Assembly: GCA_029262055.1 (NCBI GenBank)
Contig: JAJDAD010000010.1
Location: forward strand, 62,001 to 126,000
Direction of reading: 5' to 3'
Length of the DNA: 64,000 bases
Source: Candidatus Zhuqueibacterota bacterium
GTDB lineage: Bacteria; Zhuqueibacterota; Zhuqueibacteria; Oceanimicrobiales; Oceanimicrobiaceae
This document shows, in pieces, positions 1-64,000 of the stretch. The position numbers were made by a program, and so were the translations under genes. The notes beneath the pieces are model-generated. The model did not search any database. It was not told the origin of the DNA and saw only the letters and a program-made list of their open reading frames with translations. The first letter of the stretch is position 1, and every line of letters starts with the position of its first letter.

Positions 1-2
1 TG

Positions 3-716
3 GTTCTTATTTCCGCCTACAATGTAATCGATGGTGAAGGGAAACTGATTGAAAAGCATCGCTCAAAATTTGATAATCTTCTGGAATACCTGGAGAAGAA
101 CAACCAACGCAATTTCATCGATGATTCAGAGACTATCGAAGTTTATGACGGGCTCTTCATCCTGAAAGCGTTGCTGACAACAGATCTCTTGCCTCCCGGT
201 GGATTCTTGACGATTTGCTACAGCAATGTGCAGTTCAGGAAGGTAGAGGGGTACAACAACATTATGTCCGTCCTGCCTGATGCCCACTTTTCACACAAAC
301 TCTGTTTCCAGAATCCGAAACTCGTTTATTGCAACAAAGAGCTATTCGACTATCGCGTACACAATGTTAATCACAGCCAGCACGGGCACCAGGTAGATGT
401 GAAGAGGCTGGTCGACCTGTTTCATATCTCCAATTCTTATAGTGATCAGGAATTAGCCTCGGTTCAATTGTCGCGCAAAGACTTACAAGAAACATTCATA
501 AAACTCTGGTGTTTGCAGGTGCCATTCACCTCTCTCTATTCGGGCAGAATAGCCAGATTTTATTATTATTTTATTTTTGGATTTGCTTCGTATCCACGCA
601 TCATGTTCTCTCAGGTCCGCACATATGTCATAATGTTCCTTTCTCTCTTCTCTCCTGTGTTTTGGATGGCGGGCAATCTCAAAAGGACATTGAGTAGAAA
701 TGCAGAAATCGGTTAA
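3..716 (+). CDS. Family 2 glycosyltransferase, C-terminal part (5'-truncated by window edge)
   Basis: The frame is open from the first complete codon at position 3 to the TAA at 714-716, so the start lies upstream of the window. About 237 residues are visible. The segment with EGYNNIMSVLPDAHF, followed by a Tyr/Arg-containing tail (YRVHNVNHS), resembles the acceptor-side half of GT-A fold glycosyltransferases that use a nucleotide sugar. The N-terminal nucleotide-binding half with the DxD motif is missing. A hydrophobic, aromatic C-terminal stretch of about 60 residues suggests membrane association. It is followed directly by another GT2 gene, which fits a polysaccharide assembly operon. The family call is moderate because the diagnostic half is outside the window. 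Confidence 0.6.
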   Translation, partial: VLISAYNVIDGEGKLIEKHRSKFDNLLEYLEKNNQRNFIDDSETIEVYDGLFILKALLTTDLLPPGGFLTICYSNVQFRKVEGYNNIMSVLPDAHFSHKLCFQNPKLVYCNKELFDYRVHNVNHSQHGHQVDVKRLVDLFHISNSYSDQELASVQLSRKDLQETFIKLWCLQVPFTSLYSGRIARFYYYFIFGFASYPRIMFSQVRTYVIMFLSLFSPVFWMAGNLKRTLSRNAEIG

Positions 717-720
717 AGAT

Positions 721-1659
721 ATGGCAAAGTCAAAGGTGTCCACAATAGTGCCCTGTTATAATGAGCAGGAGAATGTTGACACTGTTTACACGGAATTAAC
801 GGCGGTCTTGAGTGATACGGATTGTGATTACGAGATAATCTATGTCGACAATGGCGCTATCGATAATCAATTAGAATTGATGAAGGATGTCTACAACAAG
901 GATCCCGAGCATGTCAGGGTTGTTTCACTTTCGCGGAATTTTGGTTACCAAATGTCCATGTCAGCGGGCCTGGAATTCGCGACCGGGGACGCCATCGTAT
1001 TGATCGATGCCGATTTGCAGGACCCGCCGCAAATGATACAGGATTTTATCGCAAAGTGGCAAGAGGGCTACGACGTTGTTTACGGGGTTAGAAAAAAGAG
1101 AAAAGCGCCGCTGCTGCTCAGGATGTTCTATCGCTTGTTCTACAAAATCTTCAACAAGACCTCCGATATCAAGGTGCCTCTAAATGCAAGTGAGTTTGGT
1201 TTGATGAGTAAAGAAGTGGTGGATCAAATAAAGAAAATGCCTGAATCGATACGTTTTATTCGCGGCATGCGCGCCTGGGTTGGATTTAACCAAATCGGCA
1301 TTTCCTATATCCGAAAAGAAAGAAAGAGAGGGAAAACGAAATTCAGATTCTTTGATTGTGTCGCACTCGGAATGGATGGGATTCTATCCTTTTCCACCAG
1401 GATATTGACTTTCACTTCTATATTTGGATTGTTGACGGTAGTTACATCTGTGCTGGTTTTGATCTACATTTTAGTATGGAAATTTTCTTCAGGCGAGACC
1501 ATACCTGGTTATGCCGCCATCATGGTTTCAATAACGTTTTTCAGCGGGATTATCGTCTTTATGCTCGGTATTGCCGGTGCGTTTATAGAAAGAATATTTC
1601 TGGAAGTAAAATCCAGACCAAAATTTTTAGTCAAAGAAACTTATGGGCTTACACCGTGA
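721..1659 (+). CDS. Membrane-anchored GT2 glycosyltransferase, polyprenyl-phosphate glycosyltransferase type (DPM1/GtrB/ArnC-like)
   Basis: The protein starts with the GT-A core signature STIVPCYNEQENV and carries the donor/metal motif DADLQDPP, typical of polyprenyl-phosphate sugar transferases such as GtrB, ArnC and DPM1. Two hydrophobic helices near the C-terminus (about residues 225-255 and 262-290) match the two-TM anchor of that family. The length of about 312 aa is normal. The usual DDGSTD motif reads DNGAID, so the second acidic residue of that loop is changed. This is worth noting because the loop contacts the nucleotide. An upstream in-frame ATG at 700 overlaps the previous gene by 17 nt. 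I prefer 721 because the domain starts there. It probably loads a sugar on a lipid carrier or extends the polysaccharide. Confidence 0.8.
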   Translation: MAKSKVSTIVPCYNEQENVDTVYTELTAVLSDTDCDYEIIYVDNGAIDNQLELMKDVYNKDPEHVRVVSLSRNFGYQMSMSAGLEFATGDAIVLIDADLQDPPQMIQDFIAKWQEGYDVVYGVRKKRKAPLLLRMFYRLFYKIFNKTSDIKVPLNASEFGLMSKEVVDQIKKMPESIRFIRGMRAWVGFNQIGISYIRKERKRGKTKFRFFDCVALGMDGILSFSTRILTFTSIFGLLTVVTSVLVLIYILVWKFSSGETIPGYAAIMVSITFFSGIIVFMLGIAGAFIERIFLEVKSRPKFLVKETYGLTP

Positions 1660-2429
1660 AAGTAATAATACTCGCAGGCGGTTGGGGAACAAGATTGGGT
1701 CGTCAGTCTGAGGAAATACCTAAACCAATGGTACAAGTCGGCAACAAACCCATTCTATGGCATATTCTGAAAATCTACTCTCATTATGGCTTCAATGATT
1801 TTATCATTTCCTGTGGCGTCAAATCACATCTCATCAAAGATTATTTTGCAAACTACAAGTCCTACAATGACGACTTTGTGATAGACATAGGCACACAGGA
1901 AATCCAGTATCTCAATAACCATATTGAGAAGGACTGGAAGTTGACCCTGGTGGACACCGGGCTGAACACCCTGAAAGGGGCGCGGATTAAGAGAGTAGAG
2001 AAGTATCTCGATCCCGGTGTGAATATGGTGACATATGGCGATGGTGTGGGAAATGTGGATATCCGGAGACTCCTGGAGTTTCATAACTCGCATGGCAAGA
2101 TGATAACGATTACCGGTGTACATCCACCGGCGCGATTTGGTGAAATATTTGAAGAAGATGGACAGGTCCTTTCGTTCCAGGAAAAACCCCAAACATCGGT
2201 AGGATTGATAAACGGCGGGTTTATGGTTTTCAATCCAGGGCTGCTTAACTTTCTTACCACTGACGAAAAGTGTGATTTCGAGTTTGGAGTTCTGGAAAAA
2301 CTGGTGCGGGATCGCGAGGTGATGGTCTATAAACATGCAGGTGAGTGGGGATGCGTAGATCACGTCCGTGATTTAGTGCACCTGAATAGTCTGTGGAATT
2401 CCAACACCGCATTCTGGAAAGTCTGGTAA
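1656..2429 (+). CDS. rfbF: Glucose-1-phosphate cytidylyltransferase
   Basis: The enzyme makes CDP-glucose from CTP and glucose-1-phosphate, the first step of CDP-3,6-dideoxyhexose synthesis. From the GTG at 1656 the protein has 257 aa, the family length, and begins directly with the nucleotidyltransferase loop AGGWGTRLG. Further motifs are EIPKPMVQVGNKPILWHI and the metal-binding TYGDGVGNVD. The GTG overlaps the stop of the upstream glycosyltransferase (TGA 1657-1659), a translational-coupling arrangement. The frame is open further 5' to 1356, but that part is an antisense-free shadow of the previous gene and has no homology. The dehydratase gene follows with no gap (2430). Confidence 0.95.
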   Translation: MKVIILAGGWGTRLGRQSEEIPKPMVQVGNKPILWHILKIYSHYGFNDFIISCGVKSHLIKDYFANYKSYNDDFVIDIGTQEIQYLNNHIEKDWKLTLVDTGLNTLKGARIKRVEKYLDPGVNMVTYGDGVGNVDIRRLLEFHNSHGKMITITGVHPPARFGEIFEEDGQVLSFQEKPQTSVGLINGGFMVFNPGLLNFLTTDEKCDFEFGVLEKLVRDREVMVYKHAGEWGCVDHVRDLVHLNSLWNSNTAFWKVW

Positions 2430-3512
2430 ATGTTCAAGCAAGATTTCTGGAAAGACAAACGCGTTCTCATCACGGGCCATACCGGGTTTAAAGGATCCTG
2501 GTTATCAATCTGGCTAAAGATGATGGGAGCGGAAGTCATCGGATATGCTCTGCAGCCAAACACGGAACAGGATAATTTCGTGCTAGCGAAGTTAGATGAA
2601 AAGATAGTTCATATAATTGGTGACGTCAGAGATTGTGGCGACCTCCTGGGCATTTTCAAAAAGTATGAACCCGAATTTGTCTTTCACCTTGCGGCGCAGC
2701 CTTTGGTGCGAGAATCGTATGGCAACCCCAAGAGAACATTCGATGTCAATGTTGCGGGGACAGTAAATCTATTTGAGTGTTGCCGCTTGACTGACTCAGT
2801 GAGAGTGATTGTCAACATTACCTCCGACAAATGTTATGAAAACAAGGAGTGGCTCTGGGGTTACCGGGAAAACGATCGGCTGGGAGGGTATGACCCGTAC
2901 AGCGCAAGCAAAGCCGCCAGCGAAATTGTGACCACGTCCTACCGAAACTCCTACTTCCATCCCGAACGAATAGACGAGCATGGCAAATGCCTGGCATCAG
3001 TCAGAGCGGGAAATGTCATAGGCGGTGGTGACTGGCAGGCCGATCGCTTAATCCCGGATTGTGTCCGATCTTTAGAGCAAAAAAGCCCAATCATCATTCG
3101 AAGTCCGGAAGCGATCCGGCCCTGGCAACACGTCCTGGAACCGCTGCATGGGTATTTGCTGTTGGCCTCAAAAATGACGGAGAATCCGGGCGTCTACTGC
3201 GATGCCTGGAACTTCGGGCCGAAACAGAATTCAGTGAAATCAGTGGGCGAGGTTGTAGACCTGGTCGTCAGGAATTGGGGCGCCGGGTCATGGCAGCACC
3301 AATCTGAGTCGAAGGCTCCGCACGAAGCCAACATTCTACGCCTGGATATTGCTAAAGCGAGCATGCATCTGGGCTGGAATCCAATCTGGGATATCGAGGA
3401 ATCGGTGGATGCGGCGATGGGCTGGTACAAGAACTACCGGAAGACAGATGTCTATGAATACTGTGGAACTCAAATAGACTCGTACATGAAAAAAGTAAAG
3501 GCTTCCGCCTGA
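2430..3512 (+). CDS. rfbG: CDP-glucose 4,6-dehydratase
   Basis: This short-chain dehydrogenase-type enzyme converts CDP-glucose to CDP-4-keto-6-deoxyglucose with bound NAD. The N-terminus carries the Rossmann motif GHTGFKGSW that is characteristic of RfbG. The active-site Tyr-Lys pair is seen in YSASKAASE, preceded by NITSDKCYEN. The length of 360 aa matches the family. It begins immediately after the rfbF stop codon, so the two are almost certainly co-translated. The next gene, rfbH, uses its product. Strong family call from motifs and gene order. Confidence 0.95.
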   Translation: MFKQDFWKDKRVLITGHTGFKGSWLSIWLKMMGAEVIGYALQPNTEQDNFVLAKLDEKIVHIIGDVRDCGDLLGIFKKYEPEFVFHLAAQPLVRESYGNPKRTFDVNVAGTVNLFECCRLTDSVRVIVNITSDKCYENKEWLWGYRENDRLGGYDPYSASKAASEIVTTSYRNSYFHPERIDEHGKCLASVRAGNVIGGGDWQADRLIPDCVRSLEQKSPIIIRSPEAIRPWQHVLEPLHGYLLLASKMTENPGVYCDAWNFGPKQNSVKSVGEVVDLVVRNWGAGSWQHQSESKAPHEANILRLDIAKASMHLGWNPIWDIEESVDAAMGWYKNYRKTDVYEYCGTQIDSYMKKVKASA

Positions 3513-3546
3513 CCTAACCCTTTTGGGAATTATTCTCCTGCAACCG

Positions 3547-3590
3547 CTAACGTTAGAGCTCTTGACTTTGGAATTTACACTAGTCTAAAA
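3547..3590 (+). promoter_or_regulatory. Possible promoter/operator upstream of rfbH
   Basis: The 84-nt gap between rfbG and rfbH holds a perfect 10-bp palindrome CTAACGTTAG (3547-3556) and a TTGACT box (3562-3567). The TTGACT box lies 16 nt upstream of an AT-rich hexamer (TCTAAA, 3584-3589), only a few bases before the rfbH ATG. This could be an internal promoter with a very short leader, but the -10 is poor and the organism's sigma consensus is unknown. Confidence 0.2.
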
Positions 3591-3596
3591 AACGCA

Positions 3597-4898
3597 ATGG
3601 GAACAAAAGAGAAAATAATTGAGCTGACTCGTCAGTACTACACTGAACAACTGCAAAGCAGCGAATTCACGCCTGGTGAGACCTATGTCAATTACGCCGG
3701 ACGTGTGTTTGATGATGACGAATTGACCAATCTAATTGAGTCCTCTCTCGACTTTTGGTTGACGGCCGGCCGGTACGCCGCGCAATTCGAAAGCGAGTTC
3801 TCAGAATTCATGGGGACGCGTTCCTGTATGTTAACCAATTCCGGGTCTTCCGCCAATCTCCTGGCCTTAAGCGCTTTGACCTCTGACAAGCTTGGTCCCA
3901 GGCAGGTAAAACCCGGTGATGAGATCATTACGGTCGCAGCCAGCTTCCCGACGACTGTCGCGCCCATTTATCAGAATCAGCTTGTCCCGGTTTACTGTGA
4001 TATAGATTTGGGGACCTGCAATATCAATATCGAAGAATTGGAAAACGCGGTATCCAGCAAAACAAAGGGAATCTTTCTTGCGCATACATTGGGCAACCCC
4101 TTCAACATCGATGCAGTCATGCGGATCAAAGAAAAACATGACCTGTGGCTGATTGAGGACAATTGTGATGCGCTTGGTTCCAAATGGGATGGCAAAATGA
4201 CTGGCACCTTTGGTGACATGGGCACGGAGAGTTTTTATCCGGCACATCATATCACCATGGGGGAAGGCGGCGCCGTCATCACCGACAATCCCCAGCTCAA
4301 GAAGATCGTCAGATCCTTTCGCGATTGGGGCAAAGATTGTTGGTGTGATTCCGGAATGGACAACACCTGCGGCAAACGCTTCGAATGGCAACTGGGTGAT
4401 TTGCCCTACGGCTATGATCATAAGTTCATTTTTTCACACATTGGATACAACCTGAAAGTCACCGACATGCAGGCGGCTGTCGGTGTTGCGCAGTTGAAGA
4501 AGTTGCCCGGCTTTGTCAGAAGCAGGCGTGACAACTTCGCCTTTCTGCATGAATTCTTCGAGCAGTATTCGGGTCACTTCATCCTGCCGCAATGGCAGGA
4601 CAAAGCTGAACCGAGCTGGTTTGGATTCTTCCTGACAGTCAAAGAAGAAGCTCCCTTTTCGAAGAATCAAATAGTCGCTTTTCTGGAAGAGAGCAAGATC
4701 GCCACGCGCACGCTCTTTGCCGGGAACGTGCTGCGTCAGCCGGCATTCGCCGACAAGGAATACCGCGCTGTTTCTGAATTGCGCAACACCGATTATGTGG
4801 TTGAAAACGGGTTCTGGATCGGTGTTTACCCGGGTATTGATAAGCAGCGAATGCAATACATTGTCACTGCATTCGAAGAATTCCTGACCAGGTTCTAG
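3597..4898 (+). CDS. rfbH: CDP-4-keto-6-deoxyglucose 3-dehydrase (E1), PMP/[2Fe-2S] enzyme
   Basis: This is an aminotransferase-fold enzyme that removes the C3 hydroxyl of CDP-4-keto-6-deoxyglucose using pyridoxamine phosphate and an iron-sulfur cluster. Where normal DegT enzymes have the PLP lysine, this sequence reads PAHHITMGEGG (His217/His218). The Lys-to-His replacement is the hallmark of RfbH/DdhC. A cysteine-rich stretch (DCWCDSGMDNTC, from about residue 247) and an earlier Cys in DNCDALGS fit the [2Fe-2S] site. The length of 433 aa matches E1 proteins. E1 needs an electron-donating reductase (E3, DdhD/RfbI), and no such gene is visible in this window. The next gene lies 7 nt downstream. 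Confidence 0.93.
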   Translation: MGTKEKIIELTRQYYTEQLQSSEFTPGETYVNYAGRVFDDDELTNLIESSLDFWLTAGRYAAQFESEFSEFMGTRSCMLTNSGSSANLLALSALTSDKLGPRQVKPGDEIITVAASFPTTVAPIYQNQLVPVYCDIDLGTCNINIEELENAVSSKTKGIFLAHTLGNPFNIDAVMRIKEKHDLWLIEDNCDALGSKWDGKMTGTFGDMGTESFYPAHHITMGEGGAVITDNPQLKKIVRSFRDWGKDCWCDSGMDNTCGKRFEWQLGDLPYGYDHKFIFSHIGYNLKVTDMQAAVGVAQLKKLPGFVRSRRDNFAFLHEFFEQYSGHFILPQWQDKAEPSWFGFFLTVKEEAPFSKNQIVAFLEESKIATRTLFAGNVLRQPAFADKEYRAVSELRNTDYVVENGFWIGVYPGIDKQRMQYIVTAFEEFLTRF

Positions 4899-4905
4899 CG
4901 AAACA

Positions 4906-5445
4906 ATGAAGCTCGTCCCGACATCGCTCGCCCAGACCTACGTAGTTGAAACGGCAAGATTTAAAGACGAGAGAGGGGTATTTGTCAAGACGTTTCATGA
5001 GAAGACTTTTAGGGAGCTGGGTTTGGAGACGTCCTTCCCGGAGGAATACTATTCTGTTTCGAGAAAAAAGGTGTTGCGAGGGCTGCATTTTCAAGTTCCT
5101 CCTCACCAACATACGAAGCTTGTTTATTGTGTCGCGGGCAGTGTTTTTGATGCTGTTCTTGATTTGAGGGAGCATTCGCATACCTACGGAAAATATGAGA
5201 CGTTTGAGCTAGACGAAGATTCAGCCAACGCATTATATGTGCCACCGGGACTGGCTCATGGTTTTTATGCTCTGTCTGAAAAGGCAATCATGCTCTATAA
5301 AGTCTCAACCGCTTATTCGCCGGAACACGATACGGGCATATTGTGGAATTCAATCGACATTCCCTGGCCCGATACGGATCCGGTCATTTCCGAGAGAGAC
5401 AGACAACTTGCAGAGTTTGATAAGTTTGTCAGTCCGTTTAAATAG
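4906..5445 (+). CDS. RmlC-like cupin sugar epimerase, probable CDP-3,6-dideoxyhexose 5-epimerase (AscE-like)
   Basis: The sequence has the RmlC fold signature: RGLHFQ with the catalytic His, KLVYCVAGSVFDAVLDLR, YVPPGLAHGFYALS and YSPEHDTGILWN. The length of 179 aa is the family norm. RmlC itself works on dTDP-4-keto-6-deoxyglucose, but here the gene sits between rfbH and a 4-ketoreductase with no rmlA, rmlB or rmlD nearby. The better reading is the single C5 epimerisation that gives L-configured 3,6-dideoxyhexose (ascarylose route, AscE). The substrate is inferred from neighbours only. A C3 epimerase of the deoxy-hexulose is the alternative. It is followed after 12 nt by the reductase gene. 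Confidence 0.75.
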   Translation: MKLVPTSLAQTYVVETARFKDERGVFVKTFHEKTFRELGLETSFPEEYYSVSRKKVLRGLHFQVPPHQHTKLVYCVAGSVFDAVLDLREHSHTYGKYETFELDEDSANALYVPPGLAHGFYALSEKAIMLYKVSTAYSPEHDTGILWNSIDIPWPDTDPVISERDRQLAEFDKFVSPFK

Positions 5446-5457
5446 AAGACATGTTCT

Positions 5458-6348
5458 TTGACCTCTAATAAGCAAAAGAGAATATTGGTAACCGGCGCGA
5501 CCGGCTTTATCGGAAGTTACGTGATTGCGAATCTATCAGGTCATGATTGTGATGTTGTCGCCAGTTCGAGGGCAAATGAAAATGAAACACCTGACTCGTG
5601 GACAGGGAGGATCGATTTTAAGCAAGCAGATCTGAATGAGGACAGGCAGGATTGGTATCAGTTTTTTGGCGAACCTGACATGGTTATTCATCTTGCCTGG
5701 GGTGGCTTGCCGAATTACAAAGAATTGTACCACCTGGAGCGAAACCTTTACCGGAACTATTCTTTTCTAAAGAATATGATTGCGAGCGGGCTCAAACAGG
5801 CCGTTGTCGCGGGTACTTGTTTCGAATATGGTATGCAGTGTGGTGAGCTAAAAGAAGACATGGAAGCAAGACCAAATACTCCTTATGCTCTGGCCAAAGA
5901 TTGTTTGAGAAAGTTTCTACAACAAGTGCAAAGGAGGTTCGACTACGACTTGAAGTGGATCCGGGTTTTTTATCCTTTTGGCAAAGGACAAAGTCCGCAT
6001 TCAATCCTGTCACAACTAGAATTAGCAATTGCCGGAAATGACAAAGCGTTTAATATGTCCGGCGGAGAGCAGTTAAGAGATTACTTGCCGGTAGAGAAGA
6101 CCGCGGAGTACATCGTAAGAATCGCAATGCAGCAAGAGGTTTCCGGAATTGTCAACTGTTGTTCAGGTCAGCCCACCTCGATCAGAACACTGGTAGAAGA
6201 ATACATTGCCGGGCGAGACTCAACCATTGATTTGAACTTTGGTTACTACCCGTACAACGACTACGAACCGATGGCTTTTTGGGGAAGCACAAGAAAGTTG
6301 AGCAAAGCACTTGGTGAAGTCAAGCAGCAAGTGGGCCAGCCTAAGTAA
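5458..6348 (+). CDS. NAD(P)-dependent SDR, probable CDP-4-keto-3,6-dideoxyhexose reductase (AscF/RfbJ-like)
   Basis: This is an extended SDR of 296 aa. It has the nucleotide motif VTGATGFIGSYV near the N-terminus, a serine/threonine-containing active-site strand (AGTCFEYG) and the catalytic YxxxK as YALAK. The start is a TTG preceded by AGAAGA at good distance, because the nearer ATG at 5451 is out of frame. As the fifth gene of the rfbFGH set it should perform the last step, reducing the C4 keto group to the finished CDP-dideoxyhexose. Its base composition is lower in GC than the second half of the window. Alternative: a 4-epimerase. The specific stereochemistry cannot be read from sequence. 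Confidence 0.75.
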   Translation: MTSNKQKRILVTGATGFIGSYVIANLSGHDCDVVASSRANENETPDSWTGRIDFKQADLNEDRQDWYQFFGEPDMVIHLAWGGLPNYKELYHLERNLYRNYSFLKNMIASGLKQAVVAGTCFEYGMQCGELKEDMEARPNTPYALAKDCLRKFLQQVQRRFDYDLKWIRVFYPFGKGQSPHSILSQLELAIAGNDKAFNMSGGEQLRDYLPVEKTAEYIVRIAMQQEVSGIVNCCSGQPTSIRTLVEEYIAGRDSTIDLNFGYYPYNDYEPMAFWGSTRKLSKALGEVKQQVGQPK

Positions 6349-6464
6349 GGTGTGATTAAGGCATCGAGAACACAATGAATACAGATTTGTTAAATCTTTC
6401 ATTCGTGGATGTTTCTTTTGAGAATAATGACCGCCAGCATTCTTTTAACTAAACATGTAGGTTA

Positions 6465-7436
6465 ATGATGAACAGAGACTTATTGGATATCTTGTCAGAT
6501 TCTGCTTCAAACGAACAATTTGAATTGCGAGATCCCATTTATGAGAATGAGAGGGTCAAGTCTGGATATTTAGTTTCCGCTAGTTCTGATTCAGAATATG
6601 AGATTAAGGATTTTATTCCAAGGTTTGTATCGGATCAAAAGTATGCCACGAGCTTTGGTTATGAGTGGCATTTCTTCAAGAAGACTCAATTGGACTCCCA
6701 TACTGGTACACATATTTCTCGTGATAGATGGTCGGATATTACAGGTTATCAGCCTGAAGACATGAAAGGTAAAGTAGTATTAGAAGCTGGCTGTGGTTCT
6801 GGTAGATTCCTTGAAATTGTTGCTCCATTTTCAAAGAAGTGTATTGGCTTAGACATGTCAAGCGCTGTCGACGCAGCTTCAGACAATTTGATCAGAGATT
6901 TCTCAACAGTTGATATTATTCAAGCTGATCTAAATCGCACTGCTATTCAAAAGAACTCGGTTGATTTTGTTTATAGTATTGGCGTCTTAGATCATATCCC
7001 GGATACCTTGAAAGGAATAAAATCGTTGGTTTCACTGATAAAGCCAGGCGGAGAGTTGGCTGTCTGGCTATATGGACCCCATTTGAAGATTTGGCCGGGA
7101 GATATGTATAGGTTTATTGGCAGCCGCATGGATCCACATAGATTGCTCACAATATTGAAGAAATATGTCCCGTTTGCATTGAAGACGCATAAGATTCCAT
7201 TTCTGGGGAAATTTTTCAAGTGGGTCCTATTTCCAGCACCAGAATATGCACATCTTCCTATACCTGAGGACATGAGACTTGAATGGTCAATATTGGATGC
7301 GTATGACAGGTTTGGAAGCATAATAGAGAAACATTTTTCTGAAGAACAACTACGTAAAATACTTCAAGACGCAGGCCTCATTAATATACGAAAAAACAAA
7401 GTGCTCAACAGTTTTATTGGACAAAAACCGGCGTGA
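6465..7436 (+). CDS. Class I SAM-dependent methyltransferase
   Basis: Motif I is clear (VLEAGCGSGRFLEIV), followed by an acidic strand end (GLDMSS) and the post-motif segment DFVYSIGVLDHIPD. The domain occupies roughly residues 100-220. The first 60 residues look like a small N-terminal beta domain of the Trm112-like type seen in many sugar or small-molecule methyltransferases. The C-terminal 100 residues are specific to this protein. The gene is noticeably AT-rich compared with most of the window and stands alone between two gaps, which suggests a later insertion into the locus. It could O-methylate a sugar in the polysaccharide, but the target is not visible. Confidence 0.75.
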   Translation: MMNRDLLDILSDSASNEQFELRDPIYENERVKSGYLVSASSDSEYEIKDFIPRFVSDQKYATSFGYEWHFFKKTQLDSHTGTHISRDRWSDITGYQPEDMKGKVVLEAGCGSGRFLEIVAPFSKKCIGLDMSSAVDAASDNLIRDFSTVDIIQADLNRTAIQKNSVDFVYSIGVLDHIPDTLKGIKSLVSLIKPGGELAVWLYGPHLKIWPGDMYRFIGSRMDPHRLLTILKKYVPFALKTHKIPFLGKFFKWVLFPAPEYAHLPIPEDMRLEWSILDAYDRFGSIIEKHFSEEQLRKILQDAGLINIRKNKVLNSFIGQKPA

Positions 7437-7648
7437 ACTAACTACTGTTTGGGCGAGAAGTCACTAAGTGCCCAAGTCCAACAAATGTAGGGAACTGTCG
7501 GGATTCCCGCATGCGTTCTATGTTACTGTTTTCCGCGTCTGACAGACATCGCCGACGAATCAAGCGAGTAGTTTGCCGCCCTTAATAAGAATCTTGAACA
7601 GCAGGCATTGATAGGAGAAACACGGCACATGTTGTCGAGGAGATCTGT

Positions 7649-9007
7649 ATGAGACTCTGGCCTTTGGATATTTATTGGCGTGACCTTGGCAGAGGCGCAC
7701 GACTTGCCTTCGTTTTTGCTCTAGCTGTTTATATGTCAGTGAGCGGAATCAAGCTGGCCATGGACAAACCCTATGTGAAGGAAGTTCAGATATTGCAGCT
7801 TGTTGAAAATCATTCAAGATTTGGATTCGCATACACGCGAGGCTTCAACCTCTATTCCGTGGAGGAGCAGACGTATGAAGAGTTGGGGGTCGAGTCCAGG
7901 GTGCGGCTAAACTTGGGGGGCGTGCCTTTCGACAGGAACCCCGAGCTTACGGCATATATTTCCTGCCCGCCTCTATTCCCAATCATAGCGACCGTGGTGT
8001 ACGATTTGACCGGAAGAAACTGGAGAGTTGTCAAAAGTCTCCTTGTACTGTTCGGACTCATCGTCCTTTACTGTTTTCTGCCGGTGACGGCCAGATTTTT
8101 TGTGGGCACCACACAAGTATATGCCTTGTTATTCTCTTTGACGCCGTTTTCACTGATGCATCATTACTACAGCGACATCAATCTGAATTCCCTTGTGCTC
8201 GGCCTCTCATTTCTCAGTTATTTGATCTTTATTCGTTTCCTGGAGACAGTCAACTATAGATGGCTGTATCTGTTCGGTGCCGTCTTCCTTATCAATGTAT
8301 GGACTTCTTTCTTTGCGCTGAGCATAGTGCCAACTTTGTTCCTGCACTTGTTTTTGGAGAAACGCCTCGCACCTGAGATGAAGGTCCGGGCCTTTCTGGC
8401 GGTTCTGGCCTTCCTGCTGGTGATTGCCTGTTCGTTGGTCTATTATTATTCGCTTCTACCTGGGGCATTGGAGCGGTTGGTCGCTCGCGTGGTTGCAAGG
8501 ATCTCCGGGGTCAAGGATATTCCCGTCGGCGAGCAATATGGCTCGATACCATTCAAGCTCTTCTTGTCCAGGCTGGTCATCAGAATGAACACTCATTTTT
8601 CACCCATCGCCTTTTTTCTCGGATTCTCTGGCCTCGTACTTTCCGGAATCCAACTGATGAAGAAGCAGGGGATTGTACGAGGAGGCACTGATACGCTCAA
8701 TGTTCATTTTGTCAATGTTATGGTCTTTTTGTGGGGCTTGCCTGCCGGTGTGCTTCTTTATAGCGGTTCTTACGTTCACCCATACTTTATTTATTATTTC
8801 AGTCTGTTCTTTACAGTGTCATCAGCTATCGCATTGGCGAAGATGCAAGATAGCTTCGCACAAGGTTCATTTAGATTTTCTACACAATTGCTATACTCTA
8901 TTCCGGTCTTGTTTCTGGTCATGTCGGTAAGCCGGAGTGTCGTCAAGTTGTTGAACCTATCGCTCGTCGACCTTTTTCTTGATGGGCGGGTACCTAGTTT
9001 CTTTTAA
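7649..9007 (+). CDS. Multi-pass membrane protein, possible GT39/PMT-type (GT-C) glycosyltransferase
   Basis: The protein has 452 aa with about nine to ten hydrophobic helices. The N-terminal pattern is one TM helix, a loop of about 90 residues, then CPPLFPIIATVVYDLTG and a dense set of helices. This resembles GT-C transferases of the ArnT/PMT class, in which HPPL-type motifs follow the first extracytoplasmic loop. The conserved Asp-Glu pair of the first loop is not obvious, so this stays tentative. Good Shine-Dalgarno GAGGAG lies 7 nt before the ATG. Neighbours are sugar enzymes, so a role in transferring a lipid-linked sugar is plausible. It does not look like Wzx. Confidence 0.5.
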   Translation: MRLWPLDIYWRDLGRGARLAFVFALAVYMSVSGIKLAMDKPYVKEVQILQLVENHSRFGFAYTRGFNLYSVEEQTYEELGVESRVRLNLGGVPFDRNPELTAYISCPPLFPIIATVVYDLTGRNWRVVKSLLVLFGLIVLYCFLPVTARFFVGTTQVYALLFSLTPFSLMHHYYSDINLNSLVLGLSFLSYLIFIRFLETVNYRWLYLFGAVFLINVWTSFFALSIVPTLFLHLFLEKRLAPEMKVRAFLAVLAFLLVIACSLVYYYSLLPGALERLVARVVARISGVKDIPVGEQYGSIPFKLFLSRLVIRMNTHFSPIAFFLGFSGLVLSGIQLMKKQGIVRGGTDTLNVHFVNVMVFLWGLPAGVLLYSGSYVHPYFIYYFSLFFTVSSAIALAKMQDSFAQGSFRFSTQLLYSIPVLFLVMSVSRSVVKLLNLSLVDLFLDGRVPSFF

Positions 9008-9043
9008 GGCGTCTGCCGCAGCCTGTCCGTACAAGTTTGGTGT

Positions 9044-9071
9044 AGCCGTCACCGCATTCTGGCGGACGGCT
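9044..9071 (+). terminator. Hairpin after the membrane protein gene, terminator-like
   Basis: AGCCGTC at 9044-9050 pairs with GACGGCT at 9065-9071, extended inside by CCGC/GCGG with a bulge and a six-base loop. It lies 37 nt after the stop codon and is followed by a T-rich but broken stretch rather than a clean T-tract. Transcription attenuation or mRNA stabilisation are both possible. Confidence 0.4.
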
Positions 9072-9184
9072 CATTTGGTTCTCTAACGGAGTGACTCCAG
9101 ATTATCTCTGCAACCCTTAAGTCAAGCACGATAGCTGCCAATCACTTTGCAAATAGCATCTCTTCAGACCCCGCGAGGACGCTT

Positions 9185-10324
9185 TTGATTCATCACCACG
9201 CCATCGCCTTTAGCGATGCAGATGGGATTTGGGTGAACTCCTTCATCGCCAGATGGGTCGATGAATTGACAAACCATTTCGACAAGGTCGGGTTGCTGCT
9301 CTACGAATCCGCAGAGAAGAAAAGCTCGCAAGATACGTGCATCCGGAACCGGAAAGTCAGCCTGGAAAGCCTGGGGCCGGAGGGTCGCATGTGGGACAGA
9401 ATTCCGAGAATCAAGCGTACCAAGAAGAGGTGCCGCGACTTGACGGGAGAATATGATACGCTGCTGGTCCGGGGCATGACACCCAGGCAAATGACCATCT
9501 GGAAAAACGTTGATGTGGCACACAAGTGGTTTCTGCTCGTGCAAAATCTTAAGCCCTATAGCCAATACGTTCCGCGGCTGTCCCTGTCAGAACTCTACTA
9601 TCGTTTTATGGCTCGTTACCGGCTCTGGGAGTTGATGGCTATCAGCAAGACCGGATCAATGATGGCCAATTCCCATAACGCTGTGCGCCAGGTGAAAGCA
9701 ACACTGTCGCGCGACTGCATTCATGTCCCAACCAACACCATCAGCGCGAATGATTTCCCCGGACTTGAGCATCGCAAATTACACCGGGAGGTCAGCCTCC
9801 TTTTCTGCGGCAGACTCACCACCGAAAAAGGGATTCTTGAAGCGTTGCAGGCCATTTCCATTCTCAACGCCCGGGACGTCCGTTGCCGGCTGAACCTGGT
9901 TGGCGCCGCTGTCGGAAAATTCGGGGCGGCCATTGCCGAACGAGTGAAGGGTCTCGGGATAGAGGACCAGGTTCGGCTGCACGGTTCCATACCGTTTGGG
10001 CCGGCTCTCTTTGATTTCTACCGCAAATGCGACATTTTTATTCTCCCGACCTATGCGGAGGGCTTCCCACACGTTATCTGGGAGGCTGCCGCAAACTGTT
10101 GCCCGATAATCGCAACTGAGGTCGGTGGCATACCTGCCCTGATCGAAAATCGCAAACACGGCATTCTGATCCCGCCAAGAGATGCGCAGGCTCTTGCGGA
10201 TTCAGTGGCCGAACTCGTGGCCGACTCAGAGTTGCGGCTCAGGATTGTGTCAAATGCTCATCGGCTCGCTCAGGACTATACGGTTGAATCCTGCGCCCGG
10301 AAACTTTCTGATGCGATTCAATAA
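9185..10324 (+). CDS. GT4-family glycosyltransferase
   Basis: This is a GT-B fold transferase of about 379 aa. The C-terminal domain shows SLLFCGRLTTEKGILEAL (donor-binding beta strand and loop), then VRLHGSIPFG and the EGFPHVIWEAAA segment with the conserved ExxxxxxxE arrangement. After that comes TEVGGIPALI. The start is uncertain: I use TTG 9185, and the frame stays open upstream to 9095 without an ATG. It is closely related in motif wording to the GT4 gene at 14097, suggesting a duplicated pair. It overlaps the next gene by 14 nt. The sugar donor cannot be told. Confidence 0.85.
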   Translation: MIHHHAIAFSDADGIWVNSFIARWVDELTNHFDKVGLLLYESAEKKSSQDTCIRNRKVSLESLGPEGRMWDRIPRIKRTKKRCRDLTGEYDTLLVRGMTPRQMTIWKNVDVAHKWFLLVQNLKPYSQYVPRLSLSELYYRFMARYRLWELMAISKTGSMMANSHNAVRQVKATLSRDCIHVPTNTISANDFPGLEHRKLHREVSLLFCGRLTTEKGILEALQAISILNARDVRCRLNLVGAAVGKFGAAIAERVKGLGIEDQVRLHGSIPFGPALFDFYRKCDIFILPTYAEGFPHVIWEAAANCCPIIATEVGGIPALIENRKHGILIPPRDAQALADSVAELVADSELRLRIVSNAHRLAQDYTVESCARKLSDAIQ

Positions 10325-11636
10325 CACAGCGAGCAACGGTAATAGAGTCAGATTGCGGGAGTGGATTGCTTTCGGCTTTCTGGTGTTGCAGTGGCTTCTG
10401 TTGACGTCTACGATACCTTTTCAATTCGAGGGTGTGAGGTGGTACCACCAGTTGATTATCAGTCTGGCAATGTACCTTCTTATGGGTAAGAGATTCAAGT
10501 TGAGCCATTTGGGCAAGTATAAGTGGGTTTATGGTCTGCATTTCTCCGGGATGGCAATAATGCTGGCGTTGATAGGCGCGTCCGCTCAAAAGCTTCAGGC
10601 TGCTTTTGCAATCAAAGCCATGGTCGAAATTGGCACTTTCTGGTTAATCATTCCGGTGCTCTCACATCCGATGGCCAGGAGAGTATTGTTTTATACCATT
10701 TTGTATACGGCGCTCACGAAAACAATGCAAGTGTATGAATACACGCAGGTGGGTCTTGCCTTTGGTGATGTACTGAGAGCGCATGCGAATGATAAGGTCA
10801 CAGTCAGCATTTGGCTATGTGCTGCCGCGACTACTCTGCTGCCCTACCTGATAACCAAATACGTATCTCCGATGGTCAGATTGTTATCAGGCAGTCTAAT
10901 CCTAATATTCATAGCAGCATTGTTTAGTGCTGTATCTCGGGGAGCATCGGTTGTTCTTTTTGTCACAGTCCTTTTGGTCGCTGGCTTACATTTTTTTTCC
11001 AGAGGTGACGCGTTGACCAGAATGAGAACATTGGTTGTTCTGGTTCTCTTCGGCCTCATATCTGTTCAGACTTTTGCTTTCTTGTCCCAGAAATATGGTT
11101 TTATTGAATCCTCTTTTCAGAGATTGGATGATCTTGTCCATGGCCAAACAGACGATATTAGCGGAAGGCTTGACCTAATGTATGCCGGCCTGGAGCATCT
11201 CGGCGATAGTGGATACTTTGTCGGCTCTGGGTATCATGCGGATTACTTTGTAACGCAAAAATATTTGGGAAGGTTGGCTGATTTCCACAATTGGTATTTG
11301 GGTACCTGGGTTCGGTTGGGCCTGCCGGCATTGCTGGCATTATTACTATTCAACATATTTGTTTATCGTGAAATAATATACCAGATGTCTGACACGAAAA
11401 ATCACCACGAGTCACTCATTGATTTTTCGATGTCTTTGGTGGGGATCCCGATAGCGTTGTCCATGTTGTATTTTGACATGGGGTATATATGGTTTTTTAT
11501 AAGCATATATGCGGGATTCGAATATCAACGACGTTTATCGCAGAACGCCAGCGTCCCGCAGTTCAATAGACGCAGTCTCGCGGCCAGACGCACGAAACTA
11601 ATTCGTCACCAGCGAATTGGAGTCGTCAGTCAGTAA
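10311..11636 (+). CDS. O-antigen ligase/polymerase family membrane protein (WaaL/Wzy-like)
   Basis: The protein has 441 aa with about ten to twelve TM helices. A long loop contains SGRLDLMYAGLEHLGDSGYF and DFHNWYLGTWVRLGLP. The His-Asn-x-Tyr-Leu motif after a glycine-rich GSGYH segment is typical of the PF04932 (Wzy_C) family, which contains O-antigen ligases and polymerases. SAVSRGASVV is the usual SRG motif of the same family. I take ATG 10311, which overlaps the upstream GT4 gene by 14 nt, rather than the longer frame opening at 10182 that runs through that gene. It likely polymerises or transfers lipid-linked glycan on the outer face of the inner membrane. Polymerase and ligase cannot be separated from sequence alone. 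Confidence 0.8.
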   Translation: MRFNNTASNGNRVRLREWIAFGFLVLQWLLLTSTIPFQFEGVRWYHQLIISLAMYLLMGKRFKLSHLGKYKWVYGLHFSGMAIMLALIGASAQKLQAAFAIKAMVEIGTFWLIIPVLSHPMARRVLFYTILYTALTKTMQVYEYTQVGLAFGDVLRAHANDKVTVSIWLCAAATTLLPYLITKYVSPMVRLLSGSLILIFIAALFSAVSRGASVVLFVTVLLVAGLHFFSRGDALTRMRTLVVLVLFGLISVQTFAFLSQKYGFIESSFQRLDDLVHGQTDDISGRLDLMYAGLEHLGDSGYFVGSGYHADYFVTQKYLGRLADFHNWYLGTWVRLGLPALLALLLFNIFVYREIIYQMSDTKNHHESLIDFSMSLVGIPIALSMLYFDMGYIWFFISIYAGFEYQRRLSQNASVPQFNRRSLAARRTKLIRHQRIGVVSQ

Positions 11637-11675
11637 TTATGTTATTCATTCAGGTGCACAACTACTCTTTGCTCC

Positions 11676-13109
11676 ATGCTGTTTAATTCAAACGAATTCC
11701 TGCTATTTTTCCCCACCGTTTTTGCAGTGTACTGGTTTTTCTTTAACCGGAACTTGAGGCTTCAAAACGGATTTCTTGTGCTCGCCAGCTATGTATTCTA
11801 TGGCTGGTGGGACTATCGATTCCTTTCCCTCATTCTTATCAGCACGGTGGTCGACTATCTCGTCGGCCTGAGAATTGAAGACAGCACCGGGACAAACCGA
11901 AGGCGGGCCTGGCTCTGGCTAAGCATCGGCGTGAATATCGGCATGCTAGGCGTTTTCAAATACTATGGTTTCTTCATTCAATCCTGGATTGACGCCTGGT
12001 CAGTGATAGGATATGAGATGCCTCGTTACTCTTTGCAGATCATTTTGCCGGTTGGCATTTCCTTTTACACGTTTCAGACGCTTTCATATTCGATAGATAT
12101 CTATAATCGTAAATTGAGGGCGACAAAGGATTTTATCAGTTTCGCTGCGTTTGTGTCATTTTTCCCGCAACTGGTCGCCGGACCTATCGAAAGAGCCAAG
12201 AACTTACTGCCGCAAATCCTGAAACGGCGGGCGTTCAAATACGAACAGGGCGTGCAGGGCTTGCGATTGGTTCTGTGGGGCATGTTCAAGAAAATCGTGA
12301 TTGCTGACTCGCTGGGTCGTTATGTCGACGACATTTTCACAAACTATTCACACTATGATGGTGGCGTGCTGGTTCTTGGGGCGATTTATTTTTCATTTCA
12401 AATCTATTGTGATTTTAGTGGCTACTCCGATGTGGCCATAGGTTTAGCGAAGCTGCTTGGCTTCGACCTGATGACGAATTTCAGATTCCCCTATTTTTCA
12501 AGGGACATCGCTGAGTTTTGGAGACGCTGGCACATTTCCTTGTCCACGTGGTTTCGGGATTACGTCTACATTCCCCTCGGCGGCTCCAGGGTGGGCAAAG
12601 CACGGTCAATAAGAAATATATTTGTGGTATTTGTGGTCAGTGGATTTTGGCATGGCGCCAACTGGACCTTCCTTGTCTGGGGCTTCATTCATGCTTGCCT
12701 CTTTTTGCCGTTGTTTCTTCTCGGGAGCAATCGCAAGAAGAGAGAAGAATTACATGAGAATGGCCGCTTGCTGCCATTGTTGAAGAAAACAGGTCAAATC
12801 GGTCTTACCTTTGGTTTTGTTACGGTCGCATGGGTGTTTTTTCGCAACGAGAGTGTCACATCAGCTCTATCCTATTTAAGTTCCATGAATATCGTCTATC
12901 CCGCATCGCACCGACTCTATATTATCTATGTTGTTCTATTTGTGATCTGTGATTGGGGGGTGATGAATTCTATGTCTTGTACGCCGAAAAGAACTGCACC
13001 ATACGTGTCAAACCTGTTCTTCCGGAATGCTGTTTACTCAATTCTCGTGTTGTTGATTCTCCTGCACGTGCCGAATCAGGCCGCTAACTTTATCTATTTT
13101 CAGTTCTGA
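11676..13109 (+). CDS. MBOAT-family O-acyltransferase (AlgI/DltB-like)
   Basis: The protein has 477 aa and about ten or more membrane helices. It carries the family landmarks: FPQLVAGPIERAKNLLPQ, then FWRRWHISLSTWFRDYVYIPLGG with His286, and SGFWHGANWTFLVWG with the putative catalytic His326. These are the standard AlgI/PatA motifs for moving an acyl group across the membrane onto a polysaccharide. The next gene, 2 nt downstream, encodes an SGNH-type partner, matching AlgI-AlgJ/AlgX, DltB-DltD and PatA-PatB pairs. The role is therefore probably O-acetylation of the exported glycan. Confidence 0.92.
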   Translation: MLFNSNEFLLFFPTVFAVYWFFFNRNLRLQNGFLVLASYVFYGWWDYRFLSLILISTVVDYLVGLRIEDSTGTNRRRAWLWLSIGVNIGMLGVFKYYGFFIQSWIDAWSVIGYEMPRYSLQIILPVGISFYTFQTLSYSIDIYNRKLRATKDFISFAAFVSFFPQLVAGPIERAKNLLPQILKRRAFKYEQGVQGLRLVLWGMFKKIVIADSLGRYVDDIFTNYSHYDGGVLVLGAIYFSFQIYCDFSGYSDVAIGLAKLLGFDLMTNFRFPYFSRDIAEFWRRWHISLSTWFRDYVYIPLGGSRVGKARSIRNIFVVFVVSGFWHGANWTFLVWGFIHACLFLPLFLLGSNRKKREELHENGRLLPLLKKTGQIGLTFGFVTVAWVFFRNESVTSALSYLSSMNIVYPASHRLYIIYVVLFVICDWGVMNSMSCTPKRTAPYVSNLFFRNAVYSILVLLILLHVPNQAANFIYFQF

Positions 13110-13111
13110 TT

Positions 13112-14032
13112 ATGAAATGCTTTTTTCGGAGATTCTCTCTCTTCATCTTGCAATTTCTGGCTATTTGCTGTGCACTGGAGCTGCTATTGTCTATGAACTA
13201 TAGCAAGGCTGCACACAATTTTGAAGACTGGCATCGTCTGGAAAACATAGACGCCGAAGTCATTTTCGTTGGCAATTCCAGAACATGGGTACACTTCGAC
13301 CCTATGCACTTCGAGAAGGTAACCGGCCTGTCTAGCTACTGCCTGGCTGAGGACGGCTACGGCATACCTCTGCTGTATGGCAAGGTCGTGAAATATCTGG
13401 AATCCAATAATCCTCCGCGATATTTGATTCTGCAAGTTGATCCAAGCATGGTCCGAAGACGGGAAAACATCTACAACAAAGATACTTTCTTGAAATACAT
13501 TTTCCTCGACCGAGAATCAATAAACAGCTACCTGAGCGGCTACAACGGTTTTTCCAGGTTGGAAGTCTTCACCCCACTTCTGCGGTACAAAGGTTACTTT
13601 GATGTCTTTCTAAAACATCTGTTAGGGATTGAAAAGTACAATCGAGTGCGTGGGTTTAACAATACGAAAGAAGTTTGGGGTGGAGAAGAATTACGCGAAG
13701 ATCGGACGTGGGACTATGATTCCAGGGAGTATGGATACATTGATAGGATAAGGAAGCTGTGTGAAAGCAAGGGGATAATACTCAAGTCGCATTTTCCTCC
13801 GTTGACGAAGGAGCTTTACGAGAGCATCGCCGGCAAAGACGATATCGAAAGCTATCTGGCGAGAATTGGTGTCGAGTACATTGACTGGAACAAGTTGATG
13901 GACAGGAACACCTTTTCAAAGAGGTACTTTCACAATCATCTGCACTTGAACAGTCACGGCGTTCAAAAAATGAACGATCTCATTGACAAGCACATTGGCT
14001 TGATCATTGAGCATGCCGTGGCAAAATCATGA
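13112..14032 (+). CDS. SGNH-like membrane-anchored protein, partner of the MBOAT acyltransferase
   Basis: An N-terminal hydrophobic helix (about residues 7-28) anchors a 306-aa extracytoplasmic protein. VIFVGNSRTWVHFDP contains the candidate nucleophile Ser56, in the position of the GDS-like block of DltD, AlgJ and PatB proteins. A C-terminal block (FHNHLHLNSHG) holds His278 where the catalytic His is expected, but the residue three positions before it is Asn275 rather than the usual Asp. Its start lies 2 nt after the MBOAT stop, so they form a two-gene unit. The function (acyl transfer from the MBOAT product to sugar) is inferred from position plus weak motifs. Confidence 0.6.
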   Translation: MKCFFRRFSLFILQFLAICCALELLLSMNYSKAAHNFEDWHRLENIDAEVIFVGNSRTWVHFDPMHFEKVTGLSSYCLAEDGYGIPLLYGKVVKYLESNNPPRYLILQVDPSMVRRRENIYNKDTFLKYIFLDRESINSYLSGYNGFSRLEVFTPLLRYKGYFDVFLKHLLGIEKYNRVRGFNNTKEVWGGEELREDRTWDYDSREYGYIDRIRKLCESKGIILKSHFPPLTKELYESIAGKDDIESYLARIGVEYIDWNKLMDRNTFSKRYFHNHLHLNSHGVQKMNDLIDKHIGLIIEHAVAKS

Positions 14033-14096
14033 ATCGTGGCAGCGTAGTTCTAACGGGCGCTGATGTTCTGAAAATCAAGCATACACAGGATTAAGC

Positions 14097-15341
14097 GTGA
14101 AGCTAGGGTTTCATTATCATATCCCCGCAATTAAGATGGATGGACAGATTCGTACCACCGCGCAGCAAGGACTTTTTATGGACGGGTTGGCCGACCACTG
14201 CGACGAGCTGGTCTGCTTCCTGCACAGCCCGAGGAAGGAAGAGTTGCAGTCGATGGAGTATGTGATCGAGAGCAAGAAAGTAAAGCTCGTGAATATCGGC
14301 ATCCACGCCAGGGTGTATGTCCGGCTGCTGCTGCAATCCTATTTTGTCAGAGAGTTCAAGCGAGGACGTAAAAATCTGGATGCTCTGCTGATACGGCAGC
14401 CGTCGCCCCTGTTTCCCTTCTTCGCAAAACTGTCGAGCCAATTGCCGTTGATCTTGCTGATCGTCGGTGATGCGGTGGAGGAAGTAAAAGCGAGTCAGTT
14501 GGCGTGGTGGCGGAAAAGCATAATTCAGGCATATTATAAGTATAGTCTTCGCCAACTCGAAAAGAGCGCAAGCCGATCGCTGGTGTTAGTAAATAACAAA
14601 AGCAGCGAGCTGCAATGGCGAAACAAAGCGCAGTCTCTAAAAAGAATAACCACCACAACAGTCAAGGCCGATGATTTGTATTATCGAACTGATACCTGCA
14701 AACGCTTCCCTATTAGGCTTCTGTTTGTGGGCAGACTTGATCGACAAAAGGGCCTCAGTGACATTGCACAAGCCACGATCAAGCTCAATCGGAAAGGGAT
14801 GGATGTCAGGCTTCATATTGTAGGTCACGCGACCACAAACGACCCTGTTTTGGATGAAGTCAAAGAGATATTTTCACGCCACAGCATGATTCACAAGTTA
14901 GAACACCATGGGTATCTATCGCTAGGCCCGGATTTGTATCATATTTATAGAAAGGCGGACATTTTCATTACCGCTTCAATTGCCTCAGAGGGTTTCCCGC
15001 GTACAATATGGGAAGCCTTCTCCCAATCTCTTCCAGTGGTTGCCACCAAGATAGGCGGAATCCCGTTGTTGTTGGCGGATAGAACCCATGCGATGTTATG
15101 CGCGCCAAGAAATCCGGATCAGCTCGCCGATGCAGTGCAGGAAATCATTGGTGACCAGGAACTTCGCCGGAAATTGATAAGAAACGGGCATGACCTGGTC
15201 AGCAAGAACACATTGGAGAAGACTGCTGAAACCACAATGGAGTATATAAAATGCTGGATTGATCCTCAAAGAGTTGGGGCGCAGGAAAACGGCAAGGCTA
15301 CGATGCCAAACAAGCCAGAATTGTGCAATCTTCAAGAATAG
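14097..15341 (+). CDS. GT4-family glycosyltransferase
   Basis: This is a GT-B glycosyltransferase of 414 aa starting at GTG 14097. The donor domain begins at IRLLFVGRLDRQKGLSDI, followed by HHGYLSLGPDLYHIYRKADIF, SEGFPRTIWEAF and ATKIGGIPLLL. The same motif spacing and wording occur in the GT4 protein at 9185, so the two are paralogues within the locus. The last 30 residues are polar and variable. The gene end overlaps the GTG start of the carbamoyltransferase fusion by 19 nt, which suggests coupled translation. Acceptor and donor sugars are unknown. Confidence 0.88.
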   Translation: MKLGFHYHIPAIKMDGQIRTTAQQGLFMDGLADHCDELVCFLHSPRKEELQSMEYVIESKKVKLVNIGIHARVYVRLLLQSYFVREFKRGRKNLDALLIRQPSPLFPFFAKLSSQLPLILLIVGDAVEEVKASQLAWWRKSIIQAYYKYSLRQLEKSASRSLVLVNNKSSELQWRNKAQSLKRITTTTVKADDLYYRTDTCKRFPIRLLFVGRLDRQKGLSDIAQATIKLNRKGMDVRLHIVGHATTNDPVLDEVKEIFSRHSMIHKLEHHGYLSLGPDLYHIYRKADIFITASIASEGFPRTIWEAFSQSLPVVATKIGGIPLLLADRTHAMLCAPRNPDQLADAVQEIIGDQELRRKLIRNGHDLVSKNTLEKTAETTMEYIKCWIDPQRVGAQENGKATMPNKPELCNLQE

Positions 15342-18300
15342 GTGAATCATTGAAAACACACCGTCAGATATTTTGCTATAATGAGAAAATTGGCCATCTT
15401 TTTGTCCCCAATCTCAATGCCCGGGTCATGAACGAGAACGGCGGCTACTATGTCCGGACTAATTCTATGGGCTTCCGCTCGGATACGGAATTTGAGACAA
15501 AGAAGACCGGCAAGCCGAGAATTCTATTCTTTGGCGATTCGAATACCGCTGCTGATGGTGTCAGCAATAGCGAGCGATTTTCAGACCTGGTAGGGAAACA
15601 TTTCGATGCTGAGGTCTATAATTTCGGCCTTTCCGGCTCCGGCACCGATCAGCAGTATCTCGTTTGGCGTGAGTTTGCGCAGGATATTGAAGCAGATTTA
15701 GTTGTGGTCGGTGTTCTGGTGGAGAACATTGAGCGCAACAAAGTGGCTTACCGGGAAACGCTCAATCCGTTCACCCGGGAACGCGTTTTGACCCCGAAGC
15801 CTTACTTCAAGCTGCAGGACGGAAAGTTGAAGCTCAGTAACTTTCCGGTGCCCCGAGTCAATGGCAACAGTACAGGGATCAAGCCTGAGATGGTACAATG
15901 GGAGATACCAAGAGGCCAGGAGGCGCTGTACAAACTGCATGACGGCTTCCGAAAAAGCAAGTTGCTGGGGTCCATTCGAAGCAGTCTCGGCCCTCAGTTG
16001 GTACGCCTGCGTTCGCTTCTTATTAAGATGGCATATCAGCCGCATCCGGACTATCAGGAAACCGGCAGCGACGGATACTCCATCATGAAGGAAATCCTGA
16101 CAGAGTTTGTTGACTCGCTGGCTCCGGTCCCGGTCATGGTTATGCCGATACCGACCTACCACTACTACGCGGACGGCGCAAAGCCTGTATTCAAGCAATT
16201 CTTCCAGAATTTCGAGGACCCGGGTAAACAGGTCCATGTGGCAAATCTCCCCGATGATTTGAACAAACTGGAGTACGATAAACGGCGGGAATTATGTTTC
16301 CGGGAAGACAAGTCACATTTTTCCCAACGTGGGCACCAAATAATATCCAGGTTCCTGATTGACGAGATAGAGAAACACGGGATATTGTCACACCAGAGCA
16401 GTAGCTACCGCGTAGCAGAAAGCAACGGAAAAGCAGAGAAACCGCTCTACATTCTGGGCATTTCCGCCTTTTACCATGATTCGGCCGCGGCTTTGATCAA
16501 GGACGGAGAAATCGTTGCGGCGGCTCAGGAGGAAAGGTTCAGCCGGGTGAAAAATGATCGCCGCTTTCCGTTGTCGGCAATTAACTTTTGCTTGGAAAGG
16601 GGCAACATCCAACAAGATGATCTGAGTGCAATCGTCTACTACGACAAGACTTCACTTACGCTCGAGCGCCTGCTCTGGACCTTTTCAAAAACAGCTCCCG
16701 CCAGTGAAAACGCCTGGAAATCAAGCCTGCCATCATGGGTCAAGTACAAACTCTTCCTGCCACGACTGATCAGAAAAAAACTAAAGTACAGCGGTAAGAT
16801 CCTGCAGGATTTTCACCATCGCTCACATTGCGCTGCTGCCTTCTATCCATCGCCTTTTAGGAAAGCTGCCATTCTAACAGTGGATGGCGTTGGCGAGTGG
16901 GCGACTGCCAGCATCGCGCTTGGGGACGAAAACAAGGTGACGATGCTGAAAGAGATGCTCTTCCCAAATTCTCTGGGACTGATTTATTCGGCATTTACCC
17001 AGTTTACCGGCTTTAAGGTAAACTCGGGCGAATATAAAATGATGGGGCTTGCACCGTACGGTAGCCCGATTTACGTCGACACCATTCTGGAAAACCTGGT
17101 GGACCTGAAGGACGACGGGTCGATCGATGTGAATCAGGAATACTTTAGCTACATGGATGGGTCCGTGATGACCAATGAGCGATTTGCGGAACTGTTTGGT
17201 GGCCCGGCGCGCCTGCCCGAGACAAAGATCTCCAAACGCGAAATGGACATCGCCTGTTCTATTCAAAAGGTGACGGAGGAAGTTATTTTACGCATGGCCC
17301 GTCACGCCCGGGAATTGACCGGGGCAGAGTATCTTTGCATGGCAGGTGGCGTGGCTCTGAATTGCGTGGCTAACGGCCGTTTACTCAAAGAGAACATCTT
17401 CAAAGATGTCTGGATCCAACCCGCAGCGGGTGACGCCGGCTCAGCGCTGGGCGCGGCCCTCGATGCCCACTACATGTACTTTGAGAAGCGCCGGATGCTG
17501 CCGGATGACGGCAGGCCACTGCAGCGCGGATCGTACTGGGGGCCCGAATGGAATAACGATGAGATTAAGTCCTTCCTCGACACCGAGAACATAAAATACC
17601 GTGAGATACAGGACAAGAACCGGGACGCCATTATCGCCGGGCTCCTGGATGAGGGGAAGGTGGTCGGGCACTATTCAGGCCGGACGGAGTTTGGCCCACG
17701 GGCTCTTGGCGCCCGTTCCATCATCGGAGACGCCCGTAGCCAGGAGATGCAAACCACCATCAACCTGAAGATTAAATACCGTGAGTCGTTTCGTCCCTTC
17801 GCTCCGACTGTCCTTGCTGATCGCGTAGACGAGTATTTCGAGTTAGACAAGGAAAGTCCGTACATGTTGTTTGTTGCCCCGGTACGCGAGGATCGCAGGT
17901 TGCCTTTTGAACGCGGCACCACCGACGAAATGCTTGAGATTGTGCGCCAGCCCCGCAGCGATGTCCCGGCCATAACACATGTGGATTATTCAGCGCGTGT
18001 CCAGACCATCGATAAGGAAGATCACGGAAACTACTATAACCTCATCAGAGCTTTCCAGGAATCTACCGGGTACGGGATAATCGTCAACACCTCCTTCAAC
18101 GTCCGTGGCGAGCCGATAGTCAATTCACCGATGGACGCCTACCGGTGTTTCATGAATACAGAAATGGATGTTTTGGTGCTCGAGAACTGCATGTTGTTTA
18201 AGGAAGAGCAGGAGAAAATGAAGACGGCTCCGAAGGAGACCGCCGAGAGCCAGCCGGGAACAAACGCCAACAAAGATGAAGCCCTGGAGAAGAGCCTGAG

Positions 18301-18622
18301 TAGCCTGTACCAAAAGAAAGTTCTACCTGCTTCCGGGGAACTAGGAAATGAGGTTCCTGGCGAAAGCGGTAGTTGTTCCCGTTGGATTGACTGCGTGGGG
18401 CAAAATGAGCCGGACAGCATATTTGATATTTCAGACGACCTTGACCATCCAAAGCCTGATCCTGATAAAATGGCGGGAACCATAACCCGTGGCTGGTACA
18501 ACCGGCGGTTTGCAGACATCTTCGAACCGGTCGTTGTCAGGCTGATCTCCCTAGGCAGCCAATATCCGTTGGAAGAGGATATGACTGGTAGTGTTTCCAG
18601 CAAAATGTACGAAATGTTTTGA
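15323..18622 (+). CDS. SGNH hydrolase-like domain fused to NodU/CmcH carbamoyltransferase, with an extra C-terminal domain
   Basis: This is a three-part protein of 1099 aa. Residues about 60-360 are SGNH/GDSL-like: FFGDSNTAADG with Ser73, the glycine block NFGLSGSG, an Asn in VLVENIERN, and the Asp329-x-x-His332 pair in EDKSHFSQRG. Residues about 373-960 are a complete NodU/TobZ-type carbamoyltransferase: YILGISAFYHDSAAALI, EERFSR, VDGVGEWATAS, FGPRALGARSI and the C-terminal NTSFNVRGEPIV. Such enzymes transfer the carbamoyl group of carbamoyl phosphate through carbamoyl-AMP to a sugar hydroxyl. Residues about 960-1099 are not recognised. No signal peptide is seen, so it acts in the cytoplasm. 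The GTG start overlaps the GT4 gene; a TTG at 15350 with an AGGTGA box is an alternative start. The fusion suggests linked deacylation or acyl handling and carbamoylation of one glycan residue. Confidence 0.85.
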   Translation: MQSSRIGESLKTHRQIFCYNEKIGHLFVPNLNARVMNENGGYYVRTNSMGFRSDTEFETKKTGKPRILFFGDSNTAADGVSNSERFSDLVGKHFDAEVYNFGLSGSGTDQQYLVWREFAQDIEADLVVVGVLVENIERNKVAYRETLNPFTRERVLTPKPYFKLQDGKLKLSNFPVPRVNGNSTGIKPEMVQWEIPRGQEALYKLHDGFRKSKLLGSIRSSLGPQLVRLRSLLIKMAYQPHPDYQETGSDGYSIMKEILTEFVDSLAPVPVMVMPIPTYHYYADGAKPVFKQFFQNFEDPGKQVHVANLPDDLNKLEYDKRRELCFREDKSHFSQRGHQIISRFLIDEIEKHGILSHQSSSYRVAESNGKAEKPLYILGISAFYHDSAAALIKDGEIVAAAQEERFSRVKNDRRFPLSAINFCLERGNIQQDDLSAIVYYDKTSLTLERLLWTFSKTAPASENAWKSSLPSWVKYKLFLPRLIRKKLKYSGKILQDFHHRSHCAAAFYPSPFRKAAILTVDGVGEWATASIALGDENKVTMLKEMLFPNSLGLIYSAFTQFTGFKVNSGEYKMMGLAPYGSPIYVDTILENLVDLKDDGSIDVNQEYFSYMDGSVMTNERFAELFGGPARLPETKISKREMDIACSIQKVTEEVILRMARHARELTGAEYLCMAGGVALNCVANGRLLKENIFKDVWIQPAAGDAGSALGAALDAHYMYFEKRRMLPDDGRPLQRGSYWGPEWNNDEIKSFLDTENIKYREIQDKNRDAIIAGLLDEGKVVGHYSGRTEFGPRALGARSIIGDARSQEMQTTINLKIKYRESFRPFAPTVLADRVDEYFELDKESPYMLFVAPVREDRRLPFERGTTDEMLEIVRQPRSDVPAITHVDYSARVQTIDKEDHGNYYNLIRAFQESTGYGIIVNTSFNVRGEPIVNSPMDAYRCFMNTEMDVLVLENCMLFKEEQEKMKTAPKETAESQPGTNANKDEALEKSLSSLYQKKVLPASGELGNEVPGESGSCSRWIDCVGQNEPDSIFDISDDLDHPKPDPDKMAGTITRGWYNRRFADIFEPVVVRLISLGSQYPLEEDMTGSVSSKMYEMF

Positions 18623-18668
18623 GCAGACCGCATGATTCTAATTGTCATCATATACTGAAGAGCATAGA

Positions 18669-20168
18669 ATGCCGGAAGTCATAATCTACGAGGACGCTGA
18701 TTTACAATATCCGGAATCAGCACCTTTTTCAGCTTCAACCGAATACCCTGAGTTTGCGTCACTGAGCCATAGTCTGGCGCCGGTGACCAATGAAGTCTAT
18801 GCCGCGGTTCGCAATACGCTAGCCGTCCTGGGCCTGGATCGTGAGAACTTTGGCACTGACAAATGGAATCCACTTGGGAAATACATACCACCCGGCGGCA
18901 GCGTCTTAATCAAGCCGAACCTGGTTCACCACAGCACCTATCATGTCGCTGATAAAGAAGTCGTCCTGACCAATGGCAGTGTAATCCGTGCCATGGTGGA
19001 CTATGCGGTGTTGGCCTGTGGCTTGAACGGCAAGGTGACCATTGGCGATTCCCCCATGATGCCCGCCGATTTTGACAAAATCGTTGACAGCTTAGGACTT
19101 AACAAGATCGTCGAGTACTACAAAGAGCATTTTGACTTTACCATTTGTCTTGAGGACTTTCGTTTGATCCGCGGAATTTATAGCGAGACCGGATACCTGG
19201 AGAAAGTGATCAACGTAGAAGCAAACAACCATACAGATATTAAGTTGCGCAATACGCTTCACAGTCACTTTGAATCAAACTTTGAAGTTACAGACAGCGC
19301 AAACCCGGCAAAGACCTACACGTTGCACAACGCGATCCTAACGGCGGATTGCGTCATAAATATTCCCAAGCTCAAGACTCATAAAATAGCCGGCATGACT
19401 TGCTGTTTGAAGGCGTTCATCGGTGCCAGCTCCAACAAGAACCAGATTCTGCCTCACTACAGAAAAGGTGGCAGTGACACTGGTGGCGACGAGTATGAGA
19501 AAGAGACTATGCTGATGAAGTTGAAGCGCCACGTATTAGCGAGGCTGAAGAAAGGGCCCAGAATCATTTTTGATATTTGTCAGATATTGTTCGCCAAATA
19601 CCGGGATGTCGCTCTGAAGACAGGCTTTGGCAAAGACTTATACGGAAGTATGATCGAGCATGGCGCATGGCCCGGAAATAATACCCTGTGGCGTTCCATG
19701 TTGGATCTAAACAGGTGTGTCATGTTTGGAACCACCGACGGCACGGTGTCGGAGCAAAAACAGAGAAGTGTTTTCTCTTTGGTTGATGGGATTGTGGCCG
19801 GAGAAGGCCAGGGACCTTTTAATCCGCAAAAGAAGAGAGCGGGCGTGTTAGTAGCGGGGGACAATTCGCTCGCCAATGACCTGGTATGTACACGCCTCAT
19901 GGGTTTTAATTGGAAAAAGATGAACACGTTCCGGAAGATATTGCAGGAGGGTTTCTATGCAGAAGATGTCGAAGACTTTCAATCTTCCATAGATTTGATC
20001 GTCCGGGGTCGTTCGACGCGTGACGACTCTCCGCTGAGAAGCATGTTCGAGCACACAGATCCTCTTTTCAACTTTCAACCGCCTGTCGGATGGGATGACG
20101 TTAGAATCACGAGTGCATCGCCGGAACGAAACGGCAGGCTGCAACCGGAATTGTCTGAAGCACAATGA
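18669..20168 (+). CDS. DUF362-domain protein
   Basis: The 499-aa protein (ATG 18669 with GAAGAG 7 nt upstream) carries the DUF362 pattern. It includes GGSVLIKPNLV near residue 80, VTIGDSP, CVINIPKLKTHKIAGMTCCLK and, near the end, a VDGIVAGEGQGP segment with VAGDNSLANDLV. The family is large and mostly uncharacterised; some members are fused to ferredoxins, but I see no CxxCxxC cluster here. It sits between the carbamoyltransferase fusion and an asparagine-synthetase-like gene, whose ATG overlaps its stop in an ATGA. That coupling suggests the two act on the same substrate. The biochemical role is unknown. Confidence 0.8.
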   Translation: MPEVIIYEDADLQYPESAPFSASTEYPEFASLSHSLAPVTNEVYAAVRNTLAVLGLDRENFGTDKWNPLGKYIPPGGSVLIKPNLVHHSTYHVADKEVVLTNGSVIRAMVDYAVLACGLNGKVTIGDSPMMPADFDKIVDSLGLNKIVEYYKEHFDFTICLEDFRLIRGIYSETGYLEKVINVEANNHTDIKLRNTLHSHFESNFEVTDSANPAKTYTLHNAILTADCVINIPKLKTHKIAGMTCCLKAFIGASSNKNQILPHYRKGGSDTGGDEYEKETMLMKLKRHVLARLKKGPRIIFDICQILFAKYRDVALKTGFGKDLYGSMIEHGAWPGNNTLWRSMLDLNRCVMFGTTDGTVSEQKQRSVFSLVDGIVAGEGQGPFNPQKKRAGVLVAGDNSLANDLVCTRLMGFNWKKMNTFRKILQEGFYAEDVEDFQSSIDLIVRGRSTRDDSPLRSMFEHTDPLFNFQPPVGWDDVRITSASPERNGRLQPELSEAQ

Positions 20169-22072
20169 CGGGATTCTGCTTCTACATCGGGGATGACCAG
20201 TCCATCGTCGACAAGATGGAAAGATCCGCCAATGACATTTGGGGTTCCGTGGTAAAGAAATCATTTGACTCCTTTTCCCTGTTGATGGCTGAGCGTGGTG
20301 TCAATGCTTCATATGGTGAAAGCGATAATTCAGTTGGCGCGGTTGCCGGATACGTGCGATACGACAATATCGAGTACCCAGAAAATGGTAAACACTGTGC
20401 CCCCTTTTACCACAACCGAAGATTCTTATCCGAGGTCCGGGATGAGAAGAGATGGCCGCTTGGAGACAATGTGACCGGATGTTTCTCTGCGGTCTCTTAC
20501 TCAAAGCTCGAAAAGGAAGTCGCATTATGCAACGACATCATCGGTTATATCCCGTTGTACTATCGATACTGTGAGTCAGGTTTGTTGGGTGGCACAAGTC
20601 TGGTTGTCCTGGGAAAGGCGCTAGGCGCTGAGATCGATGTCACGGGTGTCTTACAACGAATATCTGCCGGCGGGCACTATTCAAATCTTGGCGACCGAAC
20701 AATTCTAAAGCGCAACAAGAGATTGTTACCCGGCGAGTATATGAAGTTTGCAGTGCCGGGCAGAAAGACCTCAAGGAGATTTGATAACACTCTTTACAGC
20801 GATCTCCAGGGTGGTACCACTGAGGGTTTTGCAGAGGAGACCTATTCCCAGCTGAACCATGAGATAGACTTGGCCACAAGCGGAATAGATAAGCTGTCGA
20901 TTGCTTTGAGCGGAGGATGGGATTCCAGAATACTTCTTGCCGCATTGTCAGAGAGGAAAGGGGACCTGAGCTGCCACACGATGGGAGCATCTGATTTATA
21001 TGAATCCAGGCTCGCAAAGCAGTGTGCTGATTACATGGGTTGTCCAATCGAGTTTTACCCATTGGAGAATCGTTTTTTCCCGCAAGGCGAACTTTGGAAG
21101 AAAATTGTCAGCAAAACCGAATCAGCTGGATTTCTACACTGGACTCCTCTTATTGAACCGAACATCGATGCACCTGAGACAGTCGATGAATATCTCGTGA
21201 TTGGTGGGGTCGCTGACAGCCTTGACGGCAGAAATATCTTGCGATACTCTTCACGGATGGCCAGGAAAAAACACTTCATGCGCAATCTGTTCATACCAAA
21301 CGCGAAGTTCAGCGTCATTGGCCCATCTCAATTTCAAGATTGGAAAGAAGAACTAAAAGCACGCGTAATCGCTGACATATGCCATAACCGGAATAAGCTT
21401 GCGGGCGCGTTGCTTGACGAATGTGATGTTGAAACTGTCAAAGAAGAAACACTGTGCGACCTGGAATTGGGTTTCAAGCGCATTGCGGACCAAATGCCGC
21501 CTTATGTGGAATTGCTCGATGAGATCTTTCGGTGGTTCCATTACACAAGATATTTCATGGGGAGCCAATTGTTGCAAGCAGGTGCAATAAGCAACGTCCT
21601 GGTCCCTTCGATGTCGCTGCGTTTCATGAGATTCAGTTCTAACATTGATCCCGCCATAAAACTGCGAAGGGGTCTCTTGAATGCAATAGGTCGACAGTCT
21701 GGTTTTGGCAAGCTTGCAAAGATACCGACATCAACAATACCTCTCGTCTCCTGCTCAGCGCCGGTCATAGTCCAGGAAATGATATGGGCCGGCCGACATA
21801 GCATTGACAATTTTCTCATCAGGAGAATGCTCAAATCAAAGACCGTACGCGATAATGAGCGATTACTGAAATCTTTTTCCTACGCGAAAGAATACGGTCG
21901 CTCCGACACCATATCTAATGTCTCCAATTGGTACTCAGGAAGATGGATAGATTTGAAGCCGTATCTGGACATTTTGAAGAAGAGGGCCGAATTATCCTTG
22001 TGGCCCTCCGTGAACACGGATATTGCTGTACCTGCAAACATCAGTAGCATCCTGGATCTAATTCATAATTAA
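20165..22072 (+). CDS. Asparagine-synthetase-like ATP-dependent amide ligase, no nucleophilic Cys2
   Basis: The 635-aa protein has the two-domain layout of class B asparagine synthetases. The PP-loop ATP motif is intact at residues 249-255 (SGGWDSR), followed by the expected helix and strand (HTMGASDLYESRLAKQ). The N-terminal glutaminase-like domain starts MTGFCFYIG, so Cys2 is absent and glutamine hydrolysis is not expected. The same loss is known in beta-lactam synthetase and in lasso-peptide cyclases, which activate a carboxylate and couple it to an amine. The start ATG overlaps the DUF362 stop. It could attach an amino acid or amine to a uronic acid or acyl group on the glycan. The substrate is unknown. 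Confidence 0.75.
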   Translation: MTGFCFYIGDDQSIVDKMERSANDIWGSVVKKSFDSFSLLMAERGVNASYGESDNSVGAVAGYVRYDNIEYPENGKHCAPFYHNRRFLSEVRDEKRWPLGDNVTGCFSAVSYSKLEKEVALCNDIIGYIPLYYRYCESGLLGGTSLVVLGKALGAEIDVTGVLQRISAGGHYSNLGDRTILKRNKRLLPGEYMKFAVPGRKTSRRFDNTLYSDLQGGTTEGFAEETYSQLNHEIDLATSGIDKLSIALSGGWDSRILLAALSERKGDLSCHTMGASDLYESRLAKQCADYMGCPIEFYPLENRFFPQGELWKKIVSKTESAGFLHWTPLIEPNIDAPETVDEYLVIGGVADSLDGRNILRYSSRMARKKHFMRNLFIPNAKFSVIGPSQFQDWKEELKARVIADICHNRNKLAGALLDECDVETVKEETLCDLELGFKRIADQMPPYVELLDEIFRWFHYTRYFMGSQLLQAGAISNVLVPSMSLRFMRFSSNIDPAIKLRRGLLNAIGRQSGFGKLAKIPTSTIPLVSCSAPVIVQEMIWAGRHSIDNFLIRRMLKSKTVRDNERLLKSFSYAKEYGRSDTISNVSNWYSGRWIDLKPYLDILKKRAELSLWPSVNTDIAVPANISSILDLIHN

Positions 22073-22096
22073 GCTCCCCTTCTTCGCCAGCACGCT

Positions 22097-23881
22097 GTGA
22101 ATCCACAAAAGAGACTACGGATTGCAATCCTCGCCCCATTACCGCCACTGGTCGGTGGAATGGCGCAACTTGCCGAGGCTTTGTCAATGAGATTTGAAAG
22201 GGATGGTCATACGGTTTTTCGCGTACAGATGGGCTCGCGAGCTGCCGGCATCTTCCCTTTCCCATCTCTTTATTTTCGCTTTCTTTGGACAATTCCACGC
22301 TGTAGCATGATTCATATTATTTCCGCCAGTAGCAATGCCCTGTGGCTCAAGGATTTGCCGGCTATCGTGCTGGCCCGTATTTTTGGCAAAAAGGCTGTTC
22401 TGAATTTTGTAGGCGGAATGGCAGTTGATACGGCCCGAAAGTGGGGTTGGTGGAAACGTCTGCCCTTTTGCCTGGCCAATACCGTTGTCGTCCCCACGAG
22501 CATATTCAAGAAAGTCCTGAACGACACTGGAATCAGTTCTGATGTTGTTGTTATTCCCCACACGGTAGGGGTAGAGTCGTTCAAAGCAGATGGTAAGGCT
22601 ACAACGAACGGGCCGCCTGTTCTATTAGCCGCTAAGGCTTTGGAGTCGTACGCGGGATTCGACCTGTTATTGGATGTTTTTGAGAAGGTCAAAAAGAAGG
22701 TAAGGGAAGCAGAGCTGTGGATTGCCGGTACCGGTCCTGCTGAGGGTGATTTGAAGCTCAGGGTTGGTCAAATGAAGACGGAGGGCATAAAATTCCTTGG
22801 CAATGTTTGTCATGATGATATGGCACGTATAATGGCAGAGTCTAGGGTATTTGTACATGGCACTCAATATGAAAGCTTTGGAATCGTTTTAGTCGAAGCA
22901 ATGGCTTCAGGACTGCCGGTGGTGGCTTTCAAAATCGGCGGCATCCCCGAGGTCGTGCTTGATGACCGGACCGGTTGCCTGGTTGACTATGGCGATACGG
23001 ACGCTTTCGCCGATAGAATTGTGAATCTACTGGGTGACCATCACAAATATAGCGAAATGTCCAGGCATGGAGTGAGACATAGTGCATCATTTGATTGGAG
23101 AAACATAAGTCGTAAGTGGTATGATCTTTTTGATGTTTTACTGGGCAATCGTCGACAGAAGTTGCCTGAACGCAAACCCGGGGTACCAGAGTTGGAAGTT
23201 GAAACCGCACATATCGACGATATTCGGGCAATTGATGTCTGTCGTCGAATTGTATTCCCTGATTCAATAGTTACATCTTTGAGCAGGCGATTCTCTGAGA
23301 AAGTACTGATGATGTTCACAGGTGTCGAAGACAACTTCCTCTTTGTTGTTCGGGAGGATCAGCAATGTGTTGGTTATTGTGCCGGAACGCTGGACACCAT
23401 TCAAACGACTGGCTTGGGTTCTACCTCATCCATGGTTCAGTATGCCTTTTGGGAGGCCGTCTTGTGTTTGGCAACTCGGCCCTGGCTGCTCTTTGACCGC
23501 AGAATAGGGGGGCAATGGCGTTTCATGGTACGCAAAATATCGGAGAGAACACGGAAGTTGTTTCGTGGCAATTATTACGAAGTAGATAGCCAATCTACCG
23601 AGATGGAGACCGCCTGGATCGTCGATATCGGCGTCCACCCGGACTATCGCGGACGTGGGATTGGGTCCAAACTACTCTTTCAGTTTGATGAGCATGTGAA
23701 AACTCTCGGGTTATTCAAAGCCGGTCTCAGTGTGGAAAAGGCGAATACCGCCGCAATCAGAGTCTATGAAAAGCACGGCTGGGAGGTCGCCAAAACACAT
23801 GATACTTCCTACTACATGACAAAAGATTATGGCAGACGAGAAGAAAAACCTGAACTACAGGCCTCGACACAGGCATGCTGA
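22097..23881 (+). CDS. GT4 glycosyltransferase fused to GNAT N-acetyltransferase
   Basis: Residues 1 to about 355 form a GT-B transferase: IAILAPLPPLVGGMAQLAEAL at the start, then the donor side with LWIAGTGPAEGDL, FLGNVCHDDM, YESFGIVLVEAMASGLP and FKIGGIPEVV. After a linker of about 30 residues, a GNAT domain covers about residues 375-580. The acetyl-CoA loop is HPDYRGRGIGSKLL and is followed by KANTAAIRVYEKHGW. This is a clean in-frame fusion; the GTG at 22097 is the only reasonable start. The GNAT part may acetylate an amino sugar, perhaps the one that the GT4 part transfers, giving linked N-acetylation and transfer. No TM segments are apparent. Confidence 0.85.
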   Translation: MNPQKRLRIAILAPLPPLVGGMAQLAEALSMRFERDGHTVFRVQMGSRAAGIFPFPSLYFRFLWTIPRCSMIHIISASSNALWLKDLPAIVLARIFGKKAVLNFVGGMAVDTARKWGWWKRLPFCLANTVVVPTSIFKKVLNDTGISSDVVVIPHTVGVESFKADGKATTNGPPVLLAAKALESYAGFDLLLDVFEKVKKKVREAELWIAGTGPAEGDLKLRVGQMKTEGIKFLGNVCHDDMARIMAESRVFVHGTQYESFGIVLVEAMASGLPVVAFKIGGIPEVVLDDRTGCLVDYGDTDAFADRIVNLLGDHHKYSEMSRHGVRHSASFDWRNISRKWYDLFDVLLGNRRQKLPERKPGVPELEVETAHIDDIRAIDVCRRIVFPDSIVTSLSRRFSEKVLMMFTGVEDNFLFVVREDQQCVGYCAGTLDTIQTTGLGSTSSMVQYAFWEAVLCLATRPWLLFDRRIGGQWRFMVRKISERTRKLFRGNYYEVDSQSTEMETAWIVDIGVHPDYRGRGIGSKLLFQFDEHVKTLGLFKAGLSVEKANTAAIRVYEKHGWEVAKTHDTSYYMTKDYGRREEKPELQASTQAC

Positions 23882-23923
23882 ACCCGGCCTGGGCAGCCTT
23901 GAACCCTAACTGATTTGAATTAA

Positions 23924-25240
23924 TTGAAGACGCTTTTTGAGCATTACATAGGTTTGTTGGGTTATCGACTCACCCAGCCTGAGAAGGAAATCGAACGGAT
24001 CCAGTCACTGTCTCCGGGAGATTATCGCAAGTGGCGTGACGAGCAGAGGTGGCAGATCGCTCGTTATCACTATGAGCATAATGCATTCTACCGGAGAAAA
24101 GTAGGGAAGCACTTTCCGGAAAGATGGGAAGATCTGCCGGTCCTGGAGAAATCGGATTATCAGGATAATATAGAGAAGCTGCTGTCAGCGGGCTATGACC
24201 GCAAGAATACTTACATTTCCAACACCTCAGGATCCTCAGGACATCCTTTCTTCTTTGCCAAAAACAAAGAATCCCATGCGATGGACTGGGCAATGATCAA
24301 AAGGCTCTATGGCTTGCATGGACTTAAGCTGAATGCAAAGCAGGCCCGCTTTTATGGTATCCCGCTGGAAAAGTGGGCATACCGGCGCGAGAAGGTCAAG
24401 GACCTGGTTATGAACCGGGTTCGCTTCCCCGTATTTGATCTGTCCGATGAAGTATTGGCACAGTTTGTAGATAAGTTCAGGCGGACAAAATTCGAACTTA
24501 TCTATGGCTACACGAACTCACAAGTCTTGTTCGCCCGCTATCTGATCAAGCAGGGTATCGTATTGAAAGACGTCTGTCCGTCACTGCTGAAATGCATCTC
24601 GACTTCGGAAGTGCTGACACCGGAAGACCGCAACGCGCTCTCCGACGGCTTTGGCGTCGACGTGATAAACGAGTACGGCGTCTCGGAAGTTGGAGGTATT
24701 GTCGCCTTTGAACGACATGATTCCAGGTGGGTTCTATCCCATGAGACCCAGTTTGTTGAGGTCTTGAATGAAGAAAACAGGCCCCTGCCAGCCGGGCAGA
24801 AGGGGAACATCTGCATCACGGATCTGGACAATCTTGCCATGCCATTTATCCGGTATAATGTCGGAGACATCGGCGTTATTTGCGTAGACGGGAATGAATC
24901 TTCCAACCAGTGTCTCCAAAGCCTGCTGGGCCGGACAAATGATAATGTCACACTGCCGAGCGGCAAGGTCTCACCCGGCCTGACCTTCTACTACGTTTCC
25001 AGATCGATATTGGAGTCGTCCGGTGTGCTGAAAGAGTTCATCATTCGCCAGACTGCTCTGGACTCTTTTGTATTCGATGTGGTCACCGAACGCGATCTTT
25101 ACGAGAGTGAGGTCAAGGAGATTGAAAGCAAAATGGATTTGTACCTGGAGCCGGGGCTAAATCTCAGTATCAACAAGGTTCCTTTTATCGAGCGGCCGGA
25201 ATCAGGCAAGATTAGGCACTTTTATTCGGAGATTGCATGA
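23924..25240 (+). CDS. CapK/PaaK-like adenylate-forming enzyme
   Basis: The protein has 438 aa, matching phenylacetate-CoA ligase-related CapK proteins of capsule clusters. Adenylation motifs are SNTSGSSGHPFFF (about residues 98-110), INEYGVSEVGGIVAF, the FIRYNVGDIG segment and a short C-terminal domain. Members activate a carboxylate as an acyl-adenylate, and CapK-type genes recur in polysaccharide loci without an assigned substrate. The start is a TTG (23924). The stop overlaps the next GT2 gene by ATGA, so it is translated with it. Together with the asparagine-synthetase-like gene two positions upstream it suggests acyl or aminoacyl decoration of the glycan. That is inference. Confidence 0.82.
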   Translation: MKTLFEHYIGLLGYRLTQPEKEIERIQSLSPGDYRKWRDEQRWQIARYHYEHNAFYRRKVGKHFPERWEDLPVLEKSDYQDNIEKLLSAGYDRKNTYISNTSGSSGHPFFFAKNKESHAMDWAMIKRLYGLHGLKLNAKQARFYGIPLEKWAYRREKVKDLVMNRVRFPVFDLSDEVLAQFVDKFRRTKFELIYGYTNSQVLFARYLIKQGIVLKDVCPSLLKCISTSEVLTPEDRNALSDGFGVDVINEYGVSEVGGIVAFERHDSRWVLSHETQFVEVLNEENRPLPAGQKGNICITDLDNLAMPFIRYNVGDIGVICVDGNESSNQCLQSLLGRTNDNVTLPSGKVSPGLTFYYVSRSILESSGVLKEFIIRQTALDSFVFDVVTERDLYESEVKEIESKMDLYLEPGLNLSINKVPFIERPESGKIRHFYSEIA

Positions 25241-26247
25241 GCGTCAGCCGGCCAAGCGTCACCATCATCATGCCTGTCCGCAATGAAGGGGCGTATATTG
25301 AGGACACCTTGCGCTCCGTACTGGAGCAGGATTATCCGCAAGATAGCGTTGAACTCCTCATTGTTGACGGTATGTCGGGCGATAACACCAGAGACATCAT
25401 TCACTCAACCATGAAGACACCGTCGGATGCACGCAGGAAGCCGATAAAATACAAGGTACTGGATAATGAAGCCGGAATCGTCCCAAACGCTTTGAATATT
25501 GGCCTGGCGCAAGCAGAGGGTGATATCATCATTCGCGTAGACGGTCATTGCCAGATTCCCGGAGACTATGTAAGCAAGTGCGTTACCTTGCTTGAAGAAA
25601 CCGGGGCCGACAATGTCGGAGGAACACAATGCGCGATAGGAAACGGCGCTGTTAGTGAAGCTATCGCGGCGGCCAACGCTTCGCCCTTTGGGGTAGGCAA
25701 TTCACGCTTTCATTATTCAAAAGAACCCGCCTGGGTCGACACCGTATTCCTGGGCGCCTATCGTCGCGAAGTATTCAGCCGGGTTGGTGGTTTCGATGAA
25801 GATTTGGTGCGGAACCAGGACGACGAATTCAATTTCCGGTTGCTTCAGGCAAATGGTCAAATCTGGTTTGACCCTTCTCTTCGCGTGAAATACTTCTGCC
25901 GTTCGAGCTTTCGGAAATTGTGGCGGCAGTATTTTCAATATGGTTTCTACAAGGTCCGGGTTATGCAAAAGCGCAAAGGAATGGCCTCTGCGCGCCACAT
26001 CGTACCTGCGACTTTCGTCCTGGCCTTGCTGGCTACACATTCCGTTGGAATACTCAGTCAGAGCGCCATCGTTTTCTTCCTGGTCTCCATGCCTTATTTT
26101 CTCGCCACAATCTTCGCAAGCGTATCAACGGCCGGCCGGAGTCTGCGTTTGTTGCCCCTCTTACCTGTAGTGTTTTTCATTCTGCACTTTTCCTATGGCG
26201 CCGGGTTCCTGTGGGGTCTGTGGAAATGGCGAAAATATTGGTCCTGA
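25237..26247 (+). CDS. GT2 glycosyltransferase, ExoA-like
   Basis: GT-A motifs are VTIIMPVRNEGAYIEDTLRSV at the N-terminus, the loop VDGMSGDNT, the metal-binding RVDGHC in place of a simple DxD, and NQDDEFNFRLLQANG. The last is the ED-type catalytic segment typical of ExoA (succinoglycan glucosyltransferase). Two or three hydrophobic helices at the C-terminus (residues about 255-330) anchor the enzyme. The length of 336 aa is normal for this group. ATGA overlap with the CapK-like gene indicates coupled translation. It probably adds one sugar to the lipid-linked repeat on the cytoplasmic side. Confidence 0.9.
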   Translation: MSVSRPSVTIIMPVRNEGAYIEDTLRSVLEQDYPQDSVELLIVDGMSGDNTRDIIHSTMKTPSDARRKPIKYKVLDNEAGIVPNALNIGLAQAEGDIIIRVDGHCQIPGDYVSKCVTLLEETGADNVGGTQCAIGNGAVSEAIAAANASPFGVGNSRFHYSKEPAWVDTVFLGAYRREVFSRVGGFDEDLVRNQDDEFNFRLLQANGQIWFDPSLRVKYFCRSSFRKLWRQYFQYGFYKVRVMQKRKGMASARHIVPATFVLALLATHSVGILSQSAIVFFLVSMPYFLATIFASVSTAGRSLRLLPLLPVVFFILHFSYGAGFLWGLWKWRKYWS

Positions 26248-26381
26248 GCAGGTCTGGCTTTGCCCTGCCGCACAGCAATGTCTACTTGCCGGGAATTCAC
26301 CGCCTGCTCTTTCAGCGCACTTCAAGAAGGCAAAAACGCTGGCATGCTGGCATTCACCGCACGACCCCTTAACAAAATACT

Positions 26382-26410
26382 TTGACATCATGAAGACGCC
26401 TTATTCCATT
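26382..26410 (+). promoter_or_regulatory. Possible sigma-70-type promoter before the methyltransferase gene
   Basis: A perfect TTGACA lies at 26382-26387. The hexamer 17 nt later (TCCATT) is a weak -10. It sits in the only gap of notable size (180 nt) inside the block from 14.1 to 27.7 kb. The rest of that gap shows no gene, only a short GCTGGCAT tandem. Confidence 0.3.
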
Positions 26411-26427
26411 TTACTAAGGTGACCATC

Positions 26428-27708
26428 ATGGCTGTTGGCACTTTGACAGACCTTGTCGCCGAGCAGCCGACAGCCCCAGCTGCACGGGGTTGCACTGAAG
26501 AGGACCGAATTTTCGGGTATGATGTGGAATTGCTCAAAGCGGTTGTGTCTGTCCTGCGCCGGCATGACTATGAGAAGTTTCAGTACATCCCCACAAGAGC
26601 GAACTGGCTCGCAGTTGCGAAGGAGCATGAAAATCTTCTCAACCTGTTTACGCGGGACAAACATCTGCTCTTTTACTACTCGTTGCTGCCCCGGCTTTAC
26701 CGGGACCTGATTTCGGGATTTAAGCGCGAAAGAGGCGTTCTGTTTCAAGCCTGTTTTTGCAACAAGGCTTATCCGGCCCGGGTACTGGAAAAGAGCTTTT
26801 CCAGGTCTCTCGTGCAGCGTCTTGTGGACAACCAGATATTGATTGAACGAGGGCAGGAACTGTTGTTTTCGCTCAGCTTCGTGCCTTTCGGCCAGCACAT
26901 TTTGATCCGCGACCCGTACGATACTTACCCACCCGTGAACCGGGAATTTGACAACCAGGTATGGATGGGTTCGGATTCGGTGATCTTCGCAAAGTTTCTC
27001 AAGCAGATCGGTAAAGAACGGGAATTCCGCAGGGCCCTGGAGATAGGATCCGGTAGTGGTTTGCAAAGTACTATTACAGCCGGTTTTTCCGGGCAGTGCC
27101 TGGCGGTGGACAACAACGAGCGTGCAGTACAGTGTACATCTATAAATGCGGCACTAAGTGGCTTGTCGAATCTGGACGTCTGCCACTCTGATTTGTTCTC
27201 CAACGTCAACGGGAAATTCGACCTGATTCTGGCCAACCCCTGGTTCATCGACCTCGAAAAAGGTGGCCTGGAAGAACTGCCAGGGATTGCTGAGGGCTTG
27301 AATGCCCATTTAACGGACGACGGCTGGTGCGTCATGATCATGGATTCCTATATGCAAAACGGGGTCGATACGACTTACAATTACTTACGTGATTTTGTCT
27401 CAGAACATGGCTTTGATGCGGAGTTGTTTACGATAGGGTACGGTCTTGACAGGGCGAATTATGATGACTTTGAGCGATATGGGATTGCATACAATATCCT
27501 GTATTATATCGTACTTAAGAACGGCGGGAGCGGCAGGCTGACGCGGTATTCCTGCTCACGCCTCAGAAAGCTCCGGGATTTTACCTACATCAGGGGGATA
27601 CGGGCATTTCACAGTCTCAGGGCGGCCTCTAACCGGCTGAGGGGATCAGTCACAGACCGCGTGGACAGACCAGACGGATTGCGCTCATCTAGTCATGTTG
27701 AGAGCTGA
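26428..27708 (+). CDS. SAM-dependent methyltransferase with NPW motif (HemK/PrmA-like core)
   Basis: An N-terminal region of about 190 residues without a clear family is followed by a Rossmann methyltransferase. Motif I is ALEIGSGSGLQSTITA, motif II is CLAVDNNERAVQ, and motif IV is DLILANPWF. NPxx motifs in this position belong to enzymes that methylate planar nitrogens (HemK, Dam-type) or related small-molecule enzymes. I prefer ATG 26428 because AAGGTGA lies 5 nt upstream; a GTG at 26419 is the alternative. The C-terminal 60 residues are basic. The gene closes the unusual modification block. The substrate may be an amide or amino group made by the neighbours, or unrelated. Confidence 0.7.
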   Translation: MAVGTLTDLVAEQPTAPAARGCTEEDRIFGYDVELLKAVVSVLRRHDYEKFQYIPTRANWLAVAKEHENLLNLFTRDKHLLFYYSLLPRLYRDLISGFKRERGVLFQACFCNKAYPARVLEKSFSRSLVQRLVDNQILIERGQELLFSLSFVPFGQHILIRDPYDTYPPVNREFDNQVWMGSDSVIFAKFLKQIGKEREFRRALEIGSGSGLQSTITAGFSGQCLAVDNNERAVQCTSINAALSGLSNLDVCHSDLFSNVNGKFDLILANPWFIDLEKGGLEELPGIAEGLNAHLTDDGWCVMIMDSYMQNGVDTTYNYLRDFVSEHGFDAELFTIGYGLDRANYDDFERYGIAYNILYYIVLKNGGSGRLTRYSCSRLRKLRDFTYIRGIRAFHSLRAASNRLRGSVTDRVDRPDGLRSSSHVES

Positions 27709-27816
27709 TGACTTCAGGCCGTGTTCAGGAGACACATGGGGCAAACCTGGGCGTATTTTCTTCCTTGCAGGCAGTTTTAAGTGGCCAATAACCGGAGGCT
27801 CGACAGAGTCGATCAA

Positions 27817-29382
27817 ATGAAGTGCCAATACACTGGTAAACGAACCATAATCACAGCTGCCATCGTGGTGCTCGTGCAGCTGAGCATACTACAACCCGTA
27901 GCCCTTGCCCAGGACATCCCCACTGAATTCTGGCCGGCATTGCACCTGGGGATTCTGCATGACTTCGGCCATGAGTGGGGGACGAACTCTGTCTTCAAGC
28001 CGTTTCGCTGGGAGAGGTTGTGGGGTAGTGCCAGCGATGGAGCAAGACTGTCAGAACGTCCGCTCTCCTGGTTGTGGGATGACCTGGTTAGAGAGACTGA
28101 GTCGAGCGGATTGCTGGTGCCGATTGTAAAGGACACCCTCAACGTGCGCTGGTGGAACGGGGCTACACTGCAGAGGCCGGTTGGCACTGGTGAGCCGTTC
28201 TCCGGACTTTCTACTGCCACCTACACCAACTTTAATATCTGGTTCCGGCAGAAACTGAATGTACAGTTCTATCTCAGGGCGACAAATGAACCTGGAAGTC
28301 TACCGCATTTTACCGGTCGGCCACGCGATATCAGCCGGTTGGGTTTTAATTCGGCTGAAATAGACCTGGCCTCCATCAGCTATGCCAACCATTGGATGAC
28401 AGTGCAGTTCGGACGCGGCCGGCAAATCTGGGGAGCGCTGGAAGGCGACAATCTCGCTTTGGGCTCAGGCAGCGCGTCGTACGAGCAGCTCATGTTTGAA
28501 GGCAGGTACAAACGGTTCCGAGGCCGTTTCTTTTACGCGTTTCTGGAATCGACTCTGCTAAACACCGACAATATCAATCGCTATCTGGTTGGCCACGGCC
28601 TGGAATATTCGAACCAAAAGAACCTGGTCGTCGGGCTGACGGAGATCATCACTTTTTCAGGAGTCAATCGACCGCTTGATCCGGCCTTCTTGAATCCGCT
28701 CTTGCCCCAGGTCGTTACGGAGCAGAATGAACGTACCAACCAGCAGCGTCTGAGCAACAGTGCGAACGCGGTTTGGACTTTATCGGTAGACTGGATGCCG
28801 CTGCCCGGGTTTCGTTTCTCCGGTAATTTCACCGTTGATGAGTTCCAATTGGATAGTGGGGACCGCGACCAGGGACGGCCCGATGCCACAGCTGTTCAGA
28901 TCCGGACTGCCTATTCCAGGTCCGTGGGGCTGGTTGGCGCCACCGCCTCCTTTGACTACACGCGCATAGGAACGTTTACTTTCAGTCATGGCACCGGGCA
29001 AAACAATTTTGTGTCGCGCGACCGGCCATTGGGTGCGGAAATTGGCAGCGATGCCGACCAGTGGCGATTTGGTCTCAGAGTGGTTTTGCCGCAACGGGTC
29101 ATTGCATCCGTCGGATTCGGTGGCCTGCGGGCCGGCGAGAGGAGCCTGTTGCTGAGTCCCTACCGTGGCTTCATTGCTGAGGAATTTCGCAGTGCGCCTT
29201 TTCCGAGCGATGCGGTACAAAACACTGATTTCTTTGACTGGATGGTCCGGTACTCGCCCATCCGCAATGTCGACCTTGCTGCTTCGGGTCGGTTTTCCAG
29301 CTCGGAGGGCCGGTTTGAGGCAGAACAGAGTTACGTGATTTTTTCGATCAATGCTTACTTGCCTTGGTGGTTTGGGCTTTAG
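27817..29382 (+). CDS. Wzi-like capsule assembly outer-membrane beta-barrel protein
   Basis: From ATG 27817 the protein has 521 aa and starts with a good signal peptide (KRTIITAAIVVLVQLSILQP, cleavage near ALAQ-D). The mature part is made of alternating hydrophobic/polar strands with many aromatic residues, and segments such as FGRGRQIWGALEGDNLALG match the Wzi/Cap_assemb_Wzi pattern (GRQ..WG). Wzi proteins bind exported capsule at the cell surface, which fits its place at the end of the polysaccharide genes. An open frame back to a GTG at 27781 would put charged residues before the signal peptide and is unlikely. Family assignment is from pattern and context. Confidence 0.65.
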   Translation: MKCQYTGKRTIITAAIVVLVQLSILQPVALAQDIPTEFWPALHLGILHDFGHEWGTNSVFKPFRWERLWGSASDGARLSERPLSWLWDDLVRETESSGLLVPIVKDTLNVRWWNGATLQRPVGTGEPFSGLSTATYTNFNIWFRQKLNVQFYLRATNEPGSLPHFTGRPRDISRLGFNSAEIDLASISYANHWMTVQFGRGRQIWGALEGDNLALGSGSASYEQLMFEGRYKRFRGRFFYAFLESTLLNTDNINRYLVGHGLEYSNQKNLVVGLTEIITFSGVNRPLDPAFLNPLLPQVVTEQNERTNQQRLSNSANAVWTLSVDWMPLPGFRFSGNFTVDEFQLDSGDRDQGRPDATAVQIRTAYSRSVGLVGATASFDYTRIGTFTFSHGTGQNNFVSRDRPLGAEIGSDADQWRFGLRVVLPQRVIASVGFGGLRAGERSLLLSPYRGFIAEEFRSAPFPSDAVQNTDFFDWMVRYSPIRNVDLAASGRFSSSEGRFEAEQSYVIFSINAYLPWWFGL

Positions 29383-29387
29383 AAGGG

Positions 29388-29417
29388 CAAACGTGAGACG
29401 GCAGACGACAAACGTGA
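29388..29417 (+). promoter_or_regulatory. Direct repeat CAAACGTGA x2, 21 bp apart, upstream of the DegT gene
   Basis: CAAACGTGA occurs at 29388-29396 and again at 29409-29417. The spacing is exactly two helical turns, and the second copy is 34 nt upstream of the aminotransferase start. This could be a regulator site or chance. No hairpin or promoter is evident next to it. Confidence 0.25.
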
Positions 29418-29451
29418 AAAACAAAAACTACTTCCCTCAAGTGAAAACATA

Positions 29452-30792
29452 ATGAAAATCCCTTTCCACAAACCGCTTCTTGACGATGATGACATTCAGG
29501 CTGTCGTGGCAACCCTGAAGAATGGCTGGATTACAACAGGTCCACAGGCACATGCCTTCGAGGAAGATTTCTGCAAATACACCGGAGCCAGACATGCAGT
29601 GGCAGTCAATTCATGTACGGCGGCAATGCACTTAGCACTTGCGGGCCTGCGAATCGGCAAAGGTGATGCGGTTATCACGACGCCCTATACCTTTGTCGCG
29701 ACCGCCGAAGCGATTCAGTATGTCGGCGCCCGGCCGGTTTTTGTCGACATCCAGGAGTCAGATCTTAACATCACCCCTGAGACGGTCGACCAATATATCG
29801 AAAAGTGGCAGAAAGAAGCAGGAGCGCAGGAGCGGTTAGCTGCTATACTGCCTGTGCACATTGCCGGACAACCGTGCGATGTTTTGGGATTCAAGCAGTT
29901 GGCAAACCAACATGGTCTCCGGGTTGTGGAAGATGCCGCCCATTGCCTTGAGGGAGAGATTTTTTCAGGAGAGCCCAACGGTTCTTCTGACGATGTCAGT
30001 GTCGTCGACATCGATTTCAACGGGCACGCGAAGGTGGGAAATGGCGTTTGTGAGGAAAGTGCTGAGCCTGCGCAGAACGGTTCTACTGCTGCTCACAGGC
30101 AGGTGGGGCAGCACATCGGCTCAATCAGCGATGCGACCTGCTTTAGTTTTTACGCCACAAAGAACATAACCACTGCCGAGGGCGGTATGGTCACCACAAA
30201 TAACGCAGAGCTGGCTGAACGCATGCGCGTGCTGGCTTTGCATGGCATGAGTCGTGATGCCTGGAAGCGCTATACTGCCGAGGGTTCCTGGCATTATCAG
30301 ATCGTGACTCAGGGCTACAAATACAACATGCCGGATTTGGCGGCAGCCCTTGGCAGGAGTCAACTGGCCAAAGTCAACAAAATGTATTCGGTTCGCGAAA
30401 GACACGCGCAACTCCTGCGGGATGTGCTGGGCGAGGTTGACGAGATTATCCTGCCACAGGTGACTGGCAACGTGCGGCACGCCCGGCATTTGTTCCTGAT
30501 TCGACTGCGCCTGGAGATGCTCAAGATCACGCGTAACGACTTCATTCTTGAGTTGCAGAAACTTGGTATTCAACCGTCTGTGCATTTCATTCCCTTACAT
30601 CTGCAGCCATATTTTCAAGAGACCTACGGTTACCAACCCGGCGACTTCCCGGTTTCGGAAAAGGTGTACAATTCCGTCATCTCATTGCCGTTCTACCCGG
30701 CCATGTCAGAAGACGAGCTGTCCTATCTGGCCCGGTGCGTCCGTCATGTTGCTATGGAGAATACCAAACAGAAAGCCGCTGTACCGTGCTGA
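29452..30792 (+). CDS. DegT/DnrJ/EryC1 family sugar aminotransferase with an internal insertion
   Basis: This PLP enzyme normally aminates a 4-keto-6-deoxy nucleotide sugar. Motifs are KNGWITTGPQAHAFEE, AVNSCTAAMHLAL, VVEDAAHCLEGE, and the PLP lysine Lys237 in SFYATKNITTAEGG. The protein has 446 aa, whereas the family is usually about 370-400. The Lys is displaced because about 45-50 extra residues (roughly 172-218, rich in Asp, Gly, Ala and His) sit between DAAHCLEGE and the IGSISD strand. The frame is intact, so it is an insertion rather than a frameshift. The next gene encodes a PglF/CapD-like dehydratase fused to a PglC-like transferase, so this is a candidate PglE-type aminotransferase for bacillosamine-like sugar. 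Confidence 0.88.
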   Translation: MKIPFHKPLLDDDDIQAVVATLKNGWITTGPQAHAFEEDFCKYTGARHAVAVNSCTAAMHLALAGLRIGKGDAVITTPYTFVATAEAIQYVGARPVFVDIQESDLNITPETVDQYIEKWQKEAGAQERLAAILPVHIAGQPCDVLGFKQLANQHGLRVVEDAAHCLEGEIFSGEPNGSSDDVSVVDIDFNGHAKVGNGVCEESAEPAQNGSTAAHRQVGQHIGSISDATCFSFYATKNITTAEGGMVTTNNAELAERMRVLALHGMSRDAWKRYTAEGSWHYQIVTQGYKYNMPDLAAALGRSQLAKVNKMYSVRERHAQLLRDVLGEVDEIILPQVTGNVRHARHLFLIRLRLEMLKITRNDFILELQKLGIQPSVHFIPLHLQPYFQETYGYQPGDFPVSEKVYNSVISLPFYPAMSEDELSYLARCVRHVAMENTKQKAAVPC

Positions 30793-30960
30793 GGTTCGAT
30801 TGACGGATGACCTCGGATACATCTAACATTGTCTCCATTGTCCTTAACGACTGCATTACAAGATTCAAAGGCCCAAGGCCGACGGGCTGTTCCCGCCAGA
30901 CCAATATCGTATGAACCAACCTCACCTTTCTTCGTTTTGCCTAATTTTGGGTTTATAGCC

Positions 30961-33480
30961 ATGAAAAGACTCCTAGATATCATCGCTTCGATCGTGGGGA
31001 TCATTGTACTTGCACCTGTTTTTGCCCTTATCGCAGTTGGCATCAAGCTCGACAGCGTGGGGCCGGTTTTCTTCCGCCAGAAAAGAATGGGAAGAAGCGA
31101 CAGGAATTTTCAAATCTTCAAATTCCGGACCATGGTCTCCGGGGCCGAAAAGACAGGGAGCGCGATTACCGGAGCCGGGGACTCCCGTGTAACGAGGCTT
31201 GGCAAGTTTCTTCGCGACTACAAGATCGATGAACTGCCGCAGCTGCTCAACGTCCTCGTTGGAGAAATGAGCCTTGTGGGACCGCGTCCTGAGTTGCCCA
31301 AATACAAGGAATATTACACTGGATGCTATGCCGATATCCTTAAGGTCAGGCCGGGAATAACTGATCCGGCCTCTCTGCAGTTCCGCAATGAGTCCGACCT
31401 AATGGACAGTGATGCCGACCCGGAAATACTCTACCTGGACAAAATCTTACCTGAGAAATTAAGGATTAACTTGCGCTACCTGGCCAACGCGTCCTTCTGG
31501 ACCGACCTGGTAGTGATCTGGCTCACCATTGTTACAGCGATCAGACCGGGGATGATGACTCGCTTTGAATCTTTACATGGAGGTAAGCATCAAATGAGTC
31601 TACAAAACTGGATCGTGCAGAGTGGCCGGCACCGTTTGCGGGGCAGAAGACGCCTGCTCCTGAAAATATCAACGGATGCTGCGATGGTCGTGTTGGCATA
31701 CTTCCTTGCTTATTTTATTCGATTTGAAGGAGACATCCCTGCTGATGAACTCAAAGGATTCGTTCCTTGCGTAGCAATTCTTTTGTCGCTCACGCTCGGA
31801 TCATTCTATCAATTCAAGCTGTACAAAGGGCTGTATGAATATTCGAGCCTAAAGGATCTGGTCTCGTTATTGGGTGCACACACCGTGGGTTGGACGGCGT
31901 TCGTAGTAATGCAGATCTTTTTGGAGTTTGGCGCGACCCCGCGATCCGTACTGGTCATCTATTGGTTGCTGGGCCTTATGTACATGGGCGGCGTGAGGTT
32001 GTCTTATCGTATGCTCAAGGAAATCATTCAGCCAAGGAACGGAAGTGTTCGTACACTCATTTTGGGAGCCGGCGCGGCCGGAGAGATGATTATTCGGCAG
32101 ATGCAGCGGGATAGCCAACTGGGTTTCCGGCCGGTGTTGTTGGTAGATGATGACCTTGATAAGGCAAACGCCAGTATTCACGGCGTCACAGTCAGAGGCA
32201 CCAGCGAAGATATCCCGCGTCTCGTACAGGAGCACAATATCAGCCAATTGATCATCGCAACCCCCTCTGCCACAGCACGTGACATGCGCAGGTTCGTGAC
32301 CATCTGTGAGAAGGCGAAAGTCAGTTTCAAGACCGTGCCTGGTCCGCAAGAAATCATGAACGGCAAGGTCAACCTCGAGCAGTTGCGCGGCGTCAAGATA
32401 GAGGATCTTCTTGAGCGAGAACCTGTGGAAAAAGACAATGCTCGTATGTCTACTTTCCTAAAAGGCCAGGTGGTTCTTGTGACAGGAGCTGCTGGTTCCA
32501 TAGGACAGGAGTTGTGCTGGCAAATCATGGAGCAGCGACCGGCGAAACTGGTCATGTTTGACCACTCCGAGAATGGGTTGTTTTACCTGGACAACGACTT
32601 CAAGAACAAGTGGTCAAAAGGCTATACGACTGTTGTCGGCGATGTCTGCAATGCCGCAAAAGTAAATCAGGTGTTTTACGAACACAGACCTTCGATTGTC
32701 TTCCATGCGGCGGCGCACAAACATGTTCCACTTATGGAGTTAAATCCGGAAGAAGCGGTCAAGAACAATCTCAAGGGAACTATGCAGGTATCCAATGCAG
32801 CAGCAAGGCATGGCGTCGGTCGTTTTGTCCTGATTTCCACCGACAAGGCCGTGGAGCCGACATCGATCATGGGCGCTTCCAAGCGTTTGGCGGAGTTGTA
32901 CCTGCAGGGGTTGAACAAACCTGAAGGAACTCGTTTCGCGACGGTCCGCTTCGGAAATGTGCTCGGTAGCAATGGCAGCGTGGTGACATTATTCCAAAAA
33001 CAGATTTCCAATGGCGGCCCGGTCACAGTCACAGATCCGGACATGACCCGCTATTTCATGACGATTGCGGAAGCGGTCACCTTAATTGTGCAAGCGAGTG
33101 CCATCTGCAAGGGCGGAGAAGTCTTCGTGCTGGATATGGGCGAGCCGGTCAAGGTTGTTGACATGGCGCGCCATCTGATTAGCTTATCCGGCTTTGAACC
33201 TGGGCGGGACATCGGCATCAAGTTCACCGGCAAGCGTCCGGGCGAGAAAATGTATGAACAACTGTGGCTCGAAAGTGAGGCACCCAGCCATACCGAATAT
33301 GAGAAGATCTTTGTCGCGCGCAGCAATGGTCATGACTACGAAGTGATCATGCAGAAGTTAAGCCACATCGTCAACCTCGCTGAGAAGATGGAGCGCTTCG
33401 CCATGTACGACAAGATCCAGGAATTGATCCCAACCTATCAGCCTTACACCAACGGGGAGGTCGTGAAGGTGGAGCTGTGA
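30961..33480 (+). CDS. Fusion: monotopic phosphoglycosyl transferase (PglC/WcaJ C-domain type) + CapD/WbpM/PglF-type nucleotide-sugar 4,6-dehydratase
   Basis: This is a single 839-aa frame. Residues 1 to about 205 are a small phosphoglycosyl transferase: an N-terminal re-entrant membrane helix (RLLDIIASIVGIIVLAPVF), FKFRTM, the Asp90-Glu91 catalytic pair in YKIDELPQLLNV and VGPRPELP. Residues about 212-839 are a complete long-type dehydratase. It has four TM helices, a first Rossmann motif (ILGAGAAGEMII, about 366), a second (VTGAAGSIGQEL, about 507), STDKAVEP, and MGASK at 637-641. In MGASK, Met replaces the catalytic Tyr as in WbpM and PglF. The dehydratase should make UDP-4-keto-6-deoxy-HexNAc for the DegT enzyme, and the transferase loads the sugar phosphate on undecaprenyl phosphate. 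ATG 30961 is chosen; the frame extends to TTG 30829 without homology. Confidence 0.9.
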   Translation: MKRLLDIIASIVGIIVLAPVFALIAVGIKLDSVGPVFFRQKRMGRSDRNFQIFKFRTMVSGAEKTGSAITGAGDSRVTRLGKFLRDYKIDELPQLLNVLVGEMSLVGPRPELPKYKEYYTGCYADILKVRPGITDPASLQFRNESDLMDSDADPEILYLDKILPEKLRINLRYLANASFWTDLVVIWLTIVTAIRPGMMTRFESLHGGKHQMSLQNWIVQSGRHRLRGRRRLLLKISTDAAMVVLAYFLAYFIRFEGDIPADELKGFVPCVAILLSLTLGSFYQFKLYKGLYEYSSLKDLVSLLGAHTVGWTAFVVMQIFLEFGATPRSVLVIYWLLGLMYMGGVRLSYRMLKEIIQPRNGSVRTLILGAGAAGEMIIRQMQRDSQLGFRPVLLVDDDLDKANASIHGVTVRGTSEDIPRLVQEHNISQLIIATPSATARDMRRFVTICEKAKVSFKTVPGPQEIMNGKVNLEQLRGVKIEDLLEREPVEKDNARMSTFLKGQVVLVTGAAGSIGQELCWQIMEQRPAKLVMFDHSENGLFYLDNDFKNKWSKGYTTVVGDVCNAAKVNQVFYEHRPSIVFHAAAHKHVPLMELNPEEAVKNNLKGTMQVSNAAARHGVGRFVLISTDKAVEPTSIMGASKRLAELYLQGLNKPEGTRFATVRFGNVLGSNGSVVTLFQKQISNGGPVTVTDPDMTRYFMTIAEAVTLIVQASAICKGGEVFVLDMGEPVKVVDMARHLISLSGFEPGRDIGIKFTGKRPGEKMYEQLWLESEAPSHTEYEKIFVARSNGHDYEVIMQKLSHIVNLAEKMERFAMYDKIQELIPTYQPYTNGEVVKVEL
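31579..31596 (+). promoter_or_regulatory. Internal ribosome binding site with in-frame ATG at the domain junction
   Basis: GGAGGT at 31579-31584 is followed after 9 nt by an ATG (31594-31596) in the frame of the fusion gene, codon 212. It lies exactly where the dehydratase part would begin as a separate protein. The true gene start at 30961 has no comparable Shine-Dalgarno. A free dehydratase could thus be made besides the fusion. Confidence 0.5.
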
Positions 33481-33518
33481 GGGTGCGCTAGTATCACCTG
33501 CTGATTTCGCTTTGATGC

Positions 33519-33550
33519 AAAAGCCCTGGTCCTGCCGGGGCTTTTTTTTT
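33519..33550 (+). terminator. Intrinsic terminator closing the polysaccharide locus
   Basis: AAAAGCCC at 33519-33526 pairs with GGGCTTTT at 33538-33545 around an 11-nt loop, and the T-run continues to 33550. It lies 39 nt after the stop codon of the fusion gene and is the clearest terminator of the window. Confidence 0.8.
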
Positions 33551-34034
33551 GAACTTCTTCCTCTGACTACCGGGGCATTGTGCTGCGGCAAGACAACGTC
33601 CCAACAGGTTGGCTGCCTGGTCAGAATTTCATTGAATGGCAATGCAAAGCTCCTATCATAATGAATGGCGCACAAGGCGGCACCCGGACATGGGAGGTGA
33701 AGCCGGGCGGGTCACGCCAGTTGCCACAAGCAAGCTGTTCACCTGCGCTATTCACAAACTGTGTTTCTTGTAGGCTCTTTTTGGGTAAAATCCATGCCCG
33801 TTTGGTTGTTTGATCTGTGCCTGCTACATCAGATTCAGCATTATTCAGGTTCAATGATAAATTCTCGTCGCATATGTTGAGAGTGGGTTTTTTGTTGCTT
33901 AATTTGGCGCGTCATCGCCGTGAACTTGTGCGGGGCTTATTCTCAAAGGGGATTGCAGCGGCTAATCAAATGTCCCGGGCGCTTTGAAAAAACACGGAAA
34001 TTTTGTCACTAACCGGCCTGCCGGGAGATAAGAA
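33551..34034. other. Gene-free stretch between the terminator and the GlmU-like gene
   Basis: About 480 nt hold no credible gene. They contain the short inverted-repeat-bounded element at 33741-33851 and, at the far end, GGGAGATAAGAA just before the next ATG, serving as ribosome binding site. A 77-codon open frame (33580-33813) runs through the repeat and looks spurious. Confidence 0.6.
33741..33851. repeat. Short dispersed element, copy A (MITE-like)
   Basis: It starts ACCTGCGCTATTCACAAACT, which matches copy B at 50161 in 19 of 20 positions. It shares a TTTCTTG block and an inner block (GG-AAAA--C-TGCCCGTT) and ends in ATTATTCAGGTT like copy B. Left and right ends are imperfect inverted repeats. 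This copy is about 57 bp shorter than B. Confidence 0.6.
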
Positions 34035-35279
34035 ATGCCTATCCCCGTCTGTATCTTTGAGGATGAATTCAGCCGACGGCTGCATCCGCTGACATTGACT
34101 CGTCCTGTGTTTGACCTGCGGTGCGGCATGTTTACCCTGCACGAGAAGGTCCGCAACGTGTTCGCGCAGCAAAGCACCGTCTTTGCATGCCGGAAATATC
34201 TGCAAGAGCTTGTCCGTCAGAGCTATGGCGAGGAAGTGGTTAACCAGCCAAGTCCGGATCCCTGCTTGTTTGTCAATGCCGCGGTTATCGCGGATACCGC
34301 ATTCAGAACGGAGTTGGACGTTTCCGGGGAAAGGCTGTTTGTGCAACAGGGGCGGTTGCTGGCAGCACGCCTCTCCGGCGAGCCGGCAGCAGATATGAGA
34401 AAAGGACAGACCAATACCGCCGCTTTTGTCGACCGCTGCGACCTCCCGGTTTCAGAGATAGAAGGTGTCCGACTGGTGGACTATCCGTGGGATTTGGTGG
34501 CTGCGAATGCGCATGAGATTGCCCGGGATTTCGAAGCCAGGAGCGTTGTGGGCCGGATCGCAGGGAGCGTCCATCCGAGCGCGGTACTGGTGAATTCGGA
34601 CAACATTCACATCGGTCAGGACGCAACGATCAAGGCCGGAGTGATTCTCGATGCCGAACAAGGGCCGATCTACATCGGGCGGAATGTGACGGTCATGAGC
34701 AACGCGGTAATCGCAGGGCCGGCCTATGTCGGCGATAATTCGATCATAAAAATCGGTGCGAAAATTTACGAGGGAACCAGCATCGGACCTGTTTGCAAGG
34801 TCGGCGGAGAAGTCGAGTGCGCCATCCTGCACGGCCATAGCAACAAACAACACGAGGGTTTTCTCGGGCATGCGTATCTCGGCGAGTGGGTCAACCTTGG
34901 CGCTGACACCAATAATAGCGATCTGAAGAACAACTACGCTTCGGTCAGAGTCACCATCGACGGTGAGGTCGTGGATAGCGGCCTGCAGTTTGTCGGCCTC
35001 TTCATGGGGGATCACTCCAAGGCCGGCATCAATACGATGTTCAACACCGGAACTGTTGTCGGCGTTATGAGCAATGTGTTCGGGGCTGGATTCCCGCCAA
35101 AGGCAGTGCCGTCGTTTTCATGGGGTGGCGCCGGGGGCTTGACCGAACATGATTTTGCCAAAGCAATTGCGACCGCAGCGCAAGCGATGGCGCGCAGAGG
35201 GGAAAAACTATTGCCGGAGCAAGAGAAGCTTTTGCGCCATGTTTTTGAAATGACGCAGCGGGAGAGAGGAGGGGTATAG
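34035..35279 (+). CDS. GlmU-like putative sugar nucleotidyltransferase (NTP_transf_4 + left-handed beta-helix)
   Basis: The protein has 414 aa. The N-terminal half begins VCIFEDEFSRRLHPLTLTRPVFDLRCG, the pattern of the putative nucleotidyltransferase domain NTP_transf_4 found mainly in FCB-group bacteria. The C-terminal half from about residue 185 is a hexapeptide-repeat helix (IHIGQDATIKAGVILD, IGRNVTVMSNAVIAGPAYVGDNS) that ends with LGEWVNLGADTNNSDLKNNY, a GlmU-type acyltransferase signature. A combined sugar-1-phosphate acetyl- and nucleotidyl-transfer role is likely, perhaps supplying amino-sugar nucleotides to the locus upstream. It is separated from that locus by a terminator and a repeat, so it is a separate unit. 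Confidence 0.8.
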   Translation: MPIPVCIFEDEFSRRLHPLTLTRPVFDLRCGMFTLHEKVRNVFAQQSTVFACRKYLQELVRQSYGEEVVNQPSPDPCLFVNAAVIADTAFRTELDVSGERLFVQQGRLLAARLSGEPAADMRKGQTNTAAFVDRCDLPVSEIEGVRLVDYPWDLVAANAHEIARDFEARSVVGRIAGSVHPSAVLVNSDNIHIGQDATIKAGVILDAEQGPIYIGRNVTVMSNAVIAGPAYVGDNSIIKIGAKIYEGTSIGPVCKVGGEVECAILHGHSNKQHEGFLGHAYLGEWVNLGADTNNSDLKNNYASVRVTIDGEVVDSGLQFVGLFMGDHSKAGINTMFNTGTVVGVMSNVFGAGFPPKAVPSFSWGGAGGLTEHDFAKAIATAAQAMARRGEKLLPEQEKLLRHVFEMTQRERGGV

Positions 35280-35393
35280 TCGCTCGATGGTTGCAAGCAA
35301 TCTGTGTGGGTGTTTCAAAATGACGTGATGGGGACACCTGCCGGATTCAACACGCCCGCCACTCTGCTGTCTCTTCTTTGGAGACCTTCTGAA

Positions 35394-36197
35394 TCAAACC
35401 TGAATCTTCTGCCGTGCCTGCCGCCAACCCCGTGACGCACCGAGTTTCCCTGAAAGCCAGCGTGAAAATCTCGGTGCCAGACTTGGAAAAAGCGAGGTGA
35501 CAAAGCGTGCGCTAGCCGGCACAAATACTTCGATAGCGTTCGTTTCGATGGCTTTGCGCACAGCTCTGGCCACCTGCTCCGGGTGGACAAGTGGTGTCAG
35601 AAAGGTGTGCGCCACATCATTTGCCAGGCGGGTGCGAGCGGGATTTGGGCAAAGCCAGCTTACGCCCACATTGCTTCCCGCCAGTTCAGACCGCAGAGCT
35701 GAACTAAATCCGACAACTCCGTGTTTCGACGCTGAGTATGCCACCACGCCTTCGCTACCAAATTTCCCGGCAATGCTGGCTATGTTCACGATGTGCGCAC
35801 TTTCTCTGGTAAGCAGGTGCGGAAGCAGCGTGTGGGTCAAATGCATCAAACCGGTGAGATTTATCTCCAACGTTCTGCGCCACTCCCCAAAATCACGTTC
35901 CACGAATGAGCCACTCGGCAAAACGCCGGCATTGTTCACCAAAATGTCGACGCCCTCTGGCATTTCTTCTATTTCCCTTTTCAAGTTCATGACATCTGCC
36001 TCATTTGAGATGTCACCCACCAGAGCTTGAAACTCCCGACCTCTTTCCCGTACCAGTTGCCCGACGTGCTCCATGTCGCCAGCATCCAAATCAACCCCGA
36101 CAATGTTGGCGCCTGCGTTCGCCAGCTCCACAGCGGTGGCCAGGCCGATTCCCCTGGCGACACCGGTAATCAAAACGGTCTTTTCTGTTATTAACAT
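35394..36197 (-). CDS. Short-chain dehydrogenase/reductase
   Basis: This is a classical SDR of 267 aa. It has the cofactor motif TGVARGIG (residues 11-18), Asp36 after the second strand suggesting NAD(H) preference, NNAG at 88-91, catalytic Ser141, and Tyr154/Lys158 in YSASK. The substrate cannot be read from sequence. It converges with the GlmU-like gene and is divergent from the bestrophin-like gene. The last 40 residues are basic and may contact membrane or be a tail. Strong family call, function open. Confidence 0.9.
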   Translation of the reverse strand: MLITEKTVLITGVARGIGLATAVELANAGANIVGVDLDAGDMEHVGQLVRERGREFQALVGDISNEADVMNLKREIEEMPEGVDILVNNAGVLPSGSFVERDFGEWRRTLEINLTGLMHLTHTLLPHLLTRESAHIVNIASIAGKFGSEGVVAYSASKHGVVGFSSALRSELAGSNVGVSWLCPNPARTRLANDVAHTFLTPLVHPEQVARAVRKAIETNAIEVFVPASARFVTSLFPSLAPRFSRWLSGKLGASRGWRQARQKIQV

Positions 36198-36312
36198 TTC
36201 AACCTGCCGGTGAAGAAGTCTTTAGGGATTCTTTACGAAAGTCAATGTAGAGCCGCCCCTGATAGCGATCAAGCGGAATGACCAAATGTTTGCGTGATTT
36301 CGGGCTTTTAGC

Positions 36313-36341
36313 TTGACATCGCTGGTCTAATTTGCAATATT
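36313..36341 (+). promoter_or_regulatory. Probable promoter of the bestrophin-like gene
   Basis: TTGACA at 36313-36318, 17-nt spacer, then AATATT at 36336-36341 (4 of 6 to the -10 consensus). The predicted start would leave a leader of about 35 nt before ATG 36382. It lies in the 184-nt gap between divergent genes. Confidence 0.45.
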
Positions 36342-36381
36342 TCCAGACTATATTCCATTCTCAAACCGACAGCAGAACCGT

Positions 36382-37167
36382 ATGAATGTTATTCGTAACT
36401 TCCTGAAAATTTTCAGTGTCCAGACCTTCGTTGTCATCGGGGTTTCGGTCTCGGCCACTTATGCGTGCCTGCAATTTGGCATCGCCGTGGAGCTACCGAC
36501 CACGCTTATCGGGATCGCGATTGTTTTCCCGATCGTTTTTTCGATCAACGCGGCTTATCGTCGCCGGGAGGAGGCGCTGCGGCATTTTGCCTCACTCAAG
36601 GCGCATTGTCTGGCGTTGTACTACGCCCACCGCGACTGGCTTCCCGAACCGAACCCTGAGCACGCCGTCCGTGCACGTGAGTTAACACTGAGACTACTCG
36701 TCCTGCTGCGGCAGTCTTTTACGGTACGAGCTGGCAATGGCCGGGACGTCAAGGAGATTTTTGCACTGTTCTCAGAGTTTTCTCTTTCCATGGAATCACT
36801 GCGTGCGGCCGGCGTTTCCGGCTCAGAGATTTCCAGGGCAAATCAATATTTGCGGTCCATCATTTTTGACTTCGAAAGAATGCGTAATATTCTTACCTAC
36901 CGGACGCCGACGTCACTGCGAGCCTACAGTCAGGTGTTTCTTAACGCTTTCCCGGTTCTGTTTGCACCGTATTTTGCGGATTTGTCTGCCAAACACTTCA
37001 CGGCACTTGGGCTTTTGGTTGCGGTTTTCTACAGTTTGGTTCTGGTCAGTCTGGACAATATCCAGGAGCTGCTTGAAGATCCGTTTGACGACAAAGGTGT
37101 GGATGACGTCAATCTCAACGTGTCTGAGGAATATGCGGGGCTCATGTCAGGTTCCGATGAGAGCTAA
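36382..37167 (+). CDS. Bestrophin-like membrane protein (putative anion channel)
   Basis: The protein has 261 aa with two hydrophobic helices near the N-terminus (about residues 12-55) and two more around 190-230. A polar helical middle lies between them. The segment FLNAFPVLFAPYFADLSAKHF and the C-terminal LDNIQELLEDPFDDKGVDDVNL are typical of bestrophin/UPF0187 proteins, where the ExPFD--DD motif closes the pore domain. These proteins form pentameric anion or cation channels in the inner membrane. The N-terminal part is shorter than in the classic family, so a divergent subfamily is likely. Confidence 0.65.
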   Translation: MNVIRNFLKIFSVQTFVVIGVSVSATYACLQFGIAVELPTTLIGIAIVFPIVFSINAAYRRREEALRHFASLKAHCLALYYAHRDWLPEPNPEHAVRARELTLRLLVLLRQSFTVRAGNGRDVKEIFALFSEFSLSMESLRAAGVSGSEISRANQYLRSIIFDFERMRNILTYRTPTSLRAYSQVFLNAFPVLFAPYFADLSAKHFTALGLLVAVFYSLVLVSLDNIQELLEDPFDDKGVDDVNLNVSEEYAGLMSGSDES

Positions 37168-37290
37168 TGTGCAGGCCGTTTTACTGTGTGACGTGGCTGG
37201 GTTGAAACAACCGACATTGACAAGTAAGCCAACGTCGGGACAACATGTAATTCTGGTGTCGTTCCATAAAAGAAAGGATGGGTTACGCGA

Positions 37291-39312
37291 ATGCATGATT
37301 ACTTAGTGCGTTTGTTCTTGCTCGCAACAATTCTCATGCTCGCATCCTGCGCACAGGGTCCGGAGTCAGGGGTGGATCTGGCAAATTTCGATCACGCGGT
37401 AGGCGCGGGCGATGATTTCTACAGGTACGTCAACGGTACCTGGCTTAAGAAAACAAAGATCCCCGGTGACAAGTCGACCTACGGCTCTTTTGGCATACTT
37501 GCCGACGAGAGCGAGAAGAATCTCAGAAGCATCATCGAGGAAGCAGCCGGCAAATCCGAGAATCCGCCGGGCTCGGAAGAGCAAAAGGTGGGCGATTTTT
37601 ATCTGAGTTTTATGGACACCGTCAGGATTCAGGAACTTGGTTCCGGGCCGCTCAAACCGGAGCTGGATTTGATCGCGGCGATGCAGAGCCGGGCGGATGT
37701 GTTGGAGAGAATGGCCCACCTGCAGGAGCGCGGAACGGAATTGCCTTTCTCCTTTTTTGTCAATCAGGATCTGAAAAAGTCAGACCAGTACATCGGCTAC
37801 ATAAGCCAGTCCGGCATCGGTCTCCCCGACCGCGATTACTATTTTAAGGAAGAAGAGAAGTTCAGGAAATTTCGTGAAAAGTATGTCACGCACGTGGAGA
37901 AGATGTTTGCTCTGGCCGGGCAGGCGGATGCGAAAGCCAAGGCTGAGCGCATCATGGAAATTGAGGCAGAAATGGCGCAGAGCCACTGGACGCGCGTAGA
38001 GAACCGTGACAGGGAGAAGACTTACAACAAGTACGAGGTGAAGAAACTTCGCGAACTGACCCCGGCCTTTGACTGGCCCCGCTTCTTTGCAAGCGCGCAG
38101 ATAGAAAACATGGCGGCGGTGATAGTGCGGCAACCGAGCTACTTTAAACAATTCAACACTATCTTCAGGCTGATTTCAGTTGACGACTGGAAGACCTATC
38201 TGACCTGGAAATTGCTCGACCAGTACGCCTCGTTTCTCAGCGACGATTTTGTCGAAGCGGACTTTGATATGTACCGCAGGACATTGAGCGGGGTCGAGGA
38301 GATGCGGCCGCGCTGGAAACGCGCGGTGAGCACGGTGAACCGCTCACTTGGCGAGGTCGTCGGCAAGATTTATGTCACGAAGCATTTCAAGCCGGCAGCA
38401 AAAACACGCATGGTTGAACTGGTGGAGAATTTGACCAAAGCTTGCCGGAAAGAAATAGAAGAGCTTGAATGGATGAGCGAAGCTACCAAAACGGAGGCTC
38501 TCGCCAAGCTGGCCAAGTTCAATGCGAAAATCGGCTATCCGGATAAGTGGAAAGACTACTCCGGCCTGGTCGTGAAGCCGGACGACCTGCTGGGCAACAT
38601 TATCCGTTCCAGCCAGGTTGAATACAGGCGAGCCCTGGACAAGCTGGGCAAGCCTATCGATCGCAGCGAGTGGCTGATGACGCCGCAACGGGTAAATGCC
38701 TACTACAATCCGCCCATGAACGAGATCGTCTTTCCTGCTGCCATCCTGCAGCCGCCGTTCTTCAATATGGCGGCGGATGATGCGGTGAACTACGGTGCCA
38801 TCGGCGCCGTCATCGGTCACGAAATTAGTCATGGCTTCGATGACCAGGGCAGCCGCTCCGACGGCGATGGCAATTTGCGAAATTGGTGGACCGAGGCAGA
38901 CAGGGAGGAGTTCAAAGCGCGGACGCAGCGCATGGTGGAGCAATTCGACGAGTTTACCCCGGTCGATTCCATGCACATAAACGGCCGGCTGACACTCGGC
39001 GAAAATATCGGCGACCTCGGCGGGCTGACCATTGCGTTCAAGGCTTACGAGATGTCGCTGGCTGAAAAGCCGGCAGCGGTCATCGACGGGTTTACGGGCC
39101 GACAGCGGTTTTTCTTGGGATGGGCGCAGGTGTGGCGGCGACTGTACCGTGACGATGAGCTGAGACGTAGAGTTTTGACCGACCCGCACTCGCCGAGCGA
39201 GTACCGCGTGAATGGCATTCTGGCGAATATGCCTGAGTTTTACGCTGCGTTTGATGTCGCGGCAGAAGATGCAATGCGCAGACCGGAAGATGTCCGTGTC
39301 AAGATCTGGTAA
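37291..39312 (+). CDS. M13-family (neprilysin/PepO-like) metallopeptidase lipoprotein
   Basis: The protein has 673 aa. The signal peptide ends in the lipobox LASC (Cys20), so it is anchored to a membrane outside the cytoplasm. The zinc site is GHEISHGFDDQG with His510, Glu511 and His514, and the third ligand Glu571 lies in GENIGDLGGL, with Asp575 completing the M13 ENxxD motif. NAYYNPPMNEIVFPAAILQPPFF is the substrate-binding NAYY segment, and the protein ends in CxxW-like VKIW, where M13 proteins usually end CxVW. Length and motifs are complete. It cleaves oligopeptides in the periplasm. Confidence 0.95.
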   Translation: MHDYLVRLFLLATILMLASCAQGPESGVDLANFDHAVGAGDDFYRYVNGTWLKKTKIPGDKSTYGSFGILADESEKNLRSIIEEAAGKSENPPGSEEQKVGDFYLSFMDTVRIQELGSGPLKPELDLIAAMQSRADVLERMAHLQERGTELPFSFFVNQDLKKSDQYIGYISQSGIGLPDRDYYFKEEEKFRKFREKYVTHVEKMFALAGQADAKAKAERIMEIEAEMAQSHWTRVENRDREKTYNKYEVKKLRELTPAFDWPRFFASAQIENMAAVIVRQPSYFKQFNTIFRLISVDDWKTYLTWKLLDQYASFLSDDFVEADFDMYRRTLSGVEEMRPRWKRAVSTVNRSLGEVVGKIYVTKHFKPAAKTRMVELVENLTKACRKEIEELEWMSEATKTEALAKLAKFNAKIGYPDKWKDYSGLVVKPDDLLGNIIRSSQVEYRRALDKLGKPIDRSEWLMTPQRVNAYYNPPMNEIVFPAAILQPPFFNMAADDAVNYGAIGAVIGHEISHGFDDQGSRSDGDGNLRNWWTEADREEFKARTQRMVEQFDEFTPVDSMHINGRLTLGENIGDLGGLTIAFKAYEMSLAEKPAAVIDGFTGRQRFFLGWAQVWRRLYRDDELRRRVLTDPHSPSEYRVNGILANMPEFYAAFDVAAEDAMRRPEDVRVKIW

Positions 39313-39373
39313 CCGTATCCGGTCTCAGGCACAACATCGCCGAGTAAGCACCGGTAACCTCGACGAGGCCTAA

Positions 39374-40336
39374 ATGCCGCTTTCGTTTGATTTGCCCTGG
39401 GAGGAACTCCAGACCTACCAGGGCTGCAATCCCAGACCGGATGACTTCGACGCCTACTGGGGGAATGCCCTGCGCGATCTTGATCGGATTGCTGCGCGGG
39501 AGGAATGGACGCGCTCATGGTTTCAAGCCTCGTTTGCCGAGTGTCTCGATTTGTATTTCGACGGAATCGGTGGCGCACGCGTGCACGCCAAGGTGCTGCA
39601 GCCGAAAGACGCCCCGGCGCCGCATCCTGCCGTTTTGATGTTTCATGGCTACGGTGGCGGCTCCGGGGACTGGAGTGACAAATTGGCCTATGCTGCTGCC
39701 GGTTTTACGGTGGCGGCCCTTGATTGTCGCGGCCAGGGCGGTTTATCCGAAGATGTCGGGGGCGCCAAAGGGACTACTTTGAACGGGCAGCTCATTCGCG
39801 GCCTCGACGATGTCCCGGAAAAACTGCTCTTTCGCCAGATATTTCTGGATGCCGTGCAACTGAGCCGGATTGTGATGGACTTGCCGGCGGTGGACGCAGC
39901 GCGCATCGGGGTTACCGGCGTGAGCCAGGGTGGCGGGCTGTCTCTTGCTTGCGCGGCACTTGTGCCGGAAATCAAACTGGTGGCGCCGGTTTATCCCTTT
40001 CTTTGTGACTACAAGCGCGTGTGGCAGATGGACCAGGCCAAGGATGCCTATTTCGAATTGCGAGAGTACTTCCGCCGTTTCGACCCGTTGCACGAGCGTG
40101 AAGATGCGGTATTCACGAGACTCGGCTACATCGACGTGCAGCACTTGGCCGCAAGTATTCAGGGAAAGGTCATGATGGCGGTGGGCTTGATGGACACCGT
40201 TTGCCCGCCCTCAACCCAGTTCGCTGCGTACAATAAAATCACCTCTGAAAAGTCACTGCGCATCTATCCGGATTTTGAACATGAAGGCCTGCCCGGACAT
40301 TCGGATGCCATATATCAGTTCATGCAAGGACTCTAA
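39374..40336 (+). CDS. CE7-family acetyl esterase (acetylxylan/cephalosporin C deacetylase type)
   Basis: This is an alpha/beta hydrolase of 320 aa, the length of CE7 enzymes. The N-terminus has DFDAYWGNAL, the typical FDxYW block. The nucleophile is Ser184 in GVSQGGG, followed by Asp274 (GLMDTVCPP) and His303 (DFEHEG), which gives the catalytic triad in the usual spacing. The conserved RGQGG (DCRGQGG) is also present and is diagnostic for CE7. No signal peptide is seen, so it acts in the cytoplasm on small acetylated sugars or xenobiotic esters. It sits 60 nt after the M13 gene and 15 nt before ygiQ. Confidence 0.93.
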   Translation: MPLSFDLPWEELQTYQGCNPRPDDFDAYWGNALRDLDRIAAREEWTRSWFQASFAECLDLYFDGIGGARVHAKVLQPKDAPAPHPAVLMFHGYGGGSGDWSDKLAYAAAGFTVAALDCRGQGGLSEDVGGAKGTTLNGQLIRGLDDVPEKLLFRQIFLDAVQLSRIVMDLPAVDAARIGVTGVSQGGGLSLACAALVPEIKLVAPVYPFLCDYKRVWQMDQAKDAYFELREYFRRFDPLHEREDAVFTRLGYIDVQHLAASIQGKVMMAVGLMDTVCPPSTQFAAYNKITSEKSLRIYPDFEHEGLPGHSDAIYQFMQGL

Positions 40337-40351
40337 CAAGGTGCCTGTCTT

Positions 40352-42217
40352 GTGAGCCAGTGGCTGCCCACAACCCGGAAAGAGGTCGAGATCCTCGGTT
40401 GGGATGAGTTGGACGTTATCCTTATTTCCGGCGACGCGTATATCGATCACCCTGCCTTTGGACACGCCGTCATCGGACGCATCATCGAAGCAGAGGGTCT
40501 GCGGGTTGCGATTGTACCGCAACCGAATTGGCAGGACGATTTGCGCGACTTCAAAAAGCTCGGCAAGCCGAGACTGTTTTTTGGCGTCTCATCGGGATGC
40601 ATGGACCCGATGGTGAACCATTACACCGCGGGCAAACGCCTGCGGTCCACCGACGCGTACACGCCGGGTGGCGAGTCTGGCTTTCGCCCTGACTATGCCG
40701 GCGTGGTTTATTCGAGAATTCTGAAGGACCTGTTTCACGACGTGCCGGTGGTTATGGGCGGCATCGAAGGGTCGTTACGGCGCGTGACCCACTACGACTA
40801 TTGGTCAAATCAACTGAAACCCTCCATCCTGGTGGACAGCAAAGCCGATCTACTGGTCTACGGTATGGGGGAGCAGCCACTGCGCGAAATCCTAAAACTA
40901 CTGGCCCGGGGCGTACCTTTTTCATCGTTGCAGACCGTGCCGCAGACGGCATTCATGCAACCGCAAACAGATGCATTGCCCAAAAACAAAAAGTGGCAGA
41001 CCATCGAACTGGCTTCGCATTCCGCCTGTTTACGCGACAAAAAGACATTTGCACGTAACTTCAAGTTTGTTGAGCAGGAGTCCAACAAGCAGTTTGCGAA
41101 TCGTCTGGCGCAGAAGGTCGGTGACCAGACACTTGTGATTAACCCGCCCTACCAGACCATGACTGAAAAGGAAGTCGACGCTTCCTTCGATTTGGCGTAT
41201 ACGCGTTTACCGCATCCGAAGTACCACAAACGCGGCCCGATTCCTGCGTTTGAGATGATCAAGTTTTCGGTCAATATGCACCGCGGCTGTTTTGGTGGCT
41301 GTAGCTTTTGCACGATTTCTGCGCACCAGGGAAAAATGATCGCCAGCCGTTCCAAAGGGTCCATTATGAAGGAAGTGGATCAAATCACCCGAATGCCGGA
41401 CTTCAAGGGCTACATCAGTGATTTGGGCGGACCGTCGGCCAATATGTACAAAATGCAGGGCAAGGTGCAGGCCATCTGTGACGACTGCGTGAGCCCGTCC
41501 TGCATTCACCCGACCGTCTGTCATAACCTGGATACGAACCACATGCCGCTGATCGACATCTACCGGAGAGCCGCGGCACACCCGGACGTAAAGAAGGCGT
41601 TTGTCGCCAGCGGGATTCGACATGACTTGCTCACGGCCAAAGACGAGCAAGATGAAAAAAACAACCACTACGAAGAGTACACTGAGCAGCTTGTCACCCA
41701 CCACGTTTCCGGACGGCTGAAAATCGCTCCGGAACACACCTCGGACGAGGTACTGAAAGTCATGCGCAAACCCTCGTTCGAGCATTTCCGGAAATTCAAG
41801 AAGAAGTTTGACCAGTTGTGCCAAAGGGCGGGGCTAAAGCAGCAACTGATACCGTATTTCATTTCGAGTCACCCCGGCTCGCAAGTTGAAGATATGGCCG
41901 ACCTCGCATGCGAGACCAAAGATCTTGGGTTCAAGCTTGAACAGGTACAGGATTTTACGCCGACACCAATGACGGTGGCGACTGTCATCTACTACTCCGG
42001 CTATCATCCCTATTCTCTCAAGAAGATGTATACTGCCCGCAACGCCGGCGACAAAAAGAACCAACGTCGTTTTTTCTTTTGGTATAAGAAGGAAAACCGC
42101 CGCTGGATTCGGGAGATCCTGACCCGCCGCAACAAGCCGGAATATGCGGAGCAACTACTCGCAAGCACCACATCCGGGCGCGGCAAGCAGCATGCCCGGC
42201 GCACCGGCAGCTCCTGA
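40352..42217 (+). CDS. ygiQ: YgiQ-family radical SAM protein
   Basis: The protein has 621 aa. The N-terminal UPF0313 part starts WLPTTRKEVEILGWDELDVI with GDAYIDHPAFG, a B12-like binding arrangement. The radical SAM cluster motif CxxxCxxC is Cys313, Cys317 and Cys320 in RGCFGGCSFCTIS. The C-terminal part (QVQDFTPTPMTVAT..YYSGYHP) is specific to YgiQ. The basic tail is usual. The start is GTG at 40352. The function of this widespread family is not established. Confidence 0.95.
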   Translation: MSQWLPTTRKEVEILGWDELDVILISGDAYIDHPAFGHAVIGRIIEAEGLRVAIVPQPNWQDDLRDFKKLGKPRLFFGVSSGCMDPMVNHYTAGKRLRSTDAYTPGGESGFRPDYAGVVYSRILKDLFHDVPVVMGGIEGSLRRVTHYDYWSNQLKPSILVDSKADLLVYGMGEQPLREILKLLARGVPFSSLQTVPQTAFMQPQTDALPKNKKWQTIELASHSACLRDKKTFARNFKFVEQESNKQFANRLAQKVGDQTLVINPPYQTMTEKEVDASFDLAYTRLPHPKYHKRGPIPAFEMIKFSVNMHRGCFGGCSFCTISAHQGKMIASRSKGSIMKEVDQITRMPDFKGYISDLGGPSANMYKMQGKVQAICDDCVSPSCIHPTVCHNLDTNHMPLIDIYRRAAAHPDVKKAFVASGIRHDLLTAKDEQDEKNNHYEEYTEQLVTHHVSGRLKIAPEHTSDEVLKVMRKPSFEHFRKFKKKFDQLCQRAGLKQQLIPYFISSHPGSQVEDMADLACETKDLGFKLEQVQDFTPTPMTVATVIYYSGYHPYSLKKMYTARNAGDKKNQRRFFFWYKKENRRWIREILTRRNKPEYAEQLLASTTSGRGKQHARRTGSS

Positions 42218-42482
42218 TTCGCCACTTCGAGTCACCTTCCTGCCAATACCTTCTCATTCCTCTCATTTGTAAATCCCAGAACAAAGAAGCGTATTCTGAC
42301 AATAAAGAAATTTTGCATAACCGGATTGTTTCCTGGTAGTGAACCGAGTTTTCTATTCAATTGAAAATAATAGGTTTGGAGTCAAATGTGACCGGAATCA
42401 GGTTTGGGAACAGATTTTGTATTGTAACGGGAGGATACGCTTTGAGGAGTATTTCAAGTTCACGATTCTTAGGTAGGTTGTC

Positions 42483-43805
42483 ATGAATAAAGAAAACATG
42501 AAACGTAAGAAATCAAAAGAAGAATACCGGGTCAGGACTCATTTGATCCACGGTAACTTCGAAACAAAAAACTGGGACTACGATCATCATATCAATCCGC
42601 CGATGTCGACTTCAGCGATGTATCGCCTGAGCTCTGCACAGCGCGGCGCGCAAGGTTTTTTTGAGTTTGCCAATGAGACCATCGATGAAACCCGGGACCT
42701 TCCAATCTACATTTACGATCGCCTGGAGGAGCCCAGCCGCTGCATGCTGGAGGAAAATCTCGCCTACGCGGAACGTGGCGAAATGTGTTTGACCTTTGCC
42801 ACCGGAATGGCTGCCATCAGCGCTGCGGTTTGTTCAGTCTGCGAACAGGGCCACGAAATTGTCGCGCACCCGGTGACTTATGGCTGCACCTACAGTCTGT
42901 TTCATAATTGGCTGCCCAGGTTTGGCATTAAGACGCGCTGGGCTGATGTCAATGATGAAGCCGCGCTGCAGGAGGCGATCACACCAAACACGCGCGTGCT
43001 CTACTTCGAGACGCCGATCAATCCCACGCTGACGCTGGTGGATATCGCGGCCAAGCGCAAGCTGGTCGACGAAATCAATGCAGGACGTCCTGCGGAACAG
43101 AGGATTAAAATCGTGGTCGACAATACCTTTGCAACGCCCTATTGCCAGCGACCGATCGAATTGGGGGCGGACTTTTCAGTGCAAAGCCTGACCAAAGGCA
43201 TCAGCGGTTTTGGCACCGACATGGGCGGCGCGGTCGTGGGCCCCAAGTCATATTACAGCAAGATGCTCTTGTATCGCAAGGACTTTGGCGGCGTTCTGAA
43301 TCCAAAGAGTGCCTGGACATTTTTGGTTTACGGACTGCCGTCACTGTCGACCAGGTTCGCCAACCAGATCAAGTCCGCTTATCATGTTGCAAAATTTCTG
43401 CGCGACAGTCCAAAGGTGGATAAGGTGCTTTTCCCTGGCTTCGATGAGCATCCGCAATATGAAGTGGCCAAGCGGCAAATGCGGAATCCGGAAGGCAAGT
43501 TCTCGCCCGGAAGTATGATCTATTTCACATTAAAAGATGCTGAACTGACGGATGGTCAGCAACACCCGAGGGTTGAGCGTTTCATCGATTACATTGCGGA
43601 TCATGCTTACTGCATTACTCTGGCAGTCAGTCTTGGCTACATGAAAACGCTGGTTGAGAACGCCTACTCCATGACACATGCGGCCATGCCGGCCGAGGAA
43701 AAACTGCGTATGGGGATGGAGCCAGGCGGGATTCGGCTTTCCGTTGGTTTGGAAGATTGGCATGACATAACCGATGATTTGCGCGATGCGCTGGAGCACG
43801 CATGA
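42483..43805 (+). CDS. Cys/Met-metabolism PLP-dependent enzyme (cystathionine gamma-synthase / methionine gamma-lyase family)
   Basis: The 440-aa fold-type I PLP enzyme shows YDRLEEPSRCMLEENLAYAERGEMCLTFATGMAAISA near the N-terminus, VVDNTFATPYCQRP, and the PLP lysine Lys238 in SLTKGISGFG. The SxTKxxxG context and a C-terminal GIRLSVGLEDW are diagnostic. Possible reactions are cystathionine synthesis, O-acetylhomoserine sulfhydrylation or methionine gamma-lyase; these are not distinguishable here. AGGTAGG precedes the ATG. The 265-nt region upstream is AT-rich and may hold the promoter. Confidence 0.9.
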   Translation: MNKENMKRKKSKEEYRVRTHLIHGNFETKNWDYDHHINPPMSTSAMYRLSSAQRGAQGFFEFANETIDETRDLPIYIYDRLEEPSRCMLEENLAYAERGEMCLTFATGMAAISAAVCSVCEQGHEIVAHPVTYGCTYSLFHNWLPRFGIKTRWADVNDEAALQEAITPNTRVLYFETPINPTLTLVDIAAKRKLVDEINAGRPAEQRIKIVVDNTFATPYCQRPIELGADFSVQSLTKGISGFGTDMGGAVVGPKSYYSKMLLYRKDFGGVLNPKSAWTFLVYGLPSLSTRFANQIKSAYHVAKFLRDSPKVDKVLFPGFDEHPQYEVAKRQMRNPEGKFSPGSMIYFTLKDAELTDGQQHPRVERFIDYIADHAYCITLAVSLGYMKTLVENAYSMTHAAMPAEEKLRMGMEPGGIRLSVGLEDWHDITDDLRDALEHA

Positions 43806-43847
43806 GTGGTTGTCCGCACGATTGAGCGCTTAAGGTCTGATCGGCGG

Positions 43848-46793
43848 TTACAGGTTTCTCAGCAGTTTTAGCGAGATAAACCAGTCACCCGTGCTGCCGT
43901 TTGTGTGCCAGGCGCGGGCAAACCCGACCGACAGAGTGGACTCCAGGTTGGCCCAGTGCCGGAACAGTAAGTTGACCTGGCCCCCGAGATCCAGCCATTT
44001 GTTACGCCTGTCTCCGTTCAGCAGGAGCCCTTGCGTGTACCATGACGTATCGATGTACTGCAGTTGATGCTGTCCGATGGCGAAGTTGGAGAAGCGCAGC
44101 GGCGGCAGGTTGTGTTCGATCAGAGCCTTGGCAAACCGGCTTGCCGCCAGGCTGTAAATCGGCGCACCCGGCAACCTGAAGACATTGCGATATTTTTTTA
44201 CGTTTTTGTTTTCGAGACCACGATTGCCAAAGCCGCCAAAGTAGAACCTGCCCACCGCGAGGTTGTCTTCCGTGCGGTGATACCCAGCCGCCAGCTTTAC
44301 GTGCAGGACATTGTGCGGCCAGGCCCACTGGCTGTAGCGGCTCCATTCCGCGTGCACTCCGCCCACGACGTTGAGGCGTTCCGGCTTCAAACCAAACCCC
44401 AAAGCAGTGATGCTGATCTCGTTGCCGGACTCAGCGTCTACACTGCCGATCGCCCGCCTGATATTTTTTGAGTTGAATTCGGTTTGTGCCAACAGAAACT
44501 GGTCGAAATTTACCTCGATAATATTGTCATTGATCGAATTGATCCCGGTGTAGTAATTCAGGGATGAAGTCTGTTTTATCTTGTGCGGGTTGTCGAATTT
44601 CCAGTAGTGCGTGTTTTCGAAAGTCCAGATGGTTCCACTGGTGCGTTCCTTCCGGTCATTGAACAGATCGTAAAAACTGGTGGCGTTGTGTTCGACCCGG
44701 AGTGAGTAGCGTCCCCGGTAGCGGTAGCCGGCCTGGAAGTGAAACCGCGGAGAGCGCGGTGTATCTTTGTCCAGTGAGTACGCCAGTTCAACAGTAAGAT
44801 CGTGGATATTGAGCGGATCGCTAAGATGCGTGAAAGCGCCCAGCGCTGTCTGATTCTTGAAGCCCGTGATAATCGGCAAGAACGAGTCGAATCGGATGTG
44901 CTTGATAGCCTGGTATGCGGCTGGCTCGTGTGCATTGTTTTGCCCCCTGCTTGCGATTTCCTCGCTCGCAGATATGGTCCAGGTCGCAAGTCCGGGATTT
45001 GCGTCGATAACACTCTGCCCGCCATATTGGATGGCAGGCAGGCGTTCAGCCGGCCGGTTGGCAAGCAGAACAGGAGTAAACCCCTCCGTACTGAACTCGA
45101 ATGCGAACAAGGAATCAGCGGAGACCTGCAAGGGTCGAAACAAGCCCGCCAGGGAGTGGCTCATGGCGTCGATCTGCCTGGTTGCTATCTGACACCGGTA
45201 AAGATTGGAGACGCCGTTCGTAAAGGCGTTCCAGTACAAAGTACGACCGTCAGGAGCCCAGGATGGGAACTCCGGAGAACCGTCCTCGGTGATGGTTTTG
45301 TATTTCAGCCTGCCGGTGCGTTTCAGGTCTTCCAGGTCAACCAGGATGATCGCTTGTCTGCCGCTGGCCTGGTGCAGGGTCGCTGCCATGAGTTTGCCGG
45401 AGCTGCTGACGGCGAGGTGCTGCAGCACGTCACCGACATCGAGGGTGACTCTGGGCGTGATCTTTCGGTAGGGGTGCTCTGCGGAGACCAGTGTCGCCTG
45501 ACCGCCTGAATGCCTGACGCCCCAAAGCTCGTGTGTTTTGCGGGATACGGCCAGGTTGCCCACGCGTGCATTTCTGAACAACCGTTTTTCTTGACCGGTG
45601 GCCAGGTCGAGCAGCCACAGGTCCCGGTACAGCCGGTTGTTTTTTGTGGTGAAAAAGAACAAGCGCAGGCTGTCATCGTATGCAGTTGATGCGATTTGGA
45701 TGATGCTTGGCGTCGGCAAGCTGCCGATGGTGCTGGCCGCCCGGCGTTTCAAATCAAACCGTTGCAGCTTAGTCAGATGGTGTGGCTGATGATTGCCGAA
45801 GATAATTCCCGGAGTCGATTTTTCGAGATAGGGAGTGGTGACCCATCCCAAAGCAGCATCCGCAAGCCGGATCGTGGGCGTTAGGGGAGATTTTTTCAAG
45901 TTGGTAAGGTTTCTTTGCTGGAACGTGCGCTCGGCAGCGGCAAATCGCTGCCAATCATTGTTGAAATCCTCTCCGAATACTCTGCGATATTTGCCTTTGA
46001 ATCCGCCCAAATGATTGGCGATTCTAGGGTCATAGAATGACCGCAATTTCTCCCAACCGTAGGTGGCCGCGACATAGCTGGTGAAGCGGACGCCATACAG
46101 GTACTGCAAGTTGTCCAGGAGGAAAGAGGTCTTGCTGGCGCGTGCGTCAAGTGCACGCGGCGACAGGAACGCTTTATCCTCCAACACAAGCGCACGAAAA
46201 TACATCTCTCCCAGGTTACCAAGGGCACGCCCGTATCCGCCATTTAGCCAGGTTTCCATGAACGCGGCCAATCCCTCCTGGTGCCATCGCGGCGTGTAGC
46301 GGCTCTTGTTGGTCAGCAGACTGTAAGGCACGGAAAGCGGTTGTTCCTGCTCCGGCGTAACTTTGGAAAAGATGCTGCGTGCGGATCGTTCCGGCCAGGC
46401 CGCCAGGTCGTTGACCACAATGTGGATCAACTCATGAGACAATAGCCATTGCAGGCGTTCGGTGAAAAGCTGGTTCTCGTAGCCCAGTTCGAGCGGTTCG
46501 ATTTCGATCCGGATAAAGTTGTGCGGTGCAGTGCGTGCCCCGGCCGAGCCGTAATCGCTGAAGTCGCGGGTGCTGATGATAATCTGTTCGGTGGGTTCGT
46601 AATCAAAAAGTTGTGAGATGCGCGCGAGTGCGCTTTCTGATGAGTTAAGTATGTGGGCAACTAAATGAGCATGGCCCTTGCGATAGACTAATCTAAAATG
46701 TTCGGACTCTTGCTCATAGCAGTCACTGCTGCCGGCAAAAAGCAGACCGGGTAGCCACAGGCAAGTGACGAGTCGGAAAACGAGGTTGGTCAT
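43848..46793 (-). CDS. Large secreted protein: gluzincin-type peptidase domain, propeller repeats, C-terminal barrel-like region
   Basis: The protein has 981 aa and a signal peptide (about 1-20). An N-terminal peptidase-MA-like domain carries His120-Glu121-x-x-His124 (SHELIH), with a possible third ligand Glu173 in RWHQEGLAAFMETW. The middle (about 310-620) is a beta-propeller/TolB-like section, visible as SWAPDGRTLYWNAF-type blades. The C-terminal 300 residues are beta-rich with many aromatic residues (GYRYRGRYSLRVEHN, YFGGFGNRGLE) and end in a hydrophobic strand with terminal Leu, as in outer-membrane barrel proteins. It could be a surface-located protease or hydrolase. Its molecular target is unknown. 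Confidence 0.7.
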   Translation of the reverse strand: MTNLVFRLVTCLWLPGLLFAGSSDCYEQESEHFRLVYRKGHAHLVAHILNSSESALARISQLFDYEPTEQIIISTRDFSDYGSAGARTAPHNFIRIEIEPLELGYENQLFTERLQWLLSHELIHIVVNDLAAWPERSARSIFSKVTPEQEQPLSVPYSLLTNKSRYTPRWHQEGLAAFMETWLNGGYGRALGNLGEMYFRALVLEDKAFLSPRALDARASKTSFLLDNLQYLYGVRFTSYVAATYGWEKLRSFYDPRIANHLGGFKGKYRRVFGEDFNNDWQRFAAAERTFQQRNLTNLKKSPLTPTIRLADAALGWVTTPYLEKSTPGIIFGNHQPHHLTKLQRFDLKRRAASTIGSLPTPSIIQIASTAYDDSLRLFFFTTKNNRLYRDLWLLDLATGQEKRLFRNARVGNLAVSRKTHELWGVRHSGGQATLVSAEHPYRKITPRVTLDVGDVLQHLAVSSSGKLMAATLHQASGRQAIILVDLEDLKRTGRLKYKTITEDGSPEFPSWAPDGRTLYWNAFTNGVSNLYRCQIATRQIDAMSHSLAGLFRPLQVSADSLFAFEFSTEGFTPVLLANRPAERLPAIQYGGQSVIDANPGLATWTISASEEIASRGQNNAHEPAAYQAIKHIRFDSFLPIITGFKNQTALGAFTHLSDPLNIHDLTVELAYSLDKDTPRSPRFHFQAGYRYRGRYSLRVEHNATSFYDLFNDRKERTSGTIWTFENTHYWKFDNPHKIKQTSSLNYYTGINSINDNIIEVNFDQFLLAQTEFNSKNIRRAIGSVDAESGNEISITALGFGLKPERLNVVGGVHAEWSRYSQWAWPHNVLHVKLAAGYHRTEDNLAVGRFYFGGFGNRGLENKNVKKYRNVFRLPGAPIYSLAASRFAKALIEHNLPPLRFSNFAIGQHQLQYIDTSWYTQGLLLNGDRRNKWLDLGGQVNLLFRHWANLESTLSVGFARAWHTNGSTGDWFISLKLLRNL

Positions 46794-47014
46794 ATTCGTT
46801 TAAGTGTCGCAGTTCTGCCGGGTGATGGAATCTGTTCCAACCTGTGCAAAAGATTCCGGTTCAAGGATCTGTTTCGCTTGTTTGTCCCTGTCGTGGCTTG
46901 AAGAAAAAACCATGTCTCGAGGTATTCTGTTCGCTCGTCTAACAGCCGGCCCTTCATCCGGATTAGGATTGCCAGAGGGAGCACACGGGATCCCGGATTT
47001 GCTGCCGGCGGGGC

Positions 47015-47593
47015 TTACACGCCGTCACCGAGTTCGGCATCGAGCATCTCCATCCAGATATGCCCAACCAAAATATGTGCCTCCTGGATGCGTTGCGTGT
47101 CGGTACTGGGGACGGTGATCGCATGGTCGGCCAGATCAGCCAGTTGACCGCCATCGCCGCCGGTCAGTCCGATCGTAGTCATCTGCAACTCCGCGGCAGT
47201 GGTCACGGCGCGCAGCACGTTCGTACTGTTACCCGAGGTGCTGATGGCGATCAAAACATCCCCGGGCTGCGCCAGCGCAGTTACCTGTCGGGCGAAAATT
47301 TCATCGTAACCAAAATCGTTGCCGGTGGCAGTGAGAATGGAGGTGTCGGTGGTCAGCGCCAGACCCGGCAGGGGCCGGCGTGGCTGCCGCAGTTTAACCA
47401 CCAACTCAGCCGCGAGGTGCTGGGCGTCGGCAGCGCTGCCGCCGTTGCCGCAAAACATTATTTTTCGCCCGTTTGCCACTCTCGCCGCCAGCAGTTGCCC
47501 GACGTCGAAAATGACGCCGCGCGCCTGCGCCAGCAGTTGTTGTTTTACCGCAACGCTGTCCGCAAAACTCGCATCTACGAAGTCGACATTCAT
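47015..47593 (-). CDS. gmhA: Phosphoheptose isomerase
   Basis: This is a SIS-fold enzyme of 192 aa that converts sedoheptulose-7-phosphate to D-glycero-D-manno-heptose-7-phosphate, the first step of LPS heptose. CGNGGSAADAQHLAAELV and the phosphate-binding serine loop ISTSGNSTNVLRA are typical. The zinc-binding His and Glu residues appear in AQHLAAE and in the C-terminal IQEAHILVGH. The ATG is preceded by GAGGA. It is divergent from the nth gene. The remaining heptose genes (gmhB, hldE) are not in the window. Confidence 0.95.
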   Translation of the reverse strand: MNVDFVDASFADSVAVKQQLLAQARGVIFDVGQLLAARVANGRKIMFCGNGGSAADAQHLAAELVVKLRQPRRPLPGLALTTDTSILTATGNDFGYDEIFARQVTALAQPGDVLIAISTSGNSTNVLRAVTTAAELQMTTIGLTGGDGGQLADLADHAITVPSTDTQRIQEAHILVGHIWMEMLDAELGDGV

Positions 47594-47719
47594 AATTCCT
47601 CACTTAGGCTTGCCGGTTTTTGCGCGGCTTGCTTCTCCTGAATTGCTTTGAATCTTTGCCGTGGCTTTTGTAAACTGGCTGCAAGAATGTCCAGGCCACA
47701 AGAAAAACCGGGAAACAAA

Positions 47720-48355
47720 ATGACACGTTCCGACAAAGCCGCCATCATCTTGGAGACGCTCGAGCGGCTCTATCCGCAGCCTCCTATCCCGTTGCTACAC
47801 AAAGATCCGTTTACTCTGCTGATCTCCGTCCTGCTGTCAGCCCAGACCACTGACGCCATGGTCAACCGCGTGACCCCGGTTCTGTTTGAAAAAGCTGACA
47901 CGCCGGCCAAAATGACCCGCCTCAGTGTCGAGGAGATTAGGACAATCATCAAGCCGTGCGGCCTGTCGCCCGGCAAAGCAAAAGCGATTCACGGCCTGGT
48001 CAGAATTCTGGTCTCGAAACATGAGGAACAAGTGCCACGCACATTTGCCGAACTGGAAGCGTTGCCCGGCGTGGGACACAAAACCGCATCTGTGGTCATG
48101 GCCCAGGCATTCGGCGTGCCGGCGTTTCCCGTGGACACGCATATTCACCGTCTCGCCTACCGCTGGGGATTGTCCACCGGCAAGTCCGTGGTCCACACGG
48201 AGCGCGATCTGAAGCGAACGTTTCCTGAAAGAAAATGGAACGATCTGCATTTACAGATTATCTACTTTGGCAGGGAGCATTGCCCGGCCCGCAACCATGA
48301 GCGCGAGACCTGCCCCTTGTGCCGCATCGTAGGCCGCAAGCGCGGTTTTCGCTAA
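47720..48355 (+). CDS. nth: Endonuclease III (DNA glycosylase/AP lyase) with an atypical Fe-S motif
   Basis: The 211-aa protein aligns along its whole length with Nth: LLISVLLSAQTTDAMVN at the start, the HhH motif LPGVGHKTA with the catalytic Lys121, and Asp139 in PVDTH. The enzyme removes oxidised pyrimidines and cleaves the abasic site. At the C-terminus only three Cys are seen (188, 198, 201), spaced x9 and x2. E. coli Nth has four with x6, x2 and x5, and the fourth Cys is missing here. The [4Fe-4S] cluster may thus be absent or altered. ATG 47720 is used because it begins the homologous region. Confidence 0.93.
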   Translation: MTRSDKAAIILETLERLYPQPPIPLLHKDPFTLLISVLLSAQTTDAMVNRVTPVLFEKADTPAKMTRLSVEEIRTIIKPCGLSPGKAKAIHGLVRILVSKHEEQVPRTFAELEALPGVGHKTASVVMAQAFGVPAFPVDTHIHRLAYRWGLSTGKSVVHTERDLKRTFPERKWNDLHLQIIYFGREHCPARNHERETCPLCRIVGRKRGFR

Positions 48356-48412
48356 TCCCGCGCCGCAATGCGGAAAGTGCAGGAGACCAACGCCGCCTGC
48401 ACTTCGCAGTTC

Positions 48413-50098
48413 TTAGTTGCTGGCGGCGGTCAACTCATCCGCGACGGTGTAGCGCGGCCGGATGTCGACCGGGATTTCCGTGAGTCTGTCGAGGCTGGCG
48501 CTGAGCTGCGTCCCGAGCTGGACATATTTATCAAACAGCGCCTTGGTGCCGGCGTAGTCACCGGTTGCCTGCAAAATGCAAATGTCCTGCACCAGTTCCC
48601 GCACCCATTTATCAAATGAAGCAAAGTCGACCGAGTAGGTCCCGGACGCCTCATCATAGCGAATGGCGCCCTTTTCCATCATGTAATTGAACTGCAGGGC
48701 GTTGCCTTTACCGTGCGCCTCGCCGATGCCAAAACGAATCCCGCGGAAGAGCCCGGCCAGGTAGGTCACTGCGATTTGCTTGCTGACGGTTTTCGGCATC
48801 AGGCCTTTGTCGATCAAATAGTGGATATTATAAACGCCCATGATGTCCGCCTTGGCCTCTTCCAGCGGGCTGTACAGTTCCTTAAGCTCCAGCCTGACTT
48901 CGGTCTTGCGGCCATCGATGGTGATCTTGCCGGGTCCCAGGCCATGCGAAAGTTCATGGAACAGCACTTCGTTCATGAACATCTCGGACGAGATGAATTC
49001 AAGCTGGTCAGCAGCGACCAGGGTTTGCGTGATCGGAGCGAGAATCTTATCGTATTTGGCCACGATTACGTTGCGCAACAACACTTTCTTGCTGCCCTTC
49101 TGCTCGCGCACCACCTCGTCATTAGGCAGGTTGAAAGCGATGGTCTGCACGCCGGATCGGGTGTCGCCGGCAGTGAAGATCTCATCCACGACCCGGATGG
49201 GTGACTCGGAGCCGCGATTCAGGTTTTTCATCTTGGCGGGAATCGGCAGGTTGCGTTCCATGTTCGGCAGCTCTGCCTTGAACTTTGCCAGGCGCTTGCT
49301 CTCCTCCGGATCGGTCACGGTCACAAAGGACTCGAACGCGGCCTTGTAGCCGAACAACTTGTCTTCGTACGTCTCGTACGGCCCGATGGTGATCTCCACC
49401 GGGCTGTCCAGATCCATCCACGCTATGTCGCTGGCACGATAGTCATTGGAGTAAAAAGCATCGGCGCGCGCCACCAGGAATTTCTTCAGTGACTCGTTTT
49501 CAGTGAGTTCCGCAGCCTGGCGCAGCAAATCAGCAGCCGGGTTCAGCCAGGTCTGGTAGACCGCGGAGTAATCGAGAGCGATCAGATTCTCACCTTGCCG
49601 TCTGACAATGGTGTAGAGCCCCTTCAGAGTCTCCGCCTGTTCCGGATGCGCCTCCACGTAGGCATCGAACTCCTCCTGGGTCATATCCTCCGGATAGTAG
49701 CCTGCGCCCTTCGGTTTTTCAATTTCGCCGATGAACGGAGCTTCGTGCTCATCCAACCGGTCCCAGATACCGTAGGAAACGTCGAAGTACTCAGACGCCT
49801 TTCGGCCCAACTCGTCTCCGTGGGCCGCCAGTGCCTCCTGGTACTGCGGGTTTTTTTGCCAAACCTGGCGCAGAAAAATTTCGTGCATGTATGTGCTGGC
49901 TTCGACTAGTTTTGTCAGCGCCTGCCGCTCGTTTTCAGGCAGAAAGGAAATGTCGGCTGAAATATCGGTCGGGGCAAACTTGTCCAGCAAGTCACCGACA
50001 TCTTCGTGAATTTGCAAATCGAGATCGTTGGCCTGCTGGCACGAAGCCGCGAGCAAACAGGCTGAGAGCACACAAATCAAACAAATGATACGCTGCAT
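48413..50098 (-). CDS. M49-like (dipeptidyl peptidase III-related) metallopeptidase lipoprotein
   Basis: From ATG 50098, preceded by AAGGAG, the protein has 561 aa. It starts with a lipoprotein signal (QRIICLICVLSACLLAASC). The zinc motif is FHELSHGLGPG with His381, Glu382 and His385; a second acidic segment, EEAKADIMG, supplies the third ligand, as in M49 (EECRAD-type). Classical DPP III has HExxxH, but a shorter bacterial branch has HExxH, as here. It is probably a periplasmic or outer-membrane-attached peptidase. A longer frame to 50158 would put a non-signal stretch in front and is rejected. Confidence 0.8.
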   Translation of the reverse strand: MQRIICLICVLSACLLAASCQQANDLDLQIHEDVGDLLDKFAPTDISADISFLPENERQALTKLVEASTYMHEIFLRQVWQKNPQYQEALAAHGDELGRKASEYFDVSYGIWDRLDEHEAPFIGEIEKPKGAGYYPEDMTQEEFDAYVEAHPEQAETLKGLYTIVRRQGENLIALDYSAVYQTWLNPAADLLRQAAELTENESLKKFLVARADAFYSNDYRASDIAWMDLDSPVEITIGPYETYEDKLFGYKAAFESFVTVTDPEESKRLAKFKAELPNMERNLPIPAKMKNLNRGSESPIRVVDEIFTAGDTRSGVQTIAFNLPNDEVVREQKGSKKVLLRNVIVAKYDKILAPITQTLVAADQLEFISSEMFMNEVLFHELSHGLGPGKITIDGRKTEVRLELKELYSPLEEAKADIMGVYNIHYLIDKGLMPKTVSKQIAVTYLAGLFRGIRFGIGEAHGKGNALQFNYMMEKGAIRYDEASGTYSVDFASFDKWVRELVQDICILQATGDYAGTKALFDKYVQLGTQLSASLDRLTEIPVDIRPRYTVADELTAASN

Positions 50099-50598
50099 TT
50101 TTTCTCCTTCACAGTTTAAGCTTGAAAACAGTTCAAAGACGAACGCGTGCGGGTTCATTAACCTGCACTATTCACAAACTACCTTTCTTGTCATCCTGGA
50201 AAGGATTTTTTTTGGCAAAACCTGTGCCCGTTGATAGCCACCGGACCCGTCCAAAAAGGATTCTTCCTGAATGACTATGGTTGGTAGGTTTGTGCGCAAC
50301 ACACTGATTCATGAATTATCCAGGTTAGTCATTCAAATACGGGTGAGCCGAAAATCCACGACTATTTTGGTTTCTTTTTGACTTTGGATTACTACATTTT
50401 GGCACAGGACTTGAGCTGAGAACGGCATTACCAGTGTTCCGGCCTGACCGGCACTCTGCGTGCCAAGACCGCGTTCAGGATTACAGCTAATTTTAAGCAA
50501 TGACGGAAACAATGTCAAGTCAAGCCGCACGACTCAAGCTCTACTTTCAGACCAGGACTAGCAAGTATATTTTGACCACATAAAAACGGAGTTAGATC
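50099..50598. other. Gene-free stretch between the M49-like and M48 genes
   Basis: 500 nt between divergent genes. The first 60 nt hold the Shine-Dalgarno of the M49-like gene. Next comes the repeat element copy B (50159-50327). The remaining 270 nt have no clear gene; they are mixed AT-rich with a TTGACT box at 50378 lacking a convincing -10. Confidence 0.55.
50159..50327. repeat. Short dispersed element, copy B (MITE-like)
   Basis: The left end AACCTGCACTATTCA and the right end TGAATTATCCAGGTT are imperfect inverted repeats of 15 nt (12 pair). Its inside shares the ACCTGC-CTATTCACAAACT, TTTCTTG and AAAAC-TGCCCGTT blocks with copy A at 33741. About 169 bp, no coding capacity. Confidence 0.6.
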
Positions 50599-52044
50599 AT
50601 GTTACGCTCAATCAAAATCTGCCTCTCCTTTTCACTGGCATTGCTGTTCTTCGTACAGCTTTCGTGCGCGGTAAACCCCGTGACCGGAAAACGCGAATTG
50701 AACTTGTTGAGCGAGAGCCAGGAAATCGCGCTCGGCACCCAATCCGATCCGGCCATCGTGGCACAGTACGGTCTGTACGACGATGAGAAGCTCGCCACAT
50801 TCATCGATGCCATGGGACAGAAGATGGCCAAGGTCTCACACCGGCCCAATCTGCAATTTCATTTTCGCGTGCTCGACAGCCCGGTGATAAACGCCTTTGC
50901 GCTGCCCGGCGGCTTCGTCTATTTCACGCGCGGCATCCTGGGCCATATGAACTCCGAGGCTGAGGTTGCCGGCGTGCTCGGTCACGAGATTGGGCATGTG
51001 ACCGCACGGCACGGCGCCAAAGCTTACACCCGTGCGCAAATCGCCCAGGTCGGTCTGACCGCCGGCTACGTGCTCTCAGAGAAATTTCGGGAGTTTGGCG
51101 ACGTCGCCTCGCAAAGCATCGGATTGCTTTTTCTGAAATTTGGCCGTGACCAGGAACGGCAATCAGACAAACTTGGCGTCGGATATTCAACTGAGATCGG
51201 TTACGACGCGCAGAACATGTCCCACTTTTTCGGCACGCTTGGCCGGTTACGCCAGACCAGCGGCCAGAGCCTGCCCAGTTGGGCCAGCACGCACCCTGAC
51301 CCGGATGAAAGAGAAGCCAAAACATTAACGCTCGCCCGGGCGGCGCAAGCAGACTTGCCCGGCAAGACTTTCAGGACCGACAGAGCTTCTTACCTCGCCC
51401 TCATCGACGGCATTATCTTCGGCGAGGATCCCCGGCAGGGGTTTGTGGAAAAGGGGTATTTCTATCACCCGCAACTGGATTTCCAGTTTCCGGTACCTTC
51501 GGAATGGCAGGTGCAGAACACCCCACAAGTAGTGCAAATGGCGAGCAAGGACCAGTTGGCGGGCATGCAATTTACTCTGGCACAGCAAAGCACGGCGCGC
51601 GCGGCGGCCGACCGCTTTATCACCGACTCGAAAGCCACTGTCACTTACTCCGACGCGACGCGCGTAAACGGCCTGAAAGCGGAAATCCGGCAGTCGAAAC
51701 TGACCACGGAGCAGGGAGAGCTTGGTGTGCTTTCATACTTTATTGAAAAGGGTGGTCAGGTCTACGTGTTTCACGGGTTTGCAGCAACGGCAAATTTCAG
51801 CAAGTATCAGAGTTCTTTCAAACGCACCATGGCCGGTTTTGATCGTCTGCGCAATCAAGCCGCCCGCAAGGTGCAACCCGCCAGAATAAAGGTCGTCAAA
51901 ACCAGGCGTGCCACCACTGTGAACAGCTTTCTTGCCAAACATCCCAGCAAAAAGCTGAAGCCGGAACAACTGGCGATTTTGAACGGCATGCAGTTGAGCA
52001 CCAAACTCAAGGCCGGAGAGCAGATAAAGGTGTTGACGCAGTAA
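50599..52044 (+). CDS. M48-family metalloprotease lipoprotein (BepA/YggG-like)
   Basis: The 481-aa protein has a lipoprotein signal ending VQLSC, then NPVTGKRELNLLSE, the typical start of periplasmic M48 proteins. The zinc motif HEIGH lies in VLGHEIGHVTARHG, with the third ligand in the DQERQSDKLGVGYS helix. The following region (SWASTHPDPDERE) is conserved in the family. After residue about 270 comes a non-catalytic region, and the last 45 residues (KTRRATTVNSFL..LNGMQL..KAGEQIKVL) look like a LysM-type fold that might bind peptidoglycan. It likely trims outer-membrane proteins. Confidence 0.9.
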   Translation: MLRSIKICLSFSLALLFFVQLSCAVNPVTGKRELNLLSESQEIALGTQSDPAIVAQYGLYDDEKLATFIDAMGQKMAKVSHRPNLQFHFRVLDSPVINAFALPGGFVYFTRGILGHMNSEAEVAGVLGHEIGHVTARHGAKAYTRAQIAQVGLTAGYVLSEKFREFGDVASQSIGLLFLKFGRDQERQSDKLGVGYSTEIGYDAQNMSHFFGTLGRLRQTSGQSLPSWASTHPDPDEREAKTLTLARAAQADLPGKTFRTDRASYLALIDGIIFGEDPRQGFVEKGYFYHPQLDFQFPVPSEWQVQNTPQVVQMASKDQLAGMQFTLAQQSTARAAADRFITDSKATVTYSDATRVNGLKAEIRQSKLTTEQGELGVLSYFIEKGGQVYVFHGFAATANFSKYQSSFKRTMAGFDRLRNQAARKVQPARIKVVKTRRATTVNSFLAKHPSKKLKPEQLAILNGMQLSTKLKAGEQIKVLTQ

Positions 52045-52192
52045 GCGGCGGGAATCTCGTTAGGGGGTGACGATTTTGCAGTTGGCGCGGCAGTTGCCCG
52101 CGGTCGGACCAAGAACGTGACCAGGATGGCGGTGCTTACCGGTCGGCAAATGCGGAGTTTTGCATGTAGCTCTTTGTTAAAAAAGAGAAATA

Positions 52193-52579
52193 ATGCTACA
52201 CATGCAAACCGTCAGACTCGCCCTTTTGACCCTCCTGCTGCTCGGTTGTGAGATCACAGCCGTAAATTATGCGGTTGGAGATGTTGAAATCCTTGACCGC
52301 ACCAAAACCGAGGTCGAGCAGAAACCCGCTGTGCGGGTTAGTCTGACCAATTCCGGCCAGGACACGGTGTTCGACATTGAGCTGACGGTGAAAGCAAAGA
52401 GGAACCAGAAGGATGTAGACGTTGTCGCGCAGAGATTTTCGCGCATGACCGCGGGTGACACAGTATCGACCACGCTGGTCTTCGATCACCTGGCAGGCCA
52501 CCAGCAGTATGATTTTCTGACGTATGCGGTTAATTTTTCGAGGCAGGAGGTTCAGCTGGAGCCGAATCCAGAGCCTTAA
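52193..52579 (+). CDS. Small lipoprotein of unknown function
   Basis: The 128-aa protein has a short signal peptide ending in the lipobox LLGC, preceded on the DNA by AAGAGA. The mature part is a single all-beta domain (VRVSLTNSGQDTVFDIELTVKA) resembling CARDB- or FixG-like immunoglobulin folds. The 3' end overlaps the stop region of the opposite-strand pseudo-caspase gene by 50 nt (52530-52579). The start of coding is supported by the signal peptide. No function can be named. Confidence 0.6.
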   Translation: MLHMQTVRLALLTLLLLGCEITAVNYAVGDVEILDRTKTEVEQKPAVRVSLTNSGQDTVFDIELTVKAKRNQKDVDVVAQRFSRMTAGDTVSTTLVFDHLAGHQQYDFLTYAVNFSRQEVQLEPNPEP

Positions 52580-53600
52580 TCTCCTTGCTCACCCTCGCCA
52601 GCCGGACGAGGAGGTTTTCCAGCTCTCCCGCATACTGCTCAGCCGGTAACTCGGCTTTTCTTGCCTTTAGATCAGCAATCTCTTCTTCCAGCTTGCCCTT
52701 TTGCACGACCAGTTTGTCGCGTGGGGAGTCACTGCCGGATTGCATCCGCTCGCGTGTGGCCGCCATTTCATCATCCCTTGAACCCAGATAGAGCCGGGCC
52801 GCCAGCAGGCCATCTTCGGAATCTTCCAGGCTCTGACTTCCCTGGCCGTCTCCGTTGTCATCCAAAAGGGGATGCTCCGCCCGCACCAGGCGCTTTTCCT
52901 CGAACCAGGTGTCCTGGCTTTTGCGCGCAAACGCGAACGCCTCTACCATGCTGACCCGTTTGTCTTTGTTCTTGTCTGCAGCCCTACTGGCCAGGGCATC
53001 GATGAAGAAATCTGCGAAGTTGGTCTCAAAATGCTGTGCGCCGCTCTTGGTAGAAGTAATCACGACCCGCCGTTTATCGCTCAAGCGTCGAATGAATGCA
53101 CCGCTCGCCGCGCTCATATTGGCGAAAATGACCTTGCGACTGGCCAGGCTGCTGAGCAAGCGGGCATATTCGATGTCCTTCAGGTCGGGGCCGACCAGAT
53201 TGAATTTGCCCCACTGTCCGTCAAACGCACCGTGCCCGGTCAGAAAGACCAGCAGTTGGTCGTTACGGCCTAACTTGCGCTTGAACGTGCGAAATGCCTC
53301 CCGGACGTTGTCAGCGCTCGCCACTCCGTCAATCTGCAGAGAGTCAAAACTGGTTTGTTCGAACAAATAGACAACGTCCTCGGGCAGGTACCCCAAACTG
53401 TCTGTCAACAGTTGGTACAAGCGACTGGTTTGCACAAAATACTTTTCGGTGAATTGCTCCTGCCCACCGGCGCCACCGATGATGAGTGCATACTTCCGGC
53501 TAGGCCCGGACTCACTCTGTGCCTGGGCCAGGCTTGTGGCCACAGCAGGCAGCTCCAGGAAGAGGACAAAGGCCAAGACCGCTAATCTGATCTTACTCAA
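52530..53600 (-). CDS. Caspase-fold (C13/C14-like) protein without cysteine, with EF-hand-type loop
   Basis: From TTG 53600, which overlaps the upstream stop as TTGA, the protein has 356 aa with a signal peptide (about 1-27). A caspase/legumain-like core follows: YALIIGGAG, LLVFLTGHGAFDG with His123, and KVIFANMSAASGAF. In the last motif, Ala164 stands where the catalytic Cys should be. The whole protein contains no Cys, so protease activity of this class is not expected. Residues 209-220 (DKNKDKRVSMVE) fit an EF-hand calcium loop, and DDNGDG at 247-252 is a second Asp-rich turn. The last 60 residues form a coiled coil. It is the last gene of the Bat-like operon. Perhaps a non-catalytic scaffold or calcium sensor. 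Confidence 0.7.
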   Translation of the reverse strand: MSKIRLAVLAFVLFLELPAVATSLAQAQSESGPSRKYALIIGGAGGQEQFTEKYFVQTSRLYQLLTDSLGYLPEDVVYLFEQTSFDSLQIDGVASADNVREAFRTFKRKLGRNDQLLVFLTGHGAFDGQWGKFNLVGPDLKDIEYARLLSSLASRKVIFANMSAASGAFIRRLSDKRRVVITSTKSGAQHFETNFADFFIDALASRAADKNKDKRVSMVEAFAFARKSQDTWFEEKRLVRAEHPLLDDNGDGQGSQSLEDSEDGLLAARLYLGSRDDEMAATRERMQSGSDSPRDKLVVQKGKLEEEIADLKARKAELPAEQYAGELENLLVRLARVSKEIKALDSAPAEPPASKN

Positions 53601-55882
53601 GAGAGCCCCCGGTTGCGTCTTAAGTACCACTCGCCAGACACCAAAACAATGACGATCAGGAAAAACAGCGGCATGTCCCAGAGGTCGTACTCGACCAGTT
53701 TCGAGTAGCTGCCGGGCATGACTGAAATCTCGTCCGGCAGGCTTCTGGCCTCGTCCTGGTGGTAGTATTTGCCGCCGCTGACCTCTGCCACTCGCTTGAG
53801 GAAGGACGCCTGCAAATGGGCGTCACTGAACTCGGCCCGGGAGTCCTCTACCAGGAATGCCGACTCGCTGCTTCCCAAAAATTCGCCGCGTGCAGAGTAG
53901 GCGCTGATCTCGACCAGGTGCATCCCGGTTTCTTTCGGGTGGTATGCGCCGGAATAGTCCACGGTTTCGCCGGACGACCATTTGAACGAGATAGCTTCCA
54001 CGCCGCCTGACGGCTTCCGGATGTTGGCTTTGATAGTGGCATCCTTAATGCTTGAGAACGAGCTGTCACGCACGTCCGCCCTCAGCGTCACTTCGGCATT
54101 GGGTACGTAAATGTCTTTGTCGGTGGTGCTTTCGACAGGATCGGGAGATCCGAGGGCCAGCCAGCGCATGACCTGGCGCCAAAAACGTTCGTGGCTGGAA
54201 TCTTCATGCGGCATCCCCATTTGCCAGTGCCAGGAGCTGGAGGTGGCGAAGACCATGGAGCGCCCGCGGCCGAAGCGTTGTTGCGCCATGATGATTTTCG
54301 GATCGCTCGGTTCGCTGAGAGGATGAACGGCCAGGACGGTTGCACCCGGCTTCGCTCTGCCCAGCAGATTGTATCCCTCCAGGTCGGGCAGGCTGTCCCA
54401 GATTTCGCGGTTTTGCGCAGCATCGGAGGCAAGCTGCAGCACGGGATTGCGATAGCCTTCGGGCGTAACCAGCAGGCCGTACTTGTCGCGAAATGTCGTG
54501 GCGTGCGAAGTTACGGCCCGACTGCTCTGCGCTGGCATTTCAACCGGGAGTACGTCCTCGATTGACGACCCGGCGTAACCCCCTTGCGAGAACGCCTGGC
54601 TGCCACCCAGCATCAGTAGGCCACCACCGCGTTGCGCCACAAACGCGACCGTGTTTTCCAGTTGTTCCGGTGTGAAAAACGCACGCTCAACGCTGCCCAA
54701 TATGATAGCGTCATACTCGAACAGGGCGCGCTTGCCGCTTGGGTACCCGTCTTTGAGTTCCTGCTTATCGGTAATTCCCTGGCGGTAGAACTTATCCGGG
54801 CCGGTGCGTAGCAGCGATATCAATTCGATCCCCGGGTCGGCATCGATAGCGCGCCGCAGGTACTTGAACTCGGCGCGCGGATAGCCTTCCACGTACAGGA
54901 CTCTTGCTTTCCTGTCGCGATTGTCGATGATGAAGTCCTGGCTGTTGTTTTCATTGATGTGTTCGTCTTGGTCCGGGATAACCCGCACCGAGTACCGGGC
55001 AAAACCACTCTTTTGCGGCGAGAACTTCATCGCTGTTCGTGTCGCGCCCCGCTTCAAACTGACGGTTTGCTTTTTGACCAACCGGCCTTCCTCGAGCAAT
55101 TCGATCCCGATTTCTTTTCCTACAAGATTTTTGCCCTTTACCAGGGCGGACAATTCGACGACCGAGTTTTCTATCACAGACTGGTTGGCTGAGACGCGCG
55201 CCAGTTCGACATCTCTCGTGGTTTCGCTGCCGATGCCAACCACAAACACGGGTAGCTTGTTGCTTTTCAGGACCGAGGCAACTTCAAGCGGATCCTTCTG
55301 ACTGTTGTTTACGCCGTCGGTTAACAGCACGATCCCGGACAGGGCGTTGTGTTTTCCGTGCTCAACGGCAAAAGAGAGGCTTTGGGCCAAATCCGTTGCC
55401 TCGCCATCGGCGGCGAGATCCGCCGGACTGCCCAGATGCTCTGTCCCGCCGGAAAAACGATACAACTGCAATTTGAAATTTTGCCGCAGATCCTCCAGCA
55501 GCGCGGGATTGTCAGGAGTGCCGAGTAGCTCGCCGGCAAACAGACGCCGGCTTTGTTCCTGGTCCACGTCCGCGATCGACATGCTTTTGGAATCGTCTAC
55601 CAGAACAAGCAGAGAGCTTTTCCTCGGGACGACAGTCGATACGCTGACAACGGGTTCGAGCAGGATAAACAGAAGGACCAACACAGCCGTGATTCTCAGC
55701 GTAAGCAGGACGGCCCGAAACACCTGGGTCACAGCCAGCGTCGTTTTTCGATAAACGAAAAAGACGATGAGAGCTACTCCGGCGGCAGCAAGCAGCACTA
55801 CCAGAAGTGACGGCAAATAGTTGAAGTAGATGCTGCCTTCCGAGAAGACTACCGGGCTATATTTAAATATGAAATCAAACAT
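53597..55882 (-). CDS. Membrane vWA protein with GATase1-like C-terminal region
   Basis: The 761-aa protein has two N-terminal TM helices (about 23-45 and 55-75), then a von Willebrand A domain with the MIDAS motif DDSKS (96-100) and SGIVLLTDGVNN. An Ig-like region follows, then a glutamine-amidotransferase-like segment (YVEGYPRAEFKYL..IILGSVERAFF..VAQRGGGLLMLGG). A C-terminal TM helix closes it. Proteins of this build are common in operons with MoxR and DUF58. It lies 36 nt after the DUF4175-like gene and overlaps the next start. It probably forms part of a periplasm-facing membrane complex with metal-dependent partner binding. Confidence 0.85.
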   Translation of the reverse strand: MFDFIFKYSPVVFSEGSIYFNYLPSLLVVLLAAAGVALIVFFVYRKTTLAVTQVFRAVLLTLRITAVLVLLFILLEPVVSVSTVVPRKSSLLVLVDDSKSMSIADVDQEQSRRLFAGELLGTPDNPALLEDLRQNFKLQLYRFSGGTEHLGSPADLAADGEATDLAQSLSFAVEHGKHNALSGIVLLTDGVNNSQKDPLEVASVLKSNKLPVFVVGIGSETTRDVELARVSANQSVIENSVVELSALVKGKNLVGKEIGIELLEEGRLVKKQTVSLKRGATRTAMKFSPQKSGFARYSVRVIPDQDEHINENNSQDFIIDNRDRKARVLYVEGYPRAEFKYLRRAIDADPGIELISLLRTGPDKFYRQGITDKQELKDGYPSGKRALFEYDAIILGSVERAFFTPEQLENTVAFVAQRGGGLLMLGGSQAFSQGGYAGSSIEDVLPVEMPAQSSRAVTSHATTFRDKYGLLVTPEGYRNPVLQLASDAAQNREIWDSLPDLEGYNLLGRAKPGATVLAVHPLSEPSDPKIIMAQQRFGRGRSMVFATSSSWHWQMGMPHEDSSHERFWRQVMRWLALGSPDPVESTTDKDIYVPNAEVTLRADVRDSSFSSIKDATIKANIRKPSGGVEAISFKWSSGETVDYSGAYHPKETGMHLVEISAYSARGEFLGSSESAFLVEDSRAEFSDAHLQASFLKRVAEVSGGKYYHQDEARSLPDEISVMPGSYSKLVEYDLWDMPLFFLIVIVLVSGEWYLRRNRGLS

Positions 55883-55918
55883 GTTTTGTCGTCTTTATCC
55901 TAAACCGGGTTAATCGAG

Positions 55919-58900
55919 TCAATTGGTTTCCGAGAGCGCCTCGTAGTATTTTTGCACCAGCTCTTCATAACCGGGCGGTACCTTCTCTTCGCGTGCCAGG
56001 AATAGTTTTTCCCGGTTCTTTACAAGCTCCAGGCGTTGCGCCAACTCAGCCTCCAGGCCGCGCAACGGAATCAGCACCTGTTGCTGAATCAATGTCAGGC
56101 GCTCTGCCATGCCGCCACGGAAGGTGCTGACCGTTCGTTGCAGGTTGCGGTTCAATTGTCCGGCCTGGCGCGCCAGCGACGAATCGGCCTGCAGTGCGGT
56201 TTCAATCATGTCGAGATCTTTCAGGCCATTGGCCAGCGCCTCCTCCATCCAGTCGAGCTGTGCCGGATCCAAGGATTGCTGTTGCGTATTTCCTTCGGTG
56301 GCCCCGGCCTTATTACCGCTTTGTCCGTCCGCCCCTTGTTCGCCCTGCTGCGACTCATTTTGTAATTCCCGGCTCCGCTTTTCCACTGCTTCAATCTGGT
56401 CGCGCAGACGCCTGGTTTGATTCAGGGCCAGATCGAGTTTTTCTTCCGCAGTCTCGGCCAGTGCACTGCGCAGCTTTGTCAGTTCTTTCCCTGTTCGATC
56501 CAGGGCCGCAAGAATATCTTTTCCGGCTTGAGCGGCAGAGTTGAGTTTATCTTCGGCGAGCAGTTTTTCCGCACGCTCCATCTTCTTGTCGAGGCCGGCC
56601 TGCCGCAGCCCCTGTTCGACTTTGCTCAGATCGCGGGCGAAATCATCCCGGTTCGAGCGGGCTTTCGAGCTTGCAGCCTGCAAAGACTCTTGCGCTGCCG
56701 ACAAATCCTCCTTCAGCAGGTGCTGTCGTTCCCCGGCCTGTTGCAGGCCCTCCTGTTTTTCTTTGTCGGTCTTACCCCGCAGGTTTTTCACGCGCTCCTG
56801 TAAGCGACTTTGCTCGGCCGCCAGGTCCTGGAACTTTTCATCCAACTCCGCCACTTCACGGCGCAGTGAATCCTTTTGGTTCCGTTGCAGCATTTCCTGC
56901 AGTTTGCTCAGGCGGTTGAGCGCGCGCGTGCCTTTGGCGGCCGCAAGCTCAGTATTGTCATTGCGGAGATTATGGGAAGCGTTGCTCATCTCTGACGATG
57001 CGCGCTTCAGGTTCTCGCGAGCCTGACGGGAAAGGCGGTTGTTCTGCCGGCCAAGGTTGTTCATATCCCGGGTCAGCTCCTGGGTCTGTCGCCGGATTTG
57101 TTCCTGCTCACGGCGCAACTCTTCGATCTTCCGCTTGCGCTCCGCACTGGGCGTCTCATCCTGCCGTGCAAGTTCTTGCATGCGGCGATTAAAGTCTTTC
57201 TGCCGCCGTGCCAGCTCCTTCACCTTCTGCAGGGCCTCGTTCAGCTCACTGGCGGAGCCTGGTTGCGGTGCGTTGTTCAGGGTCTCATACTTGTTCTTTA
57301 GTTTGTCAATTTCCTGCTCAAAAAGCTGGGCCAACTCATCGAGAGAGGCGTTCTCAGACTGACCGCCGCTCTGCGACTGCCTGACCTCTCTCTCCTTGAC
57401 CTGGCCTTCGGCGCGCAGGAGATTTACCAACGCCTTGCGCTGATGGACTTGAGCCTGCTTGAGTTCGCCATTCTTGAGGTCGGTGACGGCTTCGGTCATC
57501 GACTGCAAAGCGTCTCCGAACCATTCTGAAACCTCTTTGCCCACATCTTCAGTAAACACCGAACGCTGGTTCAATTGAAACAGGGTGTTTTCAGTGACCT
57601 CGCGCAGATTGTCCTGGCTGTCGACCAGAATCTTCAGATCACCGTCGCTCTCTTCCTGGGTGACTTTCCAGCGCTTCTTCTCAGTTTTCCAGGTGGCGAC
57701 GATGATCTCCCTTTGGGTTTGCGACAGTCGTCCCAGGCCACTGCCGGCCTGGCCACCCTGGCCCTGGGAAAGCGGCCGGCGAAACTCCATTTCAAAGGGG
57801 CGGATTTCTATGAAGTAAATGTCAGATGTGTGAACCTCGCTATCGCCCCGGGGCGAGGTTTCGGTGGCCTCGACATAGTACTCGAGGAAATCGCCGGGCT
57901 GCACCTTCATATCTTCTAAAAAGAACAGATGCTCGGCCTCGAATTCCTTTTGGGCGTCAATCGGTGCAGCAGGATTGCTTTGCTTGTTGGCTCGCTTCAG
58001 GCTTAGCCGTGTCGCCTGCTCCTCTTCGTCGCCGTTGAGAACGTATTTTAGCGAGACATTCGGCAGGCCGAAGTCATCTTCGATTTTCACCCGAATCGGC
58101 ACTTCCTCCAACATGGAGACCTGGATATCCCGGACCGGCCATTCCAGAGTTAGCCTGGGCGGTTCATTGGGCAGTGCGTGGACATAGTATTCCGGCGGGG
58201 GTTCATTGCTCAAATCGTCCGTATCTGTTATGGTGATGGTGTAATAGTCATCTTCCTTCACCTTGATACTCGTGGTCAGAACAGTGTCGGCGACCACCCG
58301 GGTGGGCAGATTGTTGCTGTCACCGAGCTGGACTGTTCCTGCCCGCAACGGCTTGTCGCTGACAATTCTCACAGAAACAACCGTTCCTTCCGGAGCCCAA
58401 ATGTCGCCGGAGTCTTCTTCAAAACGCTCGGGTAGCCCCGTGTACTTGGGGTAGGTATAGGTGAGGTCAACACGCTTGATTTGCGGCGCCTGGTACAGTT
58501 GAATTTGAAAGATGCCGGAGAGTTCGTCATCCGCTTTTACGTAGTATTTTGTTTCCTTTTGCAAATCGAAATACGTGAAGACGTAAACGTCCGCCTCAGA
58601 AGTGGCGTCCATCGCGGTTTTTTTCCAGGACGAGTCATCCGTAGCATAGTAAAGGGCGACCTCATCGCTCTCGAAACCTGTGGTGGTGGCAGTGATCTGC
58701 AGGTCGGAGCCTGTGGCAAGACGGACATCGCCCGGCATGACAGACAAACCAAACTGAGGCTTGACTGTGGGGAACTTCCACGGCGTGAGGATCCGGTCAG
58801 GTCGCAGAGAAAGGGTGCCTAGATTACTGAGCAGCAAGGCTGCGACGCAAAGCAGGACCGCCAGAGAAAACGCGCTCCAAAGGTAGGCCACCCGCGTTTG

Positions 58901-59326
58901 CAGGGATTTGCGCAGGTTTAGCGGTTCGATATGAAACCGTGCATCCTCGAGCAGTTTTTCCAGAAGGGCTTTTGAAATGCCGGGATCCACTTTGCCGTGG
59001 AGCTCGACCGCTGTGATCAGCCGATCCTGCAGATGCGGATGTTTCTCTTCGAGGTAGCGCGCGATCCGGCTGCGATCCGGTACCTGTGTGAGCGGTCGAA
59101 GAATACTGATTACGAACAGAACAGCAAACACACTGGCCACCGCGATGAGCATCAGCAAGCGAAGCGTCGGCCCCAGATTAAGGAAAGAGTCCAGAGCAAA
59201 TGCCAACAGGAAGGCGAGCACGGTGAAAGCCACAACCCGGCCGCCACCGCGAAGCAGAATCAACTGTTTCCAGCGATTGCGAACCCGGTCTATTCTGAGA
59301 TTAATGGAATCTTGTCGCCAGCTCAT
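55919..59326 (-). CDS. DUF4175-like giant membrane protein with long coiled coil
   Basis: The 1135-aa protein has two TM helices near residues 30-75 and one around 150-170. A beta-sandwich region (about 190-480) follows, with YTYPKYTGLPERFEED, a signature of DUF4175-type proteins in the Bat neighbourhood. From about residue 560 to 1060 it is almost entirely charged heptads rich in Glu, Gln, Arg and Lys (LARRQKDFNRRMQELARQDE), a very long coiled coil. The C-terminal 60 residues are again helical. Nothing enzymatic is visible. It probably acts as a scaffold that spans or organises the periplasm together with the vWA proteins on both sides. Confidence 0.75.
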   Translation of the reverse strand: MSWRQDSINLRIDRVRNRWKQLILLRGGGRVVAFTVLAFLLAFALDSFLNLGPTLRLLMLIAVASVFAVLFVISILRPLTQVPDRSRIARYLEEKHPHLQDRLITAVELHGKVDPGISKALLEKLLEDARFHIEPLNLRKSLQTRVAYLWSAFSLAVLLCVAALLLSNLGTLSLRPDRILTPWKFPTVKPQFGLSVMPGDVRLATGSDLQITATTTGFESDEVALYYATDDSSWKKTAMDATSEADVYVFTYFDLQKETKYYVKADDELSGIFQIQLYQAPQIKRVDLTYTYPKYTGLPERFEEDSGDIWAPEGTVVSVRIVSDKPLRAGTVQLGDSNNLPTRVVADTVLTTSIKVKEDDYYTITITDTDDLSNEPPPEYYVHALPNEPPRLTLEWPVRDIQVSMLEEVPIRVKIEDDFGLPNVSLKYVLNGDEEEQATRLSLKRANKQSNPAAPIDAQKEFEAEHLFFLEDMKVQPGDFLEYYVEATETSPRGDSEVHTSDIYFIEIRPFEMEFRRPLSQGQGGQAGSGLGRLSQTQREIIVATWKTEKKRWKVTQEESDGDLKILVDSQDNLREVTENTLFQLNQRSVFTEDVGKEVSEWFGDALQSMTEAVTDLKNGELKQAQVHQRKALVNLLRAEGQVKEREVRQSQSGGQSENASLDELAQLFEQEIDKLKNKYETLNNAPQPGSASELNEALQKVKELARRQKDFNRRMQELARQDETPSAERKRKIEELRREQEQIRRQTQELTRDMNNLGRQNNRLSRQARENLKRASSEMSNASHNLRNDNTELAAAKGTRALNRLSKLQEMLQRNQKDSLRREVAELDEKFQDLAAEQSRLQERVKNLRGKTDKEKQEGLQQAGERQHLLKEDLSAAQESLQAASSKARSNRDDFARDLSKVEQGLRQAGLDKKMERAEKLLAEDKLNSAAQAGKDILAALDRTGKELTKLRSALAETAEEKLDLALNQTRRLRDQIEAVEKRSRELQNESQQGEQGADGQSGNKAGATEGNTQQQSLDPAQLDWMEEALANGLKDLDMIETALQADSSLARQAGQLNRNLQRTVSTFRGGMAERLTLIQQQVLIPLRGLEAELAQRLELVKNREKLFLAREEKVPPGYEELVQKYYEALSETN

Positions 59327-59377
59327 TCGATCGTGCCGTCAGGTTAGTAGTCATCCGATTGTTTTGTGGGGCCCTGC

Positions 59378-61450
59378 TCAGCGGTACGTGCGATTGGCGA
59401 GCCAGGTTTCCGCCACCAGCAAAAGCACCACCATCAAAATCGCAAAACGCCAAAGCTTCTGGTCCTTCTCAAATTGCATTTCCAAATTTTCACTCGCCAG
59501 TGCGTCGGTCAGGGTCTCACTGTTGGCGACCTGGGCAGCGATTGCCTGCAACCGGTCCGGAGTTGTAAAGGTCAAATCAGATTCGCGCGCATCCACATTG
59601 ACTGCAAAAAAGCCGGCAGTTTTCTTGTCCGCATCGCGGACATGGTAGATTCCTGCTTCATCCGTCCGGGTAAACAACGGGTCCTGGCCTGCAAAATCCC
59701 TCCCGGACGGCACTGACACCGAGAAGGCCTGGTTTGCTCTGATACCGTACCCGCCAACCGCCACGGGATTGCCTATCAGATAGGATTGTTGGCCTTTTTG
59801 CTCAGCGGCAACATAATCCAGCGTCTGGTACAGCAACGGTAGAAACAAGGCCTTCACCGGCAAGTCGTTCCACTCTGTGTCGATGCTGGAGGTCCAGAGC
59901 ACTACTGTTCCGTCCCCGACCTGTCGTTCCAGGATGGCCGGACTGCCGTCGTCAAACCTGGCAAGCACAGCCTGCTCAGATACTGGCGCCACGTGAAAAT
60001 ACTGATGAAACTGCGCAATGCTGGGGTCGCTTTGCCCGGGATCCGAGAATATTCTAAAAATGGGATTCTGGTATTCAATTTGTGCGATCAACACGCTGCT
60101 TTCGCCGCTCACGGCCTGAAACGCGTGGTTGTTCAAGTTGGCCGGTGACAACTCCTGAAACAAGGAATTGAAAATATTTGCGTTAACCTGGTCACCAAGC
60201 GTGATGAGCAGGCCGCCGCCACCACGCACATAGAAAGCCAGGCGCTGTACAGACTGCCGCGACAGACCCTTGATGTTGGCGAGAATAATCGCCCGATAGT
60301 TGGAAAAATCAAACCCGTCCAACTCCTGGCTGGTCGTCCGGGTCAGCGCATACTTGGCCAGCTTGGGCAGGTTCACAGCGCGTTCCACGAAGAAAAGTTC
60401 GTCCCTGGTGACGTCAGCTTTCGGCTCACCGTTGACAGCGAGGATGCTGGACTTCGCATGCCCGGCAACCACAAAATAATATTCGTTGTCGACCGTGATA
60501 TCGTCAACATCGACGGCAGCCTCCACGGTACCGCTGACATTGCCGGCCGGCAGGGCAACTCTGCGAAAACGAATCACTTTCTCCGTGCCTGCCGGCACTT
60601 GCTGGATGCGTTGGTTGACTTTCTTCCCTTCCAGGGTTAAGCCGACTTTGACTTTGGTGCCGGCCGGGCCCGTATTTTTTACCTTGACCAGAAATTCCAC
60701 GGCTTTGCCGCGCGCCCCCGGGCGGTCGATATGCACATCCTGAATAGAAACATTGGTCAACTCCGAGTCATCAGGAGTAACCGGGATGAAGTTCACATCT
60801 ATTCCGGGTTCGAGTTTCCAGTGCGGATTGAGGGCCTGCCAGCCACTCTCCTGAAAATCCGAGATCAGAAATATCTGTTTCTGCCTGAGCCTGCTTTCCA
60901 TCAGTACAGCTTCCGCTCTCTGTAAGGCCTGCAGATAGTTTGTGCTTTGCAACGAAGTTTTGACTTTGCCCGTTGTTTTGTCTGCCAGTTCGGAAAAGCC
61001 CGCCTTGGCCTGACCGAGCATTTGAGAGGTTTCGCCGAACTGCATGACCGTCACCTCATCGCCGGGTTTGAAGGATGTGACTATCGTACGGGCTTCGTTG
61101 ACCGCCTGTTGCCGGGTCGTTCCGGCTTCCATGCTGAAAGAGCGATCGACAAGTACCACCGCGGCGCGGGGGTCATTACCCCAGATCATTCCGGCGCTGT
61201 CGTTGCTCAAAAAGGGCCGGGCAAATGCCAGTGCCAGGAGCGCCAGCGCAATGATGCGCAGCAAAAGGAGAATTATCTGCTTGAGCCGCTGGGAGCGCAC
61301 TCTTTCGTTCGGCTCCACCTGCAGGAAGCGAATGGCGGCAAAAGGCAGTTTTACCGCGCGGTTGCGCTTGATCAAATGGATGATGACGGGCAGGCTGGCC
61401 GCAGTCAACCCCCAGAAGAAGAGCGGATTGAGAAAAGTTAATCCAAACAT
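59378..61450 (-). CDS. BatA-like vWA membrane protein
   Basis: The protein has 690 aa. The N-terminal BatA signature is very clear (FLNPLFFWGLTAASLPVIIHL, then two TM helices up to residue 80). The vWA domain has MIDAS DRSFS (102-106). Later there is an Ig-like beta region and a GATase-like segment (YVRGGGGLLITLGDQV). A C-terminal TM helix is followed by a short basic end. It begins 4 nt after the DUF58 gene, so the pair is co-translated. BatA proteins were named for aerotolerance in Bacteroides; the general role is in membrane complexes driven by MoxR ATPases. Confidence 0.9.
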   Translation of the reverse strand: MFGLTFLNPLFFWGLTAASLPVIIHLIKRNRAVKLPFAAIRFLQVEPNERVRSQRLKQIILLLLRIIALALLALAFARPFLSNDSAGMIWGNDPRAAVVLVDRSFSMEAGTTRQQAVNEARTIVTSFKPGDEVTVMQFGETSQMLGQAKAGFSELADKTTGKVKTSLQSTNYLQALQRAEAVLMESRLRQKQIFLISDFQESGWQALNPHWKLEPGIDVNFIPVTPDDSELTNVSIQDVHIDRPGARGKAVEFLVKVKNTGPAGTKVKVGLTLEGKKVNQRIQQVPAGTEKVIRFRRVALPAGNVSGTVEAAVDVDDITVDNEYYFVVAGHAKSSILAVNGEPKADVTRDELFFVERAVNLPKLAKYALTRTTSQELDGFDFSNYRAIILANIKGLSRQSVQRLAFYVRGGGGLLITLGDQVNANIFNSLFQELSPANLNNHAFQAVSGESSVLIAQIEYQNPIFRIFSDPGQSDPSIAQFHQYFHVAPVSEQAVLARFDDGSPAILERQVGDGTVVLWTSSIDTEWNDLPVKALFLPLLYQTLDYVAAEQKGQQSYLIGNPVAVGGYGIRANQAFSVSVPSGRDFAGQDPLFTRTDEAGIYHVRDADKKTAGFFAVNVDARESDLTFTTPDRLQAIAAQVANSETLTDALASENLEMQFEKDQKLWRFAILMVVLLLVAETWLANRTYR

Positions 61451-61454
61451 GCGC

Positions 61455-62348
61455 TCAGCCTTTTCTGCTTCTGTTGTTCAAATAACCAAACAAAGCAAAA
61501 TCTAAAGGTTTCGACGTGTTCAGGAGGTGGTAGTCTACCTGCATTCGGCCGCAACCCTGCTTGAACTCTTCGATGTGGGCGTTCAGTCTTTTCATGTAGT
61601 TTTCGCGCACCATTGAGGGAATCGCCAGGAATTCCGCCGAACCTTCCATATCCATAAACCGGGTGGCGTTGTCAAACGGGAAATTCAGTTCCGTGTCGTC
61701 CATGATGTGAAACACAATCAGGTCGTGGCCTTTGAAACGAATATGCTGCAGACCGTCGAGAACCGTTGCCGGGTCGTCCAATAGATCAGAGATTAAGATA
61801 ATCAGCCCTTTGCGGTTGACGATTTCAGCAATCTGATGCAGCGGCAGAGACAGTTTTGTCTGGCTGCCCGCCTCCACCTGTTCGAGATGGCGTAGGATGG
61901 ACAGCAGGTGCCCGCGCCTGTTTCTGGACGGGATAAACTGCAAAACCTCATTGTCAAAAGTCATCAGACCCACACCGTCGCGCTGCTGAAAGATCAGGTA
62001 CCCGAGCGATGCAGCCAAATACGAGCCGTAGGCCAGCTTGGAGACCGCGCCGCTTTTGTAGTTCATAGACGAGCTGACATCCAGCAAAATATGACAGCTT
62101 AAATTGGTCTCTTCCTCGAATTCTTTCAAATAGTAACGATCCGAACGGGCAAACACCTTCCAGTCGATGAACCGGGTGTCATCGCCGGGTGCATACTCCC
62201 GGTACTCCGCGAACTCCACGCTGAAGCCGCGATAGGGGCTGCGGTGCAGGCCATAGATGAAGCCTTCGACCACGGTGCGCGCCCGCAGCTCCATTCCGGA
62301 GATCCTGGACAGGACGGTAGGATCCAGAAAGCGCAAGTTGTTCGCCAC
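61455..62348 (-). CDS. DUF58-domain protein
   Basis: The 297-aa protein carries the DUF58 motif EYAPGDDTRFIDWKVFARSD (about 51-70) and a vWA-like fold with DVSSS (90-94) as MIDAS. The start is GTG at 62348, sharing one base with the stop codon of the MoxR gene (TAG/GTG). DUF58 proteins are the usual partners of MoxR ATPases, which are thought to insert metal or remodel their vWA clients. No membrane segment is seen. The family and operon call is firm, the precise function is not. Confidence 0.95.
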   Translation of the reverse strand: MANNLRFLDPTVLSRISGMELRARTVVEGFIYGLHRSPYRGFSVEFAEYREYAPGDDTRFIDWKVFARSDRYYLKEFEEETNLSCHILLDVSSSMNYKSGAVSKLAYGSYLAASLGYLIFQQRDGVGLMTFDNEVLQFIPSRNRRGHLLSILRHLEQVEAGSQTKLSLPLHQIAEIVNRKGLIILISDLLDDPATVLDGLQHIRFKGHDLIVFHIMDDTELNFPFDNATRFMDMEGSAEFLAIPSMVRENYMKRLNAHIEEFKQGCGRMQVDYHLLNTSKPLDFALFGYLNNRSRKG

Positions 62349-63379
62349 TAATCTAATCCTGACTTCGGTTCCGCCACTGTTTCCAGCAGCCGCCTGACGA
62401 TGTCATCCGACGTTACCTTTTCCGACTCTGCAAAGAAGTTGGTCAGAATGCGGTGCCTGAGCACGGGCAGCGCAAGCGCCTTGACATCCGCGACCGAGAC
62501 ATTGTAGCGACCTTGCATGATCGCCCTGGCTTTGGCGCCCAGAATCAGGAATTGTGACGCGCGCAGTCCAGCGCCCCAACTGACCCAGTTTTTCACAAAA
62601 TCAGGCGCTGCCGGATTACCGGGCCGGCTCGCGGTCACGAGGCGCACTGCGTACTGCGCGACCTGCTGCGCGAGCGGCACTTTTCGCACCACACTTTGAA
62701 ACTGCACCACATCCGCACCGGTGATCACGCGGTTCAATTGCGGCATGTAGTTGGATGTAGTCGACGTCACGACCTTGACTTCATCCTCTTCGTTGAGATA
62801 ATCGACAACAATGTTGAACATAAACCGGTCTAACTGCGCCTCGGGCAGGGGATAGGTGCCCTCGAGCTCGATGGGGTTTTGAGTCGCAAGCACAAAGAAC
62901 GGCTCCTCCAGCTCGTAAGTATTGCCGCCGGCGGTCACGCTGTGCTCCTGCATGGCTTCGAGAAGCGCGGCCTGGGTCTTCGGAGGCGTCCGGTTGATCT
63001 CGTCAGCCAGGATGATGTTTGCGAATACCGGGCCTTTGACAAATTCCAACTCGCGCCTTCCGGTTGTTCTGTCTTCCTCGATAACGTCGGTTCCGACAAT
63101 ATCTGAAGGCATCAAATCCGGGGTGAATTGGATGCGCTTGAACTTCAGGTCGAGGATTTGGGCCAGTGTTCTGATCAGCAGTGTTTTGGCCAAACCCGGC
63201 ACGCCGGTGATCAGGCAGTGCCCGCCGGTAACCAGGGCCAGCATGACCTGGTTGATGACCTCATCCTGGCCAACGATGCTTTTGCGCAGTTCTTTGTAGA
63301 CCTTGTCGCTGCCGTCGCGCAGTTTCTCGACTAAGATCAAATCTTTTTCGGATTCAGCGGTTGCCGGACTATCCAACAT
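62348..63379 (-). CDS. MoxR-family AAA+ ATPase
   Basis: The protein has 343 aa from ATG 63379, which is chosen because GGAG lies 5 nt before it; the upstream ATG 63394 has no ribosome binding site. Walker A is GVPGLAKT (59-66), Walker B is IILADEINR (about 122-130), and sensor 1 is the ATQNPIE segment. The arginine-finger/lid region ends in the MoxR-specific C-terminal helices. It should be a hexameric chaperone that acts on the neighbouring vWA proteins. It lies 24 nt after the DUF4159 gene. Confidence 0.96.
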   Translation of the reverse strand: MLDSPATAESEKDLILVEKLRDGSDKVYKELRKSIVGQDEVINQVMLALVTGGHCLITGVPGLAKTLLIRTLAQILDLKFKRIQFTPDLMPSDIVGTDVIEEDRTTGRRELEFVKGPVFANIILADEINRTPPKTQAALLEAMQEHSVTAGGNTYELEEPFFVLATQNPIELEGTYPLPEAQLDRFMFNIVVDYLNEEDEVKVVTSTTSNYMPQLNRVITGADVVQFQSVVRKVPLAQQVAQYAVRLVTASRPGNPAAPDFVKNWVSWGAGLRASQFLILGAKARAIMQGRYNVSVADVKALALPVLRHRILTNFFAESEKVTSDDIVRRLLETVAEPKSGLD

Positions 63380-63403
63380 TTTTTCTCCAATCATAGTGTG
63401 CCG

Positions 63404-64000
63404 TTAATGACTCAATGCGTAAACAACGAAATTAATTCCTAGTTTGTAAGCCTCTGCCGAATACTCCGGCGGATAGCGCGGGTCGTAGGTGTGCTCCCAG
63501 GCATCACCCATATCCATATTTCGAATCACCAGAACCATGAGCCGGCCCTGGTCGTCAAACATGCCCATGCACCTTTGGTTGATTCCGCCTTTTTCATGTG
63601 TCCGCCCGTTGAGCCAGGAGCCCAGTCCCGGCACCTGCAGCAATTCGTCAAAGTCGTAAAAACAGTGAAAGATTGGGTGATCGATAGGAATGTCGACCAA
63701 GTGGCGCTCCGGGAAGACTTTACGCATCTGTTCGACGAAATTCTGCCACTCGAAAGGCCCGTGAAAATCGTCCACCATCAGGAAGCCGCCGCGCTGCAGC
63801 CACTCGGCTAACTTGTCCGCCTCCGGCTGTGACAACGCCATGTAACCGACCTCGACGATGTAGGCGAAGGGGTACCGGAAAAACTCGGTGTCGAGCAGGG
63901 ACAACGACACCGCGCGTTCGGCGACATTAATGCTCGACCAGTTTTGCAGACCGCGCATGAAGTTCTCTTCCGCGGTCGGATAATCGACGGTCCAGCTCTC
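63404..64000 (-). CDS. DUF4159-domain protein (5' end outside window)
   Basis: About 199 residues are visible, read from the right edge; the frame is open to base 64000, so the start is upstream. WTVDYPTAEENFMRGLQNW and YIVEVGYMALSQPEADKLAEWLQRGGFLMVDDFHG are typical of DUF4159, which has a GATase1-like fold. It precedes MoxR and DUF58 in the same direction, the usual gene order in Bat-type operons of Acidobacteria and FCB relatives. The N-terminal signal or membrane part, if present, is out of view. Confidence 0.85.
   Translation of the reverse strand, partial: ESWTVDYPTAEENFMRGLQNWSSINVAERAVSLSLLDTEFFRYPFAYIVEVGYMALSQPEADKLAEWLQRGGFLMVDDFHGPFEWQNFVEQMRKVFPERHLVDIPIDHPIFHCFYDFDELLQVPGLGSWLNGRTHEKGGINQRCMGMFDDQGRLMVLVIRNMDMGDAWEHTYDPRYPPEYSAEAYKLGINFVVYALSH

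Follow-up and report, generated by a model that had tools for sequence, protein, structure and literature searches.

Gene content and setting of the locus

The stretch of DNA analyzed here (64,000 nucleotides, hereafter the window) lies on contig C104 of assembly G000 (5.7 Mb), and its positions 14097-27708 carry eight genes, every one on the plus strand and separated by small gaps. The preliminary description had placed these genes correctly, as the ORF coordinates and Pfam matches confirm, and had counted nine of them. The block opens with a GT4 glycosyltransferase (14097-15341) and an SGNH-NodU gene (15323-18622), which had been described as a GT4/carbamoyltransferase fusion and are really two ORFs in different frames with a 19-base overlap; the true fusion joins an N-terminal SGNH/GDSL domain to the NodU-type carbamoyltransferase (Pfam Carbam_trans_N 7.3e-91, Carbam_trans_C 1e-68). 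The 130-aa C-terminal tail of this protein (18230-18619) has no Pfam match. Next lies a long DUF362 gene (DUF362L; 18642-20168; 508 aa; Pfam DUF362 1e-28), the core of the module discussed below, whose product has a predicted LarA-like fold. As noted earlier, it shares 4 bases, visible in the sequence, with an AsnB-like synthetase gene (20165-22072) whose product lacks a glutaminase: the protein starts MTGF, so Cys2 is absent, and its PP-loop LSGGWDS is intact. The GT4-GNAT fusion of a glycosyltransferase and an acyltransferase (22097-23881), also recognized before, is upheld by Pfam (Glycos_transf_1 1.9e-33, Acetyltransf_1 3.3e-15). It is followed by a CapK/PaaK-like adenylate-forming ligase (23924-25240; NCBIfam DVU1553_fam 1.2e-18) and a GT2 glycosyltransferase (25237-26247), for which the coordinates confirm the reported 4-base overlap. 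The last gene (26419-27708) encodes a class I methyltransferase that matches MTS/HemK-type models in Pfam, and nothing points to the N- or O-methylation of a sugar that had been proposed. The genes of the block are real and mostly intact enzyme genes, and a chance feature is ruled out.

Upstream of the block, on the plus strand, are a Wzy/O-antigen-ligase-like polymerase (10182-11636; Wzy_C 5.3e-11), an MBOAT O-acyltransferase (11676-13109; MBOAT 6e-28) and a 306-aa protein ending at 14032, which has no significant Pfam match and may be SGNH/AlgJ-like; the latter two (11676-14032) are a probable O-acetylation pair of the polysaccharide locus. Because the block is flanked by the Wzy-type polymerase and MBOAT upstream, and by a sub-threshold match to a Wzi-like protein (27781-29382) and a DegT aminotransferase downstream, we conclude that the region is a Wzy-type surface-polysaccharide locus. 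The DegT/PglE-like aminotransferase at 29452-30792 is matched by Pfam in two separate stretches and has an apparent extra segment of ~50 residues (~170-217), which may have been inserted close to the catalytic lysine. On our reading, a single ORF at 30829-33480 joins an undecaprenyl-phosphate sugar transferase (PglC/WbaP-like) to a PglF-like dehydratase.

Recurrence of long DUF362 with CapK

A search of 147 genomes with the window DUF362 protein gave five good relatives (E < 1e-37) and one weaker, and a CapK-like ligase neighbours the long DUF362 gene in all five good relatives. Scanning GTDB contigs with the single window sequence returned nothing, and a subfamily profile detected 433 loci encoding long DUF362 relatives in GTDB genomes. 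With a profile built from 79 relatives, the window protein scored 414 bits, as compared with at most 107 bits for generic DUF362 proteins; judged by sequence, long DUF362 is a distinct subfamily of DUF362 (PF04015) and the window copy is a member. Of 290 genomes sampled, 168 carry a DUF362 gene of any kind, and the long form is patchy in the window's phylum (about five of 82 genomes). The window DUF362L forms a long branch (2.68 changes per site). A search of Clostridia for closer relatives yielded no more than the two copies in Schaedlerella and a single weak fragment.

For the locus analysis we took the best 80 of the 433 loci with flanks of up to 10 kb; these are labelled as ~20 phyla, nearly all being metagenome bins, of which some will carry wrong labels. 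Loci L081 (binned as Pseudomonadales) and L082 (Sedimentisphaerales) have identical DUF362L and matching neighbour genes, and therefore one of the two bins is probably contaminated. By six-frame searches of these best 80 loci, CapK was present within the locus in 76 and on the same strand in 74; it was adjacent (≤200 bp) on the same strand in 58 and convergent and adjacent in two. Three of the four loci without CapK end at most 2.2 kb downstream of DUF362. In the control comparison, CapK occurred within 1.5 kb in 66/80 long-subfamily loci and in 0/13 generic DUF362 loci. The divergence of DUF362L also tracks that of CapK (r = 0.71 over 47 non-redundant pairs, a value reached in 0 of 2000 permutations, with species history left in). 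Among the paired CapKs, the adenylation motifs including the C-terminal Lys429 are conserved in 73 of 74 sequences, the remaining one having a gap; the conserved columns are Gly103, Tyr251, Glu255, Asp315, and Lys429. The same motifs and C-terminal lysine are found in the PaaK/coenzyme F390 synthetase/CapK family, and the CapK profile matches PaaK crystal structures (7.7e-57), the solved relatives being phenylacetate-CoA ligases. The module CapK differs from this family in its constant DUF362L neighbour and falls far under the cut-offs of all named NCBIfam equivalogs. The case is strong that DUF362L and CapK are a recurring unit across genomes labelled as some 20 phyla. The unit seems new to the open literature searched, in which titles and abstracts on DUF362 give no polysaccharide-synthesis function and nothing relevant links CapK or phenylacetate-CoA ligase with polysaccharide.

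In the window, the CapK-like gene lies 3.8 kb downstream of DUF362L on the same strand, with the AsnB-like and GT4-GNAT genes intervening, and its catalytic motifs including the C-terminal lysine are intact. Since its score against the paired-CapK profile (184 bits) is below that of an unpaired CapK of genome G029 (330 bits), it may be a substitute, other than the usual partner of the module. The window copies are divergent and CapK is the weakest link; the widespread unit can be extended to the window with good support in the case of DUF362L and moderate support for the other genes.

AsnB directly follows DUF362 in five loci (L078, L086, L087, L099, and L110; gaps of 24-80 bp), and natural fusions join AsnB to CapK (L099 from Phycisphaerae, and L086), GT4 to DUF362 (L084), and DUF362, GT4 and CapK in a single 1447-codon ORF (L090). 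Pfam supports AsnB in L099 and both DUF362 and GT4 in L090, with the CapK part recognized by our own profile. The functions linked by these fusions are DUF362, AsnB, GT4, and CapK, which is the order of window positions 18642-25240. The AsnBs of the fusions keep Cys2, and the window AsnB-like protein, with no close relative among the 290 genomes, is too divergent to tie to them; its AF2 model (pLDDT 35.7) was left out of the analysis. The co-occurrence in distant genomes that the preliminary description had proposed as a check was found for long DUF362 with CapK and with AsnB, and in the fusions, but not for NodU/SGNH, GT2 or the methyltransferase.

Within the best 80 of the 433 loci, recurrent neighbours include the UDP-sugar 6-dehydrogenase family (20 loci), heparinase II/III (19 loci), an alcohol-dehydrogenase/GFO-IDH fusion (13 loci), Wzx, and Wzy. 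The isolate Schaedlerella arabinosiphila (L075) carries, in this order, a UDP-sugar dehydrogenase, heparinase, DUF362L, GT56, DegT aminotransferase, GNAT, and CapK, and its second DUF362L copy lies beside GT4s and what reads as a UDP-sugar dehydrogenase. Such neighbourhoods point to uronic acids and amino sugars. Exosortase genes (EpsH/EpsI) lie near DUF362L-CapK in several Planctomycetes, which suggests a role of the pair in exosortase-linked exopolysaccharides there. In the planctomycete loci L069, L074, L077, L080, and L084 the pair, often with heparinase, sits shortly upstream of EpsI/exosortase EpsH. The pair stands alone amid housekeeping genes in some members of the Bacteroidetes, Acidobacteria and other groups, and therefore a glycan role is not universal.

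The remaining genes of the block behave differently. NodU-type carbamoyltransferases are encoded in 73 of the 82 genomes of the phylum (E < 1e-40), mostly at ~55% identity, and none of fifteen NodU contexts contains DUF362 or CapK, the usual neighbour being a small membrane protein and sometimes an SGNH gene. NodU stands beside DUF362 only in the window and in L039 (genome G054, a candidate division KSB1 metagenome assembly of the same class as the window genome). Its near-universality and the contexts lacking the module rule out NodU as a module member; SGNH-NodU has a function of its own that is nearly universal in the phylum. The window protein shares Carbam_trans_N and Carbam_trans_C with NodU-type O-carbamoyltransferases and differs in its SGNH fusion and in missing the NodU equivalog cut-off (143.5 of 1000 bits). 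A second NodU of the window's genome (~55% identical; L167, G000:C19:33000-43000) is accompanied by a small membrane protein, a GT4 and an AsnB-like protein with an intact MCGI start, in what is a more conventional form of this kind of locus. The window GT2 and methyltransferase are likewise not recurrent partners in related loci, and, together with NodU-SGNH, serve other functions of the locus outside the module. The whole block can therefore not be kept as the single pathway that had been envisaged, and the idea of a single decoration that combines carbamoylation with amide formation is not borne out, given the NodU contexts without the module.

Predicted fold of DUF362L

DUF362 and DUF2088, the LarA superfamily, belong to one Pfam clan, CL0471 (PMC11770544). 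The AlphaFold2 model of DUF362L (73 sequences; pLDDT 85.8) was compared with the PDB by Foldseek, and the best matches were all LarA lactate racemases (E 3.5e-5, probability 1.00, global TM-score only 0.22-0.30); the predicted structure resembles the LarA fold. Matches obtained from the PDB by sequence alone, mainly designed TIM barrels, were judged spurious. The window motif H247-x3-G-x-T-x3-K257 has the spacing of LarA His174/Lys184, and both equivalents are invariant; a further invariant histidine (H272 in the window) is near the position of LarA His200 and is a probable counterpart. In LarA, Lys184 is the lysine carrying the nickel-pincer cofactor (NPN), and His200 is the nickel-ligand histidine. 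Unlike LarA, DUF362L has no counterpart of His108, which with His174 is stated in PMC12611868, and so does not show the two catalytic histidines of NPN enzymes. The profile alignment of DUF362L with LarA is weak (1.6% probability), so that the LarA match depends on the fold and on the spacing of the motif.

The need for NPN was tested via the presence of larC. Of 32 genomes with DUF362L, 24 have this gene, the window's own among them, and eight lack it; it is missing from G029 (98% complete), G015 (95%), and the single-chromosome MAG G313, all with DUF362L. Across the 290 genomes, 68 of the 168 with any DUF362 lack larC. The two genes are strongly associated outside the window's phylum (both 81, DUF362 only 23, larC only 26, neither 78; OR 10.6, phylogeny ignored) and inversely associated inside it (OR 0.12, phylogeny ignored). 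This association may be a sign that NPN plays a part in some DUF362 subfamilies. Because many DUF362 genomes, near-complete genomes with DUF362L among them, are without larC, NPN as a general requirement is not upheld. DUF362 is still without a known role, as originally remarked, but can now be placed in a fold family, LarA-like, and paired with a constant partner, CapK.

A candidate carboxylate decoration and its alternatives

We lean towards reading the window as a Wzy-type locus with a divergent copy of a widespread, undescribed DUF362L-CapK module, with the AsnB-like and GT4-GNAT genes in between, for a carboxylate-activating decoration. We infer its chemical steps and acceptor as follows. 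CapK should activate a carboxylic acid, because the adenylation motifs and C-terminal catalytic lysine are kept, and would spend ATP in doing so, the substrate perhaps being a uronic, hydroxy or amino acid. DUF362L presumably takes this acid, either free or already activated, and might isomerize it or aid its transfer. GT4 and GNAT would make the acceptor sugar and acylate it. The AsnB-like enzyme would form an amide from ammonia or an amine, with a source other than glutamine; AsnB-type proteins that lack Cys2 and retain the ATP loop resemble enzymes using an amine or free ammonia. The product would be a uronic-acid/amino-sugar repeat with acyl or amide decoration. More tentatively, DUF362L might represent a new enzyme class with a LarA fold, CapK as partner, and a His/Lys site without the nickel-pincer cofactor, a class that could modify the activated carboxylate of a uronic or hydroxy acid as part of a surface-glycan decoration, itself widespread and undescribed.

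A precedent for AsnB-type enzymes forming uronamides in polysaccharide loci is WbpS (PMC7468200). In the portion of that paper considered here, the Wbp/Vim linking-sugar pathway with its WbpS/WbqG amidotransferases likewise places an AsnB-type enzyme in a polysaccharide locus, for amino-sugar N-acylation, and VimA-related and AsnB genes also occur beside exosortase loci; the same portion, unlike the window, mentions neither DUF362 nor CapK. Against the WbpS family model TIGR03108 the window AsnB-like protein scores 27.5 bits (cut-off 816.9) and it has no Cys2, which sets it apart from glutamine-dependent AsnB.

Modular polysaccharide loci are the norm, and the eight genes could conceivably be shuffled, independent decoration genes of an ordinary O-antigen/exopolysaccharide locus, serving one polymer and containing no smaller functional unit. 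The near-universal occurrence of NodU independently of DUF362, the patchiness of long DUF362 and the divergence of the window CapK and AsnB-like proteins are in keeping with such shuffling, which we hold to be possible but doubtful; the DUF362L-CapK linkage, the fusions and the parallel divergence are unlike random shuffling, which applies to the rest of the block only. It is improbable that DUF362L is an NPN enzyme like LarA, epimerizing a 2-hydroxy acid or sugar acid that CapK activates afterwards. The fold match, the His174/Lys184 equivalents, the invariant histidine near His200, the frequency of larC among DUF362L genomes and its association with DUF362 outside the phylum all speak for such an enzyme; against it stand the three DUF362L genomes and the many DUF362 genomes without larC, the inverted association in the window's phylum, the missing His108 counterpart and the weak profile alignment.

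Synthesis of a glycosylated small molecule, instead of a polysaccharide decoration, appears very unlikely. AsnB-like proteins without Cys2 are known as macrolactam/beta-lactam-type cyclases, and the window protein has a weak NCBIfam match to the ikarugamycin/albusnodin cyclase subfamily (28.5 bits, where the cut-off is 300). However, reading the ORFs revealed neither a precursor peptide nor a PKS, an NRPS or a dedicated exporter, the block is flanked by Wzy, MBOAT and Wzi-like genes, and its relatives lie beside UDP-sugar dehydrogenases, Wzx and heparinases.

With the DUF362L-CapK module as the preferred reading, the surface polysaccharides of many uncultured phyla gain a probable carboxylate-based type of decoration. 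For DUF362, a large family that has no function assigned, the question becomes testable through a subfamily that has a fixed partner and natural fusions and that occurs, in two copies, in the culturable Schaedlerella arabinosiphila.
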